Shown: positions 1-64,000 of the stretch, in pieces
Layout: each line of letters starts with the position of its first letter
How positions within the stretch are numbered: the first letter of the stretch is position 1
Source: Fidelibacterota bacterium
GTDB taxonomy: Bacteria > Fidelibacterota > Marinisomatia > Marinisomatales > TCS55
Reading direction: 5' to 3'
Assembly (NCBI GenBank): GCA_004124385.1
Contig: SCKN01000001.1
Location: forward strand, 278,606-342,605
Length of the DNA stretch: 64,000 nt
Position numbers and translations under genes: made by a program
Notes under the pieces: generated by a model
The model's database searches: none
What the model was told of the DNA's origin: nothing
What the model saw: the letters and a program-made list of their open reading frames with translations, nothing else

Positions 1-919
1 AATAATATGGGCCAGTTGTAAGGTTAATATTTTCATCAAACCCAGAAATTTCCAGAAACCCTCTTCTGTGATCAAAATAGGTAAAGCCAATGGTTTTGCT
101 GGACAAACGTCCTCCGATAATAAATGTCTTTTCGTCAAGTATAAACTGCACATCATTATTCCCTAAACCTGCTGTTACTGGGTCTAAAAACTTCAATCTA
201 TTATCGCCTACAAAAATTGTACCATCCGTTAGTCCCAAAACTACATCGCCGTCTGGACCTATATAAAATACTGTTATTCTTAAATCTCTTCCGGAAGGAT
301 TTACAGCGCTACCGCCAACGAGCATCCAACCATTTGAAAGAGAATATTCATTCAATTTATTCATGTCGAATTCCGGATATAACCAACTACTGTTCCAATA
401 GATTTTTTCATTGTCCGGGTATGTATATGTACCCAAATAAATACCAGAAATATGGTCTAATTTTATATACCCACTTCCAGTTTGGATCCATACATAATTC
501 GGTGAAGATCCCATTCGTATAATTTTAGTTTGATTTGGCAAACCCCATTCATCCATATTATTAATATACCAATTACCTTCACGGCTATGACTTGAATGAA
601 TATAGTTTCCCGCTGTGATCCATAGGTTGCCAGTATAGCGGTCAAAATGAACTGCAGAGATATAATTACTTTTCAGACCCTGTGCAGTGGTCAGCGGCTC
701 TTCCAGATTGTGACCGATTCGCTGAATGCGCACCACACCACCGCTCTCTGTACCTATATAAATGTAGGCAAACCCTTCGGTAATGGAGGTAATCTCTCCA
801 AGTTGCCTATACAAAACCCAATCAAAGGGATCATAGCGATTATCCGGTTGGGAGTTGACGTGACTAATGACAGTCAGTATTAAAAATAAAGTTAGGGATT
901 TATGAAACATTTTACCCAT
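1..919 (-). CDS. Secreted beta-propeller-like protein, 5' part (gene runs off the left edge)
   Basis: An open frame of 306 codons reads on the minus strand from an ATG at 919 (or 910) to the window edge without a stop, so the C-terminus is missing. The start MGKMFHKSLTLFLILTVISH followed by VNSQ looks like a Sec signal peptide. The mature part has repeated short strands with glycine turns, for example AYIYIGTESGGVVRI, GNLWITAGNYIHSS and NYVWIQTGSGYIKL, the pattern of two-component-regulator-type propeller blades in secreted FCB proteins. The gene lies 36 nt downstream of the heptose kinase gene in the same orientation and could be the last gene of that transcript. The partner or ligand cannot be told. 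A C-terminal T9SS domain may lie outside the window. Propeller assignment is inference from strand pattern. Confidence 0.75.
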   Translation of the reverse strand, partial: MGKMFHKSLTLFLILTVISHVNSQPDNRYDPFDWVLYRQLGEITSITEGFAYIYIGTESGGVVRIQRIGHNLEEPLTTAQGLKSNYISAVHFDRYTGNLWITAGNYIHSSHSREGNWYINNMDEWGLPNQTKIIRMGSSPNYVWIQTGSGYIKLDHISGIYLGTYTYPDNEKIYWNSSWLYPEFDMNKLNEYSLSNGWMLVGGSAVNPSGRDLRITVFYIGPDGDVVLGLTDGTIFVGDNRLKFLDPVTAGLGNNDVQFILDEKTFIIGGRLSSKTIGFTYFDHRRGFLEISGFDENINLTTGPYY

Positions 920-955
920 AAAATTGAAAAACGATTTAAATCAGAAAAAGAGAAA

Positions 956-1924
956 TCAGGTCCGATGATTATTCAGCATTTCGGTCAACATCTCCAGGTC
1001 GATAGGTACTACACCCACTTCTTCACAGACGCGGCCGGCAGCTAAATTTGCCATTGTGGCTGCTTCTTCCGGTGTCGCTCTGGCTAGGTCGGCAAGTGTA
1101 AAAACTGAAATCACCGTATCACCCGCTCCGGAGACATCGTGAACAGCAAGTGCTTTTGTGGGAATTCTGATAGATTCATCTGCAGTAGTTAAAAGCATAC
1201 CGCTTGCCCCCAATGTAACCAACACAAATTCTACGTCAAGTATTTTTTGCAGTGCTCTGCCGCCATCTTCAATATTAGCTGAATTCATCGCCTGATCAAA
1301 TTCATTAGCATTGGGCTTAAAGAATCGAACACCCTTGAATAAATAAAAATGATCATGTTTTGGATCAACATAAACAGGTACATTATTTTCATTGGCTATT
1401 GATAAAATAGAACCAATCATTTTTTCTGAAAACAATCCTTTATTATAATCGGCCAAAATGATAGCGTCGACATCTTTTATATTTTTTAAAACAGACGCTT
1501 GTACTGCTTCTAAGGATTCGTTGGACAGTTCATCCAATGATTCAAAATCTGTACGGACAACCTGTTGACTATTGGCGATCACTCGTGTTTTTACGGTTGT
1601 TGGACGATTCGTGTCACCAGTAACCGATTCAACATTCATCCCACGTTCAGACATAAGCGTAAGTAATTGTTCACCGTGGATATCATTTCCAACAACTCCA
1701 GCCATGGTGACCTTGGCAGATAATGAAGCAATATTCCAGCCTACATTGGCTGCACCGCCAGGACTATGTGTCACTTCCTTGACAGATACAACTGGAACAG
1801 GCGCTTCAGGTGAAATACGGTTGGCCTGACCCCACATGTACGAGTCCAGCATAAGATCACCCATAACAAGTATATGCTTTTGGCTGAATTGTTCAGCCAG
1901 TGCATGAAAACGCTTACTGTCCAT
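956..1924 (-). CDS. hldA: D-glycero-beta-D-manno-heptose-7-phosphate kinase (RfaE/HldE domain I type)
   Basis: Ribokinase (PfkB) family kinase of about 322 residues that phosphorylates heptose 7-phosphate at C1, a step towards ADP-heptose for the LPS inner core. Seen: GGAANVGWNIA near the N-terminus, DPKHDHF and KPNANEFD typical of RfaE, and the GAGDT catalytic segment near the C-terminus. There is no C-terminal cytidylyl/adenylyltransferase domain, so this is the separate-kinase (HldA) layout and the nucleotidyltransferase must be elsewhere. The frame is open upstream to 2029, but that extension overlaps the PspC gene and is not family-like. I choose the ATG at 1924, whose A overlaps the upstream TAA stop (TAATG), which suggests translational coupling. 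Confidence 0.88.
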   Translation of the reverse strand: MDSKRFHALAEQFSQKHILVMGDLMLDSYMWGQANRISPEAPVPVVSVKEVTHSPGGAANVGWNIASLSAKVTMAGVVGNDIHGEQLLTLMSERGMNVESVTGDTNRPTTVKTRVIANSQQVVRTDFESLDELSNESLEAVQASVLKNIKDVDAIILADYNKGLFSEKMIGSILSIANENNVPVYVDPKHDHFYLFKGVRFFKPNANEFDQAMNSANIEDGGRALQKILDVEFVLVTLGASGMLLTTADESIRIPTKALAVHDVSGAGDTVISVFTLADLARATPEEAATMANLAAGRVCEEVGVVPIDLEMLTEMLNNHRT

Positions 1925-2559
1925 TAAATACGGTCTGACTGTTCGCCTGGCTCTGAAGGCAGAATTAGTGCTAATACAAGATAAAGTAGTATACCAATCC
2001 CGGCACTCATAAAGGTGCCAAACACCCAAAGAAACCGAACCAAGGTACTGTCCACTTGGATGGATTCAGCAATTCCTCCGCAGACACCTGCAATTTTGCT
2101 GTCAGCTTTGGACAGATGCAAGGGTAAACCCGTACCTTCATTCATTATGGATGCTAATTCTGATCGCTTGGTATAAAGCAAATACACACCAAAACCCAAA
2201 ATCGCAATGGCTAGAAACAAGTTTATACTGCTATCCCAAAAACGTGTCCAAATTAAGTATAGAAGATCATTGTGCATAAAAAACAAAATAAGGGCAACGA
2301 AAACCAATAATGCACCCCAAAGAATGGTCTTATCATTCTTTGTACGTGAAACATCATCTCTATCATAATAGGGTGCTGAATATTCATCCGGAAGAACAAT
2401 CATAGCTAAAAAATAAGCTAGAATTCCAGAACCACCAAATAATGTGAAAAATATCCAACCCAATCGAATCAATGATGGATCCAAATTAAAATAATCAGCA
2501 AATCCACCACAGACTCCAGCGATTATTCTATCTTTTCTTGATCGAATTATTCGTTTCAT
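1924..2559 (-). CDS. Membrane protein with two PspC domains
   Basis: A 211-residue protein with PspC-type domains at both ends: residues 1-60 (RIIAGVCGGFADYFNLDPS followed by a hydrophobic segment and IVLPDE) and about 145-205 (KIAGVCGGIAESIQVDSTL followed by LILPSEPGE). Two or three further hydrophobic segments lie between about 75 and 130. PspC domains are known from phage-shock/envelope-stress systems, where they sense membrane state; the role here is inferred from the family only. The two domains look like an internal duplication. It sits between the degenerate ABC ATPase and the heptose kinase on the same strand and overlaps the latter by one base (TAATG). Confidence 0.85.
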   Translation of the reverse strand: MKRIIRSRKDRIIAGVCGGFADYFNLDPSLIRLGWIFFTLFGGSGILAYFLAMIVLPDEYSAPYYDRDDVSRTKNDKTILWGALLVFVALILFFMHNDLLYLIWTRFWDSSINLFLAIAILGFGVYLLYTKRSELASIMNEGTGLPLHLSKADSKIAGVCGGIAESIQVDSTLVRFLWVFGTFMSAGIGILLYLVLALILPSEPGEQSDRI

Positions 2560-2605
2560 GATAAGATTAATTTACTATCTTTTTAGGACACATTAATACA
2601 ATGCA

Positions 2606-3343
2606 TCACTTTTGATTACGTCGATGTTGTTGTTTTCGGTTGTTCTGTGAACGACCTTGATTTCGAGGGGAATTTCTGCTTTGATTTCCAGAACGAATTT
2701 TAGCTATATGTCCATTATCCAAAAAGATCATCACTGAAACCAATTTTTGCAATCGTACTGGGTTTGTGGCAGACATAATAATCGTAGTTCCCAAGTTGCG
2801 ATTCATTCGGCGCAATCGACGGCTGATATCCTTTTCAAGTTCATCATCAAGCATCGCACCGTAATTTTCGATAATTAATACACGTGGATCACTTTCCACA
2901 GCATCTACTAATTTTATCCACCTCAATTCACCTTGCGACAAGGTATCGATGGATTGATCCCACATGTAACGCTTGAAACCATTATTGAAATACTGTTTCC
3001 TAATTTCTTCACTGCGTTTACTGTGGCGACTCTTGAAAAATCTGGATACACTTTCATTATTCTTGTCACCTAATATCGAAACAAACTTGATATCATCTGG
3101 TGATTTAATTTTTCCTAAAATGGATGTTTTAAATTGATTATCATCGTAAAGAAGTTTTCCTTCAGTTGGCTTTTCTAATCCAGAAAGTTGTTTTAATAAT
3201 GACGATTTTCCGGATCCAACTGGACCGACAATTCCATAGATAGTACCTCGATGAATTTGTAGTCTTCCAATTTGGAGGATATTGCGTTGATTGTAAACCT
3301 TTTTAAGGTCCTGTACTTCAAATATAAGCGTTTTTCTATTCAT
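2606..3343 (-). CDS. ABC-type ATPase with degenerate catalytic motifs and basic tail
   Basis: A 245-residue soluble ABC nucleotide-binding domain. Walker A is intact (GPVGSGKSS, residues 40-48) and a signature LSQGE is at 135-139. Other motifs are not normal: Walker B reads VLIIEN (155-160), with Glu in the usual Asp place and Asn in place of the catalytic Glu; the H-loop region reads SATNP with no His; no clear Q-loop Gln is seen. The last 30 residues are Arg/Asn/Gln-rich, a basic tail that could bind nucleic acid or acidic lipid. No permease is encoded next to it. It probably binds ATP but hydrolyses it slowly or not at all. It lies 39 nt downstream of trxB, on the same strand. Confidence 0.75.
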   Translation of the reverse strand: MNRKTLIFEVQDLKKVYNQRNILQIGRLQIHRGTIYGIVGPVGSGKSSLLKQLSGLEKPTEGKLLYDDNQFKTSILGKIKSPDDIKFVSILGDKNNESVSRFFKSRHSKRSEEIRKQYFNNGFKRYMWDQSIDTLSQGELRWIKLVDAVESDPRVLIIENYGAMLDDELEKDISRRLRRMNRNLGTTIIMSATNPVRLQKLVSVMIFLDNGHIAKIRSGNQSRNSPRNQGRSQNNRKQQHRRNQK

Positions 3344-3382
3344 TACTCTTTCCTTTCTTTGAGTAATGAACCGTAGGTCTTT

Positions 3383-4315
3383 CTAGGAGTGTCCCTCTTC
3401 TTCTAAGAAGCGTTCGGCATCTATGGCAGCCATACAACCCGTACCAGCCGCAGTTACAGCTTGGCGGTAATAAGAATCTTGCACATCTCCGCAGGCGAAA
3501 ACGCCGGGATGTTTAGTGGCTGTACTACCGTTTTCAGTGACAATATATTTTTTCTTGTCTAACTCCATTTCATCTTCAAACAGGCTTGTATTGGGGATGT
3601 GTCCAATTGCCATAAAAACTCCATCACATGCTTCTTCACGCGATTCATTGTTTGTCGTATCTAACAACGTAACACCGCTAACACCAGATTCTACTGTACC
3701 ATGAATTTCTAAAATGGTCGAATTCCAATGAAAGTGAATCTTGGGATTATCAAATGCACGTTGCTGCATTATCTTTGAAGCACGTAATTCATCTCTACGG
3801 TGAACAATCCATACTTCAGAAGCAAACTTGGTTAAAAATGTTGCTTCCTCCATAGCGGAATCACCGCCGCCTACAATAAGCACTTTCTTGTCTTTATAGA
3901 AAAAACCGTCGCATGTAGCGCAGGCAGAGACGCCGCGCCCCATGAGTCTAGTCTCTGCTTCGAGACCTAATAACCGGGCTGTCGCACCGGTAGCAATAAT
4001 AACGGTATCAGTAGAATATTCTTCATCAACCACCCATACTTTGTAGGGACGTTGATTGAAGTCTACTTTTGAAACATGCTTAAAGTGGCATTCAGCGCCA
4101 AAGCGCTGGGCCTGTTTACGAAAAAGGTCCATCAGTTCTGGACCCATAATACCATCAGGGAATCCGGGATAATTTTCCACATCAGTGGTTATTGTTAATT
4201 GTCCGCCAGGCTGGCTACCTTCAAAAACAAGAGGTTTCAGGTTCGCTCTAGCTGCATAGACTGCTGCCGTGAGTCCGGCAGGTCCGGATCCAATGATGAT
4301 GACCTTACGATTCAT
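3383..4315 (-). CDS. trxB: Thioredoxin reductase (NADPH, FAD)
   Basis: A 310-residue flavoprotein that passes electrons from NADPH to thioredoxin in the cytoplasm. Seen: N-terminal FAD-binding [16 protein letters not shown] (9-24), redox-active CATC (Cys132, Cys135), NADPH-binding [10 protein letters not shown], and the C-terminal FAD motif [15 protein letters not shown]. Length is normal for low-molecular-weight TrxB. The gene starts 11 nt after the trxA stop, so the two form a single thioredoxin system operon. Confidence 0.96.
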
Positions 4316-4326
4316 ATAACTGTTTG

Positions 4327-4653
4327 TTAAAGAATTGCGTCTAATCGTTTTGTTATTTCCTGCTTGGGTACCGCGCCGACTATGGAATCCACTACGTCAC
4401 CGTTTTTGAAAATTAGCAGGTTTGGAATGCTCGTAATACGGTATTGCATGGACACTTGATTATTCGCATCCACATCTACTTTACCGACTTTGATTTTACC
4501 AGCATATTCACCAGCGATCTCTTCGACCAATGGTCCTATCATTTTACAGGGACCGCACCATGCCGCCCAGAAATCCACTAATACGGGCTGGTCGGATTGT
4601 ACTACCTCTGCATCAAAATTTGAATCTGTAAATTCGTGTAAATTTTCTGACAT
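4327..4653 (-). CDS. trxA: Thioredoxin
   Basis: A 108-residue thioredoxin with the classical active site WCGPC (Cys33, Cys36), the buried Asp (VLVDFWA) and the cis-Pro segment TSIPNLL. It reduces cytoplasmic disulfides and is itself reduced by the TrxB encoded just downstream. A good ribosome-binding site (TTGGAGT) lies about 7 nt before the ATG, and 173 nt of AT-rich non-coding sequence upstream probably hold the operon promoter. Confidence 0.96.
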
Positions 4654-4826
4654 TTATTACTCCAAATGAGTATTAATTATTAAAATAAAGCCATCCAATT
4701 TAGGACTTTTATGAATTGCTGTTAAATAAATATTTACTATTTATCGGGTCATTAACAAAAAGTATTGTTTTATTGGATTTTTTTTCACGTTCCTAATCTT
4801 AATCATTACTTCTTATCCTAAATCCA

Positions 4827-6044
4827 TTAAGCCCTAATCCAACGCCAGATCTCCGGTAGTGTAGCTCGTTTACCGTACATAAGCAATGCGGTTCGAAAAA
4901 TCTTTCCAGCTAGCGTCATCATCCCCCATACTGAAACAATCATGAGCACAACAGTCGCAGCAATTTCCCACGGTTCAGCTGCATCACTGCTGATTCGCAA
5001 GATCATCATAAATGGTGTCATAGGCGGAACGAAGGATAGAATTTTTGTAACCAGCGCAGTCGGATTTGCCATGAAATAAAATGAACCCATTAATGGTACC
5101 ATGGCGATGATGGAAACAATACTCATTGACTGCTGGGCATCTTGTTCATTATCGAACAATGTTCCCAGGGTTGCATAGATCGAAGCGAAGAAAAAGTATC
5201 CAGTTAAAAAATAGATAAATAGGATGGGCAATTCGTCAAAACGGACGATTTCGATTCCTTTTACCATACCATAAATAACGCCTATGGACAGGTAAAATAG
5301 AATCTGAACCATACCTAATGATCCTAAACCCAAAATCTTACCGGTCATAAGTTCCCGAGCAGAAACAGTGGATAGTAAAATTTCCACCATGCGATTGGTG
5401 CGTTCTTCTATTACGCTGCGGAGGAGCAATTGACCATTTATAAATACAGCCATCACTAACAAAAAAACAAAAAAGAAAGGACCTAATAAAACCATTAATT
5501 CATTGCCTTCTGTTAATTTCCCTTCCTTATTGACTTCAAATGTATCCATCCTAACGCGTTTGCTGATTGATTCAGCCATTTCTACAGCCACACCTTGATT
5601 TTCCATGCGTTGTAATATAACGGTATGAGATAGCGTATTTCTCAATTCATCAATAACCTTGAAATTGCTCAAAGACCTGGCAAAATATTTAGATTTGGAC
5701 GTATCCATAATTCCGGCAGGAATCACCATAATAGCATCTATCGTTTTTTCCTGCAATGCTGTTTTTGCTTCATCAAAATTCTCATAATCAAAAATCCAGT
5801 ATTTTGGCTTTCCATCATCAAATTGATATTTATTTCCAATATTTTTCTTAAATTTAGAAGTGATATGCTCGGCATGATTAACAATGCCAACCTTTACTTC
5901 TGAATCTCCGCCTTTATCCATAAGCATTGCCGGAATAATGCTAAAAACCATAAATATTAGCGGCATGAATAATGATATAAGGAACATCTTAGAACGGAAT
6001 CGCACCATAAATTCCCATTTCATAATGTTTAGAATACGGTTCAT
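4827..6044 (-). CDS. natB: ABC-2 type exporter permease, NatB-like
   Basis: A 405-residue membrane protein: one N-terminal transmembrane helix, a large extracytoplasmic domain (about residues 50-190), then five or more membrane helices in the second half. This is the layout of NatB/YhaP-type ABC-2 permeases, which export Na+ or unknown substrates. The frame is open to 6056, but the ATG at 6044 overlaps the stop of the ATPase gene as ATGA and gives the natural start MNRILNIMKWEF. It pairs with the ATPase encoded immediately upstream. Substrate is unknown; the natB name is by family resemblance. Confidence 0.82.
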   Translation of the reverse strand: MNRILNIMKWEFMVRFRSKMFLISLFMPLIFMVFSIIPAMLMDKGGDSEVKVGIVNHAEHITSKFKKNIGNKYQFDDGKPKYWIFDYENFDEAKTALQEKTIDAIMVIPAGIMDTSKSKYFARSLSNFKVIDELRNTLSHTVILQRMENQGVAVEMAESISKRVRMDTFEVNKEGKLTEGNELMVLLGPFFFVFLLVMAVFINGQLLLRSVIEERTNRMVEILLSTVSARELMTGKILGLGSLGMVQILFYLSIGVIYGMVKGIEIVRFDELPILFIYFLTGYFFFASIYATLGTLFDNEQDAQQSMSIVSIIAMVPLMGSFYFMANPTALVTKILSFVPPMTPFMMILRISSDAAEPWEIAATVVLMIVSVWGMMTLAGKIFRTALLMYGKRATLPEIWRWIRA

Positions 6045-6928
6045 GCGGCGGAACAAACCTCCTGGATAAATATTTGTTCCAGTGTTGGAGTACTGTGTGC
6101 GAAAGAAATAATTTCCACTTGTTTATTCAGCCAATCCAGGAAATCAGTAGTAGGAGTTTTCAATACACCTGTTAATTCACCATTCTCAAGTTGAAACTCC
6201 GGAATGAAATGTTCCAAGCCGCCTGTATTCAAATCACCTTCATATTTTACTGTAACAGCATGTTTTCTGTATTTTTCTTTCACTTTGGATAAAGGCCCTT
6301 CTATCAATATTCTACCTTTATTAATCAGACAAATATTCGTACACAACCGCTCTACCTGTTCCATCTGGTGTGTGGAAAAAATAAACGTAACACCCTCATC
6401 GCGCTGTTCCTGAATAATATCTTTTAGTAAAACCTGATTAATTGGATCTAACCCGGTAAACGGTTCATCTAAAATGATGAATTTGGGTTTATGCAGTAAT
6501 GCGAGGATAAATTGCACTTTCTGCTGATTTCCCTTGGATAATTCTTCAATTTTGCGGTCGGCGGAATCGGAAAAGTCAAAGCGCTCCAGCCACTTATCAA
6601 TTTCCGAGTTCAACTCTTTTCTGCTCATTCCCCTCAAGCGACCCAAATACTGGAGTGTTTCCTTCAACTTTTGTTTTTGATACAAACCACGCTCTTCCGG
6701 CAAATATCCAAAATTCACCCTGTCTTCTCGGTTGATTGAATGACCGTTCCATATGATCTCGCCCTCATCTGGTTCAAAGATACCCATCATCATGCGGATG
6801 GCTGTGGTTTTCCCGGCACCGTTGGGTCCCAGTAAACCATAAATATCGCCTTTTTCTATCTCAAATGAAATGTGATCGACAGCAATGACTTCTTGAAAAC
6901 ATTTGCTGATCGATTGGAGCTGGATCAT
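6041..6928 (-). CDS. natA: ABC transporter ATP-binding protein, NatA-like
   Basis: A 295-residue ATPase with all motifs intact: Walker A GPNGAGKTT, signature LSKGNQQK, Walker B IILDEP, D-loop GLDP and H-loop STHQMEQ. The DUF4162-type C-terminal extension fits NatA/CcmA-type exporters. It energises the permease encoded downstream, with which it overlaps by ATGA; its own start overlaps the stop of the phosphatase gene in the same way, so smpB-tyrS-phosphatase-natA-natB is probably one transcript with coupled translation. Confidence 0.9.
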   Translation of the reverse strand: MIQLQSISKCFQEVIAVDHISFEIEKGDIYGLLGPNGAGKTTAIRMMMGIFEPDEGEIIWNGHSINREDRVNFGYLPEERGLYQKQKLKETLQYLGRLRGMSRKELNSEIDKWLERFDFSDSADRKIEELSKGNQQKVQFILALLHKPKFIILDEPFTGLDPINQVLLKDIIQEQRDEGVTFIFSTHQMEQVERLCTNICLINKGRILIEGPLSKVKEKYRKHAVTVKYEGDLNTGGLEHFIPEFQLENGELTGVLKTPTTDFLDWLNKQVEIISFAHSTPTLEQIFIQEVCSAA

Positions 6929-8520
6929 TTTACTATTTCATTTAAGATGTGACCATTGACTTCTTTGGGAAATGGAGCACCAACTAATCGAGCAATAGTC
7001 GGGGCAATATCAACAGTTGAAACTGCGTGGTTTATCTTTTGAGATTTTATTGATTGGTGTGAAAATATAATAGGCACGTGAGTATCGTAATCGTAGGGCG
7101 TTCCGTGAGTTGCCCCAAGTGGATGTTTTTCTGAATAAAATTCTTTTATGACAATAATGACATCCGGGCTTTTATCCGGATGAATCATATTTCTCATACG
7201 TCTGGAAAAGGGATCATTACCTTCCAATGATAATATTTCATCTCGGGTCATTAGTTTTTTGATTGCTTTAAGATCTGATAATTCTTTTGTTATCTTAATA
7301 AGTGCGTCAGATTTTTGCTTTTGAGTATAATCAATAGGAAAATAAAATCCACCTCCTGTATACGCAATTTTATTTTCGGACCATTCTTTAATATTTTTAA
7401 TCTTTTCCTTGAATGCGGGTTGGTCTAATCTTTCTGATTCAATTCCAATAGATCGTAAATACTCTGGCAATGGTCCAACTCCATGATCTGAACTCATTAC
7501 AAATACCACATTCTCTAGCCCAATATTTTTATCGATTCTATTTATAAATTTCATTAAATATTGATCCAATCGTAGAAAATAATCCAGAACTTCATGAGAA
7601 TTTGGACCATGATTATGACCAATCCAGTCAGCACTTGAAAAACCAATTCCAAGTAAATCCGTTATATCATCTATGCCTAATTCTTCGTTAATGATTGCTG
7701 AAAATGCAATCTCCAGAATAATTCTATCAAACCAAGGCATGGAAACCAAATAATTCCCGGTTTTTTCTATATCTATACTGCTTAAACTTTTGGGTAAAGT
7801 AGGTGAATACGTTTCGTTAAATGAATCTACTTCTCCATAAAAATCATCTTCTGTACAAAGTTGATTATAGATGTCCATTACTCTTAAATGGTCCCAAACA
7901 GAATCTCTATAAGCATTCACATCCAATGATTGATTTATTTCCGTTAACCACACAGGTAATTTATCAGTATAATAATCAGATGTTAAGAAGGTACCGTTCC
8001 AATTATAATAAATAGGTAAATCTGCATTTTTTCCACCAAGAAACACAGCTGCTCGATCTTTCGCTGCAACGGTATATACTTTTGTTTTTGGATTGCTTTT
8101 TTTCATCCAGTCGCCGATCGCTGTAGCATCTGTTTGATTGTACGAACGAGCCTGCCCTTCACCGCCTATGGGTTTGGCAATTGAATCTTCAACGCAATTC
8201 ACCGTTTTATTTAATTCTCGAACATACCAGTAATTTCCCAGAACACCCGCAGGACCCGGATAGCGACCTGACCCTAAAACAAAATGTCCAACGCCAGTGA
8301 CTGTATTGGCATGTTCGTGGTGTGCATTGCGGAAATCTACACCATGATCCAACAGCCACTTAAATCCACCCGTGAATTCTGATTCTATACGATGCATCAA
8401 TTCACTAGGAAGTTGATCCACAACCATAAACACAACTAGACGAGGGTTTTCTGGAAAAGTTGGACCTGTGCAACTATAAAATAAAAAAGCTACCATAGGC
8501 AGCCATAAATACTGTTTCAT
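6925..8520 (-). CDS. Alkaline phosphatase PafA family lipoprotein
   Basis: A 531-residue member of the alkaline phosphatase superfamily resembling PafA-type phosphomonoesterases. The N-terminus is a lipoprotein signal with lipobox FYSC (Cys17), so it is probably tethered in the periplasm or on the surface. Seen: metal-binding VVDQLPSE; the nucleophile segment NTVTGVGH with Thr75; AKDRAA, matching the Lys-x-Arg phosphate-binding pair of PafA; DWIGHNHGP and SSDHGVGP, further metal ligands. PafA releases phosphate from many organic esters, which suits phosphate scavenging in the sea. It overlaps tyrS by TAATG and natA by ATGA. Confidence 0.86.
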   Translation of the reverse strand: MKQYLWLPMVAFLFYSCTGPTFPENPRLVVFMVVDQLPSELMHRIESEFTGGFKWLLDHGVDFRNAHHEHANTVTGVGHFVLGSGRYPGPAGVLGNYWYVRELNKTVNCVEDSIAKPIGGEGQARSYNQTDATAIGDWMKKSNPKTKVYTVAAKDRAAVFLGGKNADLPIYYNWNGTFLTSDYYTDKLPVWLTEINQSLDVNAYRDSVWDHLRVMDIYNQLCTEDDFYGEVDSFNETYSPTLPKSLSSIDIEKTGNYLVSMPWFDRIILEIAFSAIINEELGIDDITDLLGIGFSSADWIGHNHGPNSHEVLDYFLRLDQYLMKFINRIDKNIGLENVVFVMSSDHGVGPLPEYLRSIGIESERLDQPAFKEKIKNIKEWSENKIAYTGGGFYFPIDYTQKQKSDALIKITKELSDLKAIKKLMTRDEILSLEGNDPFSRRMRNMIHPDKSPDVIIVIKEFYSEKHPLGATHGTPYDYDTHVPIIFSHQSIKSQKINHAVSTVDIAPTIARLVGAPFPKEVNGHILNEIVK

Positions 8521-9725
8521 TATTTAACCTTTAAAAATCGTCGTTTACCTACTTTAATTATCACCTCTTCTCCCACAGATAACCTGTGGTTGATATCGGT
8601 ACATTTTTCTCCATCCAATTTCACTGCATTTTGCTTGATTAAGCGACGTGCTTCACCTTTGCTTTTCGTCAATCCTGCATTGGCAATAATATCTACCAAC
8701 AATTGATCGGAGTCCAATTCAACTTCATCCATTTCATCTGGTATATTTTTTTGGACGATTACCTTGTCAAAATGTTGCTCGGCTGATTGCGTCGCATCTG
8801 CTCCATGATATAATTCAACAATGGCTCTACCCAGCTCCCGTTTTAAGTCACGGGGATTCGTTTTACCATCAGCAAGAAGCTTTTCTACAGATTCAACTTT
8901 ATCATCATCTGCATCAGCAGCTAATCTGAAGTATTTAACAATCATATCGTCAGATATTGACATCGTTTTTCCATATTTTTCCTCGGGGGAATCCATTAAT
9001 CCAATATCATTCCCGTATGATTTAGACATTTTTTCAACTCCGTCCGTCCCTTCTAGTAAGGGCAAAGTGATAATACATTGAGGTGCCTGTCCATACTCTC
9101 TCTGCAAGTCACGTCCAACGAGGAGATTGAATTTTTGATCTGTTCCTCCTAATTCAACATCCGCATTTAATTCAACAGAATCCATTCCTTGAGCCAATGG
9201 ATATAAAAATTCATGGAGAAAAATAGGCATTTCTGACTGATATCGTTTCGTGAAATCATCTCTTTCCAGCATGCGAGCAACCGTATATTTACTTGTTAAT
9301 TCAATTACATCACTAAAATTCATCGCATTTAGCCATTCAGAATTATACATGACTTTAAGTGAATCTATATCAAGTATAACTTTAGATTGTTCAATATAAG
9401 ATTCAGCATTTGCTTTTGCTTCATCCAATGTCAAGTTTGGGCGTGTTTTATTGCGTCCGGATGGATCGCCAATCATTGCTGTAAAATCACCAATAATAAG
9501 GACTGCTTGGTGACCTAAATCCTGAAAATGACGGAGTTTGCGCAAGACAACACCATGACCAATGTGTAAATCAGGGCGACTAGGATCGCACCCAAGTTTT
9601 ATGGTGAGTGGTTTATCTTGACTCTTGGATTTTTCCAGCTTTTTTAGAAGTTCATTCTCTGGAATAATCTCTTCCGCCCCACGACGGATTAAATCCATTT
9701 GCTCATTCACTGATTCAAAACTCAT
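8520..9725 (-). CDS. tyrS: Tyrosyl-tRNA synthetase
   Basis: A 401-residue class I aminoacyl-tRNA synthetase that charges tRNA-Tyr. Seen: HIGH (in PDLHIGHGVVLRKL), the tyrosine pocket region, KMSKS (VEKMSKSYGND), and a C-terminal S4-type RNA-binding domain from about residue 335 (LTKSKGEARRLIKQNAVKLD). This is the TyrZ-like subgroup of about 400 residues. ATGA overlap with smpB upstream. Confidence 0.95.
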   Translation of the reverse strand: MSFESVNEQMDLIRRGAEEIIPENELLKKLEKSKSQDKPLTIKLGCDPSRPDLHIGHGVVLRKLRHFQDLGHQAVLIIGDFTAMIGDPSGRNKTRPNLTLDEAKANAESYIEQSKVILDIDSLKVMYNSEWLNAMNFSDVIELTSKYTVARMLERDDFTKRYQSEMPIFLHEFLYPLAQGMDSVELNADVELGGTDQKFNLLVGRDLQREYGQAPQCIITLPLLEGTDGVEKMSKSYGNDIGLMDSPEEKYGKTMSISDDMIVKYFRLAADADDDKVESVEKLLADGKTNPRDLKRELGRAIVELYHGADATQSAEQHFDKVIVQKNIPDEMDEVELDSDQLLVDIIANAGLTKSKGEARRLIKQNAVKLDGEKCTDINHRLSVGEEVIIKVGKRRFLKVK

Positions 9726-10177
9726 CTTCTTCTACTCAATTCCCTAGCTGTTTCACGACTAACTTCTCGCGCTTTGATTGTTTCTCGTTTGTCATATTGT
9801 TTTTTACCTTTTACGGAAGATATTTCAATCTTTGCTTTTCCATTTTTATCGAAATATAAAGACAATGGTACAATTGTCTGTCCTTTTTCAGCTGTACCGC
9901 TGTGCAATTTACTTATTTCGCGTTTATGCAATAGCAATCTACGTTTGCGCAGGGGTTCATGTCCTTCAATTCCCGTATGAGAATAAGGAGCAATATGCAT
10001 TCCCAAAAGAAACGCTTCGCCCTCCCGAATAATCACATACGATTCTTTAATATTTGCACTGCCTTCACGCAGACTTTTTACTTCACTGCCCAGCAATTCA
10101 ATTCCCGCTTCGAAGCGATCAATAATGTGGTAATCGTGGAATGCTTTTTTATTTCGTGCAACAACCTTGATATCCAT
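9722..10177 (-). CDS. smpB: SsrA-binding protein SmpB
   Basis: A 151-residue OB-fold protein that binds tmRNA and rescues stalled ribosomes. Family motifs: ARNKKAFHDYHI at the N-terminus, GIELLGSEVKSLREG, HEPLRKRRLLLHKREI, and the basic C-terminal tail ending in RELSRRR that threads into the mRNA channel. A TTG at 10183 would add two residues; I prefer the ATG at 10177, giving MDIKVVARNKKA. The tmRNA gene itself is not seen nearby. First gene of the smpB-to-natB run and divergent from the tRNA-Leu gene. Confidence 0.94.
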   Translation of the reverse strand: MDIKVVARNKKAFHDYHIIDRFEAGIELLGSEVKSLREGSANIKESYVIIREGEAFLLGMHIAPYSHTGIEGHEPLRKRRLLLHKREISKLHSGTAEKGQTIVPLSLYFDKNGKAKIEISSVKGKKQYDKRETIKAREVSRETARELSRRR

Positions 10178-10280
10178 GTCCAAATTTCGTCGGGTAAAAT
10201 AGGATATTTACTTATGGTTTTACAAGTTTAAACCTTGCAAAAAATTAAAAGATACATTTAAACTGTGCAGCATTATTTAT

Positions 10281-10364
10281 GCTCGAGTGGCGGAATTGGT
10301 AGACGCGCACGGTTCAGGTCCGTGTGTCAGAAATGACGTGCTGGTTCAACTCCAGTCTCGAGCA
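10281..10364 (+). tRNA. tRNA-Leu, anticodon CAG
   Basis: Class II tRNA of 84 nt. The 7-bp acceptor stem GCTCGAG (10281-10287) pairs with CTCGAGC (10357-10363); discriminator A at 10364, as expected for Leu. The D-arm holds TGGCGGAATTGGTAGACGC; the anticodon stem CACGG/CCGTG closes the loop TTCAGGT with anticodon CAG (reads CUG); a long variable arm follows; the T-arm is GCTGG-TTCAACT-CCAGT. CCA is not encoded. Confidence 0.96.
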
Positions 10365-10386
10365 CAGTAATCATTAATTCAATTAG

Positions 10387-10424
10387 CTGGTTCCCTGCAG
10401 GCAGGGACTCCAGTCTCGGGCACA
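10387..10424 (+). repeat. Partial copy of the tRNA-Leu 3' end with a palindrome in the T-loop
   Basis: Forty-some bases after the tRNA, CTGGTTC (10387-10393) and ACTCCAGTCTCGGGCACA (10407-10424) repeat the tRNA T-arm and 3' acceptor (10341-10366) with one mismatch. Between them, exactly where the T-loop would be, is a 13-base insert that with its flanking C makes the palindrome CCCTGC-AG-GCAGGG. It may be a leftover of integration at the tRNA 3' end or of a REP-like insertion; no integrase gene is present in the window. Confidence 0.7.
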
Positions 10425-10489
10425 CGAGTTTCGATATCGTAAAATATTTAACGGTTACGAAGTTTGTTTTTGAATTAATATATAATAAT

Positions 10490-11587
10490 ATGAATATTCT
10501 CCTCATTGAACCTTATTTTACCGGTTCTCATAAATCATGGGCTGTAGGCTATAAAGCTAATAGCCAACACGATGTTCAAATCTTGAAAATGAAAGGCCAG
10601 TTTTGGAAATGGCGCATGCATGGTGGCGCTGTGACATTGGCTAGACTCTTTAATCAGTCAGATATTACTCCAGACTTAATTCTGGCCACTGACATGTTGG
10701 ACTTGACTACTTTTTTAAGTTTAACTCGCAAACGAACTTCACTTATTCCAACAGCCATCTATTTTCATGAAAATCAGATTTCATATCCGTGGTCTCCTGC
10801 AGATAGAGATGTTCTGCAAAATCGTAATAAACATTATGGATTCATTAACTATAGTTCTGCTCTCACGGCTGACCATGTTCTATTTAATTCTTGTTATCAT
10901 CAAAATTCGTTTATAAAAGAATCAGAGAAACTTTTAAAGCATTTCCCGGACAATAACGAACTGGAATCTATTAAGATAATTAAAGACAAAAGCAGTGTGT
11001 TGCCATTGGGCCTTGATTTGCATGGATTTGATGCACATAAAACGAATTATATCGGCTCGCCGCTTATTTTATGGAATCATCGCTGGGAATATGATAAGAA
11101 TCCTGAATGCTTTTTTAGGTCACTATTTAAACTGGATAAAAACGACGTTGATTTTAAAATAGCTGTATTAGGAGAAAATTTTAAAACATCACCTTCTATT
11201 TTCGATGAAGCGAAAATAAAATTAAAGGATAAGATTGTGCATTTTGGTTATTGTGAAGAGTTTGATGAATATGCACAATGGTTATGGAAAGCAGACATTT
11301 TACCTGTAACCAATATCCAGGATTTTTTTGGTATTAGTATTATGGAAGCGGTTTATTGCAATACATATCCGTTGTTACCCAATAGACTCACTTACCCTGA
11401 ACTGCTTCCAATTGATATGCATGAAGATCATATTTATGAAAATAATGAAGATTTATATGAAAAATTAAATGAGTGCATTTCTGATATTGGTGAAATTAGA
11501 AAAAAGAAAATGTGTTTCATTGCTGAAAAATATGATTGGAGTACAATGGCAACTGTGTACGATGCACTCTTCTCTTCGTTTATCTAA
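10490..11587 (+). CDS. tRNA-queuosine mannosyltransferase-like glycosyltransferase (GTDC1/QTMAN family, formerly DUF3524)
   Basis: A 365-residue glycosyltransferase. The N-terminal half has the hallmark of the former DUF3524: MNILLIEPYFTGSHKSWA, followed by GQFWKWRMHGGA. The C-terminal half is a GT4-like GT-B domain: LWNHRWEYDKNPE, VLGENF, and DFFGISIMEAVYCNTYPLLP with its donor-binding Glu. From memory these segments match vertebrate GTDC1, which mannosylates queuosine in tRNA-Asp. By family the bacterial protein could decorate queuosine, but its acceptor is not established here. It is a single gene facing a DegT aminotransferase, with an 8-bp overlap of the two 3' ends. Cytoplasmic; no signal peptide. 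Confidence 0.82.
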   Translation: MNILLIEPYFTGSHKSWAVGYKANSQHDVQILKMKGQFWKWRMHGGAVTLARLFNQSDITPDLILATDMLDLTTFLSLTRKRTSLIPTAIYFHENQISYPWSPADRDVLQNRNKHYGFINYSSALTADHVLFNSCYHQNSFIKESEKLLKHFPDNNELESIKIIKDKSSVLPLGLDLHGFDAHKTNYIGSPLILWNHRWEYDKNPECFFRSLFKLDKNDVDFKIAVLGENFKTSPSIFDEAKIKLKDKIVHFGYCEEFDEYAQWLWKADILPVTNIQDFFGISIMEAVYCNTYPLLPNRLTYPELLPIDMHEDHIYENNEDLYEKLNECISDIGEIRKKKMCFIAEKYDWSTMATVYDALFSSFI

Positions 11588-12803
11588 ATAACTCTGGTTC
11601 ATTTTTTAAAGCGTTTGTTACTTTCTTGAACGCATCAATTATATCTTGACTGTCTTCATCATTTCCCAATAAGTATCGTTGCTGCAGCCAGACAGATTCA
11701 TCATCGCAAATTCTCTCTGTTACCGGAAGTGATAGCGATGCATAATCTTGATCTTTTAACCAAGGATATTCATCTGGATCCGTGACAAACAATTTTTCAC
11801 GATAAAGAGGACTGTAACCGGCGTATGTATAGACACCTTCCGCCTGCATTGCTTTAAAGAAAACATCCCTGTGAATTCCGTTGAATGCTTCTTTTTTATA
11901 CTTCACTATATATAAATGTTGTGCAGATCGAGTTGTTTGCTCATATGAACCAACCAATTCTATCCCATCTATTTCTCCTAATACATCATCTAGGAATTTT
12001 TTATTCTTATCACGGAGATCCATATCTGCGCCAATTGAATCCAGTTGGGGAATCAGCATAGACGCCGCCAACGCATTTAAACGAAAATTTCCACCCAAAT
12101 GCTGATGCTCATACCATTCTCCGCCGCTCACACGGCCGCAATTATGATACGAAAAGCATGCTTCTTTGAAATCATCGTCATTTGTAATAATGGCGCCGCC
12201 TTCTCCGGCAGACATATTTTTTGATGTTTGAAAACTAAAAATTCCGCCTTTACCTATTGCACCCACTTTCTTACCCTTCCATTCTGCGCCGTGAGCTTGC
12301 GCTGCATCTTCAACTATAGCAATGCCATACTGCTTTCCGATAGCACATATTTTATCCATATTCGCTGGATTTCCTGCAATATGAACCGGCATGATGGCTT
12401 TTGTTTTATTTGTAATAGTTGCTTCAATCAAATCTGAATCAATATTCAATGTTTTTTCATCAATATCCACAAAGACAGGAACTGCATTCGCCATGAGAAC
12501 TGCTGATGCAGTCGCAATGAATGTATACGCCGGAATTATAACCTCATCCCCTACTTTTATGCCAGCAGCTTTTAACGCCACCCACAAGGCAGTTGTGCCT
12601 GAACTGGTACTGATACAGTATTTTGCGTCATGAAATAATGCAAATGCATCCTCAAAACGTGAGATAGCATCGCTGCCCACACCCCAGTTCTCATTTTGTA
12701 GAGTCTTTAGGACACTTTCACCCAATTCGGATGTGAGTCGAGGCCATTCAGGGAATGGTTTAGTTCGGACTGGAATTCCGCCAAATAATGCTAGTTTACT
12801 CAT
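11580..12803 (-). CDS. DegT/DnrJ/EryC1/StrS-family PLP aminotransferase
   Basis: A 407-residue PLP enzyme of the sugar aminotransferase family. Seen: SSGTTALWVALKAAGIKVGD (cofactor phosphate region), AYTFIATASAV, VEDAAQAHGAEWKGKKVG (the Asp that holds the PLP nitrogen) and FSFQTSKNMSAGEGG with Schiff-base Lys195. Such enzymes aminate keto-sugars for surface polysaccharides, or make related amino compounds such as 3-amino-5-hydroxybenzoate. No other sugar pathway gene lies next to it, so the substrate is open. Convergent with the glycosyltransferase gene. Confidence 0.9.
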   Translation of the reverse strand: MSKLALFGGIPVRTKPFPEWPRLTSELGESVLKTLQNENWGVGSDAISRFEDAFALFHDAKYCISTSSGTTALWVALKAAGIKVGDEVIIPAYTFIATASAVLMANAVPVFVDIDEKTLNIDSDLIEATITNKTKAIMPVHIAGNPANMDKICAIGKQYGIAIVEDAAQAHGAEWKGKKVGAIGKGGIFSFQTSKNMSAGEGGAIITNDDDFKEACFSYHNCGRVSGGEWYEHQHLGGNFRLNALAASMLIPQLDSIGADMDLRDKNKKFLDDVLGEIDGIELVGSYEQTTRSAQHLYIVKYKKEAFNGIHRDVFFKAMQAEGVYTYAGYSPLYREKLFVTDPDEYPWLKDQDYASLSLPVTERICDDESVWLQQRYLLGNDEDSQDIIDAFKKVTNALKNEPELFR

Positions 12804-12999
12804 ATGCTATACTTTCTCATTATAAATTGATTACAAAATTACATCGTTTAATATATGATGAACAAAAGAGTTTCCACTCCTCAAGTAATTACTGTTTTGG
12901 TATAAGTTTCTGCAATATTTACAGACCCGTATGACATAAGTTCCATCTTTCTCTGCCATATGTACAATACATGAGATCAATTTGGCACTTTTCTCACTT

Positions 13000-13015
13000 T
13001 GGCACAGCAATTGAG
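13000..13015 (+). promoter_or_regulatory. Possible sigma-54-like promoter of hsp20
   Basis: TGGCAC at 13000-13005, then five bases, then TTGAG: close to the -24/-12 consensus TGGCAC-N5-TTGCA but with GA instead of GC at -12. It lies about 48 nt before the hsp20 ATG. A second TGGCAC at 12983 has no -12 partner. Weak, by motif only. Confidence 0.25.
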
Positions 13016-13048
13016 TGAATTGAAGTGAAAATTTAATTAACTACAAAA

Positions 13049-13054
13049 AAGGAG
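13049..13054 (+). promoter_or_regulatory. Strong ribosome-binding site of hsp20
   Basis: AAGGAG ending 6 nt before the ATG at 13061, a clear Shine-Dalgarno match that fixes the start of the heat-shock gene and suggests high expression. Confidence 0.8.
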
Positions 13055-13060
13055 TCAAAT

Positions 13061-13501
13061 ATGACACTCGTAAAATGGAACCCAAACAGACATTTCTTAA
13101 CCGGCGTAGATCGAATGCTGGATGACTTTTTTAATGATGGTTGGAATGTACCTGCAGTCACCCAAAATACATACTGGCATCCGTCAGTCGATATACGGGA
13201 AACAGATGATGCTTTTATCATTGTTGCAGATCTTCCTGGACTAAAAAAGAAAGATGTCAATGTAAATGTAAAAGATGGAAAGCTGGAAATTAGCGGAGAA
13301 CGCATTTTTGAAAATAAAGAAGATCATGGTTCGTATCATCTCCGTGAACGCAGCTTCGGTAGCTTTCATCGCTCATTTCATCTACCGGAAACAATCCTGG
13401 AAGACAAGATCACTGCCACTTTTAAAGATGGAATACTTTCAGTAGAAGTGCCTAAAGCAGAAGAAGTAAAACCTAAAGGTTATGAAATCAAAATTTCGTA
13501 A
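13061..13501 (+). CDS. hsp20: Small heat-shock protein, Hsp20/alpha-crystallin family
   Basis: A 146-residue holdase chaperone that keeps unfolded proteins soluble under stress. An alpha-crystallin domain spans about residues 40-140 (HPSVDIRETDDAFIIVADLP, then GKLEISGER, RSFGSFHRSFHLPE, and the conserved FKDGILSVEVPK). The short C-terminal tail ends in the hydrophobic-basic segment YEIKIS; a strict I-x-I anchor is only partly present (IKI). Monocistronic, with its own RBS and a strong terminator right after the stop. Confidence 0.94.
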   Translation: MTLVKWNPNRHFLTGVDRMLDDFFNDGWNVPAVTQNTYWHPSVDIRETDDAFIIVADLPGLKKKDVNVNVKDGKLEISGERIFENKEDHGSYHLRERSFGSFHRSFHLPETILEDKITATFKDGILSVEVPKAEEVKPKGYEIKIS

Positions 13502-13517
13502 TCGTTTTCTTCTTTAC

Positions 13518-13553
13518 AAAAAAACCCTCATGATTTCTCATGAGGGTTTTTTT
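13518..13553. terminator. Bidirectional intrinsic terminator between hsp20 and the SDR gene
   Basis: A perfect 9-bp stem CCCTCATGA/TCATGAGGG (13525-13533 and 13538-13546) with a 4-base loop, flanked by an A-run on the left and a T-run on the right, so it can stop transcription on both strands. It separates the convergent hsp20 and SDR reductase genes. Confidence 0.92.
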
Positions 13554-13571
13554 ATACAAAGTTATTTTTTT

Positions 13572-14306
13572 TTAAACAACCACTCCCCCATCGATATGCA
13601 AAACGGCTCCACTTATATAGCTTGCTTCATCGGTGGCTAAAAAGCAATATAGATTCGCCACATCTTCCGGCTGACCCCAGCGTTTTAAAGGTACTTTATC
13701 ACCCATCATAGTGATAATTTTTTCAGGCATTCCGGCTGTCATGTCTGTTTGGATAAATCCGGGAGCTACGGCGTTTACGCGAATGCCATGTTTCCCTAGT
13801 TCCCTGGCCCAGACTTTGGTCATGCCTTCCAATCCTGCTTTGGCAGCAACATAATTGGTCTGGCCAAAATTGCCGAATCGCGCTACCACAGAAGATGCAT
13901 TCAAAATCACACCGCTGCCCTGCTCGCGCATGACTTCAGCAGCATATTTGGTACATAAATACACACCACGCATATTGACTTGAATCACTTTGTCAAACTG
14001 GTCTTCTTCCATTTTCTCCAATGTCTGGTCTTTCAGAATGCCGGCATTGTTTACAATAACATTAATACTCCCGCAGTCTGCTTTTACGCGTTTTATCAAG
14101 GATTTTACACTATCCGAATTGCTAACATCCGTTTTTATAAATGTACATTGCTCGCCCAAGTCATCAGCGGTAGCAGTTCCTGTAGATGCATCAAAGTCAG
14201 CGATGATTACCACACCACCTTCTTCTATAAACTTTTTCGCAGTTGCTTTGCCGATACCACGACCGCCACCGGTTACAATACATATTTTATCTTTTAATAG
14301 ATTCAT
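13572..14306 (-). CDS. Short-chain dehydrogenase/reductase, FabG-like
   Basis: A 244-residue NAD(P)-dependent SDR. Seen: the cofactor motif TGGGRGIG (12-18), NNAG (86-89), catalytic Ser (139 or 138), Tyr152 and Lys156 (NYVAAKAG), and the late segment PGFIQTDMT. Closest in feel to 3-oxoacyl-[ACP] reductase FabG, but acetoacetyl-CoA reductases and other SDRs look alike and no fatty-acid genes are adjacent. An Asp at the end of beta-2 (IIADFDA) suggests NAD rather than NADP. Divergent from cysK, with 77 nt between. Confidence 0.85.
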   Translation of the reverse strand: MNLLKDKICIVTGGGRGIGKATAKKFIEEGGVVIIADFDASTGTATADDLGEQCTFIKTDVSNSDSVKSLIKRVKADCGSINVIVNNAGILKDQTLEKMEEDQFDKVIQVNMRGVYLCTKYAAEVMREQGSGVILNASSVVARFGNFGQTNYVAAKAGLEGMTKVWARELGKHGIRVNAVAPGFIQTDMTAGMPEKIITMMGDKVPLKRWGQPEDVANLYCFLATDEASYISGAVLHIDGGVVV

Positions 14307-14383
14307 TCAATTCTCCGTAAAAATAACATTAAGTTTTAACCTGTTAATTTACCCGTTTTGATGGACTTATTGAAAGGACTCCA

Positions 14384-15337
14384 ATGATTTTAAATACAAT
14401 TTTACAGGCAATCGGAAATACACCCACCGTAAAGCTGAACAGCGTCGGAAAAGAGTTGGATTGCGAACTATATGCAAAATGCGAATTTTTTAATGCAGGC
14501 GGCTCGGTAAAAGACAGAATCGGACGACGCATGGTGGAAGAAGCTGAAAAATCAGGACGCCTTAAACCGGGCGATACCATCATTGAGCCTACATCCGGGA
14601 ATACCGGGATTGGCTTGGCTTTGACCGCGGCTGTGAAAGGATATCGCTGTATCATTGTGATGCCGGAAAAAATGAGTATGGAAAAACAAGTAGTGCTGGA
14701 AGCATTAGGCGCAGAAATTGTACGCACTCCCACAGCAGCAGCCTGGGATGATCCGGAAAGCCACATTGGCGTTTCGAAGAAACTAAATAAAGAAATTCCC
14801 AATTCACATATTTTGGATCAATATTCCAATCCCGATAATCCGGATGCTCACTATGAAGGAACTGCAGAAGAAATATTAGCAGATTTTGGTACAGATTTGG
14901 ATATGTGCGTCATGGGTGTGGGCACAGGTGGAACCATTACCGGTGTAGCAAAAAAATTAAAAGAGAAAATTCCAACAATCAAAATTATTGGCGCTGATCC
15001 GTATGGATCTATTTTAGGCGGTGGCGATGAGATTTATCCATATCAAGTGGAAGGAATCGGTTATGACTTTTTTCCGGATGTGTTGGATAATAATCTTGTA
15101 GATGAATATGTTAAGACTAAAGATAAGGATTCCTTCATTTTAGCTCGACGATTGATTAAAGAAGAAGGATTGTTATGTGGTGGTTCCAGTGGATCTGCCA
15201 TGTCTGCAGCATTAGAAAAAGCAAAAAACCTAAAAGCCGGGCAAAAATGTCTCATCTTACTTCCCGATGGTGTCAGAAATTATTTATCCAAATTTTTGTC
15301 TGATGAATGGATGAAAGAGAACGGATTTTCAGAATGA
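14384..15337 (+). CDS. cysK: Cysteine synthase (O-acetylserine sulfhydrylase)
   Basis: A 317-residue beta-family PLP enzyme making cysteine from O-acetylserine and sulfide. Seen: [18 protein letters not shown] with PLP Lys43, the [11 protein letters not shown] substrate loop, the GTGGTITGV phosphate-binding loop and GSSGSAM near the C-terminus. Length is normal for CysK and there is no CBS domain. It is coupled to the following TlpA-like gene by ATGA; pairing a cysteine-making enzyme with a thiol-redox protein is a sensible context. Confidence 0.93.
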
Positions 15338-15846
15338 GGAAACTAATATTGATTTTTTCCATTTTTTCACTTTTAGGCGCTGAAGAACCAATAGACAGAG
15401 GATATATCGTAAAAGTGGGAGATGAATGTCCGGATTTTAAAATGCAACTATTAGACGGGAAAACAATAACCAAAGCTGATTTAAAAGGAAAAGTAACCGT
15501 TCTCCAATTCACCGCCAGTTGGTGCTCCGTGTGTCGAAAAGAAATGCCTCACTTGGAAAAAGATGTCTGGTTAAAATTTAAAGATAAAGAGTTTGTATTA
15601 ATTGGAATCGACCGTGATGAACCATTGGATGTGGTTAAGAAATTCATTGAAGAAATGAAAGTCACCTACCCCATTGCACTGGACCCTGGAGCGGATATAT
15701 TTGCCTTATTTGCTCATCGTGAAGCAGGCATAACAAGAAATATCGTAATAGATAAAAATGGGAAAATCGTTTTCCTAACCCGGTTATTTGAAGAAAAAGA
15801 ATTCAAGTCCATGATATCAAAAATTGACGAACTGCTGAATGATTGA
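15334..15846 (+). CDS. TlpA/ResA-like secreted thioredoxin-fold protein
   Basis: A 170-residue protein with a short N-terminal hydrophobic signal ([18 protein letters not shown]) and a TlpA/AhpC-TSA thioredoxin fold. The redox motif is CSVC (Cys64, Cys67) in [16 protein letters not shown], followed by LIGIDRDEP and a cis-Pro-like AGITRN segment. It probably acts in the periplasm as a thiol reductase, for example in cytochrome or envelope maturation. The ATG at 15334 overlaps the cysK stop as ATGA; an upstream start at 15307 would lie inside cysK and spoil the signal peptide. Confidence 0.85.
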
Positions 15847-15856
15847 AAATAAATAA

Positions 15857-15885
15857 CAAAAAACCCCAGCAACAAGTACCAGGGC
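15857..15885 (-). terminator. Probable terminator of the subtilisin gene
   Basis: Read on the minus strand, GCCCTGG and CTGGGGT can form a 7-bp stem with GU pairs and a 9-base loop, followed by a run of six T. It lies between two convergent genes; the plus-strand reading pairs less well. Confidence 0.5.
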
Positions 15886-15916
15886 TTTAATTTAACTGTT
15901 ATCATTAAAATATGAT

Positions 15917-17767
15917 TTAAGGCCGTCCCAAAACAATATCCACTAAACGCAATACATCAGTGATTGTAATAACACCATCATAATCCACATCGGCAGAACA
16001 AAGGTCGACTTCGCTGTATTCTTCATATTCTAATGCAAATAATAATACATACATCACATCGAGCAAATTAATAATCTGATCACCAGTAACGTCGCCATGC
16101 ATGCAGTCACCACCAATTGGAATTACTGTAATATTAGCCGGGGCAGACGTTGAATCATTTTCTGCTAATCGCGTCACAAAAGAATACTGATAGGGATTTC
16201 CACTCAAGAGACCATAATCAGTAAATGACTCTAGACCGGCAAGAAGACTGGTGTAAAATAAGCCGTCACGATTTATTTCAATCGTATAATCTGAAATGGG
16301 ATCGCCGCCAAACAATGAAGTAGGATCGTCCCAAGTTAATGTTGCTTCATACCAAACATCAGTATTTGCGTGTAAATTGGAAACCGGATTTGGATCCAAT
16401 GAATCTGATGCTAAAAATTCCTGCACTAAAACAGCTGAATTATAAATATTCAAACGTCCGCCGCTGACGGTGATACCGTCCAAGGATGCCAATGGGTCCG
16501 TACCGTTCAGGATTATTTGTTTAAGGATCACACCTGCATCAGCTCTATTATTTTTGAAATAATTTGCAAATCCAGAACTCATGGCAGCATGCATAAATCC
16601 TACTGCACCTGCTACTTGGGGCGATGCCATTGACGTACCGGATAGATTGCTCGTTCCTCCTCCTGTATAGGTAGAAAGAATACTTGTTCCAGGAGCGCCC
16701 AGATCGATCATAGTCACACCATATGCAGCTCCAGAATTTTTGGTATCATTACGAGTCGTATTTGTTACAGCAATCATATAATCGCTAGTACAACCTGTGG
16801 GCACATCACCTGTATTATCTACATTGGAATTGTTATTCATTGTGGCCGCAGCGCTTAAAATTCCATATTCACCCATGGCATCATACATATCATTCCACAT
16901 GGAATAATCAGCAGAACTGCAATCGGCATTATTTACACCAAAACTGCTATTAGTTGCCACAACAAATGCGCCTAAAGCTCCATTTGTGGAATCATATAAC
17001 GCTCGTTGGTCTAATGCATAGCCGTAGGCTTCAAGTACCGTTGAGGTGGTTCCAGAAGATCCGGCAATAGCCATCAGTTTCACATTCCAATTCACTCCGG
17101 CAACTTGGCTCCCGTTATTTCCTTTGGCGCCAATTATTCCCGCAACATGTGTCCCGTGCCCATCACTTGGAATGGAACCATCACTATTATATGCATCCCA
17201 ACCATGAATATCATCAATATAACCATTGTTATCATCATCGATTCCATTTCCGGGTATTTCATTATAATTCGTCCAAAGATTTGGAGCAAGATCAGGATGA
17301 GTCAGCATCATACCGCCATCAACTACTGCCACAACAATTGTATCGCCCAAAGCAGTTAATCCACCGGTTGTAATATCCCAGGCTTCCGGTGCATCAATGT
17401 CCGCATCTGGAGTGCCGCCACTTTGACCTGTATTATGTTTTGACCATTGACTGGAAAATTCATTATCATCCGGAAACGTTTGCCGTGTCGTCACTTTGTG
17501 ATCTAATTGTGCTTTTTCAACCCAGGGATTGTTACGTAATTCTTCTACTGCCATTTGGGCGGTGAATTGATCACTTAAAATACGAATTTTGTAAATGCCT
17601 AAACGTCTGACAACTGTTTTTTCGATAGCATATTTTGTTGGATCAAGAATAGATCTAAATTCGCTCTTTTTTACATCCCGATCCAGTTTTACCAAGACAT
17701 AATTTGGGTCATAATCCTGGGCAATCATTCCGGACAAGACAGATAATATGATGAATAATATTCGCAT
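15917..17767 (-). CDS. Secreted subtilisin-like serine protease (S8) with fibronectin III and dockerin modules
   Basis: A 616-residue extracellular protease. Order: signal peptide (1-16), inhibitor-I9-like propeptide (about 20-90), S8 catalytic domain with Asp150 (AVVDGGMM), His204 (DGHGTHVAG), oxyanion Asn273 and Ser379 (SGTSMASPQ), a fibronectin type III-like domain (about 460-550), and a C-terminal dockerin-type pair of Ca-binding repeats (GDVTGDQIINLLDV and ADVDYDGVITITDV). The dockerin suggests docking to a cohesin; a cohesin-like lipoprotein is encoded at 40.4 kb. No T9SS domain is seen on this protein. Monocistronic. Confidence 0.92.
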   Translation of the reverse strand: MRILFIILSVLSGMIAQDYDPNYVLVKLDRDVKKSEFRSILDPTKYAIEKTVVRRLGIYKIRILSDQFTAQMAVEELRNNPWVEKAQLDHKVTTRQTFPDDNEFSSQWSKHNTGQSGGTPDADIDAPEAWDITTGGLTALGDTIVVAVVDGGMMLTHPDLAPNLWTNYNEIPGNGIDDDNNGYIDDIHGWDAYNSDGSIPSDGHGTHVAGIIGAKGNNGSQVAGVNWNVKLMAIAGSSGTTSTVLEAYGYALDQRALYDSTNGALGAFVVATNSSFGVNNADCSSADYSMWNDMYDAMGEYGILSAAATMNNNSNVDNTGDVPTGCTSDYMIAVTNTTRNDTKNSGAAYGVTMIDLGAPGTSILSTYTGGGTSNLSGTSMASPQVAGAVGFMHAAMSSGFANYFKNNRADAGVILKQIILNGTDPLASLDGITVSGGRLNIYNSAVLVQEFLASDSLDPNPVSNLHANTDVWYEATLTWDDPTSLFGGDPISDYTIEINRDGLFYTSLLAGLESFTDYGLLSGNPYQYSFVTRLAENDSTSAPANITVIPIGGDCMHGDVTGDQIINLLDVMYVLLFALEYEEYSEVDLCSADVDYDGVITITDVLRLVDIVLGRP

Positions 17768-17846
17768 TATAGTTTTAATTTAAGGTTTATTGTGTATTGT
17801 ATAGTGTGATTTGGGACTCATTCAAGAAACGATTCTTGAACGATGT

Positions 17847-19667
17847 TTACTTAAGTATAGATAAAGCTTTTTGAATAATCTCTTTAGCAATCTTTTCAGG
17901 AATTCCTGTTTTTTTGGAAATATTTATTTGATTTGATTTGGCAATCAATTCTGTAGAATCGAAGGATTTTAAAAGTTTCTCTACTCGTTTGGGTCCCATT
18001 CCTTCAATGTCATTAAATATGGATATTAAGCTATCTTTGCGTTTGCTGCGTTGAAATGTAATAGCAAATCGATGTGCTTCATCTCGAATACGCCGTAAAA
18101 GAATTAATCCGGGAGATTGCTTATGAATAGATTGCGGATCAGAAATGCCCGGCACGAATACTTCCTCTAAACGTTTGGCTAATCCCACAATGGGAATATA
18201 GTCCAACCCAAGTTCTCTCAATGCTGATACGGCCATACTTAACTGTCCTTTTCCGCCGTCAATTAAAATGAGATCAGCCAAACTACCCTTCTCCTTTTTT
18301 ACACGTAAATAACGCCTGAAAACAACTTCCCGCATGGCTGCAAAATCATCAATGCCAACTACAGTCTTAATCTTGAATTTCCGATATTCAGATTTCCGTG
18401 CTTTGCCATCCACAAAACATACCATTGACGCGACTGTATTCGTACCGCCCAGATGGGAGACATCAAATGCTTCGATGCGCCGTGGTGGCGCTTTTAACTG
18501 CAAATCTTCTTGGAGTTGATTTACCATTTTCGGTACAAGCTCTCGACGCTTTTTGCGGTTGATCAACCATTCACCCAAAAGCAGCTTAGCATTTTGGTAC
18601 GACATACGAACTTCTTTTGCCTTTTCGCCGCGTTGGGGCTGACGAATGACCACTCTGCTACCCTTCTTTTCTGAAAGCCATTCTTCCAGTTCATCCAGAC
18701 CTTCGGGTAAAACGGATACTGTAATTTCTTTTGGAAGAAAATCCGAATCCATGTAAAAACGGGATATCACTGAAGAATAAACCACCCCTTCATTTTCATC
18801 TACGTTTTGTAATGATACTTTTTCCCGGCCGAAAATGCGTCCATTTCTAATTCGTATAATCGTCATAACTCCAATATCATCTTTTCGTGCTAATGCAAAA
18901 ATATCTCTATCTTCGAAATCAGCTGTTACTTTTCGCTGGCGTTCTTTAAATCGTCTAACAGCGTTATATTGGTCTCGGTACATAGCCGCATCTTCGTAGC
19001 GTAAATCCGCCGCGGCTATGTCCATTTGCTTACGGACATATTCTTCCGTTTCCTTGGTTTGTCCTTGCAAAAATTTTATAACCCTGCCAATCATAGCATT
19101 ATAATGATCTCTACTTACGAGCCCTTCGCACGGACCTTCACATTTATTGATATGATAATCCAGGCACAGTTTCACTTTTTTGGCAGCTACTGATTCATCA
19201 TCCATATAAAAACTACAGCTCCGAACTGGAAAAATCTTGTGCAATGCTTTTAGTGAATATCGGAGACTTTTTACATCGGTGTATGGACCAAAATATTTTG
19301 AACCATCCTTTTCAATTTTCCGTGTAAGAAGTACTTGAGGATAAGGCTCGTTGGTTATACGAATAAATGGAAATGACTTATCATCTTTTAGATCAATATT
19401 GTATTTGGGCTGAATTTCTTTAACCATATTTGCTTCTGTCAGTAACGCTTCCACGCTAGATCGTACAATTATCCACTCCACATCCTCTATTCGTTTTATC
19501 ATGGATTGATTTTTGGGTGTTTGGTATTTATTCTTCTGAAAATATGACCGTACGCGGTTGCGAAGATTTTTAGCCTTTCCGATATATATTATATTCCCAT
19601 CCTTATTTTTAAACTGATATACACCGGGTTTGGTCGGAATATGATTAAGTTTTTCTTTTAAATTCAT
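17847..19667 (-). CDS. uvrC: Excinuclease ABC subunit C
   Basis: A 606-residue nucleotide-excision-repair endonuclease that nicks DNA on both sides of a lesion with UvrAB. Domains: GIY-YIG nuclease (1-90, PGVYQFKNKDGNIIYIGKAK), a Cys-rich region around 150-185, UVR motif (about 200-235), RNase H-like endonuclease (FDVSHLGGTNTVASMV) and C-terminal helix-hairpin-helix (DIEGMGPKRVEKLLKSF). Length is normal. Its start overlaps the stop of the YiiX-like gene as ATGA. Confidence 0.96.
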   Translation of the reverse strand: MNLKEKLNHIPTKPGVYQFKNKDGNIIYIGKAKNLRNRVRSYFQKNKYQTPKNQSMIKRIEDVEWIIVRSSVEALLTEANMVKEIQPKYNIDLKDDKSFPFIRITNEPYPQVLLTRKIEKDGSKYFGPYTDVKSLRYSLKALHKIFPVRSCSFYMDDESVAAKKVKLCLDYHINKCEGPCEGLVSRDHYNAMIGRVIKFLQGQTKETEEYVRKQMDIAAADLRYEDAAMYRDQYNAVRRFKERQRKVTADFEDRDIFALARKDDIGVMTIIRIRNGRIFGREKVSLQNVDENEGVVYSSVISRFYMDSDFLPKEITVSVLPEGLDELEEWLSEKKGSRVVIRQPQRGEKAKEVRMSYQNAKLLLGEWLINRKKRRELVPKMVNQLQEDLQLKAPPRRIEAFDVSHLGGTNTVASMVCFVDGKARKSEYRKFKIKTVVGIDDFAAMREVVFRRYLRVKKEKGSLADLILIDGGKGQLSMAVSALRELGLDYIPIVGLAKRLEEVFVPGISDPQSIHKQSPGLILLRRIRDEAHRFAITFQRSKRKDSLISIFNDIEGMGPKRVEKLLKSFDSTELIAKSNQINISKKTGIPEKIAKEIIQKALSILK

Positions 19668-21289
19668 TCTACTGGGAAAATTTCATTTATTTTATCAGCA
19701 ACTTCCACGCCATCCAGATAAAGTATTATTGCATCAAATGAATCGTAAGCTAGATTTTGAGCTACGTTATCCGGAGAAATTGTATAACGCCCTACCGTTT
19801 TTGTAGTATTCCAATCCAGATCATCAAATGAAACGTAAATGAGTTCCGAACATACAATCTCATTTTTGGATTCCACATCAAAGTTGAAATCATAGCTTTT
19901 GCCGATTTGTGAAAAAGCATTTAATAAATATGATCGTTTATTTTCTAGGGTTAATTCATTATATCGAATAACGCCAAGGTCATCAATATTTAAAAAATGC
20001 TGCAGTGTATTAATCTGAACTCCCGGCCGCAGTGCTTCGATCACCATATGTCCATTTCGAATCGCATCCTGAAAATCTGGTCCCGAATAATGATACGTTT
20101 CTTTTGCTTCATTATAAATAGCAGGAAGTTCATCCCAAACACCTAATTTACTCAATTCTTCCTCCGTACCTGACCAAAGTGCCACATGTGACCAATATCC
20201 GGGAATTAAATAATCTGTTAAACGAAAAGGTGCTTTTTCCAGTAAAATATCCAACGGTTGCAGATTTGCAATAATTTCAGATTGCTTTTCTTTTGGTAAT
20301 TCATCCAACTTACCTCTCCGGGCAACAATGATACCGGCTGCATTACCAAACATTTTACTCACTTGATTGGTAGCATCACTGCTGATTAAACGAATATTGT
20401 CCTCAATTTTATTTTTAAAAATATTTATTCTGTTTATTGAAAACATTGATTTGGTTTCCAGCGAACTGTTCTTTCTAATTTCTGCATAAGACGGACTGCC
20501 GTAGATCATCATATTCAAATACTGGTTATCGGGATCGCTCTGCACCAAATCAGATTTTGGATGATCACTCTCCCACTGTTCGATTTTGGAAATGAATTCG
20601 ATTGCTTTAATCAAGCGCTGCATTTTTTTCCTGTCCGTATAGCTTTCAGAAACAACACGCAAATAACCTTCAACTTCCGGGTCAATTCCGGATTCATTGA
20701 TTATATAACGCAGCTTATTGTGTTCTTCAAACGGTGCTACAGCCACGAGATAATTATCATATAATAATAATGCAAATGTTAAGCCCAGTTTTACTTTTTT
20801 TATTACTGACTGTCCCGATTCATCATTGGGATTGATTTGGATAATTTCTTTTGATTTTCCGCCAAACAATTGCCTTACTTTTTTCTTTTGATGGAAAATC
20901 GAGGGACTAGAATCATTGATGATTAGTTCAACATTTTCATTGGTTAATGGAGCAAATCGAACGATGCCTTCAAGCAACGTTTCCCGTAAGTCTTTATACC
21001 TGTTGGCGGCATAATTCAAGTAATTGATATCCGATGCCTTTAATACAGATTTTTCACTTAATGCTGAATATGTACGGACAGCTCGCACTCGCCAAACAAG
21101 GGCATATTCAATTTGCGGCTGATAGTTGAAAATCATTTCATGAATATCTATATTATCTGATTTCAACCACTCGACAGCAGATATCGAAGATACTTTCTCA
21201 TCAAATTCGATATTTGGATCAATATTTTGACTAATTACGAATGCATTAAAAAGCAAAAATATTAATATATTTAAAGAATAATATTTCAT
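19664..21289 (-). CDS. Secreted protein with C-terminal YiiX/YebB-type permuted NlpC/P60 hydrolase domain
   Basis: A 541-residue protein with a signal peptide (MKYYSLNILIFLLFNAFVIS). The first 330 residues are mostly helical and match no family I recognise. The C-terminal part resembles circularly permuted NlpC/P60 enzymes (YiiX/YaeF group): YWSHVALW with His368, IEAL with Glu418 and VCSELIY with Cys480, so His precedes Cys. Related proteins cleave amide or ester bonds in peptidoglycan or lipid; the substrate here is unknown. It is coupled to uvrC by ATGA, although the functions seem unrelated. Confidence 0.75.
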   Translation of the reverse strand: MKYYSLNILIFLLFNAFVISQNIDPNIEFDEKVSSISAVEWLKSDNIDIHEMIFNYQPQIEYALVWRVRAVRTYSALSEKSVLKASDINYLNYAANRYKDLRETLLEGIVRFAPLTNENVELIINDSSPSIFHQKKKVRQLFGGKSKEIIQINPNDESGQSVIKKVKLGLTFALLLYDNYLVAVAPFEEHNKLRYIINESGIDPEVEGYLRVVSESYTDRKKMQRLIKAIEFISKIEQWESDHPKSDLVQSDPDNQYLNMMIYGSPSYAEIRKNSSLETKSMFSINRINIFKNKIEDNIRLISSDATNQVSKMFGNAAGIIVARRGKLDELPKEKQSEIIANLQPLDILLEKAPFRLTDYLIPGYWSHVALWSGTEEELSKLGVWDELPAIYNEAKETYHYSGPDFQDAIRNGHMVIEALRPGVQINTLQHFLNIDDLGVIRYNELTLENKRSYLLNAFSQIGKSYDFNFDVESKNEIVCSELIYVSFDDLDWNTTKTVGRYTISPDNVAQNLAYDSFDAIILYLDGVEVADKINEIFPVE

Positions 21290-21298
21290 GATGATTTT

Positions 21299-22927
21299 CT
21301 ATTTGATCAAAACTCCTTTTACAACTTTTATTTCATTCTCAAATTTCATTTTAAAATAGTAAATACCCGTAGAAACTTTTTCTCCTGACCACGTAATTGA
21401 ATATTCACCGGGAGCATGAAATTCGTTCACAACTTCATCTACACTTTCACCTCTAATGTTAAAAACATTTACTTTTACAATGCCCTGCTTCGTTAGTGAA
21501 TAGTGCAAAGTCGTCTGGGGATTAAACGGATTGGGATAAAGGGATTGTATTGCAAAATAGTTTGAATTGATTAATTCATCGTCAATTGATTCTACAATAT
21601 AATATGTAGATAAATCAAACGTATCACTTTCTGTAAAATAATGCAAAGTGGCATCGGAAATTCCGGGTAACACACTATTAAGATAACCTGCGTATCCATC
21701 AGGGAATGCATCCAAAATATGTGCATAATTTGATACTGTCATTAAGCCATTTTCATTAATTGAGACTGAACAATTATCATCTAAATAAAAAGCAAATTTA
21801 GGAGGATCAGAAACAATCCCGTACAGTCCGCCGATAATACGGTTCGGGAAATAATAATAATCAGTCCACATTTTTGGAATAATAACCACATCCGGCACAC
21901 TCGTATCACCTACGGTTGTACCTAACCCGCCATACCACCAATTGTCCGAATCTCCTGTAATTCCTGTAACAATAATTTCACCATAATTCTCACTGCTTTG
22001 ATTTGATCCGTTAATCGTTAAATCAGAATAATTATTAAGATATTCGTAGGGCATTTCATAATAAGACATATTCTCACCGGGGTCTACTAAAACTCGATTA
22101 TCAATATCATACACTGCGCCATGAAGCAGCTGATGAAATTTCAAGTGCGTAAATCGCAGCGGTTCAGCCGGCACGCAGTATAATTCTGTATCATCAGTTT
22201 GGTGAATGACTGTAATCATTTTACCATAAACGGTGCCGATCCTGTCTTGATCTATGCAAAATGCAGTTTTGATTCCCATCCCCAATCCTAAAATATCTTC
22301 GCCATGATCTTGGGCTCTCCTGGCAACCATCGTAACCAATCTCCCCAGTCGTCCACGGTCATTGAAATGGGAATCTGTGAGAACGCCTGAAAGTATATCT
22401 AAAAAATCGTCTGTAAATGAAATCCGGGGATGATACGGATTTGCTATGGCTTGATCCGATGTTAATGATCCATTCTCCGCATCAAACACGATTCCTCCTA
22501 AAATGGCCAATCCGGCGCTCGTACCGCCAATGACTCCGCCATTATTGAACACCACATGAATAGCAGAATCAACCAATGTTCCTTTCCATGTCTGTACATA
22601 ATCCCATTGGTCACCTCCCTCAATAAAGATACCATCAGCTGTAACTAGATCATGATATACATTTTGACTATTTGCCGAAAATATGTTGGGAATTTGTAAT
22701 TCATGACTGGATGAATCTGCACCCAGATTAATAAAATATGCCGGATACCAATCACTGGCTTCAGACACATCTATATTTACAATTTTACCTGAATCTGCCT
22801 GTTGTACAAACCAGCCGTAAGGATCATCTGACCAGCCACCGTAACTTTCGGCATTTCCCCCCACAAGCATGACAGAACCTTGGGCAGATAAACGAGTCAT
22901 TAAATAAAAAAGATAAAATTTCCTCAT
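21299..22927 (-). CDS. Cyanophycinase-like S51 peptidase with T9SS sorting domain
   Basis: A 542-residue secreted protein. After a short signal, residues 17-260 look like peptidase S51/cyanophycinase: VMLVGGNAE, FIEGGDQW, nucleophile elbow GGTSAGLA with Ser137, and the family segment DSHFNDRGRLGRL. The last 80 residues are a T9SS type A sorting domain (LYPNPFNPQTTLHYSL, then TGIYYFKM), so the enzyme is exported to the surface or medium. Extracellular cyanophycinases release Asp-Arg dipeptides from cyanophycin; other S51 members are dipeptidases, so the substrate is open. It is coupled to serC by ATGA. Confidence 0.87.
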   Translation of the reverse strand: MRKFYLFYLMTRLSAQGSVMLVGGNAESYGGWSDDPYGWFVQQADSGKIVNIDVSEASDWYPAYFINLGADSSSHELQIPNIFSANSQNVYHDLVTADGIFIEGGDQWDYVQTWKGTLVDSAIHVVFNNGGVIGGTSAGLAILGGIVFDAENGSLTSDQAIANPYHPRISFTDDFLDILSGVLTDSHFNDRGRLGRLVTMVARRAQDHGEDILGLGMGIKTAFCIDQDRIGTVYGKMITVIHQTDDTELYCVPAEPLRFTHLKFHQLLHGAVYDIDNRVLVDPGENMSYYEMPYEYLNNYSDLTINGSNQSSENYGEIIVTGITGDSDNWWYGGLGTTVGDTSVPDVVIIPKMWTDYYYFPNRIIGGLYGIVSDPPKFAFYLDDNCSVSINENGLMTVSNYAHILDAFPDGYAGYLNSVLPGISDATLHYFTESDTFDLSTYYIVESIDDELINSNYFAIQSLYPNPFNPQTTLHYSLTKQGIVKVNVFNIRGESVDEVVNEFHAPGEYSITWSGEKVSTGIYYFKMKFENEIKVVKGVLIK

Positions 22928-23991
22928 GTATAATTCTGCATTGCATCAACCAATGCTTCCACACCTTCTTTTGGCATGGCATTATAAATAGACGCTCTAA
23001 AACCACCTACAGATCGGTGACCTTTTAGAGTCAATAAACCACGTTCAGTGCAATAATTTAAGAAGTGTGGTTCATCTCCTCCATTGGCAAAAATAAACGG
23101 TACATTCATTAAGGAACGATCTTCCACTAAAATGGGACTTGTAAAAAGAGGATTGCGTTCTATTTCATCATAAAGGAATTTTGCCTTGGACTTATTTTGC
23201 ACATGCATTGATTCTACTCCGCCCAATGCCTTCAGCCAGTGCAATGTTCTGTTAACAACGTAAATTGCAAATACAGGCGGTGTATTAAACATGGAATCTT
23301 TGTCAGCGTGAATAGCAAAATCCAGCATGGCGGGGAGGTCACGTCCGGATCTTCCAATAAGGTTATCCCGAATAATGACCATGGTCACTCCGGCAGGTCC
23401 CATGTTCTTTTGGGCACCGGCATAAATCACTCCAAACTGGCTTACATCTATTGGGCGACTGAAAATATCCGAACTCATATCCCCTACCAAAAATCCATTG
23501 GCTTCAGGGAATTTTTGCCATTGAGTACCATAAATCGTATTATTGGACGTTACGTGCAGATAGACTTGATCAGTACTTTGTTTAAAGTCTTTTTGAATAT
23601 GATTATAAACTGATTCTCTAGAAGAGCTTACCACATTTACATTTCCATAACGCTGGGCTTCTTTTATAGCTTTTACGGACCAAACACCTGTTTCCGTATA
23701 ATCAACAGTTTCTCCATCTTTGAGTATATTCATGGGAATCATGGAAAACTGAAGACTGGCTCCGCCCTGTAAAAATAAGATTTTGTAATTTTCAGGAACA
23801 TTCAACAATTGGCGAATCAGTTGACGTGTTTCTGTAACCATATCCACAATGGGAGCAGACCGATGACTCATTTCCAGAATACTCATGCCATGTCCATCAT
23901 AATTCACAGCTGCCTCGGCTGCCTGTTTTAGGACGTCTTCCGCCAATACTGCCGGCCCCGCACTGAAGTTGTATATTTTTTGCATTTCCAT
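22924..23991 (-). CDS. serC: Phosphoserine aminotransferase
   Basis: A 355-residue class V PLP aminotransferase for serine synthesis (3-phosphohydroxypyruvate to phosphoserine). Family start KIYNFSAGPAVL, LFLQGGASLQF, and PLP Lys195 in YAGAQKNMGPAG. ATG at 23991 or 23985 are both possible. It is the first gene of the serC-cyanophycinase-YiiX-uvrC run, preceded by a terminator of the upstream operon. Confidence 0.95.
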   Translation of the reverse strand: MEMQKIYNFSAGPAVLAEDVLKQAAEAAVNYDGHGMSILEMSHRSAPIVDMVTETRQLIRQLLNVPENYKILFLQGGASLQFSMIPMNILKDGETVDYTETGVWSVKAIKEAQRYGNVNVVSSSRESVYNHIQKDFKQSTDQVYLHVTSNNTIYGTQWQKFPEANGFLVGDMSSDIFSRPIDVSQFGVIYAGAQKNMGPAGVTMVIIRDNLIGRSGRDLPAMLDFAIHADKDSMFNTPPVFAIYVVNRTLHWLKALGGVESMHVQNKSKAKFLYDEIERNPLFTSPILVEDRSLMNVPFIFANGGDEPHFLNYCTERGLLTLKGHRSVGGFRASIYNAMPKEGVEALVDAMQNYT

Positions 23992-24032
23992 ATGATTAGA
24001 AATTAATCGCCTTTTATGCTACTTTATAAAAC

Positions 24033-24069
24033 AAAAATGCCCCAACAAAAAATTGTTGAGGCATTTTTT
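24033..24069 (-). terminator. Intrinsic terminator after the sigma-factor operon
   Basis: A 15-bp stem AAAAATGCC(C/T)CAACA with one position that is a GU pair on the minus strand, a short A/T loop and a following T-run. It lies between the end of the lipoprotein gene (24089) and the start of serC (23991), so it ends the sigma-factor operon. Confidence 0.88.
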
Positions 24070-24088
24070 ATACGCTATAAATGAAACT

Positions 24089-25057
24089 TTACGGTCTAAT
24101 TATTCGATATGGCAGTGACCACACAGCCGTATTATATCCCCCATCACTTATGAACAATGTGGCATTATCAATTAAATCATAGTGCATATTGAAAACTCGC
24201 CTTTGATGATTCGGACGAATAGTATGAGCCCGCCATAATTTTGTAAAAACATTATCATCAGCATTAACATCACCAAATACACCGGCGTCATTCAAGCGCC
24301 TGCGAGCCCGTTCTCCACGTCCCCTACCATAATGCATAGCAACTCTTTCTCCACTATCTATATTACCCATGTCGAAAACAGGATCATCATTTTCTACTGT
24401 TAGTTCAATGCGCAGTGTATCGCCGGGATTAAAAGCGGGAAGATCATTCCTGGGAATGAATACTTCACTTGCATTATCGGCTGTATAATTAAAGAGTGCA
24501 TCCGTTCCGTTAAGAGTATAAAAGGACAAACCAGTAATTCTTACTTTATTGCCAGCACCTCCATAACCAATTGTTATTCCTTCAATTCTCCAAGGGCGGT
24601 TACTGCTGCTGTCTGTGCGAACAAAACGTATTCGTCTTTCAAATTCTTCAGAAAATGCCTTTACGAATGAGTCCACCATTGTATGGTTAGAATCGAACGC
24701 AATCACATAAAAGTTGCCACTCATGGAGCGGTGCATTTCTGCGTAAGCTGTATCATCCTGAACGTCAAAAGTGAAAGTTCTTTCACGGTCGGTAATGTGC
24801 CTGCCAAAACGGAGTCTATATCCGGAATGAGGCCAGAGCGTATCTGCCATGGTTTTCATTCCGCCATCAATATCTAATCCATCGGAATATTCTTCATCCA
24901 TGGCACCTTCTGTGTTGAGTATATCCGTGTTTAGTATTACATCATTTTCCAATAACTTCATTAGTTGTGAAATTTCATCTTTTTCTTGATCGTGAATATC
25001 AGCACACGACATCCATATCAAGCTGACTGCTGTTAAAATGGGTATATATTTCTTCAT
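24089..25057 (-). CDS. Lipoprotein of unknown function, last gene of the ECF sigma operon
   Basis: A 322-residue protein with a lipoprotein signal and lipobox WMSC (about Cys18). I do not recognise the family. The mature part is acidic at first (residues 20-70) and then mostly beta strands; a stretch FNPGDTLRIELTVENDDPVF looks like a beta-sandwich, and GRGRGERARRRLNDAGVFGD followed by VNADDNVFT resembles the substituted cleavage-like or Ca-loop sequence of some surface proteins. It lies 23 nt downstream of the Spy-like gene and before a strong terminator. It may be an envelope output or an accessory of the sigma system. Confidence 0.75.
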   Translation of the reverse strand: MKKYIPILTAVSLIWMSCADIHDQEKDEISQLMKLLENDVILNTDILNTEGAMDEEYSDGLDIDGGMKTMADTLWPHSGYRLRFGRHITDRERTFTFDVQDDTAYAEMHRSMSGNFYVIAFDSNHTMVDSFVKAFSEEFERRIRFVRTDSSSNRPWRIEGITIGYGGAGNKVRITGLSFYTLNGTDALFNYTADNASEVFIPRNDLPAFNPGDTLRIELTVENDDPVFDMGNIDSGERVAMHYGRGRGERARRRLNDAGVFGDVNADDNVFTKLWRAHTIRPNHQRRVFNMHYDLIDNATLFISDGGYNTAVWSLPYRIIRP

Positions 25058-25080
25058 TTTATTTTTCCTTTATTATATTA

Positions 25081-25572
25081 TTACCAACGATCTCTTTTGT
25101 GACGTCGGTTTCGTGATTTTTTATGTTTTTTAATATTATCTTTTGCCTCACGACGCATTTTATGAGGTGCGATCATTAGTTTAGCTCTTTGAGTATTTGT
25201 TAACGTTCCATCTAAACTTTTGATAAATGCAATTTTATCATTTATTTTTTGTTGTTCCAATCTTTCAAACGTCATTAATGCATCATTCAGAACACTTTCT
25301 GAAATATCTTTACTCTCTTTTAACGATTCAAAAATGGGTTTAAGCGATTCTTTACCTTCTTCTCGAAGCTTTTCCATTTTTTCCTGTTGAGCTCGAAATT
25401 TAGGAAAGAATTTTTCTGCTTGTTCTTCTGATAGCTCAAGTTCTTCTGTTAATTTCCAAATATTCATTGTTTTCATGTTTTTTCTATCACTTTTATCCCA
25501 ATCACCACGTGGGGGCTGGGCTATCATCATCATTGGAATTAACAAAATATAAGCTATGAATAATTTCTTCAT
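25081..25572 (-). CDS. Spy/CpxP-like periplasmic protein with basic tail
   Basis: A 163-residue secreted, almost all-helical protein. The signal peptide is about residues 1-18 (MKKLFIAYILLIPMMMIAQ). The pattern ELELSEEQAEKFFPKFRAQ and then GTLTNTQRAKLMIAP, each a turn followed by an LTxxQ-like helix start, is that of the Spy/CpxP/CnrX group. The C-terminus is strongly basic (KKHKKSRNRRHKRDRW). Such proteins chaperone periplasmic proteins or sense metals or misfolding and tune a regulator; CnrX does this for an ECF sigma factor. Here it follows the putative anti-sigma gene with a 4-nt ATGA overlap. Confidence 0.78.
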   Translation of the reverse strand: MKKLFIAYILLIPMMMIAQPPRGDWDKSDRKNMKTMNIWKLTEELELSEEQAEKFFPKFRAQQEKMEKLREEGKESLKPIFESLKESKDISESVLNDALMTFERLEQQKINDKIAFIKSLDGTLTNTQRAKLMIAPHKMRREAKDNIKKHKKSRNRRHKRDRW

Positions 25573-25967
25573 AACTTTATCTCCTTTTCATTAAATGCAT
25601 ATTCATATTCTTCTTCTTCAAAAAATTCTAGTATAGCCCACACATCATCATCATCCAATAAATATAGAGCCATGTCTGCAATATACATATCATAATCACT
25701 CGAATCAATTTCACTAAAATATTCATAATTATCTTCATAACTATAATATTCAACAAATTGAGTATTAAATATTGTATCGTTTAATTGTGAATATGACGCC
25801 CATCCGAATATCAAAAGGAATGCAGCAGTTATCATGCTGCTTTGAAAGCGTGTTCTTTTCAAATCTAATTGGTGTTGTGCAGCATGCATCCTGCCGATGA
25901 ATTTTCCTTCATCGATTGTAGAAACTTCAGTTTTTAAAGCATTTTGTAATCGGTCTTCAAATTTCAT
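25569..25967 (-). CDS. Putative anti-sigma factor, single-pass membrane protein with acidic outer domain
   Basis: A 132-residue protein: cytoplasmic helical segment (1-43), one transmembrane helix (about 44-62, SSMITAAFLLIFGWASY), then a C-terminal part very rich in Asp, Glu and Tyr. It has no clear zinc-binding anti-sigma (HxxxCxxC) motif. The role is inferred from position: it overlaps the end of the ECF sigma gene by 11 nt and precedes a Spy-like gene, the arrangement of CnrY-type anti-sigma factors. The acidic outer tail could bind the basic tail of the Spy-like protein. Confidence 0.65.
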   Translation of the reverse strand: MKFEDRLQNALKTEVSTIDEGKFIGRMHAAQHQLDLKRTRFQSSMITAAFLLIFGWASYSQLNDTIFNTQFVEYYSYEDNYEYFSEIDSSDYDMYIADMALYLLDDDDVWAILEFFEEEEYEYAFNEKEIKL

Positions 25968-26484
25968 AAATTTCTTTCAGCCATCCACGTAATTTATTAA
26001 TTCCATGGTGATAATTCACTTTTGCTGTTCCTTCGGACATATCTAATATTAATCCAATTTCCTTAAAAGGTAACTGCTGATTCAAACGCATCATAACCAC
26101 ATTCCGTTGTTTTCCCGGTAATTTAGCAACATGAGCCCAGATGTCTGATTTACTAATACGTGGTTCTTCATGTGAAAACGATTGTTCTGGCACTTGATCA
26201 AGGTGTAGAAAATTACGCCATTTATTTCGTGTAAGATAGGAATTAGCTGTATTGATTTTTGCCCTGTATAAATAGGTAGTAAATTCTGCTTTAAAACGAA
26301 AAATTTTAAGGCTTTTAAATAATTTAATGAAAACAGATTGTGATAAATCTTCTGCTTCCATTTCATCAATTGTGATACGAACAAAAAATCTGTAAACCGA
26401 GTCCAAGTGACGTTTAACCAATTCGTCAAAGGCTGACTGGTCTCCTTTTTGAAATAGTCGTATGAGTTCATGGTCTGATTTCAT
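25957..26484 (-). CDS. ECF RNA polymerase sigma-70 factor
   Basis: A 175-residue group IV sigma factor. Region 2: DQSAFDELVKRHLDSVYRF, then EAEDLSQSVFIKLFKSLK (the DLxQxxF core). Region 4: KLPGKQRNVVMMRLNQQLPF, then KEIGLILDMSEGTAKVNYHHGI, a helix-turn-helix for the -35 element. It directs RNA polymerase to stress genes, very likely including its own operon. Start MKSDHELIRLFQKGD. First gene of a four-gene operon. Confidence 0.93.
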   Translation of the reverse strand: MKSDHELIRLFQKGDQSAFDELVKRHLDSVYRFFVRITIDEMEAEDLSQSVFIKLFKSLKIFRFKAEFTTYLYRAKINTANSYLTRNKWRNFLHLDQVPEQSFSHEEPRISKSDIWAHVAKLPGKQRNVVMMRLNQQLPFKEIGLILDMSEGTAKVNYHHGINKLRGWLKEIYEI

Positions 26485-26610
26485 TCATTTACACCGTAAG
26501 ACACGATAGTCACCGGAAAGGTTAAAAAATATTTTACTTATTTTAAAGAATAAAACAGTTTGTTTGGATTTTTGTAAAATCTTTCAGAAACATATTTTTA
26601 CATACTTCAA

Positions 26611-26763
26611 TTACCCCGTCATTTATGGCGGGGTGAGGCAACACATAAAAATATTGGGCTTTAGCCTAAAATCTTGTAGATATCTTTATTCATATATTAT
26701 CGTGTTGGGATAAATCCCTTTTTAGTGTTGATAAGAGTAACCCCGCCATAAATGACGGGGTAA
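26611..26763. repeat. Inverted-repeat element with 24-bp perfect arms
   Basis: Arms at 26611-26634 and 26740-26763 are exact reverse complements (core ACCCCGCCATAAATGACGGG) separated by 105 nt that themselves hold small palindromes such as GGGCTTTAGCC and GGGATAAATCCC. It lies in the 454-nt gap between the sigma factor gene (26484) and the helicase start (26939), the only gene-free stretch over 300 nt. No open frame is inside it; target-site duplication is not obvious. The remainder of the gap is AT-rich and must hold two divergent promoters, which I cannot pinpoint. Confidence 0.85.
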
Positions 26764-26938
26764 ATGTTTTTGATTTGGATTCAGTCTAAATGGAAAACTT
26801 TTCCAAGATTATTCAAAATGATTTGAATTATACATCTATTTGCAGATGGATTTAGAGAAGAGTATCTTTATTGAAGAAATTATATAAAACACAAAATTAT
26901 TGAAAGAAACATACTTCTTGCATTCGTTAATTTCGACT

Positions 26939-29896
26939 ATGTCAGATATTACTCCCAACAAGCAACAGCGCAAAGCAATTGAGCATCCACCTGCACCGCT
27001 GATGATACTTGCCGGCGCCGGAACGGGCAAAACGTTTACCCTTGAGCACCGTATCGTATATCTCATTAAATATTATCAAGTTAACCCAGCTAATATTTTA
27101 ACAATAACATATACTGAAAAAGCGGCGCGAGAGCTCAAAGAACGTATATTAAAAAAAGTAGGTAAATCAGCCCATGGCATGACCGTCTGCACCTTCCATT
27201 CATTTTGTTATCAATTATTACGAGATTACGGTTCAGATCAACTTCCCCAACTTTTCGAAGAAAGTGAAGCGATACATATGCTCTTGGAACGCTTTGATGA
27301 ATTAGGTCCTTTTCAGTCAGATGAATTTCCACTCAATCCGGCAAAAGCTGTTATAGATAGTTTTATTCCTTTTTTTAATCGTTCGAGAGATGAATTGGTG
27401 AATGTTGCAGATAAACCAACTCCTAAAACTGACGATGAAACATTTAAACCTGAAACTGTTGCCCAGATTGATGATTTAAAACGGATTTTTCCCACATTCC
27501 AAAAGTGGAAACGAGAAATGAATGTGGTTGATTATAGCGATATGATACTTCTGGCATATGATCTATTGAAGGATAACTCAACTGTATTAAGAAATGTTCA
27601 AGCTCAATTTCAGCATATTATTGTTGATGAATTTCAAGATAATAATTTTGCATTGAATGAAATTATCGGACTTATAGCTAAAGAACATCGTCACATCACT
27701 GTTGTGGGAGATGAAGATCAAGTCATCTACAGTTTTCGCGGTGCCAATTCTTATAATATATCAGCATTTAAAAATAGATTCGGTGGAGAGCCAATTACGT
27801 TGGAGGAAAATTTTCGTTCTACTCAACCTATTTTGGATATTGCAAATGAATCCATCAAGCACAATACTGAACGAACAGAAACGAGTCTTTTTGCTAAAAA
27901 TGGATCTTATGGTTTATTACCAAAAATTTTCTGGGGAGAAAAAGCTGATCAGTTAGTTTATTTAGCAAACGAAATATCTGAATTGATAGATAAGGGTAAT
28001 GATTTTCATTCAATCGCTGTTTTGTGCAGAACACATGGACAAGCAAACACTGTTGCAGAATCATTATTAAAATCAAGAATTCCTGTTCAAGCACGAATTC
28101 CTTCCTATTTCAGTATTCCCGCCCTTTTGGATCTTAATGCTTGGTGTCAAGTTGTTGCGGGAGGAAAGTATCAAGACCATGCCCTTTTTCGACTTATTAA
28201 GAATAATGCTAATGAAGAAACTGCACACTTAATATTTAATATATGGAAGCGCAGAAATGAAACACCACGCCTTCAACTGATTAAAGAAGATGATCGTATT
28301 CTTGCTGAATTTCCTGCAATCGTTTCATTGATTGACCAAATAGTAGCATTTCAGCAAGTACTTCAAAAACGATCTGCAGGTGAAATGGTTTGGAAAATCT
28401 GTGAAAAAACTCAATTATTACGAAAACATTCAACACATTATTCACTGGATGATCGACTTGCCATGCTGAATGTGGGAGATTTCCTTAAACGGGCACAAAG
28501 CTTTTCACAGCGAAATCCCGAAGATCATGGTTTGGCAGCGTTTAATCTTTATATCGAAGCAATCATGGTTTCAGGCGGATTGCAAACTATCGTTCCCAGT
28601 GAATACAAAAAATTAAACGGAATTCGTGTATCTACCGTTCACAGCGTTAAAGGTGGTGAATTTCCCATCGTATTTTTGCCCTTCCAACGTTCTGGGAGTT
28701 TCCCATTGAATTTTCGATCAAATATAATGATATCGCGGCCGCCGGACGAATGGCTGGCCTATGAACAATCTGCAACCAATACTCCCAAAGACCATCATTA
28801 TGAAGAAGAGCGTAGATTATTTTACGTAGCTGTCACTCGAGCACAGGAAAAATTATACATACTGGCGCCACCCAAAGCCACATCCAAGTTTATTAAGGAA
28901 TTACCCCAAAACATTATGGAGAAAACCGTCATGAAAGACGACATCAAAGAAAAACAATCTTATTCAGACTTACGAATCAAATATGAACAGAAAATCCAAA
29001 AAGCATTGGCGAATGATCAATTTGAGCATGTCCGTGACCTTACCAGCGCATTGGAAGTAATAAAGCAATCTGAAAATGGCGAAGCGGTAAATTTGGAATC
29101 CAGTGATTGGGAAACAGATTTGACTTTGGAATTAGAACAGGATTTTGAACCACCGGTTAATGAAAAATTATATTTGTCTGCCAGCGCAATTGAAACGTTT
29201 GAACAATGCCCATTAAAATTCAGATTTGGGCGAATTGACGGCATCCCCCTGACGGCGAGTAAACCGCAATTGCTATTCGGTACAATCATCCACAGCGTCC
29301 TGCAGCAATTTCACGAACCGGAAAAAGAATTATCTGAAGAACGCATTTTAAAATTATTAGAGATAGAATGGAAAAAAGGTGAATTTGATTATACTGTTCG
29401 TGAAGAAAAATTCTATGAACAAGGACAAGAAATGTTGGCTCGCTATGCCAATTCGATCCAGAACAATCCACCAAATGTCATTGCTCGGGAAGAACGATTT
29501 TCTTTCGAGTTAGATGATATTACAATAAATGGCGCCATTGACAGAATTGACAAAAACGAAAATGGTGTTCAAATTGTTGATTACAAAACAAGTAAAACGT
29601 CATCTCCGGCAAAATCGAATCTGCAGTTAGCCATTTACAGCATGTTCTTATCTCAATCCGAATCAGAAGAATTTGGCGGACTGCCGGCCAGTGCATCATT
29701 ATTATTTCTTCGTGATGAAGAAAAACCAATCAGAGCTCATTCATTCACGCATGAAGAATTGGAAAAAACAGAAGAAATAATAAACGAAGTTGCTTCAGGA
29801 ATACGAAAGAAAGAATTTGAAGCTAAAACGGGCAGACATTGCGATTGGTGCGATTACAAGCACCTCATTTGTCCTGCATGGGAGGTTGGTGAGTAG
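26939..29896 (+). CDS. UvrD/Rep-type DNA helicase fused to an Fe-S PD-(D/E)XK nuclease
   Basis: A 985-residue single-chain helicase-nuclease. Helicase: Walker A AGAGTGKT (26-32), TYTEKAARELKER, Walker B VDEFQD, GDEDQVIYSFRGA, and late motifs VSTVHSVKGGEFP and RRLFYVAVTRAQEKL. The C-terminal 250 residues are a RecB/AddB-type nuclease: GTIIHSVLQQF, GAIDRID, IVDYKTSK, plus four cysteines (FEQC about 230 residues before CDWCDYKHLIC) expected to hold a 4Fe-4S cluster, as in AddB and Cas4. It probably processes DNA ends in repair. A TTG at 26900 would extend the frame by 13 residues; the ATG at 26939 is the better start. Confidence 0.88.
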   Translation: MSDITPNKQQRKAIEHPPAPLMILAGAGTGKTFTLEHRIVYLIKYYQVNPANILTITYTEKAARELKERILKKVGKSAHGMTVCTFHSFCYQLLRDYGSDQLPQLFEESEAIHMLLERFDELGPFQSDEFPLNPAKAVIDSFIPFFNRSRDELVNVADKPTPKTDDETFKPETVAQIDDLKRIFPTFQKWKREMNVVDYSDMILLAYDLLKDNSTVLRNVQAQFQHIIVDEFQDNNFALNEIIGLIAKEHRHITVVGDEDQVIYSFRGANSYNISAFKNRFGGEPITLEENFRSTQPILDIANESIKHNTERTETSLFAKNGSYGLLPKIFWGEKADQLVYLANEISELIDKGNDFHSIAVLCRTHGQANTVAESLLKSRIPVQARIPSYFSIPALLDLNAWCQVVAGGKYQDHALFRLIKNNANEETAHLIFNIWKRRNETPRLQLIKEDDRILAEFPAIVSLIDQIVAFQQVLQKRSAGEMVWKICEKTQLLRKHSTHYSLDDRLAMLNVGDFLKRAQSFSQRNPEDHGLAAFNLYIEAIMVSGGLQTIVPSEYKKLNGIRVSTVHSVKGGEFPIVFLPFQRSGSFPLNFRSNIMISRPPDEWLAYEQSATNTPKDHHYEEERRLFYVAVTRAQEKLYILAPPKATSKFIKELPQNIMEKTVMKDDIKEKQSYSDLRIKYEQKIQKALANDQFEHVRDLTSALEVIKQSENGEAVNLESSDWETDLTLELEQDFEPPVNEKLYLSASAIETFEQCPLKFRFGRIDGIPLTASKPQLLFGTIIHSVLQQFHEPEKELSEERILKLLEIEWKKGEFDYTVREEKFYEQGQEMLARYANSIQNNPPNVIAREERFSFELDDITINGAIDRIDKNENGVQIVDYKTSKTSSPAKSNLQLAIYSMFLSQSESEEFGGLPASASLLFLRDEEKPIRAHSFTHEELEKTEEIINEVASGIRKKEFEAKTGRHCDWCDYKHLICPAWEVGE

Positions 29897-29916
29897 TGAG
29901 TGGTAACTAGTGAGTG
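29889..29916 (+). repeat. Four degenerate heptamers overlapping the helicase stop codon
   Basis: In phase: GTGAGTA, GTGAGTG, GTAACTA, GTGAGTG (consensus GTRANTR). The helicase stop TAG (29894-29896) lies in the first copy. A like array follows polA (53420-53462). Confidence 0.75.
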
Positions 29917-29920
29917 CCTG

Positions 29921-29950
29921 CCCGCTCCGCCAGCTGGTGGATAGGCGGGG
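29921..29950. repeat. REP-like hairpin between convergent genes
   Basis: CCCGCT-CCGCCA-GC-TGGTGG-ATA-GGCGGG folds into a two-part stem: CCGCCA with TGGTGG (one GU) and CCCGC with GCGGG. GC-rich against AT-rich surroundings, between the helicase and a convergent lipoprotein gene, so it may act as a REP element, a terminator or both. Confidence 0.65.
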
Positions 29951-29965
29951 TAACTGGTTCTACAC

Positions 29966-30400
29966 TTATTTCTTGAATAACAAAAATTGCATTATCCCTG
30001 AAAAGTCTATTCCTTCGAACAACAATTTAGTGGGATAATATTTTGCATCAGCTGTTAATGAATCTATAGACGAATAGGTCAAATTTCCAGTAATCTGAAA
30101 CCAAGAATATGTTGTATCTCCAGAATTCAACATAAAAATTCGCGATGTGTCATTCCCAGACCAATTGGTAACTATTAATGATGTGGTTAATACAGAATTG
30201 GAATCCGGTTTCATAGATAACGTATACTCTTCCTCAAAAGAATAATTATTACCTTTTAAATTAAATGTAAATGCATCGACTGTATTTACTACAGCCGGTA
30301 AGTCCTCTAGTAACCCATCGATTGGATCTTCCGGTCCTACGCAATTCCAAAAAATCAACATACATGCTACCAATAACCCGTTACCAATCAACACTCTCAT
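29966..30400 (-). CDS. Small lipoprotein of unknown function
   Basis: A 144-residue protein with a lipoprotein signal; the lipobox is FWNC (about Cys20), followed by the acidic linker VGPEDPIDGLLEDLP. The rest alternates short strands and looks like one small beta-sandwich (YSFEEEYTLSMKPDSNSVLT, then SLIVTNWSGNDTSRIFML). No family recognised. It is coupled to rmuC upstream by ATGA, which may only reflect shared transcription. Confidence 0.75.
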   Translation of the reverse strand: MRVLIGNGLLVACMLIFWNCVGPEDPIDGLLEDLPAVVNTVDAFTFNLKGNNYSFEEEYTLSMKPDSNSVLTTSLIVTNWSGNDTSRIFMLNSGDTTYSWFQITGNLTYSSIDSLTADAKYYPTKLLFEGIDFSGIMQFLLFKK

Positions 30401-31488
30401 TCATCATCCTCAATTTGTTTTATATCTTCACTCTGCCCCATCTGCAATTCAGTGATTTTATCCATGGGTTTTTCTAATGCTCTTCTGCGAGTCCCGGCAA
30501 GATCTTCATAGTGATTAGACACCGTTCCCAATGTTTTTCCTAATGCCTCTAGCTTATCAATGAATTTATCCCATTGTTCACGGAATGTTATGACCAGTTT
30601 TTGTACTTCGCCCGCTTTTTCTTCCATATGAAAATTGGACACAGCCTGACGAATTAGCGACAAAATCGCATATAATGTAACCGGAGAACACAATAGTATT
30701 TTTTTGCTCAATGAAAAATCAATCAAATTATGGTCTTCTTTGTTTAAAAAGGAGTAAATACTTTCATTGGGAATAAACATAATAACATAATCCACCGTTC
30801 CGGCATTGGGGTCTATGTAAGAACGTCCGGAAATTTCTTTTATATGGTTGCGCACATCTTTTAAAAATGCTTTTTTCTCGGATTCTTGTTCTGCTTCATT
30901 TTCTGATGAAATATATTTTTCATAATGACTCAATGGAAATTTCACATCCATATTAATGTGTTTTCCATCTGGGAGTTTGAATTTAAAGTCCGGACGATCT
31001 GATCCTTCCTGGGATTGCTTTTCGTAGTTGATGCCTTCAGTAAGGCCGATAAATGCCAGGATATCTTCCACCATCCGCTCGCCCCATTGACCTCGTGCTT
31101 GGGAACTGGATAATATTTGGCGTAATTGAGTAGTTGTATCTGATAATTCAGAAATGCCAATTTTAGACGCTTCCATTTGACCGGTGAGTTCTGTGGTTTG
31201 TTTTTTCAGCCCCTCCAGTTGTTTCTTCATTTCAACTAAACTGGAATCAATAAGTTTTTTCTTTTCATCCAGTTGGGCGTCGCTGCTTTTCATGAGATCA
31301 CCAAATTTGCTCTCGGCAATTTTCATGAAAGTTTCGATATTCTGGTCTAATGCTTCTTTGGATAGATTACCAAATGCATCCTTAATTTGCTGTTGATCTT
31401 GACTCGTATCCTTTTTCAACAGCAATAAAACGATTACACCGATTGCAATGCCGAGAAGTAATAATAAAATTCCAGTGGTTATTGTCAT
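30397..31488 (-). CDS. rmuC: DNA recombination protein RmuC
   Basis: A 363-residue protein: N-terminal membrane anchor (3-24), coiled coil (about 30-110) and the RmuC nuclease-like domain (ARGQWGERMVEDILAFIGL, DRPDFKFKLPDGKHINMDVK, VDYVIMFIPNESIY). The D..DVK pattern fits a PD-(D/E)XK-type fold. RmuC limits recombination at inverted repeats in E. coli. Length is somewhat shorter than in E. coli (475). Confidence 0.93.
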   Translation of the reverse strand: MTITTGILLLLLGIAIGVIVLLLLKKDTSQDQQQIKDAFGNLSKEALDQNIETFMKIAESKFGDLMKSSDAQLDEKKKLIDSSLVEMKKQLEGLKKQTTELTGQMEASKIGISELSDTTTQLRQILSSSQARGQWGERMVEDILAFIGLTEGINYEKQSQEGSDRPDFKFKLPDGKHINMDVKFPLSHYEKYISSENEAEQESEKKAFLKDVRNHIKEISGRSYIDPNAGTVDYVIMFIPNESIYSFLNKEDHNLIDFSLSKKILLCSPVTLYAILSLIRQAVSNFHMEEKAGEVQKLVITFREQWDKFIDKLEALGKTLGTVSNHYEDLAGTRRRALEKPMDKITELQMGQSEDIKQIEDDE

Positions 31489-31559
31489 GGTGAAAACTAA
31501 TAAACTATGTTAATTGATTGAGTCTTAATTATGAGAAAATTTCAAAATATCCACAACCG

Positions 31560-33032
31560 TTAAAGACCAAGTACATCCAGTACAAGTCTAACAGTATTCC
31601 CTGTAGCACCGGATTTCGGACCGTAGGGTTTTTCTTTTTCACCCCAAGCAGTTCCGGCAATATCAAAATGACACCATGGAATATCTTCACCTACAAATTC
31701 CTTAAGGAATGCACCACCGGCAATAGATCCGGCCTGCATGGGAGCGCCTATATTTTTCACATCTGCAATCTTGGATTGAACTTGTTCGCAGTATTCTTCC
31801 CACAAAGGAAATTCCCACACTTTTTCACCTGTTTTCCTTGAAGACTTTTTCACACGCTCAACAAGTTTTTCATCGGTACCCATAATGCCCGTAGCTACAT
31901 GTCCCAATGCAACAAGTACAGCTCCGGTCAGGGTGGCAAAATCGAAAATAAATGCAGGATCGTAATGTTTACTCACATAACTCAAAGCATCTGCCAAAAT
32001 CAAACGACCTTCCGCATCCGTATTTAAGACTTCAATTGTTTTTCCATTGTACGCCGTAAGAATATCGCCCGGTTTATAGGCTTTTGCACCGCTCATATTT
32101 TCTGTTGAAGCAATAGCCGCTACAACATTGATTTTGGGCTTTAATGCAGCAATTACATGCATACAGCCCAACACTACGGCTGCCCCACACATATCAAATT
32201 TCATTTCATCCATTTTTGCAGCGGGCTTGATCGAAATTCCCCCGGAGTCAAACGTCAATCCTTTTCCCACCAGCACTTTTGGTTTTACAGATTTTTTTGT
32301 ACCCCAATATTCCATAAGGATGAATTTTGGCGGTTCATCGGATCCGGCGGCCACACCGGCTAAAGCACCCATACCTAATTCTGTAAATTTTTCACGATCA
32401 AAGACCGTTACCTTCATTTTGCCTCTACGTCCGATCTTCTTCGCATCTTCAGCTAAACGCGTGGGAGTGCTTACATTTCCCGGATGATTGCCCAAATCAC
32501 GGGCAAAACAGACACCATTCGCTATAAATGAACCTTTACTCAACCCAACCTTCGATCCGCCGGAAACAGTCACTTTATCCAGTTCAAACAACTCATCCTT
32601 CTTTTTAGTTAAATAATCGTTGAACTGATAACTGCCCATAATCAAACCTTCTGCTAAAGCCTGACCAAATTCTGCCGTCGCTTTTCCACCATAATTCTCA
32701 CATGAAACGTGATTATATTTTTTTGCTATTGCCTTTTTGGCCAATGTACCGCCCACTTTGCGAAGACATTCTGTTTTAAATTCATTCGCTTTTCCAAGTC
32801 CAATAACAATAACGGGACCGTCTTCAGAATAGAAAATTGTTGTTTCGCAATGCTTACCTTTTATGTCGCCACGATCATGTGCTTTAATAATCTGATTACC
32901 TATTAATGCATCGACGGCATTGCCATTTTTTGTCATGGATCCATTTTCATATATTCCGATGGAAATTGCATCCGATTTGATACTATTTAACAGGTCAGTT
33001 GTATGATTAAGTTTTGATAAATGAGCCATCAT
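31560..33032 (-). CDS. pepA: Leucyl (cytosol) aminopeptidase, M17
   Basis: A 490-residue two-metal aminopeptidase. Catalytic C-terminal domain: VGKGLTFDSGGISIKPAAKM (metal-binding Lys and Asp), DMCGAA, NTDAEGRL with metal-binding Asp and Glu and catalytic Arg, and DFATLTGA. The N-terminal part is the variable macro-like domain. It trims N-terminal residues from peptides in the cytoplasm. Start is ATG at 33032 or 33029. Monocistronic, 71 nt upstream of rmuC. Confidence 0.95.
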   Translation of the reverse strand: MMAHLSKLNHTTDLLNSIKSDAISIGIYENGSMTKNGNAVDALIGNQIIKAHDRGDIKGKHCETTIFYSEDGPVIVIGLGKANEFKTECLRKVGGTLAKKAIAKKYNHVSCENYGGKATAEFGQALAEGLIMGSYQFNDYLTKKKDELFELDKVTVSGGSKVGLSKGSFIANGVCFARDLGNHPGNVSTPTRLAEDAKKIGRRGKMKVTVFDREKFTELGMGALAGVAAGSDEPPKFILMEYWGTKKSVKPKVLVGKGLTFDSGGISIKPAAKMDEMKFDMCGAAVVLGCMHVIAALKPKINVVAAIASTENMSGAKAYKPGDILTAYNGKTIEVLNTDAEGRLILADALSYVSKHYDPAFIFDFATLTGAVLVALGHVATGIMGTDEKLVERVKKSSRKTGEKVWEFPLWEEYCEQVQSKIADVKNIGAPMQAGSIAGGAFLKEFVGEDIPWCHFDIAGTAWGEKEKPYGPKSGATGNTVRLVLDVLGL

Positions 33033-33118
33033 GTCCTCTTGTTATGAAAATTAAATGTGTATTTTGGGGGAGTAAAATTAGGTTGTATCCATGGCTGCTG
33101 CAATGGTATCAACTGAAA

Positions 33119-36100
33119 TTATTTAAGTAATATCATTTTTTGCGCTTTCTGAAATGTACTTGATTCAAAACGCGCAAAGTATAATCCGGTAGCAACCACC
33201 TTTCCGTTATTATCTAATCCATCCCATTTTATATCATGATAACCAGCATTAATTTCTTTGTTTAATAATGTTTTCACTTCTCGTCCACTCAAATCATAAA
33301 TCACAACATTCAACTTCGTCTTAATCGGGATATCGAACTGAATGGAGGTTCTCATGTTAAATGGGTTCGGAAAATTGGGATACACTTTAAACACTTGGGG
33401 AATTGGCAGAATATCAAATTCATATTTACCGGTTATAACTTCCAATCCATTATTATCAAAAAACCGAACAGAAGCTAAAACTGAAACCAAATTTCTATTT
33501 GAAGATGATATTTGAAATTGAAATGTTGAATCCGGTATATTATTGAGGTTCGCAAATGAAACAAACTGTATTTGCGTTAAGGTATCAAATACACTTAATA
33601 CCATTCGGTTAGTGGTAGATTGAGCTGATAATTTTATATTTGAAGAAGAATTTGAATAATCGAAAACGATTTCTCCCGCTGTAATGTTTTCTCCAATGTG
33701 TATAACCAAATTCTGATCTACAATTTCACTCTTTAACTGTATATTTTTTAAAGTTGAAAATGCAGGGATTTTTGCATTCAGTTTATAATTCCATGTCCAC
33801 ATTTGTGCAAATATAGCCATATCTCTTAAATTTGATATACCATCTAAATTAGGCTTCATATACGGGACATCACCAACCATTGGAGCTAAATCTATATTTG
33901 GCCAAGTCGTATTAAATTCTACAACATCCAAAACATCCAGAAAATAATCTTCATTTAAATCCCCCCAAAATGTGCTGTATAATACGAATGTATCATTCGT
34001 TGTTAATTCATTTAATGATATTAAATCAGTTAACTCAATTCGTAACGCATCTGAAGTAAACAATGTCGAATCCAATGTAATAGTTAGAACACTGTCTGAA
34101 TATGAATCACTGAATGTTAATGTATCTGAATATTCTGAAATAATGTTAACATTATAACTCACCACATCTTTATTAAAATAAATAGTTATTTCTTCAGGTT
34201 CAAATACACCGATATACTCAGATAATTCCGGATTAATATTCACGATTGAAATCGGCTCATTGTCGTATACGATTCCATCCGCTGTAGATATATCTGATTC
34301 ATTCCCAGCAAAATCTATTGCTCTTACACTCGTATAATAGCTAATCTGATTCTGTAAAGACAAATTTATAAACTGGAAGGAATCTATTTCGGCACTTACC
34401 GTTTTCCAATCGCTTACTTCTTGTCCGCCGGGAGAAGTTCCAATGCAAACATTAAAATAATCTATGCCAATATTATCGCTAAAATCACTCCATCTAATGT
34501 CTAAAAATGTAGAATCCAATGCCCAATCGAGTTCATTCTCTAAATCGAAGCCATCGTAAACATTTCCTGCTTCCGGTTGAGTGAGATCAACGAGAAAACC
34601 ATCGCCGGATAATGTATCAGAAATATTCCCGGCGGAATCAACAGCAAACACATTCCCTAGATAAAGAACGTTTTCATCTAATGTTAGATTTTCAATGAAT
34701 ACTTGAGTGTCAGCATTCATTTCAGTCCAATTAAAAAAGTCATCATTGCCGGCGGACGTACCAATACCATAGAAGTGATTTTGAATTCCGGATATAGCAT
34801 CTGATCCATCCCACTTCAGCCATAATGACGAATTATCATTTAAATAATCTAAATCTTCATCAACATCCCCCTCAATAAGTGCATTGACTTCCGGTTTTGT
34901 ATAATCAATAATGACTTGGCTTGCATTCGTCGTTTCAGTATAAATATCGCTTGAGTTTCCAGCAGAATCAACAATTCCTATTTCAAAAACAACGATTCCT
35001 TCCGGATCATTAGTGTTTACATTGAAATTACCATACCAATTGCCTGCTTCATCAATAACTTCTACACTGTCATTATTGATAAGCATATAAACACTTCGAA
35101 ACACTTCATCAAAAGTTATATTCACATATATTTGGTCATTTAACGTTGCATAATTATTTGAATTATTATCAGACGTTATTTCTACACTCGTTAATACCGG
35201 AATTGTCTCATCAATTAATAGTGTATCATTACTAACCGTTCCCATTTTAGAATTCCCGGCTATATCAGAAATGATAGCGATAAATTGAGCTGTGCTTTCT
35301 TCAACAAACCCATCCAATGCCATAAATTCTTCTTCGGTAAATGACAATTGAAGCATCGTGTTTACGTTCTCTTCATTCAGCGTAGTTTGACCTCCAATCT
35401 GTTCATAATCTCCATTATCAAGACTGACATACACAATGATTTTCCCCTGCACCAAACTGGAATCCAAATCAATCGGTACTGTAACTAATACATTTTGATT
35501 AGTACTATTCCAATATCCTTCATACACATCGCCGCCATCTGCAACGACAATTCCAACTGTGAAATCAGCCGGCGGACTGAGATCATATATTACACCGGTA
35601 TTATTTGTTGTTTCGGTTGTGTTACCCGTATTTCCCACATTATCTTCAAAAAGTATAGAGAAAGAGACAAGCCCTTCAGTTTCATTCTCGACCAGAATAT
35701 ATTGAGCACGATATACATTATTTCCCAATGAGTCTATATCTGCCAGCTGATTTAAAATGGTAGCTGAAATATTTTGACATGTTTCTGATAAATGAAAATC
35801 CAAGATCATTACATCGCTTACTATAGCCAATGTTGTATCTTCATTATTCGATGCAATGGAGCAGTAAATTGAAGTTGGGACAGTACCGTCATAACGTACA
35901 TAACTTGCATCCGTCACAGAAATTAAATTATCATATTCATTATTATTAAAATCTGTATAGTCGATGTTAAAATTTATTAATCCTTCGGAATCTCCTTCTT
36001 GAGTAATTATTAACATTGTATACTGATTTTCACCCAAATCTGATATAGTTGCAATTTTATTGTTTATATATGAATTATTAAAAAGTATGGGCATATTTGA

Positions 36101-39100
36101 TGAAATAGTTACTGTAATTGTATCTCCAATTTTTGCTAATGTATCACCATAGTTATTGTTTGATCTAATTAAAACAGATTCAATTTCAGGACCAGCTGTA
36201 CTATTATTTACAAAGCTGCCATCTGTTGTTTGGGTGATTTCCGCCGTTAAATTTCTGGCCGTATCTCCCGCAACTAAAGTAAACTCAACAAGACCTTCCG
36301 GTTCTTGTCCTGTCATTATTCTCCAAAAAGACAGATCTGCATTGTCGGACTCAAAAATATTAACAGCAAATGTTCCAATGGTTGAAGAAAGAGTGTCAAT
36401 CATTTCTGTTGTACTGCATGAAATAAAAACAGTATCTCCGGGAATTGAAATTGTTGAATCTGCATTACTGGAAAAAATCGTAATTGGATTTAATATCGGT
36501 TGAGTTTGATCTATATGAATAATATTTCCACTATTAGACCCCGTTGTTGAATTTCCTGCTATATCTGTTAAAATTGCATAAAATTCAGCATTACCGTTTT
36601 CAACAAATCCAGCTAATGATTCAAATTGATCGGCCGAAAATGTTGATGATGTTTCTATATTTACGGATGTTATTTCCGTACTACCTCCGAGAGGTTCACC
36701 AACTCCACCATCAAAAACGGTATAGATTTGATAAGAACCGCCCACAAGAGATTCATCATTATCCAATGGTATCATTACCTTTAATAAAGTATTCGAACTA
36801 TTCCAAAAATTACTTGCTAATAAACCACCCGATGGATTTACAATTCCCAATTGAAATGCTACTGGCAGTGTTCTGTCATATGTTACCGTCGAATTATCGG
36901 TTGATGAATTTACCGACGTTCCCTGATTTCCGGACATATCTGAAAAATCAATGGAAAAAGGTATGATTCCTTCATCATCTGTAGAACTTGTAACGATAAA
37001 TGAGGAAAAGCTTAAATCATCACCTGAATTCGTTACAGTGGCAGCTTTGTTTAAAATAAAAACAGTCGGATTTTGGATGGATTCATCTGCTGTAAAATAA
37101 ACCCAAACTGTATCTGATTCTTTAGCATAAGCTGTATTTAAATTATTAGAAATGGTTAGGACAGAACTTAACAAGGGCGCAGTTTTATCTATGACTACAA
37201 CACTTCCGTCAGATGTAGATGTGATTTCACTTGTCATGTTTCTAGCAGTATCTCCTGCAATGATTGTAAATGGAACATTACCACTGGAATAATCTTCTGT
37301 AACTATATCCCACACTTTATAATCTAAGTTGTTTGAACTGCTTCCTTCAAAATTGAATGTACTGATAGTTGAATAAACAGAGTCTATAGCTTCTGTAGCT
37401 GTAAATGATATAAAGACTGTATCACCTGGAATAGCCATAGCATTATTCAAATTACTAGAATAAATAGAAACTGGATTTATAGTTGGTGAAATTTGATCAA
37501 TCAATAAAATATTTGCACTTTCACTCCCTTCCGTTTCATTCCCCGGACGATCTGCTAGAACAGCCTTAAAAGAGATTCTTTCACCTTCATCAAATCCCGT
37601 AATTGCTTCAACCTGTGCAGACGTAAATGACATTGTTTTAGTTAAACCAAATTCAGTTGAGTAAGTAAAGGCAGCAGATCCTAGCGTTTCATAATCATTC
37701 GATCCAATTTTCGTCCATACTTGTGCTCTGCCATTATACATAGAAGCATCGTCCGGAATAGGAATCGTTAGATCCAATCCCGTATTATTTGAATTCCAAT
37801 AATCACTTACGACGATTTCACCTGTGGCAATGACTTCTCCTACAGTAAAATCAATAGGTGGAGTAATGTCGTATATTACAGAACTGCCATCTGTCGTTGA
37901 ACTCACTACGACTCCATCATTCCCCGCTGAATCTGAAAAAGATATTTCAAAAGTAATAATTCCTTCCGGATCAGTAATAGTCATATCATAAGTTGCAAAA
38001 AAGGAAACACTATCTAAAAAAGACAAATTGCCAGTTTGGTTTACAAACAATACTGATGCAGTTTTTATTGGTTCGGATACCCCAGTAGATAAATGAATTG
38101 TATCACCTTCTTTTGCCCAAGCACTATCCCAAATATTAAAGGATTGTATTACAACCATACTTAAAATTGGAGCCGTATTATCAATGATGACATTACTCCC
38201 ATCAGTTGTGTTTGGTGAATCTGTATACGTATTGTTGTATGTATCCACATATGAAATCGAATAGGTAACAATTCCATCCGTCTCACTCCCATCCAATGTC
38301 ACTGTTGCTCGATAAGCATTCCCGGCAATATTGGTTACGACAGCATTTTGACCAGACATTGCTACAGTTGATGAAACAATTTCTTCACCGGAGGTAAAAT
38401 CCAAATACACAGCATCTCCAGTTCGTGCATAATGTGTTACAGCATTATTTGAGGAAATAGAAATGATGGAAGGTGGTGTGGCAATATATTCTAAAAATAT
38501 CGTCGTCGTACTTGGTGTTCCAGTAGATACATTTCCGGCATTATCTAAAATCTTTGCACCTAATGTTACTGTTAATGAATCTGCAAACCCCGGCAATGAT
38601 TCAAACTCATTTTCGGTAACAATAGCAAGATTTGTTCCCAAAGTAACATCGGCCAGTGAAATTGTATCTAATTGTCCTATATCAGAGTAAGCTGCTCCAT
38701 TTACACTGCCGGTTAATTGAACATAAGCACCAGTCAATGTTGTATAATCATATTGTGCTTCAACAAAGTCGATTGGAGAATCTCCTGTACTCCACGAGGA
38801 TCCATTCATTGTACCATTATTACTATTGGAACTATTATCATTAATAGTATTTCCACTACCCTCATCGCATTTCCAATACCCTACTAATCCAGTTTCAGTT
38901 CCTGAGAATGAAGAATTCATATAGCCCTGCAATTGAGCACCGGTTCGTGCCACATTCCATATCCTCAATTCATCTATACTTCCGTCAAAATATGTATCCG
39001 TACCGTTCCGAGAAAATGATCCTAACGTTAAATTTGTTGGTATATTTGAATAATCAATATTTCCCGTCACAACAGCTGTACTTGCCAAAACACCATCTTT

Positions 39101-40414
39101 ATACAACTTTACTTCTGATCCATCATAAACAGCTGCAATATGTGTCCACACACCTACTTGCGTAGAAACAACAGGATAATTATTATATTCACTTTGTGTA
39201 TAATCACCTGTCTCTATAAAGAAATGCCATCCTGACCCAAAATATACAAAACCATAGCCAGATTTACTTTCTCCTTGATCAAACGCATGTTGAAATAAAC
39301 CATCATAATCCGAATAAGAATCCGGTTTTATCCAAAGTTCAACTGTCAGTGAATTAAGAGGTCTTAATTCAATCGCCGATGGAATTGTTACATTATCATT
39401 TGTTCCGTCATAATTCAATGAATTGCCTGAAGTATAATTAAAACTTGTTACAGCTGAATCTGCAGGTAGAGGGATTGCAATTTCCAAGGCAGCATTTGTA
39501 CTGTTCCACACGGCTCCCTGAACAACTCCGCCCGTGACAGTAACATCCCCAACTGTAAAATCACCCGGACCTGATCGATCTACAATAACGATACTTCCGT
39601 CAGTTGTTGACGAAACAGGAGTTCCGTCAATTCCAGATTGATCTTTAAAAATAACAACAAAAGAAATTGGACCTTCTTGATCCGTTTCTTGAACAGTGTA
39701 GGATGCTGACCATTGTAAACCTCCACCTAAATCTGTGGGCGTAATTTCTGTTGATCCAATAATAACAGTTGCTTCTGATAATGCACTATTAGATGAAAAC
39801 GTAACTGTAACCACATCACCTGTTCCGGCCTGTCCGCTGTTTAATGCATTATTAGACGAAATTGTTACAGAATTCAATTGCGGTAATAAGACAACTTTTA
39901 CATTATCAATATCCCAGGAATTAATATAATAACTATTCAACCCATATGCTCTAAAGCCTAATTGAATAGAATCACTTACAGCAGCTAAATAACTTTGAGT
40001 ACTCAAAGGAAAATCCGCATCTACACCGGGTAAAACCTGATAGTTTAAAACTTCTTGCCAGATATTACTTCCGGCAATTCTATACTCGATAGCTAAACCT
40101 TCATTCGCACTTGCATTTGCCTGCCAAAAATCCAGCTCCATATCAAAAAATACTTTAACCTGATCTTCTGATCCGACGGAAATATTGGGTGTCGTCAAAC
40201 GAAAAGAATAATTTGATTGAGCTGGACTATAATAAAAGTATGCGCCCGGAGAAGGATTTCCTATTTGGTGACCGGAAAAACCAGTAGATCCTACACCCCA
40301 ATTACCGGAAAAAGACCACCCGGTCGGTTGAGCACCTGAATCAAATCCTTCTTCAAATAAAATCTGACCAGACAAGAATGAAAATAGTGCTGATAAAAGA
40401 ACTGTATTACGCAT
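33119..40414 (-). CDS. Giant T9SS surface protein (2431 aa) with Ig-like repeats, LamG, dockerin-like and sorting domains
   Basis: A secreted giant. Order: signal peptide (1-17); jelly-roll adhesin-like domain (18-178, EEGFDSGAQPTGWSFSGNWG); nine type-A Ig-like repeats of about 95 residues, each with an S-x-N-x-x core such as VTISSNNAL, AKEGDTI or PGDTVFIS and ending in TDGS.V.D; at least four longer type-B modules starting DFTVG; a LamG/concanavalin-like domain (about 330-540) set inside the first type-B module; two fibronectin-like modules; an SbsA-like Ig domain; a dockerin-like Ca-binding pair (about 2150-2205, GDLNEDYFLDVLDV and PNLDGISNLRDM); a beta domain; T9SS type A domain (2341-2431). 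Probable adhesin or matrix protein; no catalytic motif seen. Last gene of a five-gene operon, 5 nt after the cohesin-like gene. Confidence 0.92.
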   Translation of the reverse strand: MRNTVLLSALFSFLSGQILFEEGFDSGAQPTGWSFSGNWGVGSTGFSGHQIGNPSPGAYFYYSPAQSNYSFRLTTPNISVGSEDQVKVFFDMELDFWQANASANEGLAIEYRIAGSNIWQEVLNYQVLPGVDADFPLSTQSYLAAVSDSIQLGFRAYGLNSYYINSWDIDNVKVVLLPQLNSVTISSNNALNSGQAGTGDVVTVTFSSNSALSEATVIIGSTEITPTDLGGGLQWSASYTVQETDQEGPISFVVIFKDQSGIDGTPVSSTTDGSIVIVDRSGPGDFTVGDVTVTGGVVQGAVWNSTNAALEIAIPLPADSAVTSFNYTSGNSLNYDGTNDNVTIPSAIELRPLNSLTVELWIKPDSYSDYDGLFQHAFDQGESKSGYGFVYFGSGWHFFIETGDYTQSEYNNYPVVSTQVGVWTHIAAVYDGSEVKLYKDGVLASTAVVTGNIDYSNIPTNLTLGSFSRNGTDTYFDGSIDELRIWNVARTGAQLQGYMNSSFSGTETGLVGYWKCDEGSGNTINDNSSNSNNGTMNGSSWSTGDSPIDFVEAQYDYTTLTGAYVQLTGSVNGAAYSDIGQLDTISLADVTLGTNLAIVTENEFESLPGFADSLTVTLGAKILDNAGNVSTGTPSTTTIFLEYIATPPSIISISSNNAVTHYARTGDAVYLDFTSGEEIVSSTVAMSGQNAVVTNIAGNAYRATVTLDGSETDGIVTYSISYVDTYNNTYTDSPNTTDGSNVIIDNTAPILSMVVIQSFNIWDSAWAKEGDTIHLSTGVSEPIKTASVLFVNQTGNLSFLDSVSFFATYDMTITDPEGIITFEISFSDSAGNDGVVVSSTTDGSSVIYDITPPIDFTVGEVIATGEIVVSDYWNSNNTGLDLTIPIPDDASMYNGRAQVWTKIGSNDYETLGSAAFTYSTEFGLTKTMSFTSAQVEAITGFDEGERISFKAVLADRPGNETEGSESANILLIDQISPTINPVSIYSSNLNNAMAIPGDTVFISFTATEAIDSVYSTISTFNFEGSSSNNLDYKVWDIVTEDYSSGNVPFTIIAGDTARNMTSEITSTSDGSVVVIDKTAPLLSSVLTISNNLNTAYAKESDTVWVYFTADESIQNPTVFILNKAATVTNSGDDLSFSSFIVTSSTDDEGIIPFSIDFSDMSGNQGTSVNSSTDNSTVTYDRTLPVAFQLGIVNPSGGLLASNFWNSSNTLLKVMIPLDNDESLVGGSYQIYTVFDGGVGEPLGGSTEITSVNIETSSTFSADQFESLAGFVENGNAEFYAILTDIAGNSTTGSNSGNIIHIDQTQPILNPITIFSSNADSTISIPGDTVFISCSTTEMIDTLSSTIGTFAVNIFESDNADLSFWRIMTGQEPEGLVEFTLVAGDTARNLTAEITQTTDGSFVNNSTAGPEIESVLIRSNNNYGDTLAKIGDTITVTISSNMPILFNNSYINNKIATISDLGENQYTMLIITQEGDSEGLINFNIDYTDFNNNEYDNLISVTDASYVRYDGTVPTSIYCSIASNNEDTTLAIVSDVMILDFHLSETCQNISATILNQLADIDSLGNNVYRAQYILVENETEGLVSFSILFEDNVGNTGNTTETTNNTGVIYDLSPPADFTVGIVVADGGDVYEGYWNSTNQNVLVTVPIDLDSSLVQGKIIVYVSLDNGDYEQIGGQTTLNEENVNTMLQLSFTEEEFMALDGFVEESTAQFIAIISDIAGNSKMGTVSNDTLLIDETIPVLTSVEITSDNNSNNYATLNDQIYVNITFDEVFRSVYMLINNDSVEVIDEAGNWYGNFNVNTNDPEGIVVFEIGIVDSAGNSSDIYTETTNASQVIIDYTKPEVNALIEGDVDEDLDYLNDNSSLWLKWDGSDAISGIQNHFYGIGTSAGNDDFFNWTEMNADTQVFIENLTLDENVLYLGNVFAVDSAGNISDTLSGDGFLVDLTQPEAGNVYDGFDLENELDWALDSTFLDIRWSDFSDNIGIDYFNVCIGTSPGGQEVSDWKTVSAEIDSFQFINLSLQNQISYYTSVRAIDFAGNESDISTADGIVYDNEPISIVNINPELSEYIGVFEPEEITIYFNKDVVSYNVNIISEYSDTLTFSDSYSDSVLTITLDSTLFTSDALRIELTDLISLNELTTNDTFVLYSTFWGDLNEDYFLDVLDVVEFNTTWPNIDLAPMVGDVPYMKPNLDGISNLRDMAIFAQMWTWNYKLNAKIPAFSTLKNIQLKSEIVDQNLVIHIGENITAGEIVFDYSNSSSNIKLSAQSTTNRMVLSVFDTLTQIQFVSFANLNNIPDSTFQFQISSSNRNLVSVLASVRFFDNNGLEVITGKYEFDILPIPQVFKVYPNFPNPFNMRTSIQFDIPIKTKLNVVIYDLSGREVKTLLNKEINAGYHDIKWDGLDNNGKVVATGLYFARFESSTFQKAQKMILLK

Positions 40415-40419
40415 TGTAC

Positions 40420-40974
40420 TTACTGAATGATAACGGTTGATCCGCGAACACCTTTTAAAGGAATCACTTGATCTGCCGGAGTCACAAGTTCAGATTCAGT
40501 AGAATCTATAGTTATATCTGAAGTGGAGGCAGTTAATGCTGAAAAATATATATCAGCGACATGACCCGTTTGGTCGACATAAGAAAATTGATCTCCGAGA
40601 TAAAATACATTTATATCAATTTGTCCTTCAGAAATATCATTAGTAAAAAGAGGCGTTACCACACCATCGTTAGTAAATAATATTCCGGGAGTAATCGTAT
40701 CCGGCACCATATTTGAAACATCGTAATATAATCGTGCATGAATTCCGGCCAGAGTGGTGTCCGGTTTTACGATAAATAGACTCACCGTAAATTGTTCGTT
40801 TACAGATGCTTCAATTGTTAGCGGATATAAGGTTAATGCCGGCGGGAAAACATCAGCCTCTTCATTGGCGATAGTATCAATAGGATTGTCTAATTCCAAT
40901 TCAAACGTCTCACAGGATTGACTAATCAATAATGTGAGAAATATAAATAAATATATCGATTTTTGTGATTTCAT
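40420..40974 (-). CDS. Lipoprotein with a cohesin-like domain
   Basis: A 184-residue protein. Lipobox SQSC (about Cys21) and a Asp/Glu-rich linker are followed by one beta-sandwich: VNEQFTVSLFIVKPDTTLAG, then IHARLYYDVSNMVPDTITPG and VADIYFSALT. This is the strand pattern of cohesins (anchor on early strands, YDxxxxxxxxxxxPG). Cohesins bind dockerins; the giant protein encoded next door has a dockerin-like pair, so this could tether it to the outer membrane. Cohesin assignment is inference from pattern. It shares ATGA with the upstream gene. Confidence 0.72.
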   Translation of the reverse strand: MKSQKSIYLFIFLTLLISQSCETFELELDNPIDTIANEEADVFPPALTLYPLTIEASVNEQFTVSLFIVKPDTTLAGIHARLYYDVSNMVPDTITPGILFTNDGVVTPLFTNDISEGQIDINVFYLGDQFSYVDQTGHVADIYFSALTASTSDITIDSTESELVTPADQVIPLKGVRGSTVIIQ

Positions 40975-41936
40975 TCAGAAAGAAATTCTGAAACAGATTT
41001 AATTATTGAAGGTGAATCAGGTGGGTCGGGTCCATAAAGATTTGCTTTAGGTCTGGGCGCAATCATATAGGCATGAATCGCATTTATTGCCCAAATCACG
41101 CCGGCACTTTTCGCCAGTAATATCATTGCATTATTTGCATCAATATGCTGTTTCCAATACATTTTCGACCCGTTTCTATAATTAATAATATCTTCTTCAT
41201 TTGTACTCGAATGATATAGACTTGAAAATTTATTCATATTTTCAACAGACGTATTGTATTTAGAAACATTGTATAATAATAAACTGGCCAAGAGTCCTTC
41301 TAATGAAGGAAAAGCAATGCCGGTATTTCTTTTTTCAGAATAAAACTGTCCCCATCCCGGCAATACGGCAGATCGCCACATTGCGCCTAAAGGTGTTTTA
41401 GCTTCAACAATCAATTCACCGTTTTTAGGTAAAGCATTTATTCTTTCCTGTTTAAGAAACCCGGGAGTATTTTTACCTAATAATTCCCACATGGCAATTT
41501 GTGATTCTAAAGATATTAAACTAAAAACATCTTCTAAATAAACATCAATAACACTTACAACACTAGACGATCGACTGGAAATTATTTTACTTGACAAATG
41601 AAAACCAATGCTGTCCAAATTCACATTTCCCATCATCAAATAGTCAACATGAAGATATTTTCCTAATTTCCCAGCATCATCAGGAGAATTAAATAATTCA
41701 TGAATATTTTTAGTATAATCTAGCGTATTAAGTGCTTCAACAATTTGAATAGAATCTAAAATGGTAATATTATCCATTTTGGAAATGTCATCAATTCCTC
41801 GTGAATACTCTTTGAATTTATCATTTGAAATAACGGATGATTCTTGAAAATTCAGAATGGCAAGGCTACCAATAATTTCATCTGCATAAGAAAATGAAAC
41901 TGATATAAAAATGATGACGAATACTAATTTCTGCAT
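40971..41936 (-). CDS. Membrane-associated protein with TolB/CsgG-like N-terminus and DUF5683-like C-terminus
   Basis: A 321-residue protein with signal peptide (1-18). Residues 20-130 (GSLAILNFQESSVISNDKFK, KYLHVDYLMMGNVNLD) resemble the alpha/beta fold of CsgG/TolB-N-like domains common in FCB envelope proteins. Residues 180-300 hold GAMWRSAVLPGWGQFYSEKRNTGI and later helices, the signature of DUF5683-like membrane proteins. Function unknown; members sit beside outer-membrane and T9SS genes. In an operon between the PEGA protein (7 nt away) and the cohesin-like lipoprotein (ATGA). Confidence 0.78.
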   Translation of the reverse strand: MQKLVFVIIFISVSFSYADEIIGSLAILNFQESSVISNDKFKEYSRGIDDISKMDNITILDSIQIVEALNTLDYTKNIHELFNSPDDAGKLGKYLHVDYLMMGNVNLDSIGFHLSSKIISSRSSSVVSVIDVYLEDVFSLISLESQIAMWELLGKNTPGFLKQERINALPKNGELIVEAKTPLGAMWRSAVLPGWGQFYSEKRNTGIAFPSLEGLLASLLLYNVSKYNTSVENMNKFSSLYHSSTNEEDIINYRNGSKMYWKQHIDANNAMILLAKSAGVIWAINAIHAYMIAPRPKANLYGPDPPDSPSIIKSVSEFLSE

Positions 41937-41943
41937 TCCGTTA

Positions 41944-42444
41944 CTAATCTATATTATTTTCTTCGATTAATATTTCATTTTGTTGCGGCTTCTGCCTGGA
42001 ATAAACAAATTCCATATTGCGATTAACTTGAATTATTTGTTCATCAAACAAGTGTCCATTTTCATAAACACGCAACGTATGTTTTCCGGATTCTAAAATT
42101 AATTTAATTCTATTGTCCACCCAACTATGTTCATCGTTCAATTCAAAAGTTAAACCTTGATCTTTTGATCTAAATTTGACTTTATATAATGGATTTAATA
42201 CAAACTTAATTTTTACTCTCTTTACATCTTGCACAAATAATTCATGCGTCACGGGAGCATATTCCCCTGATGAAATATGTAGAGTATAATTACCGGGAGT
42301 AACTTTAAAAGCCAGTATAGGCGTTTCACCAATAGATGCTCCGTTTAACCGCACAGTGGAACCACTTGGAATAGAATTAATATCTAATAATACCTGTGAA
42401 AATAGCAGATGACTTATGATGGAAATAATCAACGTTATTCTCAT
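41944..42444 (-). CDS. PEGA-domain secreted protein
   Basis: A 166-residue protein with signal peptide (1-16) and an N-terminal PEGA domain: LLDINSIPSGSTVRLNGASI, then GETP and VTPGNYTLHIS, followed by a second, similar beta segment (FELNDEHSWVDNRIKLILES, GKHTLRVYENGHLF). PEGA domains bind surface-layer or carbohydrate partners and are common in envelope machines. The C-terminus is short and polar (EENNID). ATGA overlap with the upstream lipoprotein gene. Confidence 0.82.
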   Translation of the reverse strand: MRITLIISIISHLLFSQVLLDINSIPSGSTVRLNGASIGETPILAFKVTPGNYTLHISSGEYAPVTHELFVQDVKRVKIKFVLNPLYKVKFRSKDQGLTFELNDEHSWVDNRIKLILESGKHTLRVYENGHLFDEQIIQVNRNMEFVYSRQKPQQNEILIEENNID

Positions 42445-43424
42445 TGAATCTCATCTCCATATCCGCTTAAATAAAGATTAATATCGCCAATCCAAATAAC
42501 ATCCTTTGCATTAACCCATCCTGTAATATTCACAGATTTATGAGTTTCATAAAATACTTCAACTTGCCCTAATAATCTATTCCCTGCCACACGAGATACA
42601 GCAACTAATTCATTCATACTCAATAAGAATTGTGTTTCTGATCCGTTAAAAGGTTCTTTTCGATAATGGGTTAAATCATTTTGAACAATATAAAAATTAC
42701 CTTCTTCCATAAACTGTTTACTAGGTCCGACCAATATATCAGAAACAGTTGAAAAAGATCCTTTAAAATCAATATTATTTTGGGAAACATGAAATGGACT
42801 GCCCTCACCTGAAACTATTTTCAAATTGTTGTAATAAAAATATTCATTTGGCATTTTGATTTCATATTCTCCATACATATTCGTGTATTCGCTAAATTTA
42901 TTTCCAAGAGAGTCTATAATAGCAACAGGAAAATGGGCGAGTGGTTCTCCATCAAATCTCTTTGAAACCAGCCCACTGACGATGGCAGGTCTTTTATTAA
43001 TTACCGTATGGGGTAAAACAATTTCACCATATCGTATTCCTGCAAACTTGAATACGATTGGACTATAATTTCTACCAATTGGCGTTAAAATTAATGTATT
43101 ACCATTCACTTCTAAAGATAATGAATTCTGCGGTAGGTATACTTCAATTGGCTCTCCTACCATATACTGAATTCCACTTATAATTGGAGAATTGTCACTT
43201 GTTTTTATTACTTGCAGATCAAAATAATCAGGTGAAGCATTTACCAATTGAACTGGAGTAATAATGTGAATTTCGCCATACGTCTGACGGACAGAAACAT
43301 ATGGTCTTTTAAAAGTATAAATGGGTTGATCATATTTTGGAGCTAACATGTAGCCACACCCATTGATTAATAAAGTTAAAATAAATAAAAAGCTAAATAA
43401 TATTTTTTTGTTTATTATTAGCAT
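42441..43424 (-). CDS. Lipoprotein with carboxypeptidase-regulatory-like domain
   Basis: A 327-residue lipoprotein (lipobox LINGC, about Cys23). Segments: an N-terminal beta domain (about 40-140), a carboxypeptidase-regulatory-like/CNA-B-type sandwich (about 148-215, AIVSGLVSKRFDGEPLAHFP, GEYEIKMP), and a C-terminal SH3-like stretch (GQVEVFYETHKSVNITGWVN, DVIWIG). No catalytic motif. First gene of the envelope operon ending with the giant surface protein; it is likely an outer-membrane-anchored structural part. Family not recognised beyond these domains. Confidence 0.78.
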   Translation of the reverse strand: MLIINKKILFSFLFILTLLINGCGYMLAPKYDQPIYTFKRPYVSVRQTYGEIHIITPVQLVNASPDYFDLQVIKTSDNSPIISGIQYMVGEPIEVYLPQNSLSLEVNGNTLILTPIGRNYSPIVFKFAGIRYGEIVLPHTVINKRPAIVSGLVSKRFDGEPLAHFPVAIIDSLGNKFSEYTNMYGEYEIKMPNEYFYYNNLKIVSGEGSPFHVSQNNIDFKGSFSTVSDILVGPSKQFMEEGNFYIVQNDLTHYRKEPFNGSETQFLLSMNELVAVSRVAGNRLLGQVEVFYETHKSVNITGWVNAKDVIWIGDINLYLSGYGDEIQ

Positions 43425-43498
43425 GAAATATATGTTATCTATTCTAGAAGGATTAAAACGTTATTTTCTAAATAAATTGGTATGGGAAATTAACGGAT

Positions 43499-43894
43499 TT
43501 AATCACATACTATACCATGCTCTAATTTCTCATATTCTCCTGATTCATTTTTTACAACTGCAACCATGGTGATTATTGCTGTACATGCAAGTCGCTTGTC
43601 ATGTTCTCGTCCTTCAGCATAGGCTTCTACAAGAACTTGGAATGAGCTTTTACCTGTTTTAACAACAGTACTTTCAAAATTAACCCATTCTCCTTTATAA
43701 ACCGGTTCTTTGAATTCCACTTTTTCAATTGCTCGGGTTACAGCTCCATTAGATCCAGTCCCTTTTAAAAAACGGTAGGTCACTTTTGCGGCTGCCAAAT
43801 CCATCCAGGAAATCATTTGACCACCAAATAATGTGCCAATTACATTAATATTATCCGGCATCACCAGTTGTGAATATTTAGCTGTATACTTCAT
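43499..43894 (-). CDS. Acyl-CoA thioesterase, hotdog fold (YciA/BACH type)
   Basis: A 131-residue hotdog thioesterase: NVIGTLFGGQMISWMDLAAA with the catalytic Asp on the hot-dog helix, EKVEFKEPVYKGEWVNFEST, and SSFQVLVEAYAEG. Hydrolyses acyl-CoA to fatty acid and CoA. Separate from its neighbours by 74 and 153 nt. Confidence 0.88.
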   Translation of the reverse strand: MKYTAKYSQLVMPDNINVIGTLFGGQMISWMDLAAAKVTYRFLKGTGSNGAVTRAIEKVEFKEPVYKGEWVNFESTVVKTGKSSFQVLVEAYAEGREHDKRLACTAIITMVAVVKNESGEYEKLEHGIVCD

Positions 43895-43940
43895 GATTTA
43901 CTTTAAGCCTTTCTTCTATATTGTTTTATATTACGACAAA

Positions 43941-44002
43941 GCCCCGCAATGTTACCCTCGAGAAAATCTTTTTCCCTGAAGAGCACGCCACACCTGCGGG
44001 GC
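43941..44002. other. Candidate structured element upstream of the thioesterase gene
   Basis: Outer arms GCCCCGCA (43941-43948) and TGCGGGGC (43995-44002) are exact reverse complements around 46 nt that hold a possible inner hairpin GAAAA-tct-TTTTC. It lies after the MFS gene and before the thioesterase gene on the minus strand. It could be a terminator, a leader RNA or a repeat; no strong T-run follows. Confidence 0.5.
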
Positions 44003-44047
44003 TGATGAAATATTATAGGATAATGCATGTTTAAATCAATACTTTTT

Positions 44048-45337
44048 TTAATTAGCACTTTTACCACTGGAAAATTCTAAAGCTAACCTTTCACCTTCTT
44101 CGAAATCTACTTTTGATAAAAAGAACGCCCCGGCTATAAATAGGATTAGAATTGATAAAATACCCAGACGAACATTTCCGGTTGCAAGTGTAATCCAACC
44201 CATCATGACCGGTCCTATTACAGCTGCAAATTTTCCCAACATATTAAAAAATCCAAAAAATTCCGCTTCTTTTCCCCTCGGTATTAACCGTGCAAACAAA
44301 CTTCTGCTCAAGGCTTGAATACCGCCTTGAAAAAGTCCAATCATAGCAGCTAACATGAAAAAATGATTTTTATTTGTCATAAAAAAGGCCAATAGTGTAA
44401 CCAAAGCATATCCGCCAATTGCTATCAACACAGCTTTCTTGGTTCCAATCTTGGAAGCAAACCAGTTATAAGCTAATGCGGATGGAAAAGCAATAAACTG
44501 AACCATGAGTAAAGCTGTAATTAAATCTCCGGCTTCAAATCCCAGCGAGGAGCCCATTTTTACAGACATTCTGATGATCGTGTCCACTCCATCGATATAA
44601 AGCCAATATGCCATTAAAAAGACGCCGATAACTTTTAATTCACGAATATGGTTAAATGTTTGACGTAATTGGCGATAACCTGCAGTAACAGCTTTAGATA
44701 ATGGTACTTTATTTTCAACCTCCGGTTCTGGCACAAATAGAATTAGAGGAATTGTAAAAATGCCCCACCATACTGCAACAGAAAGAAATGACAGTTTAAT
44801 AGCTGTTGATGGGTCTGCGATACCGAACCAATGAGGGTTCAAATACATAAGTACATTGACTAAAAAAAGTATTCCACCACCAATGTAACCTAGAGCGAAT
44901 CCAAATGATGAGACATAATCCATTTTATCCCTTGGAGCAAGAGAGGGCATTAATGAATCATAAAATATATTTGCACCCATAAATCCAACGGATGCTGCTA
45001 TATAAAGCATTAAGGCAAATTGCCATTGACCCTGTTCAACCATATACAATCCACACGTCATAATAACACCCATATAACAAAAGAAAATAAGAAATTTCTT
45101 TTTAGCAGATCCTTTATCTGCAATCGCTCCAAGAAAAGGAGCTAATGCTGCAATAAGTACAGAGGCTAATGAATTTGCCCAACCCAATTGATACGTGCTT
45201 TGAATAACATCGTCTGGATTTGACCAGTATTTTTCGAAAAATATGGGGAAAAACCCAGCTACAACTGTTGTTGAAAATGCTGAATTTGCCCAATCATACA
45301 TGGACCAGCTTAATATTCTTTTTCGTTCAGAAGTCAT
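44048..45337 (-). CDS. MFS transporter, UMF1 (Atg22-like) family
   Basis: A 429-residue integral membrane protein with about 12 hydrophobic helices. The N-terminus RKRILSWSMYDWANSAFSTT is the family signature of UMF1/Atg22-like major facilitators; GALADKGSAKKKFL-type loops (here AIADKGSAKKKFL) follow helix 2. Atg22 exports amino acids from the vacuole; bacterial members are uncharacterised but amino acids or similar solutes are likely. 17 nt downstream of the barrel gene, same strand. Confidence 0.88.
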   Translation of the reverse strand: MTSERKRILSWSMYDWANSAFSTTVVAGFFPIFFEKYWSNPDDVIQSTYQLGWANSLASVLIAALAPFLGAIADKGSAKKKFLIFFCYMGVIMTCGLYMVEQGQWQFALMLYIAASVGFMGANIFYDSLMPSLAPRDKMDYVSSFGFALGYIGGGILFLVNVLMYLNPHWFGIADPSTAIKLSFLSVAVWWGIFTIPLILFVPEPEVENKVPLSKAVTAGYRQLRQTFNHIRELKVIGVFLMAYWLYIDGVDTIIRMSVKMGSSLGFEAGDLITALLMVQFIAFPSALAYNWFASKIGTKKAVLIAIGGYALVTLLAFFMTNKNHFFMLAAMIGLFQGGIQALSRSLFARLIPRGKEAEFFGFFNMLGKFAAVIGPVMMGWITLATGNVRLGILSILILFIAGAFFLSKVDFEEGERLALEFSSGKSAN

Positions 45338-45354
45338 AATATAATCTTATAAAT

Positions 45355-46905
45355 CTACCACGCTTGGGCATAAACGACTAATTGAATCCAAGCAGAAAAT
45401 TCACTAAATGTATTCCGTGATAAAAGTGGCACTGAATAGCCACCACGTATTTCAAATGGAATTGGACCAATGCGTTTTAACGGATTAACATTATGGAATG
45501 TAATTTCTGCAAATTGTTTTATAGACCTTATCCTGGTATCATAATTATCTTCACGATAACTCATCCACTCATCCCAATCAGGATCATTCGAATAAAATGC
45601 ATCCCGACTTTTCAAATACATAGAAGCACCACCGGAAACAGACACCCAATCAGGGATGAGTTCCAATTTTCCTAGAGCCATGGCAAATAATTCATTTCCT
45701 TTTTTGATTGTATGCTTTACACCGATTGATGCGGCGATACTATCCGGATTGAACGTATTAAAATTCACAAATGAAATGGGTGAATTCACTCGAGTCTGAC
45801 CATAAAAACCAGAACGGACTAACCAATTAATATTGACGTGTCGGTGAAGAATCGTTTTGTACAATTCCCCAAAAAGAGAAATGTTATATCGTGAGACTCC
45901 ATTGCCTAAAGGTAACGTTGTAAAATGAGATTGAGCCACAGGAATTCCGTTGCTATAAGAATACGTATGTAATCTATCTGCAGACCCAAGCAAAACCGAT
46001 AATCCAGTATACAAAGAATAATTTCCAGATTCACTCCATGCAGGATTGCCAAGTAATAAAAATTTTAATCCAAGCTCCACATCACCTAATCCGGAGGTTT
46101 GAAGATTAGACGGATAATAATAATTGAGCAGATCATTCATAGTGACTGCAGAAGTGTCATTATTAGTAAATGGATTGAATTCTGTTCCGTAAATACCATT
46201 TACAAACGGGTCTCCTCCCATAGCCCAGCGCAATGAATTGCTGCCCCCCCAATCATAAAAACGATTCCGAATCAATTGCAGATTAATATCATAATTATTG
46301 GCTAATGCAGAATCCATAGCAGTCATCACACCCTGATGATATTCACCAAAAGCATCCAGCCCTTCAATATCAGTTGATGTCCACGTGGATACCCTGTTTT
46401 GGGAAACATAAGAAAAATAGGGGATATTCATTTCAAATGTTAAACTGTTTGACAAACCATATTCTATTTTGAAGTCCATTCCCCAGGATGTTTTGTCTAT
46501 TTTTTGATCGAAGCTTCCACTGACAGAGATTGAATCATTGCCAAAGAAATCTGTACTTAAATCGGGGATGGAATCGTTGTAAATGGTATTATAATATCTG
46601 ATATACTCACCGACAGTGTAATTAGAATTAAGTCCAAGCGTGTCCAAGTTATGGAGATCATTTTCGCTGGCATAATAGCCATTCACTGCATAACCATGAT
46701 CAAAATAACGTTTGCCATAATTCGTCAATTTAAATGACATATTCGGAATACCCTTTACTCCACCGGGACCGATATAACTTCCTCTCGTAACTGAAGGCTT
46801 TACGTTGATACGCCACACGTTTTCAGGAACAGTAAAATGAGTTTGTGAGAAGGAAAAAGTAAAAAGGAAAACGTAAGAAGGAAAAAGGAATTTTACAGTT
46901 TTCAT
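45355..46905 (-). CDS. Probable outer-membrane beta-barrel protein
   Basis: A 516-residue protein with signal peptide (MKTVKFLFPSYVFLFTFSFS). The rest is rich in amphipathic strands with aromatic ends (WGMDFKIEYGLSNSLTFEMN, GDVELGLKFLLLG) and the last residue is Trp (VVYAQAW), the usual C-terminal OMP signal for the BAM complex. No family name recognised. It follows namZ with ATGA overlap, so it could be the outer-membrane porin of the NamZ/SSS sugar-salvage cluster. Confidence 0.8.
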   Translation of the reverse strand: MKTVKFLFPSYVFLFTFSFSQTHFTVPENVWRINVKPSVTRGSYIGPGGVKGIPNMSFKLTNYGKRYFDHGYAVNGYYASENDLHNLDTLGLNSNYTVGEYIRYYNTIYNDSIPDLSTDFFGNDSISVSGSFDQKIDKTSWGMDFKIEYGLSNSLTFEMNIPYFSYVSQNRVSTWTSTDIEGLDAFGEYHQGVMTAMDSALANNYDINLQLIRNRFYDWGGSNSLRWAMGGDPFVNGIYGTEFNPFTNNDTSAVTMNDLLNYYYPSNLQTSGLGDVELGLKFLLLGNPAWSESGNYSLYTGLSVLLGSADRLHTYSYSNGIPVAQSHFTTLPLGNGVSRYNISLFGELYKTILHRHVNINWLVRSGFYGQTRVNSPISFVNFNTFNPDSIAASIGVKHTIKKGNELFAMALGKLELIPDWVSVSGGASMYLKSRDAFYSNDPDWDEWMSYREDNYDTRIRSIKQFAEITFHNVNPLKRIGPIPFEIRGGYSVPLLSRNTFSEFSAWIQLVVYAQAW

Positions 46906-48191
46906 TTGTAAAGTAAAAACCGATCCCTGAATTTACTGAAGCGAATCACATCCATCACCCATTGCGGTGGTAAATATTTCGGCGTTTTTCCCTGGGCTGC
47001 AAATGTTGTCAATAAATTGTGCCCAAATAATTTATTGATATAATCATCATGGATCCATTCAAACTGCCGGGGATACAGCTGATAAGCCAGAATCATAATC
47101 GCTGTAGCTGTGGCTAAAGGATCAAATATTTCCCGGTCGGTAATTTCAAATTCAATTCCGCTGCATTTTTCCCTGTAATATAACGGTACCGAGCCATCGC
47201 CCTTGGTTTGAGTAGGCGTATATTGAATATGCTTGAATTTCACTCCCGGTAAATTCACATTCTTTATTTTCTGATAAAAAACACGACCGGAAATCCAAGG
47301 TGCTCCCGCACGAAAATAGGGTTTTGTCGTTCCCTGCCCCCAGTTCAAATTGGTTCCTTTCAGCAAATTCATCCCTGTATAAGCTAGGCATGCTTCTACG
47401 TCAACTAAACCGGGTGCCAGCGGTATAAACGGAAGATCAACCTCATCCGCCCACATGGAACGTTTCCAATTCGCCATGGGTATCACTGTCAACTCTGCGC
47501 GCTGCAAATCTTTCACCCAACCCATTTCATTCACCATGAGCGCATATTCGCCGATTGTGAGTCCGTGACGAATGGGGACAAGATGATATCCTTCGAACGA
47601 CTGATAAGCTGTACGCACAACAGGTCCATCCATACGATCTCCCCGAATAGGATTTGGGCGATCCAACACAATGACTGGTTTATGGAGTTCGCTGGCCACT
47701 TCAAATATTTTCGTCAACGTGGTCATATAAGTTGTATAACGCACACCAGTGTCCTGGAAATCCACTAAAACGACATCCACATCGCGGATAGTCCATTCCG
47801 GCGGTTTAACAAAACGGTCCAGTAAATTGACTATACGAGCGCCGGTATTGGGATCTTTCTCAATCTTCCCAATCATTTTTGTTTTGTTTACCTGATCGCC
47901 GAATAATCCATATTGGGGAGTCAAAATCACATATGTATAAATGTCCGGCTGATCTTTTAGAATATCAAGAATATGACGGCCGTTGCGATTCACTGCCGTT
48001 TGATTGCAAAAGACTGCAATTGTTTTACCCTGTAAGGGTTTGAAATCCATTTGTTCAAGTACATCCAAACCTGAGTACACATGGGGCATGAATGACAAAT
48101 CAGGTACAGCTTCTACCTTGCTGTATTGAAAATCATTGGCAAAGGTCTCGGCACCATAAAGTGCAAATATTAAAAAAATCTTATGCATCAT
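46902..48191 (-). CDS. namZ: Exo-beta-N-acetylmuramidase NamZ family protein (DUF1343)
   Basis: A secreted protein of about 429 residues. Family features: GLDVLEQMDFKPLQGKTIAV, FCNQTAVNRNG, LTPQYGLFGDQ, VVLVDFQDTGVRYTTYMTT, VIVLDRPNPIRGDRMDGPVV and the C-terminal FEITDREIFDPLATA. NamZ removes terminal MurNAc from peptidoglycan fragments. The signal peptide is MMHKIFLIFALYGAETFA if the ATG at 48191 or 48188 is used; the longer frame to 48221 has an odd Cys/His start. It overlaps the upstream SSS gene end, so the two are one transcript; release and uptake of MurNAc fits both. Confidence 0.88.
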   Translation of the reverse strand: MMHKIFLIFALYGAETFANDFQYSKVEAVPDLSFMPHVYSGLDVLEQMDFKPLQGKTIAVFCNQTAVNRNGRHILDILKDQPDIYTYVILTPQYGLFGDQVNKTKMIGKIEKDPNTGARIVNLLDRFVKPPEWTIRDVDVVLVDFQDTGVRYTTYMTTLTKIFEVASELHKPVIVLDRPNPIRGDRMDGPVVRTAYQSFEGYHLVPIRHGLTIGEYALMVNEMGWVKDLQRAELTVIPMANWKRSMWADEVDLPFIPLAPGLVDVEACLAYTGMNLLKGTNLNWGQGTTKPYFRAGAPWISGRVFYQKIKNVNLPGVKFKHIQYTPTQTKGDGSVPLYYREKCSGIEFEITDREIFDPLATATAIMILAYQLYPRQFEWIHDDYINKLFGHNLLTTFAAQGKTPKYLPPQWVMDVIRFSKFRDRFLLYK

Positions 48192-49581
48192 TGCGCAGTG
48201 AAAACACGGATTGCGATACAAAGACCACGGCTATATTTACACAGACAGCCAATAAGATAAACCACGTCCAGGCGATGCCGTTTTGCTGGGCGATGTACAC
48301 GGTGAGCAAGCTGGATAACAGACCTATTATTAAGCTGATGGGACGAAATTGCCGCTTAAGTTTGCTGATAATAAAAAGGGACAGCAACCCACCATACGTA
48401 TAAGACGCTATCTGCAAACCCATTTCTACAATCGCTTTATCGCTTTCGTCAAAAATCATGGCAATACCAATAAGTATTGTGGCCCACACAATACTCGTTT
48501 TTTGAGCTGTTTTGAGATCAGCTTCTTTTTTAAACCAATCCCGTAATGTAGATGACGCCAGTGAATTGATAGACGAACTCAATGTGGACATGGCGGCTGA
48601 TAAAACGCCGGCCAGCAATAATCCCCTTAATCCAATGGGCAATTCATTAATGATGTAATAAGCGAACTCTCGATCTTTTGGTAATTCCATGCCGCCCAAT
48701 GAAACATAAATCAGTGAACCGGCAAGGAGAAAAAGTGTAAACTGCATAAATACGAAGAATCCGCTGCCGATCATGGCTTTTTTTGCTGACTTCAGATCTT
48801 TGCACGTGAGTGTGCGCTGCACCATCATATAATCGGCGCCATGGGATGCAAATGATAAAAATATACCACCGATGAATGCAGACCAAAATAGCCAGGGATT
48901 TGTGGCAAGATCACCGCCAAAGCGGAAAATATTCAATTTACCATCGTGTAATAAATCGGCAATAAAGCCCGTAGGAATAACATCTGCCTGGGAAAAAATA
49001 TGCACAATCACTATGACTCCGCCCAGTAAGTATAAAACAAATTGAAAACTGTCCACCCATACGACGGTTCGGATACCACCTGAAACTGTATATATCAACG
49101 TAACAATACCGATGACCAAGACAGCCACAGGCAACGACCAGCCCGTTAAAACCTGGACAATGACCGCCGTAGCCAAAAAGCGAATTCCATCTGCTAAAAT
49201 TCGTGTAACCAAAAAAATGCCAGAAGCCAGTTTTTGTATTCCAGAACCAAATTTTTTCCCTAATACTTCATAAATAGATACTATTTCGGTATCGAAATAA
49301 GCAGGAAGCAAAAAAATACTCACGAGTATTCTACCAACGATATAACCCATGGCAAGTTGTAGGAAAAACCAATCGCCCCTGTAGGCTAAACCTGGAATGC
49401 TCACAAACGTCAATACAGACGTTTCCGTTGCAACGATGGAAAACATAACCATAACCCAGTGTTGTGATCGTCCAGCTAGGAAATAATCTTCTGCAGATTT
49501 ATTTTGTCTACCCTGCCATATCCCCCAACCTATAGTAATAGCCAAGAAACAAATTATAATTATTAAATCTAATGCATGCAT
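48181..49581 (-). CDS. Sodium:solute symporter (SSS family)
   Basis: A 466-residue membrane protein with about 13 hydrophobic helices. Family motifs: GIWQGRQNKSAEDYFLAGRS, the helix VMFSIVATETSVLTFVSIPG, and the Na-binding region SAAMSTLSSSINSLASST. Uses the Na+ gradient for import. The gene precedes namZ on the same strand, so MurNAc or another cell-wall sugar is a likely substrate (inference). A promoter should lie in the 113-nt gap before the divergent GFA gene. Confidence 0.9.
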   Translation of the reverse strand: MHALDLIIIICFLAITIGWGIWQGRQNKSAEDYFLAGRSQHWVMVMFSIVATETSVLTFVSIPGLAYRGDWFFLQLAMGYIVGRILVSIFLLPAYFDTEIVSIYEVLGKKFGSGIQKLASGIFLVTRILADGIRFLATAVIVQVLTGWSLPVAVLVIGIVTLIYTVSGGIRTVVWVDSFQFVLYLLGGVIVIVHIFSQADVIPTGFIADLLHDGKLNIFRFGGDLATNPWLFWSAFIGGIFLSFASHGADYMMVQRTLTCKDLKSAKKAMIGSGFFVFMQFTLFLLAGSLIYVSLGGMELPKDREFAYYIINELPIGLRGLLLAGVLSAAMSTLSSSINSLASSTLRDWFKKEADLKTAQKTSIVWATILIGIAMIFDESDKAIVEMGLQIASYTYGGLLSLFIISKLKRQFRPISLIIGLLSSLLTVYIAQQNGIAWTWFILLAVCVNIAVVFVSQSVFSLRNDA

Positions 49582-49694
49582 CTGTTCGTCTTCATCATTT
49601 TATAAGCAGGAAAATTACATGAACCATCTAATATTATTTGAAATACTTTTTTACTTGAATCAATACCGAATCTAGCCCCACTTTTCAATTAGCT

Positions 49695-50069
49695 ATGGCA
49701 GATCAGGAACAGATTTCTTCAGGCGGTTTTTCCAAAACGACCAATTTCAAATGGTTGGCCGTGGGTAGCTCTTTTGTCTCTTGGGCTGTCATTTCATTGC
49801 AAGATCTTAATCATATTGGTGAGCTGCCGACAATTCATGTTACGGATGAAAAAGTGGAACGCAGTTTTTGCAGTAAATGCGGTTCCTCCATTAGTTATTT
49901 TCAGCGAGATGGAGATTCAATTGACATTACTGTTGGAACGATGGACAATCCTAGTTCTGTTAAACCATCCAAACATATTTGGGACAGAAAACGAATTCAT
50001 TGGTTAAAAATGGATGACGGACTTCCCCACTTCTCCGAATGGAGCACAGGAAACGAGCCGATAGAATAA
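49695..50069 (+). CDS. GFA/CENP-V-family protein lacking the first zinc site
   Basis: A 124-residue protein like the glutathione-dependent formaldehyde-activating enzyme family. Seen: GSSFVSWAV (usually just after the first Cys cluster), ERSFCSKCGSSISYF with Cys59 and Cys62, and the end IWDRKRIHWLKMDDGLPHFS. The expected N-terminal CxC...CHCxxC cluster is missing: the N-terminus is short and Cys-free, and I see no Cys-coding sequence in another frame just upstream. It could be an eroded gene or a divergent member. Single plus-strand gene between two minus-strand blocks. Confidence 0.7.
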   Translation: MADQEQISSGGFSKTTNFKWLAVGSSFVSWAVISLQDLNHIGELPTIHVTDEKVERSFCSKCGSSISYFQRDGDSIDITVGTMDNPSSVKPSKHIWDRKRIHWLKMDDGLPHFSEWSTGNEPIE

Positions 50070-50076
50070 TTAAATT

Positions 50077-51183
50077 TTAAGTTAAATAAATGCGTTCTGT
50101 TCTTCCGTGAATGCCGGTAGATAAAACGTAAGGTGTGGAATTAATCTGCTGGGCAATTTCTTCCATATGCAATGAATCCGTGTCATTTTCACCAAACAAC
50201 AATACTTCATCACCTATTTCAGCTTTATCATCACCAAAATTAACCATGAATTGATCCATGCAAATTCGTCCGGCAATGGGATAAGGTTTTCCTTTATAGA
50301 CGACATAACCACTTTTATACCAATTCCGGGGAAAACCGTCAGCAAAACCAGTTTGAATAACTCCAATGGTTGTATCTTTCCCGGATTCCCAAACACCTCC
50401 ATATGATACTTTTGTCCCTTCTGTAACTCTACGTAGACTAATAATCGGACCGCGAAATTCCATCACCGGTTTAATGTCCAGGTCTGTGGGCACTTCATCG
50501 GATGGAAAGGCTCCATAGAGTAGCATACCTACACGTACAATATCAAAATTGGTTTGCGGCATATTTAATACAGTGCCACTGTTGGAAAAATGGCAATACT
50601 TGAATCGCAGACCCATTTCATCAGCCAATGAAAGAACCAGTTTAAATTGTTCCAACTGCCATTCTGCATATGTCAAATCACCTTCATCAGCAGTGGCATA
50701 ATGACTGTAAATCCCTTCGCAATGAAGAAGAAGTTTTGTACTAATTTTTTTCAAAACAATGGCGGCTTCATCAAAAGGAACACCTAGCCTATTCATTCCT
50801 GTATCTACTTTGAGATGAAACTTCGGACATAAACCGGATTGTTCCGCAAACTCTTCTAGATGTTTTATATCATCAGTTCCGGACAAATTCAATGTAATAT
50901 TGTATTCTACTGCATCTGCAATAAATTCCCTTTGCATACGTGAAAATATCATAATGTTAGTTTCGATATCCGCCTCACGCAATTTCATGGCTTCATCAAA
51001 GGTGAATACTGCTAAAAATTCACAGCCTTCTTGCACTAGCGCTTTTGAACATTCGATTGCGCCATGCCCATAACCGTTGGCTTTAACTACACCCATAATG
51101 GGACTTCCACCAATCCGATCACGAATTACGTGGTAATTATGAATTAAGCGGTCTAGATGAATATATGCTTTCGGTCCGACCAT
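50077..51183 (-). CDS. alr: Alanine racemase
   Basis: A 368-residue fold-type III PLP enzyme making D-alanine for peptidoglycan. PLP Lys34 in VVKANGYGHGA; RLGVPFDEA; HFSNSGTVLN; the C-terminal catalytic Tyr region VSYGGVW; and AGRICMDQFMVN. Length normal. 7 nt from the end of the convergent GFA gene; 16 nt after the deoxyribosyltransferase-like gene on its own strand. Confidence 0.95.
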   Translation of the reverse strand: MVGPKAYIHLDRLIHNYHVIRDRIGGSPIMGVVKANGYGHGAIECSKALVQEGCEFLAVFTFDEAMKLREADIETNIMIFSRMQREFIADAVEYNITLNLSGTDDIKHLEEFAEQSGLCPKFHLKVDTGMNRLGVPFDEAAIVLKKISTKLLLHCEGIYSHYATADEGDLTYAEWQLEQFKLVLSLADEMGLRFKYCHFSNSGTVLNMPQTNFDIVRVGMLLYGAFPSDEVPTDLDIKPVMEFRGPIISLRRVTEGTKVSYGGVWESGKDTTIGVIQTGFADGFPRNWYKSGYVVYKGKPYPIAGRICMDQFMVNFGDDKAEIGDEVLLFGENDTDSLHMEEIAQQINSTPYVLSTGIHGRTERIYLT

Positions 51184-51199
51184 TATCTTTTGAATAAGT

Positions 51200-51664
51200 T
51201 CAAAAAGAATATGTTTTTATTAAATGGGATTTTAATTCAGTAAATGTATTAAATATATCTGTTGAACAGGACATAATCCACCCACTTAAATCTTCAATGG
51301 GTACTTGATTAACGAGATAAACGGGAACGTTTTTATAATATGCCATTGTAACTTCACCGTGTGTACCTCCACCCTTCATAACATCATAATCCCATAAACA
51401 AATAATATAGTCAGACTTATTGATTATATTGTCCAGATCTAGATCAATAGCTTTACGAATAAACTCAACAAAGCGTTTGGGATTTGAAAATTTCCAATCA
51501 CTATAGTCATAAGCTTCATGTTCTTCAACCAATAATTGAGATGAAACAACTGGATCTATTACATCGTGATCCAACTCCGTTTTTAACCACTCTGTCATTT
51601 CTGAACGCCACTGCTCACCTTCATCAGTGGCCTGCTCCATGGCACCGCTTAAATAAACTATCAT
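51200..51664 (-). CDS. Nucleoside 2-deoxyribosyltransferase-like protein
   Basis: A 154-residue Rossmann-like protein: MIVYLSGAMEQATDEGEQWR at the N-terminus, IDPV, then SDYIICLWDYDVMKGGGTHG and EVTMAYYKNVPVYLV. These match the nucleoside 2-deoxyribosyltransferase / DNPH1-like superfamily (Y-SG-I-x-WR, GT-GE). Base exchange or nucleotide hydrolysis is likely; exact substrate unknown. ATGA overlap with the permease gene upstream. Confidence 0.8.
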   Translation of the reverse strand: MIVYLSGAMEQATDEGEQWRSEMTEWLKTELDHDVIDPVVSSQLLVEEHEAYDYSDWKFSNPKRFVEFIRKAIDLDLDNIINKSDYIICLWDYDVMKGGGTHGEVTMAYYKNVPVYLVNQVPIEDLSGWIMSCSTDIFNTFTELKSHLIKTYSF

Positions 51665-52407
51665 TGTTTCATTTTCCGTTTCAACAAAAAACTGTTGATC
51701 ACAATTAATATTATCGTTACAGCAAGTGGGGTTAATGTGTTGAACGTATCAAATGAGCCAATAAAGAGGATCGAACGACAAGCAACTGACACCATACTTA
51801 ATGGTAAATATTGAAAAACTGAACTCATAGAATTCGGGAAGAAAGGAAATTCAATAAATAAACCACAGGCAAACATTATTGAAATGAGTGTAGTTAAAAG
51901 CGCTGACATAAAGACTGAAATACGTTCTGTAAATAATGAAAGTAAAATAATAATATTTCCATAAAGAAGAGCAAAAATAATGGAATACATAATAATAAAC
52001 CCGACCTGTTCAATAGCAACTGCTTGTGGAAAAATGATACTGTAAATCCCAAGCCCAATGATTATGATAACAATTACTTCCAATAATGCACTGAATAAAA
52101 TACCTAGAATAATGGTTGATTTTCTAATGGGAGCCAACGTCATAGGAATCAACGCTTTGTTATGAATGCGAAGGTCGAAGAAATCTCTATAGATCAACGG
52201 TGTAATTAATACGGCTGACATGAACATCATCAATCCTGGAAGTACCCACACTTCATAGGGCTGGCCGTTTATACTTTGAATAATGATATTTTTTGTCCCA
52301 AATACAGTAACGATTGATAAAATAAACGGAACAATAAAAGCAAGAGCTATAGACGACATCAGGCGATTGCGAATTAGCCACCATCTGCGAATGATAAAAG
52401 CACTCAT
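51661..52407 (-). CDS. ABC-2 type permease
   Basis: A 248-residue membrane protein with about six helices, basic N-terminus (RRWWLIRNRLMSS) and the usual ABC-2 layout (PLIYRDFFDLRIHNKALIPM between helices 2 and 3). Part of an exporter with the ATPase encoded upstream (ATGA overlap). CcmB-like heme exporters have similar size, but no cytochrome c genes are near. Substrate unknown. Confidence 0.84.
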   Translation of the reverse strand: MSAFIIRRWWLIRNRLMSSIALAFIVPFILSIVTVFGTKNIIIQSINGQPYEVWVLPGLMMFMSAVLITPLIYRDFFDLRIHNKALIPMTLAPIRKSTIILGILFSALLEVIVIIIIGLGIYSIIFPQAVAIEQVGFIIMYSIIFALLYGNIIILLSLFTERISVFMSALLTTLISIMFACGLFIEFPFFPNSMSSVFQYLPLSMVSVACRSILFIGSFDTFNTLTPLAVTIILIVINSFLLKRKMKQ

Positions 52408-53333
52408 CCGTCTAAACCTTTTTGGGCAAATGCTGAATCTAAAAGATCCTGCAACGATAGTTTTTCAATAGACAGATCTTTCATTAATGCTCCGGAGCAG
52501 GCATTTAATACTTCAAAAAATACTTTTCTTGAACGTCCATAAAAATGAAATGTATTTCCCATTTTTGTGGGATTAACCACAGTTGTAACTCCACTAAGAG
52601 AATCAAACAGCTCATCGGTCAATTCTTCAAATTCTATGGCAAATTGATGGTATTCAAGAGTGCTCTCCAGCAGTTTGTCCAGACTTCCATCCAAAAGGAC
52701 ACTGCCTTCATGAATAACCATAATACGGTCATTGGCTGCTTCTACTTCCGGCAAGAATTGACTGGAATAAACAATCGTCCTATCTCCGTGAAATTCGCGC
52801 ATGAGGTTCCAGGTAAGCCGTCGTGATTCTGCGTCCATAAATGCCGTAGGTTCATCCATAATTAAAATCGTTGGGTCATGGGCCAATGCACGAATAATCA
52901 TGGCTTTTTTCTGAATGCCCTGCGGAACACGGCCCGCCATAGAATACAAAAAATCACCTATTGCTAATGCCTGGCTGTATTCTTGAATTCGAGATTGAAT
53001 TTTTTCCATATGTATGCCATATAAAAGTGCATCAAAATGGATATTCTGTTCCAATGTGAGCCAGGGATCCAGGTCAATATCATGGGGAACGTAGCCAACC
53101 GTTTGGCGAGTTTCCAAACGGCGTTTATCCGTATCCAGCCCATGAAGAAAAACTGAACCGTAATTGGGATTTTCCAAGCCAGCCAGCAAACGCAGCATTG
53201 TGGATTTTCCGGCATCATTATCTCCAACCAATGCAACAATTGATCCTTTTTCAATGCCAAAAGTCAGACCAGCCAGGATGGTTTTATCTCCAACCAGTTT
53301 ACCAACTTTTTTGAGTGTTATACTTGCTTCCAT
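52404..53333 (-). CDS. ABC transporter ATP-binding protein with unusual signature motif
   Basis: A 309-residue ATPase. Walker A GDNDAGKST (37-45), Walker B TILIMDEP intact; the signature is VPQGIQKK rather than LSGGQ and the H-loop reads SSQF with Gln for His. The C-terminal third is an extra regulatory-like domain (about 220-309). It pairs with the ABC-2 permease downstream. Hydrolysis may be slow or need a partner. First gene of the block down to alr. Confidence 0.86.
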   Translation of the reverse strand: MEASITLKKVGKLVGDKTILAGLTFGIEKGSIVALVGDNDAGKSTMLRLLAGLENPNYGSVFLHGLDTDKRRLETRQTVGYVPHDIDLDPWLTLEQNIHFDALLYGIHMEKIQSRIQEYSQALAIGDFLYSMAGRVPQGIQKKAMIIRALAHDPTILIMDEPTAFMDAESRRLTWNLMREFHGDRTIVYSSQFLPEVEAANDRIMVIHEGSVLLDGSLDKLLESTLEYHQFAIEFEELTDELFDSLSGVTTVVNPTKMGNTFHFYGRSRKVFFEVLNACSGALMKDLSIEKLSLQDLLDSAFAQKGLDG

Positions 53334-53419
53334 TTTAAATCACAGAGCAAAGAGAAATTTTAATTAAGTGTATTTGCAAATCAGTATGGAATTTTTACAT
53401 TAAAAACTTACTACTTTAG

Positions 53420-53462
53420 CAATCACAATTCACCAATTACCATTTCACCATTTACTATTTAC
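53420..53462 (-). repeat. Six degenerate heptamers just after polA
   Basis: On the minus strand from 5 nt after the polA stop: GTAAATA, GTAAATG, GTGAAATG (8 nt), GTAATTG, GTGAATT, GTGATTG. Same theme (GTRANTR) and same place as the array on the helicase stop codon at 29889. Confidence 0.75.
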
Positions 53463-53467
53463 CAAAA

Positions 53468-56188
53468 TTAATGCGCTTCAAACCAGGATTCGCCAACTCC
53501 TGAATCAACAATAACGGGCACGGTTAGTTTAAGCGCTCCTTCCATTTTTTCTACTACCATTGCTTGTAAATCATCCAATTCATCTTTTGACGCTTCAAAT
53601 AATAATTCATCATGGATTTGCAAAACCAGCTTTGATTTCATTTTTTCACTTTTCATATGTTCATGAATACGAATCATGGCCAATTTAATCATTTCTGCTG
53701 CCGTTCCTTGAATGGGCATATTTATTGCCATTCGCTTTGCTGCTTCGCGATGCATATGATTATCACTACTGATATTCCACACCGGACGACGACGTCCCAA
53801 CATAGTTTCTACATATTTATCTGTTTCAGCCTTCCTAACCGTTGAATCGATATAATCACGGATTCCAGCAAAGCGTTCGAAATAACGATCTATTATGGAT
53901 TGAGATTCAGCTCTGGGAATTCCTAGCTCTTGACTCATACGGAATGGTCCAGCACCGTACATAATACCAAAATTTACAATCTTGGCTACTCGGCGCATTT
54001 CCGGTAATACATCATCAATGGGAACTCCATATATATCGCTGGCGGTGCGTGCGTGAATATCTTCACCATTGGCAAAAGCAGATTGCAATCCTTTGTCACC
54101 GCTCAAGTGGGCCATGATGCGCAATTCCACTTGGGAATAATCAGCGGAAAATATCACATTGTTTTTATCTTGTATTGTAAATGCTTTTCGTATTTCCCTT
54201 CCTTCTTCAGTCCGAATGGGAATATTTTGGAAATTTGGATTGCTGGATGAAAGTCTTCCGGTAGAAGCTATTGTCTGATTGAAAGAGCTATGAATGCGAC
54301 GAGTCTCCGGATGAATATGCTGGGGAATTGAGTCCAGATACGTATTCTTCAATTTATTCAATTTCCGATATTGGAGCATGAGCCCTGGCAATGGATGTTC
54401 ATCCCGCAGTCTTTCCAAAACATCTTCTGCTGTAGATCGTTTTTTAATTTGCGGTAATCCTAACATATCAAATAAAATATTGGCTAATTGCTGAGTGGAA
54501 TTAATATTGAACTCTGTCCCGGCTTGATGTAGGATTTCTCCAGATAGACCATCAAGCTTTTTTCCAAGTTCGGCTGATTTATCTAATAGTTGTTTTTCAT
54601 CAACATATACTCCGTCATATTCCATGTCGACCAATACAGGTACCAACGGCAACTCAACTGAATTGTAAAATTCTGAAAGGTTTTCATTTTTGAGTTTTTC
54701 TTGAAATATTTCAGTTAACTGTAATGCAATATCAGCATCTTCTGCAGCATAAAACGACGCTTGCTCTAAATTAACATCACTCATTGAAATTTTATTTTTT
54801 CCCTTCCCAATCAAATCTTCAATGGGAATCATTCTATAATTGAGATATTCGAGACTCAAGTTATCTATTTTATATGAACGACCTTCAGGCTTAATGAGAT
54901 GCGCGGCCAGCATAGTGTCGAAATCAATACCTTCAACATTAATACCATGATTTTTCATAACCAGTGCATCAAACTTAATATTTTGTCCCGTTTTTTTTAT
55001 TTTGGGATTTTCAAGTATTGGTTTTGCAATATCTAAAATAATTTTTAAATCATCGCTACCAAAATTGTTTTTAGACTTATCACCATATTGGACTGGTATA
55101 TACACACCCTCATCTTTTGCAGTTGAAAAGCTCATTCCAACCAATGCTGTTTGCATAGGAGAAACAGAATCTGTTTGAAGATCAAAAGAAATGAGTTTTG
55201 ATTTAGACAATGTTTTAAAGTATAACTTTAACTCATCGATATTAGTAATTGTATTATAATTCTTATCATCTTTGCTCTCTTCTACAATTGGGCTACCGCC
55301 AAATCCCTCCAATTGCTTTATGAGAGCATTGAATTCCAATTCAATGAATAGATTTTTCAGTGCATCTAAATCAAAGTCTTTACGTTCAAATTCAGATATT
55401 TTGCAGTCCAAATCCATATCAGTAATAATGGTAACTAACTCCTTACTTAAATGGGCATTCTCCACTCCATTAAGCAATCCTTCACGCGCTCGTTTATTCG
55501 AAACATTTTCGGCATTTTCCAGTGATTTCTCCAACGAACCGTATTCATTCACTAATTTAGCTGCCGTTTTCTTTCCTACACCCATTACGCCGGGAATATT
55601 ATCAGATGAGTCACCCATGAGGCCTAAATAATCGATAAACTTATCCGGAGGAACTCCCCATTTTTCCTGGACTCCTGCAGAATCAATTATTTTAATATCT
55701 GTTGACCGATTAATGGGAGAATAGAGAAAAACGTGATCCGTAATTAATTGTGCAAAATCTTTATCACCACTGAAAATATATACATCAAGTCCTTCCGCTT
55801 CTCCCTCTTTGGCCAATGTGCCAATTACATCGTCAGCTTCAAAACCAGCTTTACTGATGTTTGGAAGATTCATAGCCTCTAATATTTTCCAAAGGAGATC
55901 CAATTGGTCCTGTAATTCCTGTGGCATTTCATCACGATTTGCTTTGTATTCTGGATATCGCTTGTGCCTGAATGTCTTTTCTTTGCGATCAAATGCTGTG
56001 GCGATATAATCAGGGTTTTCTTTTCGAATGAGTCGAAAGATCATATTAATGAATCCGAATAGTGCGCTGGTATGCTGACCGTAAGTTGTAATAAGCGGAT
56101 TACGGATCATGGCGTAATGTGCACGAAACAGCAAGGCATAGCCATCTATAAGGAAAAGTCGTTTACGTTGGGATTTTTTGGTTGACAT
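53468..56188 (-). CDS. polA: DNA polymerase I
   Basis: A 906-residue family A polymerase for Okazaki-fragment maturation and repair. Domains: 5'-3' exonuclease (1-300, FLIDGYALLFRAHYA, GDKDFAQLI, GLMGDSSDNIPG), 3'-5' exonuclease-like (about 320-500), polymerase (500-906; motif A FSADYSQVELRIMAHLSGD, motif B KIVNFGIMYG, motif C QIHDELLFE). In the 3'-5' domain the first motif reads FDLQTDS, Asp336 then Gln338, where active enzymes have D-x-E; the later Asp (QNIKFDALV) and YAAEDAD are kept. Proofreading is probably lost or weak. Single gene with promoter in the gap before 56278. Confidence 0.95.
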   Translation of the reverse strand: MSTKKSQRKRLFLIDGYALLFRAHYAMIRNPLITTYGQHTSALFGFINMIFRLIRKENPDYIATAFDRKEKTFRHKRYPEYKANRDEMPQELQDQLDLLWKILEAMNLPNISKAGFEADDVIGTLAKEGEAEGLDVYIFSGDKDFAQLITDHVFLYSPINRSTDIKIIDSAGVQEKWGVPPDKFIDYLGLMGDSSDNIPGVMGVGKKTAAKLVNEYGSLEKSLENAENVSNKRAREGLLNGVENAHLSKELVTIITDMDLDCKISEFERKDFDLDALKNLFIELEFNALIKQLEGFGGSPIVEESKDDKNYNTITNIDELKLYFKTLSKSKLISFDLQTDSVSPMQTALVGMSFSTAKDEGVYIPVQYGDKSKNNFGSDDLKIILDIAKPILENPKIKKTGQNIKFDALVMKNHGINVEGIDFDTMLAAHLIKPEGRSYKIDNLSLEYLNYRMIPIEDLIGKGKNKISMSDVNLEQASFYAAEDADIALQLTEIFQEKLKNENLSEFYNSVELPLVPVLVDMEYDGVYVDEKQLLDKSAELGKKLDGLSGEILHQAGTEFNINSTQQLANILFDMLGLPQIKKRSTAEDVLERLRDEHPLPGLMLQYRKLNKLKNTYLDSIPQHIHPETRRIHSSFNQTIASTGRLSSSNPNFQNIPIRTEEGREIRKAFTIQDKNNVIFSADYSQVELRIMAHLSGDKGLQSAFANGEDIHARTASDIYGVPIDDVLPEMRRVAKIVNFGIMYGAGPFRMSQELGIPRAESQSIIDRYFERFAGIRDYIDSTVRKAETDKYVETMLGRRRPVWNISSDNHMHREAAKRMAINMPIQGTAAEMIKLAMIRIHEHMKSEKMKSKLVLQIHDELLFEASKDELDDLQAMVVEKMEGALKLTVPVIVDSGVGESWFEAH

Positions 56189-56266
56189 TAGAATAGGAAA
56201 TTAATCATAATACTCTCGGAAAGCACCGTATGAATATGATTTTTATTGTAATTTTATTACTTAATC

Positions 56267-56273
56267 AAGAGGA
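56267..56273 (+). promoter_or_regulatory. Ribosome-binding site that sets the start of the oxidase-like gene
   Basis: AAGAGGA, four bases before the ATG at 56278. It favours this start over the ATG at 56230, which would add a 16-residue hydrophobic stretch. Confidence 0.6.
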
Positions 56274-56277
56274 ATCA

Positions 56278-56925
56278 ATGGAATCATATAAAATTACAAA
56301 ACAAAATAAATTAATACGAATTTCTAAAAAAGCAGATTACAGTAAGGAAACAATCCATGCCATCATTGATGAAGCATTATTTTGTCATCTCGGAATTATA
56401 CATGATGGCAAACCAGTCGTCATACCTACGATTCATGCACGAATGGGAAATGATTTAATTTTTCACGGATCTGGTGCCAGCAGATTAATAAAATCATCCC
56501 ATAATACTGATATGTGTGTTACCATAACATTAATGGATGGCCTTGTACTTGCTCGTTCACACTTTAATTCTTCAATGAATTATCGTTCTGTCGTGCTTTT
56601 TGGTCAAGGAGAAATGATCACTGATAAAAAGGAACGCATGGATGCTTTCGAAGCTATTACAGAACATATTGCTCCAGGGCGTTGGAACGATGCTCGCCAA
56701 CCCAATCAAATAGAATTGAAGCAAACAGCTGTTTTGAAAATGCCAATAGATGAAGCTTCAGCTAAAATCAGTTCAAAGTTCCCCGAAGATGAAACAGTAG
56801 ATTATGCACTGGATGTTTGGGCGGGAGTCATTCCCATTGATCAAACGTACGGCGAACCGAAAAATGATCCATTATTAAAAGATGGGATTAAACTGCCGGA
56901 ATATTTGAAGAATTATAAAAGATAA
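56278..56925 (+). CDS. Pyridoxamine 5'-phosphate oxidase-like flavin protein (Pyridox_ox_2)
   Basis: A 215-residue split-barrel flavoprotein-like family member. Features: IIDEALFCHLGIIHDGKPVV, PTIHARMGNDLIFHGSGASR, CVTITLMDGLVLARSHFNSS, NYRSVVLFGQGEMI. Members of this group bind FMN or F420 and reduce or oxidise varied substrates; NimA-type nitroimidazole reductases are related. Substrate unknown. Followed at once (TAATG) by a GNAT remnant. Confidence 0.85.
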   Translation: MESYKITKQNKLIRISKKADYSKETIHAIIDEALFCHLGIIHDGKPVVIPTIHARMGNDLIFHGSGASRLIKSSHNTDMCVTITLMDGLVLARSHFNSSMNYRSVVLFGQGEMITDKKERMDAFEAITEHIAPGRWNDARQPNQIELKQTAVLKMPIDEASAKISSKFPEDETVDYALDVWAGVIPIDQTYGEPKNDPLLKDGIKLPEYLKNYKR

Positions 56926-57125
56926 TGAAATGTATGATAAACATTCGTCCAGCTGAAAATGTTGATATCGAAAAAATAATTGCCTTTGATACTATAATAA
57001 AAAATGATCCAATGAAAAAACTAATTACTAAATTTGGATTCATAGATAGTGGTACGATTTATAATCTTGACGATAATAATCCAGAAAAAGTGTATTATTT
57101 AAATATTAGTAGAACTAACTATTAA
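56925..57125 (+). pseudogene. GNAT acetyltransferase remnant with internal deletion
   Basis: A 66-codon frame. The N-terminus INIRPAENVDIEKIIAFD is the start of a GNAT domain; it jumps to MKKLITKFGFIDSGTIYNLD and NPEKVYYLNI, which is the C-terminal end of the same kind of enzyme (KLGF..SG.IYNLD..DPE). The central acetyl-CoA-binding part (about 80-100 residues) is missing in frame, so it cannot be a working acetyltransferase. Starts ATG at 56925 (overlapping TAA of the previous gene) or 56934. Confidence 0.62.
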
Positions 57126-57147
57126 ATTAATAATAAAATCGAAATTA

Positions 57148-57552
57148 TTATGGTCGTTGCGCCAATTCAACCAGCACTCCACCGGTACTTTTTGGGTGGA
57201 TAAATGTCACTAAATACCCTTCAGCTCCGACTTTTGGTTCATTGTAAATCACAGTTATATTATTTTCCTTCAACTCAATAATGGCTTTGTGGATATCGTC
57301 CACTTCAAAACAAATATGATGAACGCCCGCTCCCCTTTTGTCAATATACTTGGCAATGGTGGAGTCATTACTCATCGCTTCCAATAATTCTATTTTCCCT
57401 CTACCGGTATCGTAAATATCCGTGGTCACTTTTTCAGAATCCACTGTTTCAGTCCCGGTATGATCCAGCCCTAAAATATGCTTCCAAAATGGAGCATCCT
57501 CTGCCAATGAGTTGACAGCAATTCCGATATGTTCTATTCCTTTGATCTTCAT
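57148..57552 (-). CDS. mce: Methylmalonyl-CoA epimerase
   Basis: A 134-residue VOC-fold enzyme that interconverts (2R)- and (2S)-methylmalonyl-CoA in propionate metabolism. Metal-binding residues are in GIEHIGIAV (His), VHHICFEVDD (His) and GVLVELAQ (Glu); RGKIELLEAMSNDSTIAKYI is typical of the family. The mutase genes are not in this window. Its neighbours upstream are the dipeptide epimerase and a crotonase. Confidence 0.93.
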   Translation of the reverse strand: MKIKGIEHIGIAVNSLAEDAPFWKHILGLDHTGTETVDSEKVTTDIYDTGRGKIELLEAMSNDSTIAKYIDKRGAGVHHICFEVDDIHKAIIELKENNITVIYNEPKVGAEGYLVTFIHPKSTGGVLVELAQRP

Positions 57553-57561
57553 TTAGATAGT

Positions 57562-57660
57562 ATGTCATCCTGATTCCAAATTATTGGGAGAAGGATTTCA
57601 AGCATTAACTAAAATAATAACATTTGAGATTCTTCTTCACTCCGTTCATCAGAATGACAT
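57562..57660. repeat. Inverted-repeat element with ATGTCATYCTGA ends
   Basis: Left end ATGTCATCCTGA (57562-57573), right end TCAGAATGACAT (57649-57660): reverse complements with one mismatch. The right part GAGATTCTTCTTCACTCCGTTCATCAGAATGACAT is of the kind ...AGATTCTTC..CTCAGAATGACA seen as dispersed repeats in many bacteria (from memory). It fills most of the 110-nt gap between mce and the epimerase gene. Confidence 0.75.
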
Positions 57661-57662
57661 GT

Positions 57663-58691
57663 TTATTTTAATCCTTTATACGTTGAATTTAATTGCAAGC
57701 CCAATCCATGTCCATCAGGAATAATCACACGCCCATCTTCAATCAGCACACCAATATATGGATCATTATCGATTAATAAATTCCCGTCCAAGTCTACGTA
57801 ATCCACTAATGGCGCTAAATGAGTAGCAGCTGTTATACCAATTGAGGATTCCACCATACACCCCAGCATAATCTGCAAATCCCGTTCACGAGCCATATCA
57901 ATCATCTGTTTTGCTTTCAGCATACTGCCGCATTTCATGAGTTTAATGTTGATACCATCAAACGCATGGGCAATTTCAGGTATATTTTCAGGATAGAGAC
58001 AGTTTTCATCCGCAATTAAGGGTAAGGGGGACTTTTTCTTTAATTCTGCTGTTTCATGTACTTTTTCAGCCGGCAATGGTTGTTCCACAAATTCAACATT
58101 CTGATCAGCTAACCATTTGCACATAGTTTCACCGGATTCCAAGTCCCAGCCTTCATTGGCGTCTACGCGAATTACTTTATCCGTTTCAGTTCGAATGACA
58201 TGGATGATTTCTTTATCATTTTCAGTACCCAATTTCACTTTAAGAATATGATACGGTTTGGCTTCTTCCACTTTTTGTGCAATTAGATCCATATCTCCAA
58301 TAGCGATAGTAAATGATGTAAGTGGTCCAATTTTTTCTTCCACTCCAAAATAATCTTTCATTGCTATATTTTGTGATTGGGTCCACCAATCTAAGTATGC
58401 CATACTAAAAGCTACTTCCAGTGCTTTTAAACCACCACATTGATATAAAACACTTTTTTCAAATAGTTCAGGCGATTCAATTTGTGAAGGTAAATCAATT
58501 CCTTTTTCAATTGTTTTTATTATCAATTCAGCTGATTCGCCGTAACGTTCTGATGGTGAAGCTTCTCCCCTGCCTATAAGTCCATCTTTTTCTAAATAAA
58601 TGAATATTTCAGGGTACATTTCGTGGGAACTGCGTGCAATTCCAAATGGATGTATGCAGCGCACATCATATTGCGTAAAACTTAATTTCAT
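57663..58691 (-). CDS. Dipeptide epimerase (L-Ala-D/L-Glu epimerase type), enolase superfamily
   Basis: A 342-residue enzyme. Seen: catalytic Lys pair in HILKVKLG, metal ligands in IRVDANEGW (Asp), FVEQPLP (Glu), LIADENCLYP (Asp), and second catalytic Lys in NIKLMKCG. The family epimerises L-Ala-D-Glu during murein peptide recycling, which fits the cell-wall salvage theme (NamZ, Alr, MurA) of this half of the window. Dipeptide specificity is by family resemblance. Confidence 0.87.
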   Translation of the reverse strand: MKLSFTQYDVRCIHPFGIARSSHEMYPEIFIYLEKDGLIGRGEASPSERYGESAELIIKTIEKGIDLPSQIESPELFEKSVLYQCGGLKALEVAFSMAYLDWWTQSQNIAMKDYFGVEEKIGPLTSFTIAIGDMDLIAQKVEEAKPYHILKVKLGTENDKEIIHVIRTETDKVIRVDANEGWDLESGETMCKWLADQNVEFVEQPLPAEKVHETAELKKKSPLPLIADENCLYPENIPEIAHAFDGINIKLMKCGSMLKAKQMIDMARERDLQIMLGCMVESSIGITAATHLAPLVDYVDLDGNLLIDNDPYIGVLIEDGRVIIPDGHGLGLQLNSTYKGLK

Positions 58692-58706
58692 TGTTTAATA
58701 AATAAT

Positions 58707-59480
58707 TTAAGAACGGAAATTGGCTTTCCGCTTTTCTACAAATGCAGTCATACCTTCTTTTGCTTCATCCGTGCTAAATAATTTTGCAAATGCGTCTACT
58801 TCAACAGCTAAACCATCCTGAATTGATTTATCAAAACTCTCGTATATACATTGCAACGAAATGGCAATAGCTTTTGGACCATTTTTAAGAATTATTTTGC
58901 CAATCTCTTTACAGGAATCCAAGAGTTCATCTTGAGCAACAACGTGATTAACTAATCCTATTCGATGCGCTTCATCAGCAGATATGTGGTTTCCTGTAAT
59001 GATTAATTCATTAGCGTTTCCTGTACCCACAATCTTTGGCAAACGCTGAGTTCCACCCCACCCAGGAATAATTCCTAATAAAACTTCTGGCTGGCCAAAA
59101 ACGGCATTTTCACTGGCAATGCGGATATGACATGCTAAAGCAATTTCACAGCCGCCACCAAGAGCGAAACCATTAACAGCAGCGATAACTGGCTTCGGAG
59201 AGTTTTCGATGATTAATGTCATTTCTTGTCCGGCCTTCCCAAAATCCAAAGCGTCATTCGAATCCATCTGTTGCATAGCTTTAATATCTGCTCCAGCTAC
59301 AAATGCTTTTTCACCACTTCCGGTCAAAATAATAACACCCACTTCATCATCTTGAATAAAGTCTGAAACAGACATTGATAATTCAGATACAACTTCAGCT
59401 TTCATCGCATTCATTGCATCTGGTCTGTTAATTGTGATAACACCCATTCCATCTGATTTTTCTAACAATAAATAATTCAT
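58707..59480 (-). CDS. Enoyl-CoA hydratase/isomerase (crotonase) family
   Basis: A 257-residue crotonase. Oxyanion-hole segments FVAGADIKAM and NGFALGGGCEIALACH; catalytic Glu residues in GGCEIAL and FGQPEVLLGIIPGWGGTQRL. Adds water to 2-enoyl-CoA in fatty-acid or amino-acid breakdown. Adjacent to mce and the dipeptide epimerase, 15 nt from the latter. Confidence 0.9.
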   Translation of the reverse strand: MNYLLLEKSDGMGVITINRPDAMNAMKAEVVSELSMSVSDFIQDDEVGVIILTGSGEKAFVAGADIKAMQQMDSNDALDFGKAGQEMTLIIENSPKPVIAAVNGFALGGGCEIALACHIRIASENAVFGQPEVLLGIIPGWGGTQRLPKIVGTGNANELIITGNHISADEAHRIGLVNHVVAQDELLDSCKEIGKIILKNGPKAIAISLQCIYESFDKSIQDGLAVEVDAFAKLFSTDEAKEGMTAFVEKRKANFRS

Positions 59481-59493
59481 AGTTATTTTAATA

Positions 59494-60963
59494 TTATTTC
59501 CAGAAAGTTCTGGTGAACAGAACCATTATTGTAAAAATTTCAAGCCGCCCCAATAACATACAAAAGCTTAACATCCACTTACCAAAATCCGGCAATAAAG
59601 CATAATTATCCGTGGGTCCAAACGCACCTAAACCCGGGCCAATATTGCCAATGGCTGAAGCGGACGCGCCAATGGCAGACTCAAGATCAATGTTCATTGC
59701 AGTAAGAACCATGGTTGTGATAGCAAAAATAGAAACGTAAAATAGAAAAAATCCCAAAGTATTTCGGATGATATCTTCGGAAATAAAACGACTGCCAATA
59801 CGTATTGGAATAATTGCTTTTAAATGAAGCATACGACGTGTTTCCTTCGCAGCATATTTGAACAAGAGCATAATACGAACAATTTTCATTCCACCGGTAG
59901 TAGAACCGCCCATACCGCCGACAAACATCATGAAAAGGATTATAAATTGTGCAAAGAAAGACCATAATTCATAATCTGCAGTTACAAAACCAGTGGTTGT
60001 TAAAATGGAAACAGTTTGAAAAAGTGAATCGCGAAAATGTTTTTCTGACCACTCATCACCACCTGCCGAAAGACTAGAGAAAATTAATAAAGCAACAATT
60101 GAAATAATGCTAAAATAGGTTAAAAATTCCTTATCTCGAAAATATGATTTCACATTTCCAGTCATTGCATGAAAATGTAGGGAAAAATTGATACCGGCCA
60201 GGAACATAAAGAAAATGATGATATATTGGATTGCAGCACTGTCGTAATATCCAATACTTGCATTTTTAATTGAAAATCCGCCCGTTGGCATAGTGGTAAA
60301 CGAATGACAGATCGAATCAAACCATGGCATTCCACTGATGACTAATAACAAAATTTGAGTTGCAGTGAAACCTAGATAAATCATCCATAGGAGTTTTGCA
60401 GCTTCTCTAACTCGAGGACGAATCTTATCAGAGACAGGCCCCGGCACCTCTGCTTTAAATAATTGCACTCCTCCTACACCCAATAAAGGCAGAATAGCAA
60501 TATAGAATAAAATAATGCCCATTCCGCCAATCCATTGAATAAAAGAACGCCAATACAACGTAGCGTGGGGTAAACTTTCAATCCCATTAGGGAGATGGGG
60601 TAATGTAACAGAACTGCCAATGATCGTAGCACCGGTTGTGGTTACACCAGACATCGATTCAAAAAATGCGTCAGTGAAATTCGGGATGATTCCAGAAATA
60701 TAAAATGGGAGAGCACCGATCAATGCTGTTGTAACCCAAGTAAAAGACACAATTGCAAAACCATCTTTGTTGGTTAATTTTCTGTTTTGGCGAGTTGTTA
60801 ACCAAATAGGAATGCCCAGCAAAAAACAAATAAGTATTGACCACAAAAAACCATTGAGATCGTTTTCACCATAACCATAGGCAATAGCTGCGGGGATCAA
60901 CATTGATACCCCCAGTATCACTAATAAAGCACTTAATATATTAAAAACAGTACGAATATTCAT
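59494..60963 (-). CDS. trkH: Potassium uptake protein TrkH, membrane subunit
   Basis: A 489-residue membrane protein of four repeated M1-P-M2 units; selectivity-loop-like segments include SGVTTTGAT, TTMPTGGFSIKN, LTTTGFVTAD and IGNIGPGLG. K+ uptake together with TrkA, encoded just upstream (TGATG overlap). Confidence 0.94.
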   Translation of the reverse strand: MNIRTVFNILSALLVILGVSMLIPAAIAYGYGENDLNGFLWSILICFLLGIPIWLTTRQNRKLTNKDGFAIVSFTWVTTALIGALPFYISGIIPNFTDAFFESMSGVTTTGATIIGSSVTLPHLPNGIESLPHATLYWRSFIQWIGGMGIILFYIAILPLLGVGGVQLFKAEVPGPVSDKIRPRVREAAKLLWMIYLGFTATQILLLVISGMPWFDSICHSFTTMPTGGFSIKNASIGYYDSAAIQYIIIFFMFLAGINFSLHFHAMTGNVKSYFRDKEFLTYFSIISIVALLIFSSLSAGGDEWSEKHFRDSLFQTVSILTTTGFVTADYELWSFFAQFIILFMMFVGGMGGSTTGGMKIVRIMLLFKYAAKETRRMLHLKAIIPIRIGSRFISEDIIRNTLGFFLFYVSIFAITTMVLTAMNIDLESAIGASASAIGNIGPGLGAFGPTDNYALLPDFGKWMLSFCMLLGRLEIFTIMVLFTRTFWK

Positions 60964-62312
60964 CAGGCTCGGAAGAGCTTGCGGACAGCATTGAAGACAT
61001 CGTTTTTTGCAAAAACCAATGCAGTATCTTCAGCTGTCAGGCGGGAACTACCGCGGGCGATACTTAAATGACCATGATGATTTATTACGCCTACGATACT
61101 CCCCTTTGGAAATGATAATTCTGATAATTCCATTAGTGTTGCACGACTGCCTGGCTCGGGCTGGAGCTCCAATACATCTACATCTATTTCATCAAATGTA
61201 AAGACAGATGTATCAGAAATATCACTTCGTATTTTGCGTAGAATAGTATTAACTGTGGACATATTCTTACTAATGATGGGCCCTATACCTAATTCTTGAA
61301 TTATGGGTAAAAATTCTGTATTACTAACATGAATAATTGCTTGTTTCACTCCGAAATGATGTGCTAAAAGGCCCGAAAGTATATTGGTTTGCTCATTTTC
61401 TGTCACTGTAATAAAGCTGTCAATTTCTTGTATATTTTCAGATGTTAAAAATTCCATATCTGTTCCATCTGCATTAATAACCAAAATATTATCGATATGA
61501 TTTGCAATATGTTCTGCTTTCTCTCTATTCCCTTCAACTAATCGTACATTCATATCTTCTTGAAGAGTTTCAGCTAGAGACCTTCCAATTTTACTTCCAC
61601 CAATTATCATGACACGTTTGGAATACTCAGTGGTTTTACCCAGCAAAGTAATTAATTGGTTAACATGCTCAGTACGAATAATAAAATAAACAATATCTCC
61701 ATATTGAAATTCATAATCAGACCATGGTACTAATGTTTTTGTATTTCGTAAAACTGCTATAATACCAAATTTATAATCTTCTGTTTGCTCGCAAATCTCT
61801 CTAACTGTTTTACCTATAATTTGAGAACATCCTTTTTCTAATCTAATACCAAGCATTTGCAGCCTACCATCTTCAAAATCCATCACTTGTGTCGCATATG
61901 GATGACGTACCAATCTGACGATTTCCTGACACGCTTCACGTTCGGGATGAATTACGAGATCAACTCCAAACTTTTCAGGTTTAATTATTGAATCTCTATC
62001 ACTATACTGTTGATTTCGCAAGCGAGCAATTATATGCTTAGCGCCTAATTCATGAGCTTGTTGGGCGGCGATAAGATTCACTTCATCAATGCGTGTTAAA
62101 CATAATACATAGTCAGCATCTTCGACGCGGGCTTTATGGAGTGTTTTGGGACTGGCACCGTTACCCTCGACATCGATTGCATCGAGGTGTTCGGTAATTC
62201 GACGACATTTCTCGGGATTAATATCCACTGCAGTAATATCGTGACCGTCTTCGCTGAGAGCTTTAGCAACGTGGAAGCCCACTTCGCCTACTCCTATTAA
62301 TACTATCTTCAT
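60963..62312 (-). CDS. trkA: Potassium uptake regulator TrkA
   Basis: A 449-residue cytoplasmic protein with two RCK units: first NAD-binding GVGEVGFHVAKAL (7-19), second IIGGSKIGRSLAETL (about 235-249), each followed by an RCK-C domain. It binds nucleotides and gates TrkH. Length and duplicate structure are normal. First gene of the trkA-trkH run, 67 nt after murA. Confidence 0.95.
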   Translation of the reverse strand: MKIVLIGVGEVGFHVAKALSEDGHDITAVDINPEKCRRITEHLDAIDVEGNGASPKTLHKARVEDADYVLCLTRIDEVNLIAAQQAHELGAKHIIARLRNQQYSDRDSIIKPEKFGVDLVIHPEREACQEIVRLVRHPYATQVMDFEDGRLQMLGIRLEKGCSQIIGKTVREICEQTEDYKFGIIAVLRNTKTLVPWSDYEFQYGDIVYFIIRTEHVNQLITLLGKTTEYSKRVMIIGGSKIGRSLAETLQEDMNVRLVEGNREKAEHIANHIDNILVINADGTDMEFLTSENIQEIDSFITVTENEQTNILSGLLAHHFGVKQAIIHVSNTEFLPIIQELGIGPIISKNMSTVNTILRKIRSDISDTSVFTFDEIDVDVLELQPEPGSRATLMELSELSFPKGSIVGVINHHGHLSIARGSSRLTAEDTALVFAKNDVFNAVRKLFRA

Positions 62313-62379
62313 CAGGCTATTTTTATTAGTGCCAAGTGAGAATGTATAAAGTTAATAATATAAGAAAAAAGAATTTTTG

Positions 62380-63630
62380 TTAGACTGATACACGAATTAT
62401 TTCCGCATTTAATGTGCTAAATTTATTTTCAATTTTTTCATAACCCCTGTCAATATGATATATGCGGCTAACGTCAGTTTGTCCATCAGCCATGAGCCCA
62501 GCCAAAATTAAAGAAGCGCTCGCTCGAATATCAGTAGACATCACTTGAGCTCCCTTTAACGATTTCACTCCTTCAATTGTAGCCACATTATCATGTAATG
62601 AAATTTTTGCCCCTAATCTATTTAATTCAGGTATATGAGTGAAACGATCATGATAAATAGTGTCTGTTACAACTGATTCTCCATTTGCAGAACACATTAG
62701 TGCCATCCATTGGGCTTGCAAATCTGTAGGAAAACCCGGATAAACTTCTGTTGTTACGTCAATAGCAATTATTTTATCCGCTTTCTTCATATGAATTTTT
62801 CCTGGCTCTGTTGTATAACTGGCACCACATTCTTCCAGTTTGTCTAATACAGTTTGAAGATGACTTGGTTCAGCATGATTTAAAGTTATATCACCCAAAG
62901 CAACTCCAGCCATTAGAAAAGTACCCGCTTCAATGCGATCTGGGATAACTGTAATTTCTGTGGGATGGAGTTCAGTTACTCCATCAATAGTTAAAATATT
63001 TGTATTCAAACCTGTAATTTTTGCACCCATCATATTTAACATTTCACACAATTGTACAATATCTGGTTCACGGGCTGCATTTTCAATAACAGATGTTCCT
63101 TTTGCAAGTACAGCCGCCATTACAACATTTCCAGTGGCACCTACGGATGAATATTCAAATCGAATATGCGCACCATTCAAGGAAGATCCAGTCGCTAATA
63201 TATATCCTTGATTCAACGTCACATCTGCTCCAAGTTTTTCCATGCCCATTAAATGAAAATCAACAGGGCGAGGACCCCAAGCACAACCGCCTGGCAATGA
63301 TACCTTTACTTTCCCAAATCGACCCAATAATGGACCCATAACATAAAAAGAAGCTCTCATGGTTTTAACAAGTTCATACGGAGCTTCAAGTTTGTTAACT
63401 GTTGAACCATCAATTTTTAATGATCCATTATCAAATTCAACTTCAGCACCAATCATTTCAAGTAATCTGATCATTGTTCGAGTATCGCGCAAATCCGGCA
63501 CTTTATGAATAGTTGTAACACCATTCGCAAGTAAGGCTGCTGACATCATTGGTAGAACCGCATTTTTTGCTCCACTTATATCAACTTCCCCTTTTAAAGG
63601 TTTTTTGCCCTGGATAATAAATTTATCCAC
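62380..63630 (-). CDS. murA: UDP-N-acetylglucosamine 1-carboxyvinyltransferase
   Basis: A 416-residue enzyme for the first committed step of peptidoglycan synthesis (UDP-GlcNAc plus PEP). The catalytic Cys116 is in PGGCAWGPRPVD (fosfomycin-sensitive type). Two GTG codons compete: 63636 and 63630. The Shine-Dalgarno GGAAGG (63636-63641, minus strand) is five bases before the GTG at 63630 but touches the other, and the family start is MDKFIIQG, so I use 63630. The 5' end overlaps recN by 8 nt. Confidence 0.93.
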   Translation of the reverse strand: MDKFIIQGKKPLKGEVDISGAKNAVLPMMSAALLANGVTTIHKVPDLRDTRTMIRLLEMIGAEVEFDNGSLKIDGSTVNKLEAPYELVKTMRASFYVMGPLLGRFGKVKVSLPGGCAWGPRPVDFHLMGMEKLGADVTLNQGYILATGSSLNGAHIRFEYSSVGATGNVVMAAVLAKGTSVIENAAREPDIVQLCEMLNMMGAKITGLNTNILTIDGVTELHPTEITVIPDRIEAGTFLMAGVALGDITLNHAEPSHLQTVLDKLEECGASYTTEPGKIHMKKADKIIAIDVTTEVYPGFPTDLQAQWMALMCSANGESVVTDTIYHDRFTHIPELNRLGAKISLHDNVATIEGVKSLKGAQVMSTDIRASASLILAGLMADGQTDVSRIYHIDRGYEKIENKFSTLNAEIIRVSV

Positions 63631-64000
63631 GGACACCTTCCATCATAGCTTCTGCAGAAGCTATGGATAACGGCGTCATAGATTCGCCACTAAATAGTTG
63701 GGCAATAACGTGTATTTTTTCATCATTGTTCAAATAGCGAATCTTAACAATCGTTCTGCCATCCTTTTGCATTTTTGAAATATGAATATGATTATTTGCT
63801 TTAGCCGCAATTTGAGGGAGATGTGATACGCAAATTATTTGTTTAGATTTAGAAAGTTTTAATAATGCTTCGCCAACTTTTTCTGCTGCAACCCCCGAAA
63901 TACCTGAATCAATTTCATCAAAGACCAATGTGTCAACAGGATCAACTTCTTGAAAAATAGTTTTAATGGCCAGCATAATTCTAGAAACTTCACCCCCTGA
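63623..64000 (-). CDS. recN: DNA repair protein RecN, C-terminal end (gene continues to the right)
   Basis: Partial gene of 125 codons, open to the window edge. It starts at the ABC signature SGGEVSRIMLAIK, then Walker B TLVFDEIDSGISG, D-loop, and H-loop CVSHLPQIAAKAN, the C-terminal ATPase half of the SMC-like repair protein RecN. The stop TAA is at 63623-63625. Ends in EGVRG, inside the murA start. Confidence 0.93.
   Translation of the reverse strand, partial: SGGEVSRIMLAIKTIFQEVDPVDTLVFDEIDSGISGVAAEKVGEALLKLSKSKQIICVSHLPQIAAKANNHIHISKMQKDGRTIVKIRYLNNDEKIHVIAQLFSGESMTPLSIASAEAMMEGVRG

Follow-up and report, generated by a model that had tools for sequence, protein, structure and literature searches.

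The kind of regulatory system described here is already known, with CpxP/CpxA, CnrYXH and SigAb-AabA-AabB as its closest examples, and what is new is a variant whose anti-sigma factor has lost its zinc domain. The sigma gene stands last in the published CnrYXH order, and the ligand pattern of CnrX, a His-rich metal site, is used below for comparison. CnrYXH of Cupriavidus combines a periplasmic helical sensor with a membrane anti-sigma factor, CnrY. CnrY is described as a class II anti-sigma factor with a short cytoplasmic grip of two helices, which resemble the first and fourth helices of class I (PMC7406223). SigAb-AabA-AabB of Acinetobacter consists of a sigma factor, a small single-pass anti-sigma factor (AabA, 107 aa) and a secreted protein, encoded in that order, as in the window, by overlapping, autoregulated genes; both AabA and AabB have anti-sigma activity, AabB is predicted to fold round the outer end of AabA, and CnrY-like wrapping is predicted for the system (PMC12153292). 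The Spy-fold protein CpxP holds the histidine kinase CpxA by polar contact, its basic surface being proposed to hold the acidic outer part of the sensor, and salt or misfolded pilin releases it (PMC4160245). E. coli Spy likewise is described as binding its clients through a basic surface (PMC8144458).

The window, by which we mean the whole stretch of 64,000 nucleotides that was analysed, lies in a Candidatus Neomarinimicrobiota genome of 2.09 Mb in 11 contigs and contains a four-gene operon (Table 1) that we read, with a probability of about 0.6, as an autoregulated envelope-stress circuit in which a CpxP-like Spy protein brakes a short-grip anti-sigma factor. A sequence-only reading of the window had already given the four open reading frames with their coordinates and strand, as well as the overlaps of 11 and 4 nt that link the first three genes, and all of this agrees with the ORF coordinates. 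Its comparison with CnrYXH stands in that ECF, anti-sigma and Spy-like genes share an operon and CnrX is among the top structural matches of the Spy-like protein, but the order of the genes differs. The operon also differs from CnrYXH in having no CnrX-type metal-ligand pattern, and in a short anti-sigma factor that derives from the zinc type. SigAb-AabA-AabB is copper-responsive, its likeness to the operon is one of description, and neither zinc-type relatives nor stepwise shortening is among the features described in the excerpted text (PMC12153292). In CpxP-CpxA the partner is a histidine kinase, whereas in the window it would be an anti-sigma factor, and it is the C-terminal tail that is basic. 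The class I zinc anti-sigma factors (zf-HC2, Hx3Cx2C) of deep Neomarinimicrobiota share with the window protein a homologous stretch that begins at the juxtamembrane helix and runs to the very end, but the zinc bundle is absent in the window's class. The gene next after the operon (22924-23991) encodes an aminotransferase of class V that looks serC-like by eye, and in several genera most loci keep the same neighbour after the operon; a 27-nt inverted repeat (26608-26634 and 26740-26766, 96% complementary, arms 105 nt apart) lies between the sigma gene and a UvrD-like gene.

Table 1. Features of the operon, with positions in the window.
Feature	Position	Strand	Basis or remark
Predicted autoregulatory ECF promoter, TTTAACCTTT-N14-GTCTTA	26497..26526	minus	ends 12 nt before sigma start codon
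ECF sigma factor, 175 aa	25957-26484	minus	Pfam/NCBIfam match and sigma tree
Anti-sigma factor, single-pass membrane protein, 132 residues	25569-25967	minus	
Anti-sigma cytoplasmic part, residues 1-43, without zinc motif	25839..25967	minus	alignment and hhalign
Anti-sigma transmembrane segment, residues 44-62	25782..25838	minus	hydropathy maximum
Anti-sigma acidic outer part, residues 63-132, and stop	25569..25781	minus	22 D/E, 2 K/R
Spy-like secreted helical protein, 163 aa	25081-25572	minus	AlphaFold2 model
Basic C-terminal tail (30 aa) of Spy-like protein, net charge +11	25084..25173	minus	charge count
Lipoprotein, 322 aa, fourth gene	24089-25057	minus	starts 23 nt past Spy-like gene

We found the arrangement of the first three genes to be kept well beyond the window. 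A search with the anti-sigma factor gave a match in 34 of 40 family genomes, representing all 8 genera, and the order sigma, anti-sigma, Spy-like was present at 32 of the 35 loci in these 34 genomes, the other three being cut by contig ends. The Spy-like profile matched 156 of 199 genomes and 64 of 76 genera of the phylum, mostly once per genome. Among 60 loci from the rest of the phylum, chosen by hand from the listed profile matches and in most cases the only one of their genus, a sigma gene lay just upstream in 57 (none was seen in 3, one of them at a contig end) and both partners were present in 54, with a middle gene encoding one hydrophobic segment; in nearly all phylum loci the Spy-like gene overlaps the sigma/anti-sigma pair or sits a few nt from it. 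A Spy-type match was found in 5 of the 40 loci L155-L194, and loci of KSB1, two Bacteroidota and Candidatus Zymogenus carry a sigma gene, a zinc-type anti-sigma gene and a Spy-type gene, so that the arrangement as such is not confined to the phylum. The sequence-only reading had treated all four genes as one unit, and in relatives this holds for the first three, but the lipoprotein does not regularly take the fourth place. Within the family it occurs in 10 of 40 genomes (g1, g4 and g5), always directly past the Spy-like gene. Of the 60 phylum loci, 22 have it as the next gene, 1 has it in second place and 10 have it further on; 24 lack it, and 3 could not be assessed. The four-gene order is thus common, not fixed. 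The deep lineages frequently have, in place of the lipoprotein, another Spy-type gene directly behind the first, and two of three such genes tested exceed the Pfam cut-off for PF13801 or PF07813.

Where the fourth gene is present, its description as an unknown lipoprotein is borne out: all 15 relatives examined share Cys18, and no Pfam or NCBIfam family was matched at the limits used. Its predicted structure (pLDDT 75.1) includes a long-stranded sheet and a part that resembles an Ig-like sandwich; Foldseek likened a part of it to the RhoGDI-like Ig sandwich (E 1.2e-4, TM by target about 0.43-0.57), and comparison with PDB sequences gave no sound relative. At locus L033 two tandem lipoprotein-like genes of 310-350 aa (644-1648 and 1783-2754) lie upstream of the sigma gene, and such tandem genes occur also in g3, g6, g7 and g8, where the downstream lipoprotein is missing; each of them has a weak LTXXQ match, below cut-off.

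The assignment of the first gene to the ECF sigma factors proved sound, with regions 2 and 4 both above the Pfam cut-off within its short length (Sigma70_r2 PF04542, 49.9 bits against a cut-off of 24, E 2.9e-13; Sigma70_r4 PF04545, 35.6 bits, E 6.7e-9) and 85 bits for the NCBIfam model TIGR02937 sigma70-ECF against a cut-off of 42.9. Sigma factors from 64 operons across the phylum form one group (SH-aLRT 88) that includes none of 36 further ECF factors; the closest sigma factor outside the group is that of L155, which is adjoined by a zinc-type anti-sigma gene and a Spy-like gene. Upstream of the sigma gene we found a motif with the consensus TTTAACYTTT-N13/14-GTCTWA, with a -35 element of AAC type, for which the strict search form allowed N12-15. 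The strict motif precedes the sigma gene at 26 of the 32 family loci that have upstream sequence, 11-14 nt from the start codon, and the other six show a near match by eye; across the phylum loci it is upstream in 28 of 53, as compared to 39 of 6922 control stretches (0.56%). In the window genome the only strict match is the one before the sigma gene, and the reversed control gave none. Because the motif is conserved upstream of the sigma gene and, in the window genome, found only there, the circuit is probably autoregulated, and we regard the conservation as strong evidence for this. The leader is predicted to be very short, the sigma start following the -10 element by 11-14 nt (window 26485-26500 and equivalents), and an out-of-frame ATG stands 4 nt ahead of the sigma start in nearly all family loci.

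Over the 40 family genomes, strict matches numbered 46 as compared to 7 in the control. Twenty-seven precede the operon sigma gene (for one of these the contig end cuts the gene off), and one more is a tandem site upstream of the sigma gene in genome G011. Six, in 6 g6 genomes, precede a small basic secreted protein, and two, in 2 g4 genomes, a similar one; these proteins have an LTxxQ-like stretch, with profile support that is good in g4 and weak in g6, where the three proteins tested had no Pfam support and the Spy-like label comes from that stretch by eye. The remainder fall at an upstream lipoprotein (1), TonB-like receptors (3, Pfam-backed in 2), another lipoprotein (1), a 168-aa secreted protein (2), a 407-aa secreted protein (1), a DNA-polymerase-delta-like gene, so named by eye (1), and a contig end (1). 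Since the control gave 7 matches in these 40 genomes against 19 non-sigma matches, individual ones, for instance those at the three TonB-like receptors or at the DNA-polymerase-delta-like gene, may be due to chance. A wider regulon in the window genome was rejected, as a relaxed promoter pattern matched 2 sites versus 9 in the control; that no target besides the operon was seen there with this pattern counts against the circuit we propose.

The anti-sigma factor matched no Pfam or NCBIfam family at the limits used, and in a comparison of its profile with the PDB, made with homology to CnrY in view, no anti-sigma chain was matched at E <= 1. The sequence-only reading had seen no zinc motif in it, and Hx3Cx2C is indeed absent, by eye, from the window protein and the other 35 family rows; it is absent also from all 33 rows of families f2-f18, which represent the order and class of the window, but present in 16 of 21 rows of the deep lineages (families f19-f29), where zf-HC2 exceeds the Pfam cut-off in 4 of 6 anti-sigma factors tested. 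Profiles of the short and the zinc-type forms nevertheless align with each other (hhalign probability 96.3, E 1.5e-9, 116 columns), from the juxtamembrane helix, which in the window protein lies within residues 1-43, to the C-terminus, leaving the zinc part unmatched. The cytoplasmic part measures 71-96 aa in the zinc form (n=16), 33-45 aa in a second set (n=34) and 22-28 aa in families f16 and f17 (n=4), which to our knowledge would have the smallest anti-sigma grips known. On the sigma tree (68 rows, quick tree) the change between the forms requires 3 steps, and on the same tree a single clade of zinc-less forms was rejected (p-AU 0.00017).

The alignments and the sigma tree indicate that the zinc domain was lost within an orthologous family and that the short form did not arise separately as a CnrY-type protein; loss is the simplest direction because the zinc form occurs also in L155 and in other phyla. 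One could go further and suppose, tentatively and at somewhat less than even odds, that an orthologous ECF circuit found across the phylum shows how a zinc-type anti-sigma factor was taken apart step by step, from 71-96 through about 40 to 22-28 aa. The shortest forms would then retain little beyond one juxtamembrane helix, and control of the sigma factor would have been handed from a zinc bundle to a single helix together with a Spy-like partner outside. By analogy, the short form of the window could work like the two-helix grip of CnrY, and the CnrY type itself could be a product of such erosion. Locus L033 has an extra ORF (3758-4144, plus strand) between its anti-sigma and Spy-like genes, which opens with a signal peptide of Spy type and then runs into the membrane segment and acidic part of the anti-sigma factor, as if a tandem copy had recombined.

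The opposite charges noted in the sequence-only reading are real. We took as the outer part all residues past the most hydrophobic 19-residue stretch; in the window these 70 residues have a net charge of -20 and include 10 Tyr, and the family alignment shows a conserved DDxW and FxDE stretch there. Of 50 further genes in the window, not one falls to a net charge of -13 or below over its C-terminal 69 aa, and only one reaches at least +8 over its last 30. All 36 family rows have an acidic outer part, as do all 54 phylum rows (-8 to -23 in the latter), and the Spy-like tail has a net positive charge in 51 of the 54, at least +5 in 45 of them. Direct contact between the two tails as the sensing step, as had been suggested, is a plausible conjecture. 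Charge covariation, considered as proof of such contact, was rejected: across independent pairs it was not significant (median p 0.625), which counts against the reading we favor, and within the family there was no correlation (rho 0.07), a Spearman coefficient of -0.44 over the 54 phylum rows being uncorrected for kinship. In f18 g38, g39 and g41, moreover, the Spy tails carry -3, 0 and -3 while the outer parts remain at -21, -14 and -13, an observation that speaks against tail contact and against the reading we favor. The missing covariation, and an outer part that keeps its acidity even opposite a non-basic Spy tail, are what one would expect if release were of the RseA type, with a protease or an envelope defect reading the outer part, the Spy-like protein being output only and the charges incidental; plain outputs would also account for Spy-type and other envelope proteins behind the same motif elsewhere. 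However, the Spy-like gene is tied to the sigma/anti-sigma pair more tightly across the phylum than an output needs, it adjoins that pair also in the KSB1 and Bacteroidota loci, and the outer part holds the conserved DDxW...FxDE stretch, so we consider RseA-type release unlikely.

The identity of the Spy-like protein bears on a further possibility, namely that, as in CnrX, it binds a metal ion and signals this to the anti-sigma factor. Its best Pfam match is the heavy-metal resistance family PF13801, although below threshold (15.3 bits, cut-off 29.2), followed by PF07813 (12.5 bits, cut-off 24.3); failure to reach the curated cut-offs of the Spy/LTXXQ families counts against our preferred reading as well, and among 20 family Spy-like proteins scanned, 17 match PF13801 at E <= 1 (best 0.00013). 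The AlphaFold2 model is of fair quality (mean pLDDT 80.4, pTM 0.63), with four helices (27-45, 49-85, 92-119 and 126-162). CnrX chains are among its top Foldseek matches with probabilities of 0.84-1.00 but E values of 0.08-0.83, and in VIA-align unrelated coiled coils reach the same Z of 8.3, with no clear leader, so that the likeness of the modelled fold to CnrX is suggestive only; this, too, counts against the reading we favor. A phmmer search of the PDB with the protein gave nothing sound, and its profile matched only STV (5ihf/5io8, E 7.5e-4). In the alignment of 33 family rows, an HxxxH pair occurs in only one, Cys is found at most twice in any column, and the single frequent His column (28 of 33) has Gln in the window protein; nor was a metal transporter seen in the operon. 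Because the His pattern is absent, CnrX-type metal sensing was rejected as the main reading, and we regard it as very improbable.

We thus return to a CpxP-like brake on a short-grip anti-sigma factor as the best explanation, because gene order and promoter are kept, Spy-type proteins lie behind the motif elsewhere, deep lineages have an additional Spy-type gene, the charges are opposed, and CpxP and AabB provide precedents. Under such a circuit, the sigma factor would be kept at the membrane by the single-pass anti-sigma factor through a cytoplasmic grip of about 40 residues, the remnant of the zinc type. In unstressed cells the secreted Spy-like protein, sitting on the acidic outer part, would hold the anti-sigma factor in its holding state, as CpxP does with CpxA, until unfolded envelope proteins or salt pulled it off; the anti-sigma factor would then release the sigma factor, whether by conformational change or by proteolysis. 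The freed sigma factor would transcribe from the consensus motif before its own operon, yielding more Spy-like chaperone for repair, more anti-sigma factor for resetting, and an envelope lipoprotein. Of this, the gene order, orthology, conserved promoter, predicted topology, charges and loss of the zinc domain come from the analysis itself, whereas the binding of sigma by the short domain, the contact with the Spy-like protein and its chaperone activity, the stress signal and the mode of release are inferred.

In the open-licence literature we found no paper on an ECF/Spy-like/anti-sigma system, or on an ECF factor, in Marinimicrobia, although with that scope the absence is weak evidence. As far as the open literature shows, this would be the first envelope-stress circuit described for an uncultured and widespread marine phylum, and its promoter motif can be used for target prediction. 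The anti-sigma factors of the phylum form a natural series on which one can ask what minimum of such a protein still holds a sigma factor, and whether part of the control can be assumed from outside the membrane by a chaperone of Spy type.

Follow-up and report, generated by a model that had tools for sequence, protein, structure and literature searches.

The run of five open reading frames at 33119-43424 on the minus strand of the window (by which we mean the whole 64,000-nucleotide stretch of DNA that was analyzed) ends in the gene for a giant protein and raises the question of whether its members form a dedicated anchoring and secretion set for that protein, as the first-pass annotation had supposed. 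The five genes lie head to tail and each starts with ATG (Table 1). Read from 5' to 3', the LP and PEGA genes overlap by 4 nt, followed by a 7-nt gap, a second 4-nt overlap and a 5-nt gap between COH and the giant; the tight same-strand spacing that had been annotated was seen, with gaps of 5-7 nt rather than 4 to 7 nt. A thioesterase gene (43499) adjoins the operon 74 nt upstream and a PepA gene (33032) 86 nt downstream. Promoter and terminator scans of the operon gave signals no commoner than in shuffled sequence, and no Rfam elements were found in it. The source genome is 2.09 Mb in 11 contigs and 96.8% complete. A 542-aa open reading frame elsewhere in the window (21299-22927, minus strand) is another T9SS cargo, with a tail of 33.3 bits.

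Table 1. Features of the five-gene operon (positions in the window)
Feature	Position	Strand	Marks or basis
LP, 327-aa lipoprotein	42441..43424	-	lipobox LINGC, Cys23
PEGA-domain protein, 166 aa	41944..42444	-	signal peptide; PF08308
DUF5683 protein, 321 aa	40971..41936	-	signal peptide; PF18935
COH, 184-aa cohesin lipoprotein	40420..40974	-	Cys21; family-level PF00963
Giant, 2431 aa	33119..40414	-	Pfam/NCBIfam and sequence reading
Dockerin-like module of giant	33755..33988	-	alignment, loop statistics, PDB profile matches
X domain, then T9SS type A sorting tail of giant	33122..33754	-	FlgD_ig and Por_Secre_tail in 11/11 members

Recurrence of the cassette and its upstream neighbours

The unit which recurs is a DUF5683 gene followed by the gene for a cohesin lipoprotein and then by that for a giant which bears a dockerin-like module and ends in a T9SS tail. 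Searches of 130 genomes of the order with profiles for COH, the dockerin module and DUF5683 found COH in 75 of them, often in several copies, and DUF5683 lay directly upstream on the same strand for 107 of the 121 COH matches. Where COH and a listed dockerin match occurred on one contig (n = 51) the two were always on the same strand, and the dockerin lay downstream within 16 kb, about the span of one gene, in 49 cases. In the loci which were read (40 non-window loci and 20 more, the latter partly from other classes), DUF5683 stood immediately upstream of 74 of 76 COH genes and a dockerin protein was found within the next two genes for 43 of the 46 COH loci with intact downstream DNA. Among the 40 loci a first set is biased, as it was picked partly for a nearby dockerin; a second set was drawn from COH matches without a listed dockerin, and in it the giant was mostly cut by the contig or its dockerin fell below the listing threshold. 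The genes typically overlap or lie a few nucleotides apart. Other classes of the phylum have the cassette too, and single genomes hold several copies at different loci with different giant bodies, so that the annotated system for "one giant adhesin" had to be given up.

The order LP-PEGA-DUF5683-COH, followed by the giant except in some loci where it was lost to contig ends, was kept in 21 loci including the window when neighbourhoods were mapped in genomes of the order. The 20 other genomes belong to two families (genus g2 of the window's family and many genera of family f13), and co-occurrence was far above chance in the conserved-neighbourhood search that had been suggested for this locus. 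LP was present in 67 of the 130 genomes, and 21 LP loci had the cassette versus 38 without an adjoining DUF5683, COH or giant gene. LP and PEGA were fused in six relatives. In the window's genus and one sister genus the two are a single protein, and the cassette is missing from that place. Because of these 38 loci and the fusions in genus mates we do not regard LP and PEGA as dedicated to the giant: they are older neighbours, which in most genomes are present with no giant, and the five genes as one conserved unit were ruled out. What stands of the proposed dedicated five-gene set is what looks like an anchoring set for a giant secreted protein, from which LP and PEGA are separable. A profile search did not find COH in five genus mates of the source genome, although three of the five had a dockerin match. 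A 645-aa gene adjoining LP in many genomes was considered as a partner and reads as an unrelated acetyl-CoA synthetase.

At family level the middle domain of LP is transthyretin/CarboxypepD_reg-like (Pfam CarboxypepD_reg in 17 of 24 relatives) and its C-terminal domain SH3-like (SH3_3 in 2 of 24), and the LP profile matches transthyretin-like proteins in PDB. The PEGA protein matched PF08308 with 56.7 bits (2.2e-15; domain at about 42190-42387). In other families and classes PEGA sits within the DUF5683 protein, between an LpoB/CsgG-like part and DUF5683. Fusions of these kinds tie LP, PEGA and DUF5683 together functionally in a weak sense, since PEGA is a common domain.

Domains and parallel divergence of the cassette proteins

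Behind an N-terminal signal peptide the giant carries a LamG domain (Pfam, 97.2 bits, about 38930-39409), Ig-like repeats with a VxxDxTxP motif about every 100 aa, the dockerin-like module, the X domain and the T9SS tail; Pfam also gave FlgD_ig with 42.1 bits. The tail scored 29 bits against TIGR04183 (cut-off 23) at about 33131-33373, and 36.9 bits in a genome-wide search, so that, as in other T9SS cargo, the very C-terminus carries a sorting domain that passes the cut-off. From the LamG and Ig-like architecture we infer the label of adhesin for this putative surface protein.

Pfam alone misses the dockerin in the window giant (PF00404, best value 0.17). By the standard for type I dockerins (two F-hand calcium loops, D1-x-[ND]3-x-[DN]5...D12, with a helix after each), loop 1 of the giant, DLNEDYFLDVLD, is a complete 12-residue loop, and loop 2, KPNLDGISNLRD, is partial, with the first Asp missing. 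Across 43 dockerin modules Asp1 of loop 1 was kept in 42 and Asp12 in all; in loop 2 positions 5, 9 and 12 were kept and position 1 mostly not. A profile of 13 relatives had three PDB matches at E up to 10, all of them dockerins (5n5p, 2y3n, 1daq). The description "dockerin-like" thus holds at family level.

A T9SS tail was present on 45 of 46 cassette dockerin proteins, and the 46th ends at a contig cut. The dockerin ended 206-225 residues from the C-terminus (244-248 in four proteins), a distance unaffected by total lengths which ranged from 271 to 4386 aa, some of them partial. The bodies sampled comprised LamG, Ig-like, kelch, beta-propeller, FG-GAP and beta-helix folds, the last with one pectinesterase-type match. 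Because the distance from dockerin to tail is fixed while bodies and lengths differ, dockerin, X domain and tail seem to form a C-terminal address which is portable between bodies. The X domain was also considered as a hidden second cohesin, which was ruled out by an hhalign probability of 2.4%.

The window COH scored 22.2 bits against PF00963, under the cut-off of 24.1 (domain at about 40471-40812). PF00963 was matched in 10 of 14 close relatives (best 1.7e-9), and homologues from other cassettes passed it at 34.7-40.5 bits. The best PDB match of the COH profile was a cohesin; E-values in the PDB searches with the cohesin and dockerin profiles were weak (6e-4 and 9e-3). The annotation of this protein as cohesin-like was accordingly borne out for the family. 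A lipobox Cys after a hydrophobic stretch was kept in 75 of 76 COH homologues. Single-sequence AlphaFold models of cohesin and dockerin had pLDDT values of 34 and 49, too low for use.

Pairwise distances of COH and dockerin were correlated across 42 complete cassettes (rho 0.66; 0.74 among non-window cassettes), a value reached in none of 1000 permutations, and the partial correlation given DUF5683 and tail was 0.57; shared descent of linked genes also lifts such correlations and is not fully removed here. The correlation of COH with DUF5683 was 0.56 (0.75 among non-window cassettes). That of COH with the T9SS tail was only 0.17 (0.32 among non-window cassettes), though tail and dockerin sit on one polypeptide, and this low value may partly reflect saturation. 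The parallel divergence of COH and dockerin fits a matched pair.

The DUF5683 protein of the window belongs to its family with 31.5 bits against PF18935 (cut-off 26.7), which was matched in 15 of 15 relatives at E up to 0.1. The domain is C-terminal (about 41058-41399) and contains two hydrophobic segments by hydropathy. It is the part held in common with the DUF5683/LIC11435 family, whereas the cassette version is joined to an LpoB/CsgG-like domain, in relatives to PEGA as well, and its gene is tied to cohesin genes. The N-terminal domain of outgroup homologues matched both LpoB (26-65 bits) and CsgG (31-44 bits) over cut-off; the window protein itself had no match to PF03783 or PF13036 over cut-off. 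Only an alpha/beta domain, over part of the profile, is shared with LpoB and with CsgG of curli secretion, and no curli genes were seen in the operon. A literature search found no published function for DUF5683 and nothing else relevant; if the attachment model set out below is true, the cassette gives this domain its first functional context.

In a second cassette type of family f13 the gene immediately before DUF5683 encodes a secreted, conserved protein of about 166-174 aa (L098:2420-2920, L101, L105, L106, L108, L110). The protein ends in DNP(L/F)KQF or similar and had no clear Pfam match. Adenylate-cyclase/CHASE2-type proteins (851 and 779 aa; L117, L120) were found by sequence reading just upstream of some f13 cassettes.

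The source genome has T9SS machinery (SprA 693.7 bits against a cut-off of 200; three C25 peptidases), and these core genes are located elsewhere in the genome, so that the secretion set which had been annotated finds no support. There were 77 T9SS tails over cut-off in this genome versus only two dockerin-module matches, of which the first lies in the window giant and the second where contig 1 begins, and the dockerin is therefore not general to T9SS cargo. The contig-1 protein (positions 1-3200) is a second dockerin/T9SS protein, cut by the contig start; no second cohesin lipoprotein was found, either beside this protein or elsewhere in the assembly. Contig 10 encodes, at 19633-22890, a scaffoldin-like protein of 1114 aa that has a T9SS tail and four stretches resembling cohesins, which is unlinked to the operon and is a possible alternative dockerin partner.

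Proposed attachment of the giant and competing explanations

We consider it probable that each giant, once exported by the T9SS, is held through its dockerin by a cohesin of its own which is anchored to the cell, binding and surface location being predicted from the gene order, domain families, T9SS tails and parallel divergence, which were established by computation. The giant would be made with a signal peptide and exported by the T9SS through its C-terminal tail. The tail would then be removed and the dockerin, about 210 residues from the end of the giant, would stay near the new C-terminus, from where it may plug into the cohesin of the lipoprotein whose gene immediately precedes that of the giant. 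That the cohesin is exposed on the surface and that the giant is adhesive are both presumed. The DUF5683 protein is probably a cassette-specific helper which places the lipoprotein or assembles the pair, and LP and PEGA may be accessory envelope proteins taken on in the window's lineage.

A broader proposal, which we hold to be evenly balanced, is that of a phylum-wide display system in which every giant T9SS cargo is supplied with a separate lipid-anchored cohesin and a separate DUF5683/LpoB-like/PEGA assembly factor. Classical T9SS cargo is anchored on lipopolysaccharide; if the broader proposal is true, cells could show several different giants next to one another, and each would sit on a matched protein anchor instead.

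The main rival to attachment on the cell is that COH acts as a periplasmic escort, which holds the dockerin inside the outer membrane before export, with final attachment by the usual type A sortase route. The default orientation of a lipoprotein is indeed periplasm-facing, no complete giant has lost its normal T9SS tail, and the LpoB/CsgG-like and membrane-spanning parts of the DUF5683 partner suit a periplasmic complex. However, about 75 other T9SS proteins of the genome manage without a dockerin, and export escorts are usually shared and seldom re-encoded for each client, so that we judge an escort unlikely.

An assembly of cellulosome type, with a multi-cohesin scaffold to which the dockerin giants attach and with the single-cohesin lipoprotein as just one among several receptors, seems to us quite improbable. 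It would account for the T9SS protein with four cohesin-like domains, and for Cloacimonadota a scaffold has been proposed whose cohesins are joined to a C-terminal sorting domain (PMC8542988), but every giant gene has a single-cohesin gene of its own next to it and the genome has only two dockerin matches. No multi-cohesin scaffoldin collecting dockerin enzymes is found at the locus, Pfam gave no glycosidase in the window giant, and among the bodies sampled (Ig, LamG, kelch and propeller folds) there was a single pectinesterase-type match. Least credible to us is that the linkage is only inherited, the cohesin-fold and dockerin-like modules being structural and not binding each other. Cohesin folds are also known without dockerins, and the Pfam scores of the window's cohesin and dockerin copies are weak. 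Against this, the order is kept across several families and classes, in multiple copies, loci and giant bodies, dockerin loop 1 is kept, and the cohesin tracks the dockerin much better than the tail.

Known systems and related arrangements

Cellulosomes are the best-known setting of cohesin-dockerin pairs, and non-cellulosomal cohesin and dockerin modules were reportedly described by Peer et al. in 2009. Like the latter, the cassette has a cohesin fold and a dockerin-like module in a setting other than the breakdown of plant walls, but it differs in its fixed operon, with one lipid-anchored cohesin, one T9SS-exported dockerin giant and a DUF5683 gene in front. With T9SS type A cargo (TIGR04183/PF18962) the giant shares the signal peptide and the C-terminal sorting tail; it differs in having a dockerin and an X domain at a fixed distance before the tail, and the linked cohesin lipoprotein would offer it a second, protein-based anchor. 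The nearest published system is the putative cellulosome-like complex of Ca. Stygibacter (Cloacimonadota), in which one 3755-aa tandem-cohesin scaffold collects enzymes (PMC8542988). As here, a single organism there combines cohesins and dockerins with a C-terminal sorting domain, but the scaffold is built in the reverse sense: in the cassette the T9SS tail is on the dockerin partner and each single-cohesin lipoprotein has its own giant.

The literature search found no cassette of this composition and no paper joining Marinimicrobia and dockerin. The parts of the cassette are of known kinds and their fixed combination was absent from the literature searched, in agreement with the earlier remark that no such system was described. 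If the attachment model is true it represents a second, general use of cohesin-dockerin pairs, coupled to type IX secretion, for the anchoring of giant surface proteins. It would also supply many matched pairs for specificity studies and predict the proteins which decorate the cells of a lineage that is apparently uncultured.

In 20 genomes of another phylum cohesins were common, in tandem and within T9SS proteins, and none of the eight loci read there held a DUF5683-cohesin-dockerin cassette. Loci L238-L245 (genomes G246-G262) contained clustered T9SS proteins with one or two cohesin-like domains each, beside a small double-cohesin protein. A wider DUF5683 search of genome contigs gave one locus, L032 (9695-15251), with high GC and apparently from another phylum. 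Genes for a PEGA-DUF5683 protein, a lipoprotein with a DNPLD motif and fn3 domains, and a T9SS-tailed fn3 protein are consecutive there, with no cohesin, and the locus is possibly a cohesin-free analogue of the cassette.
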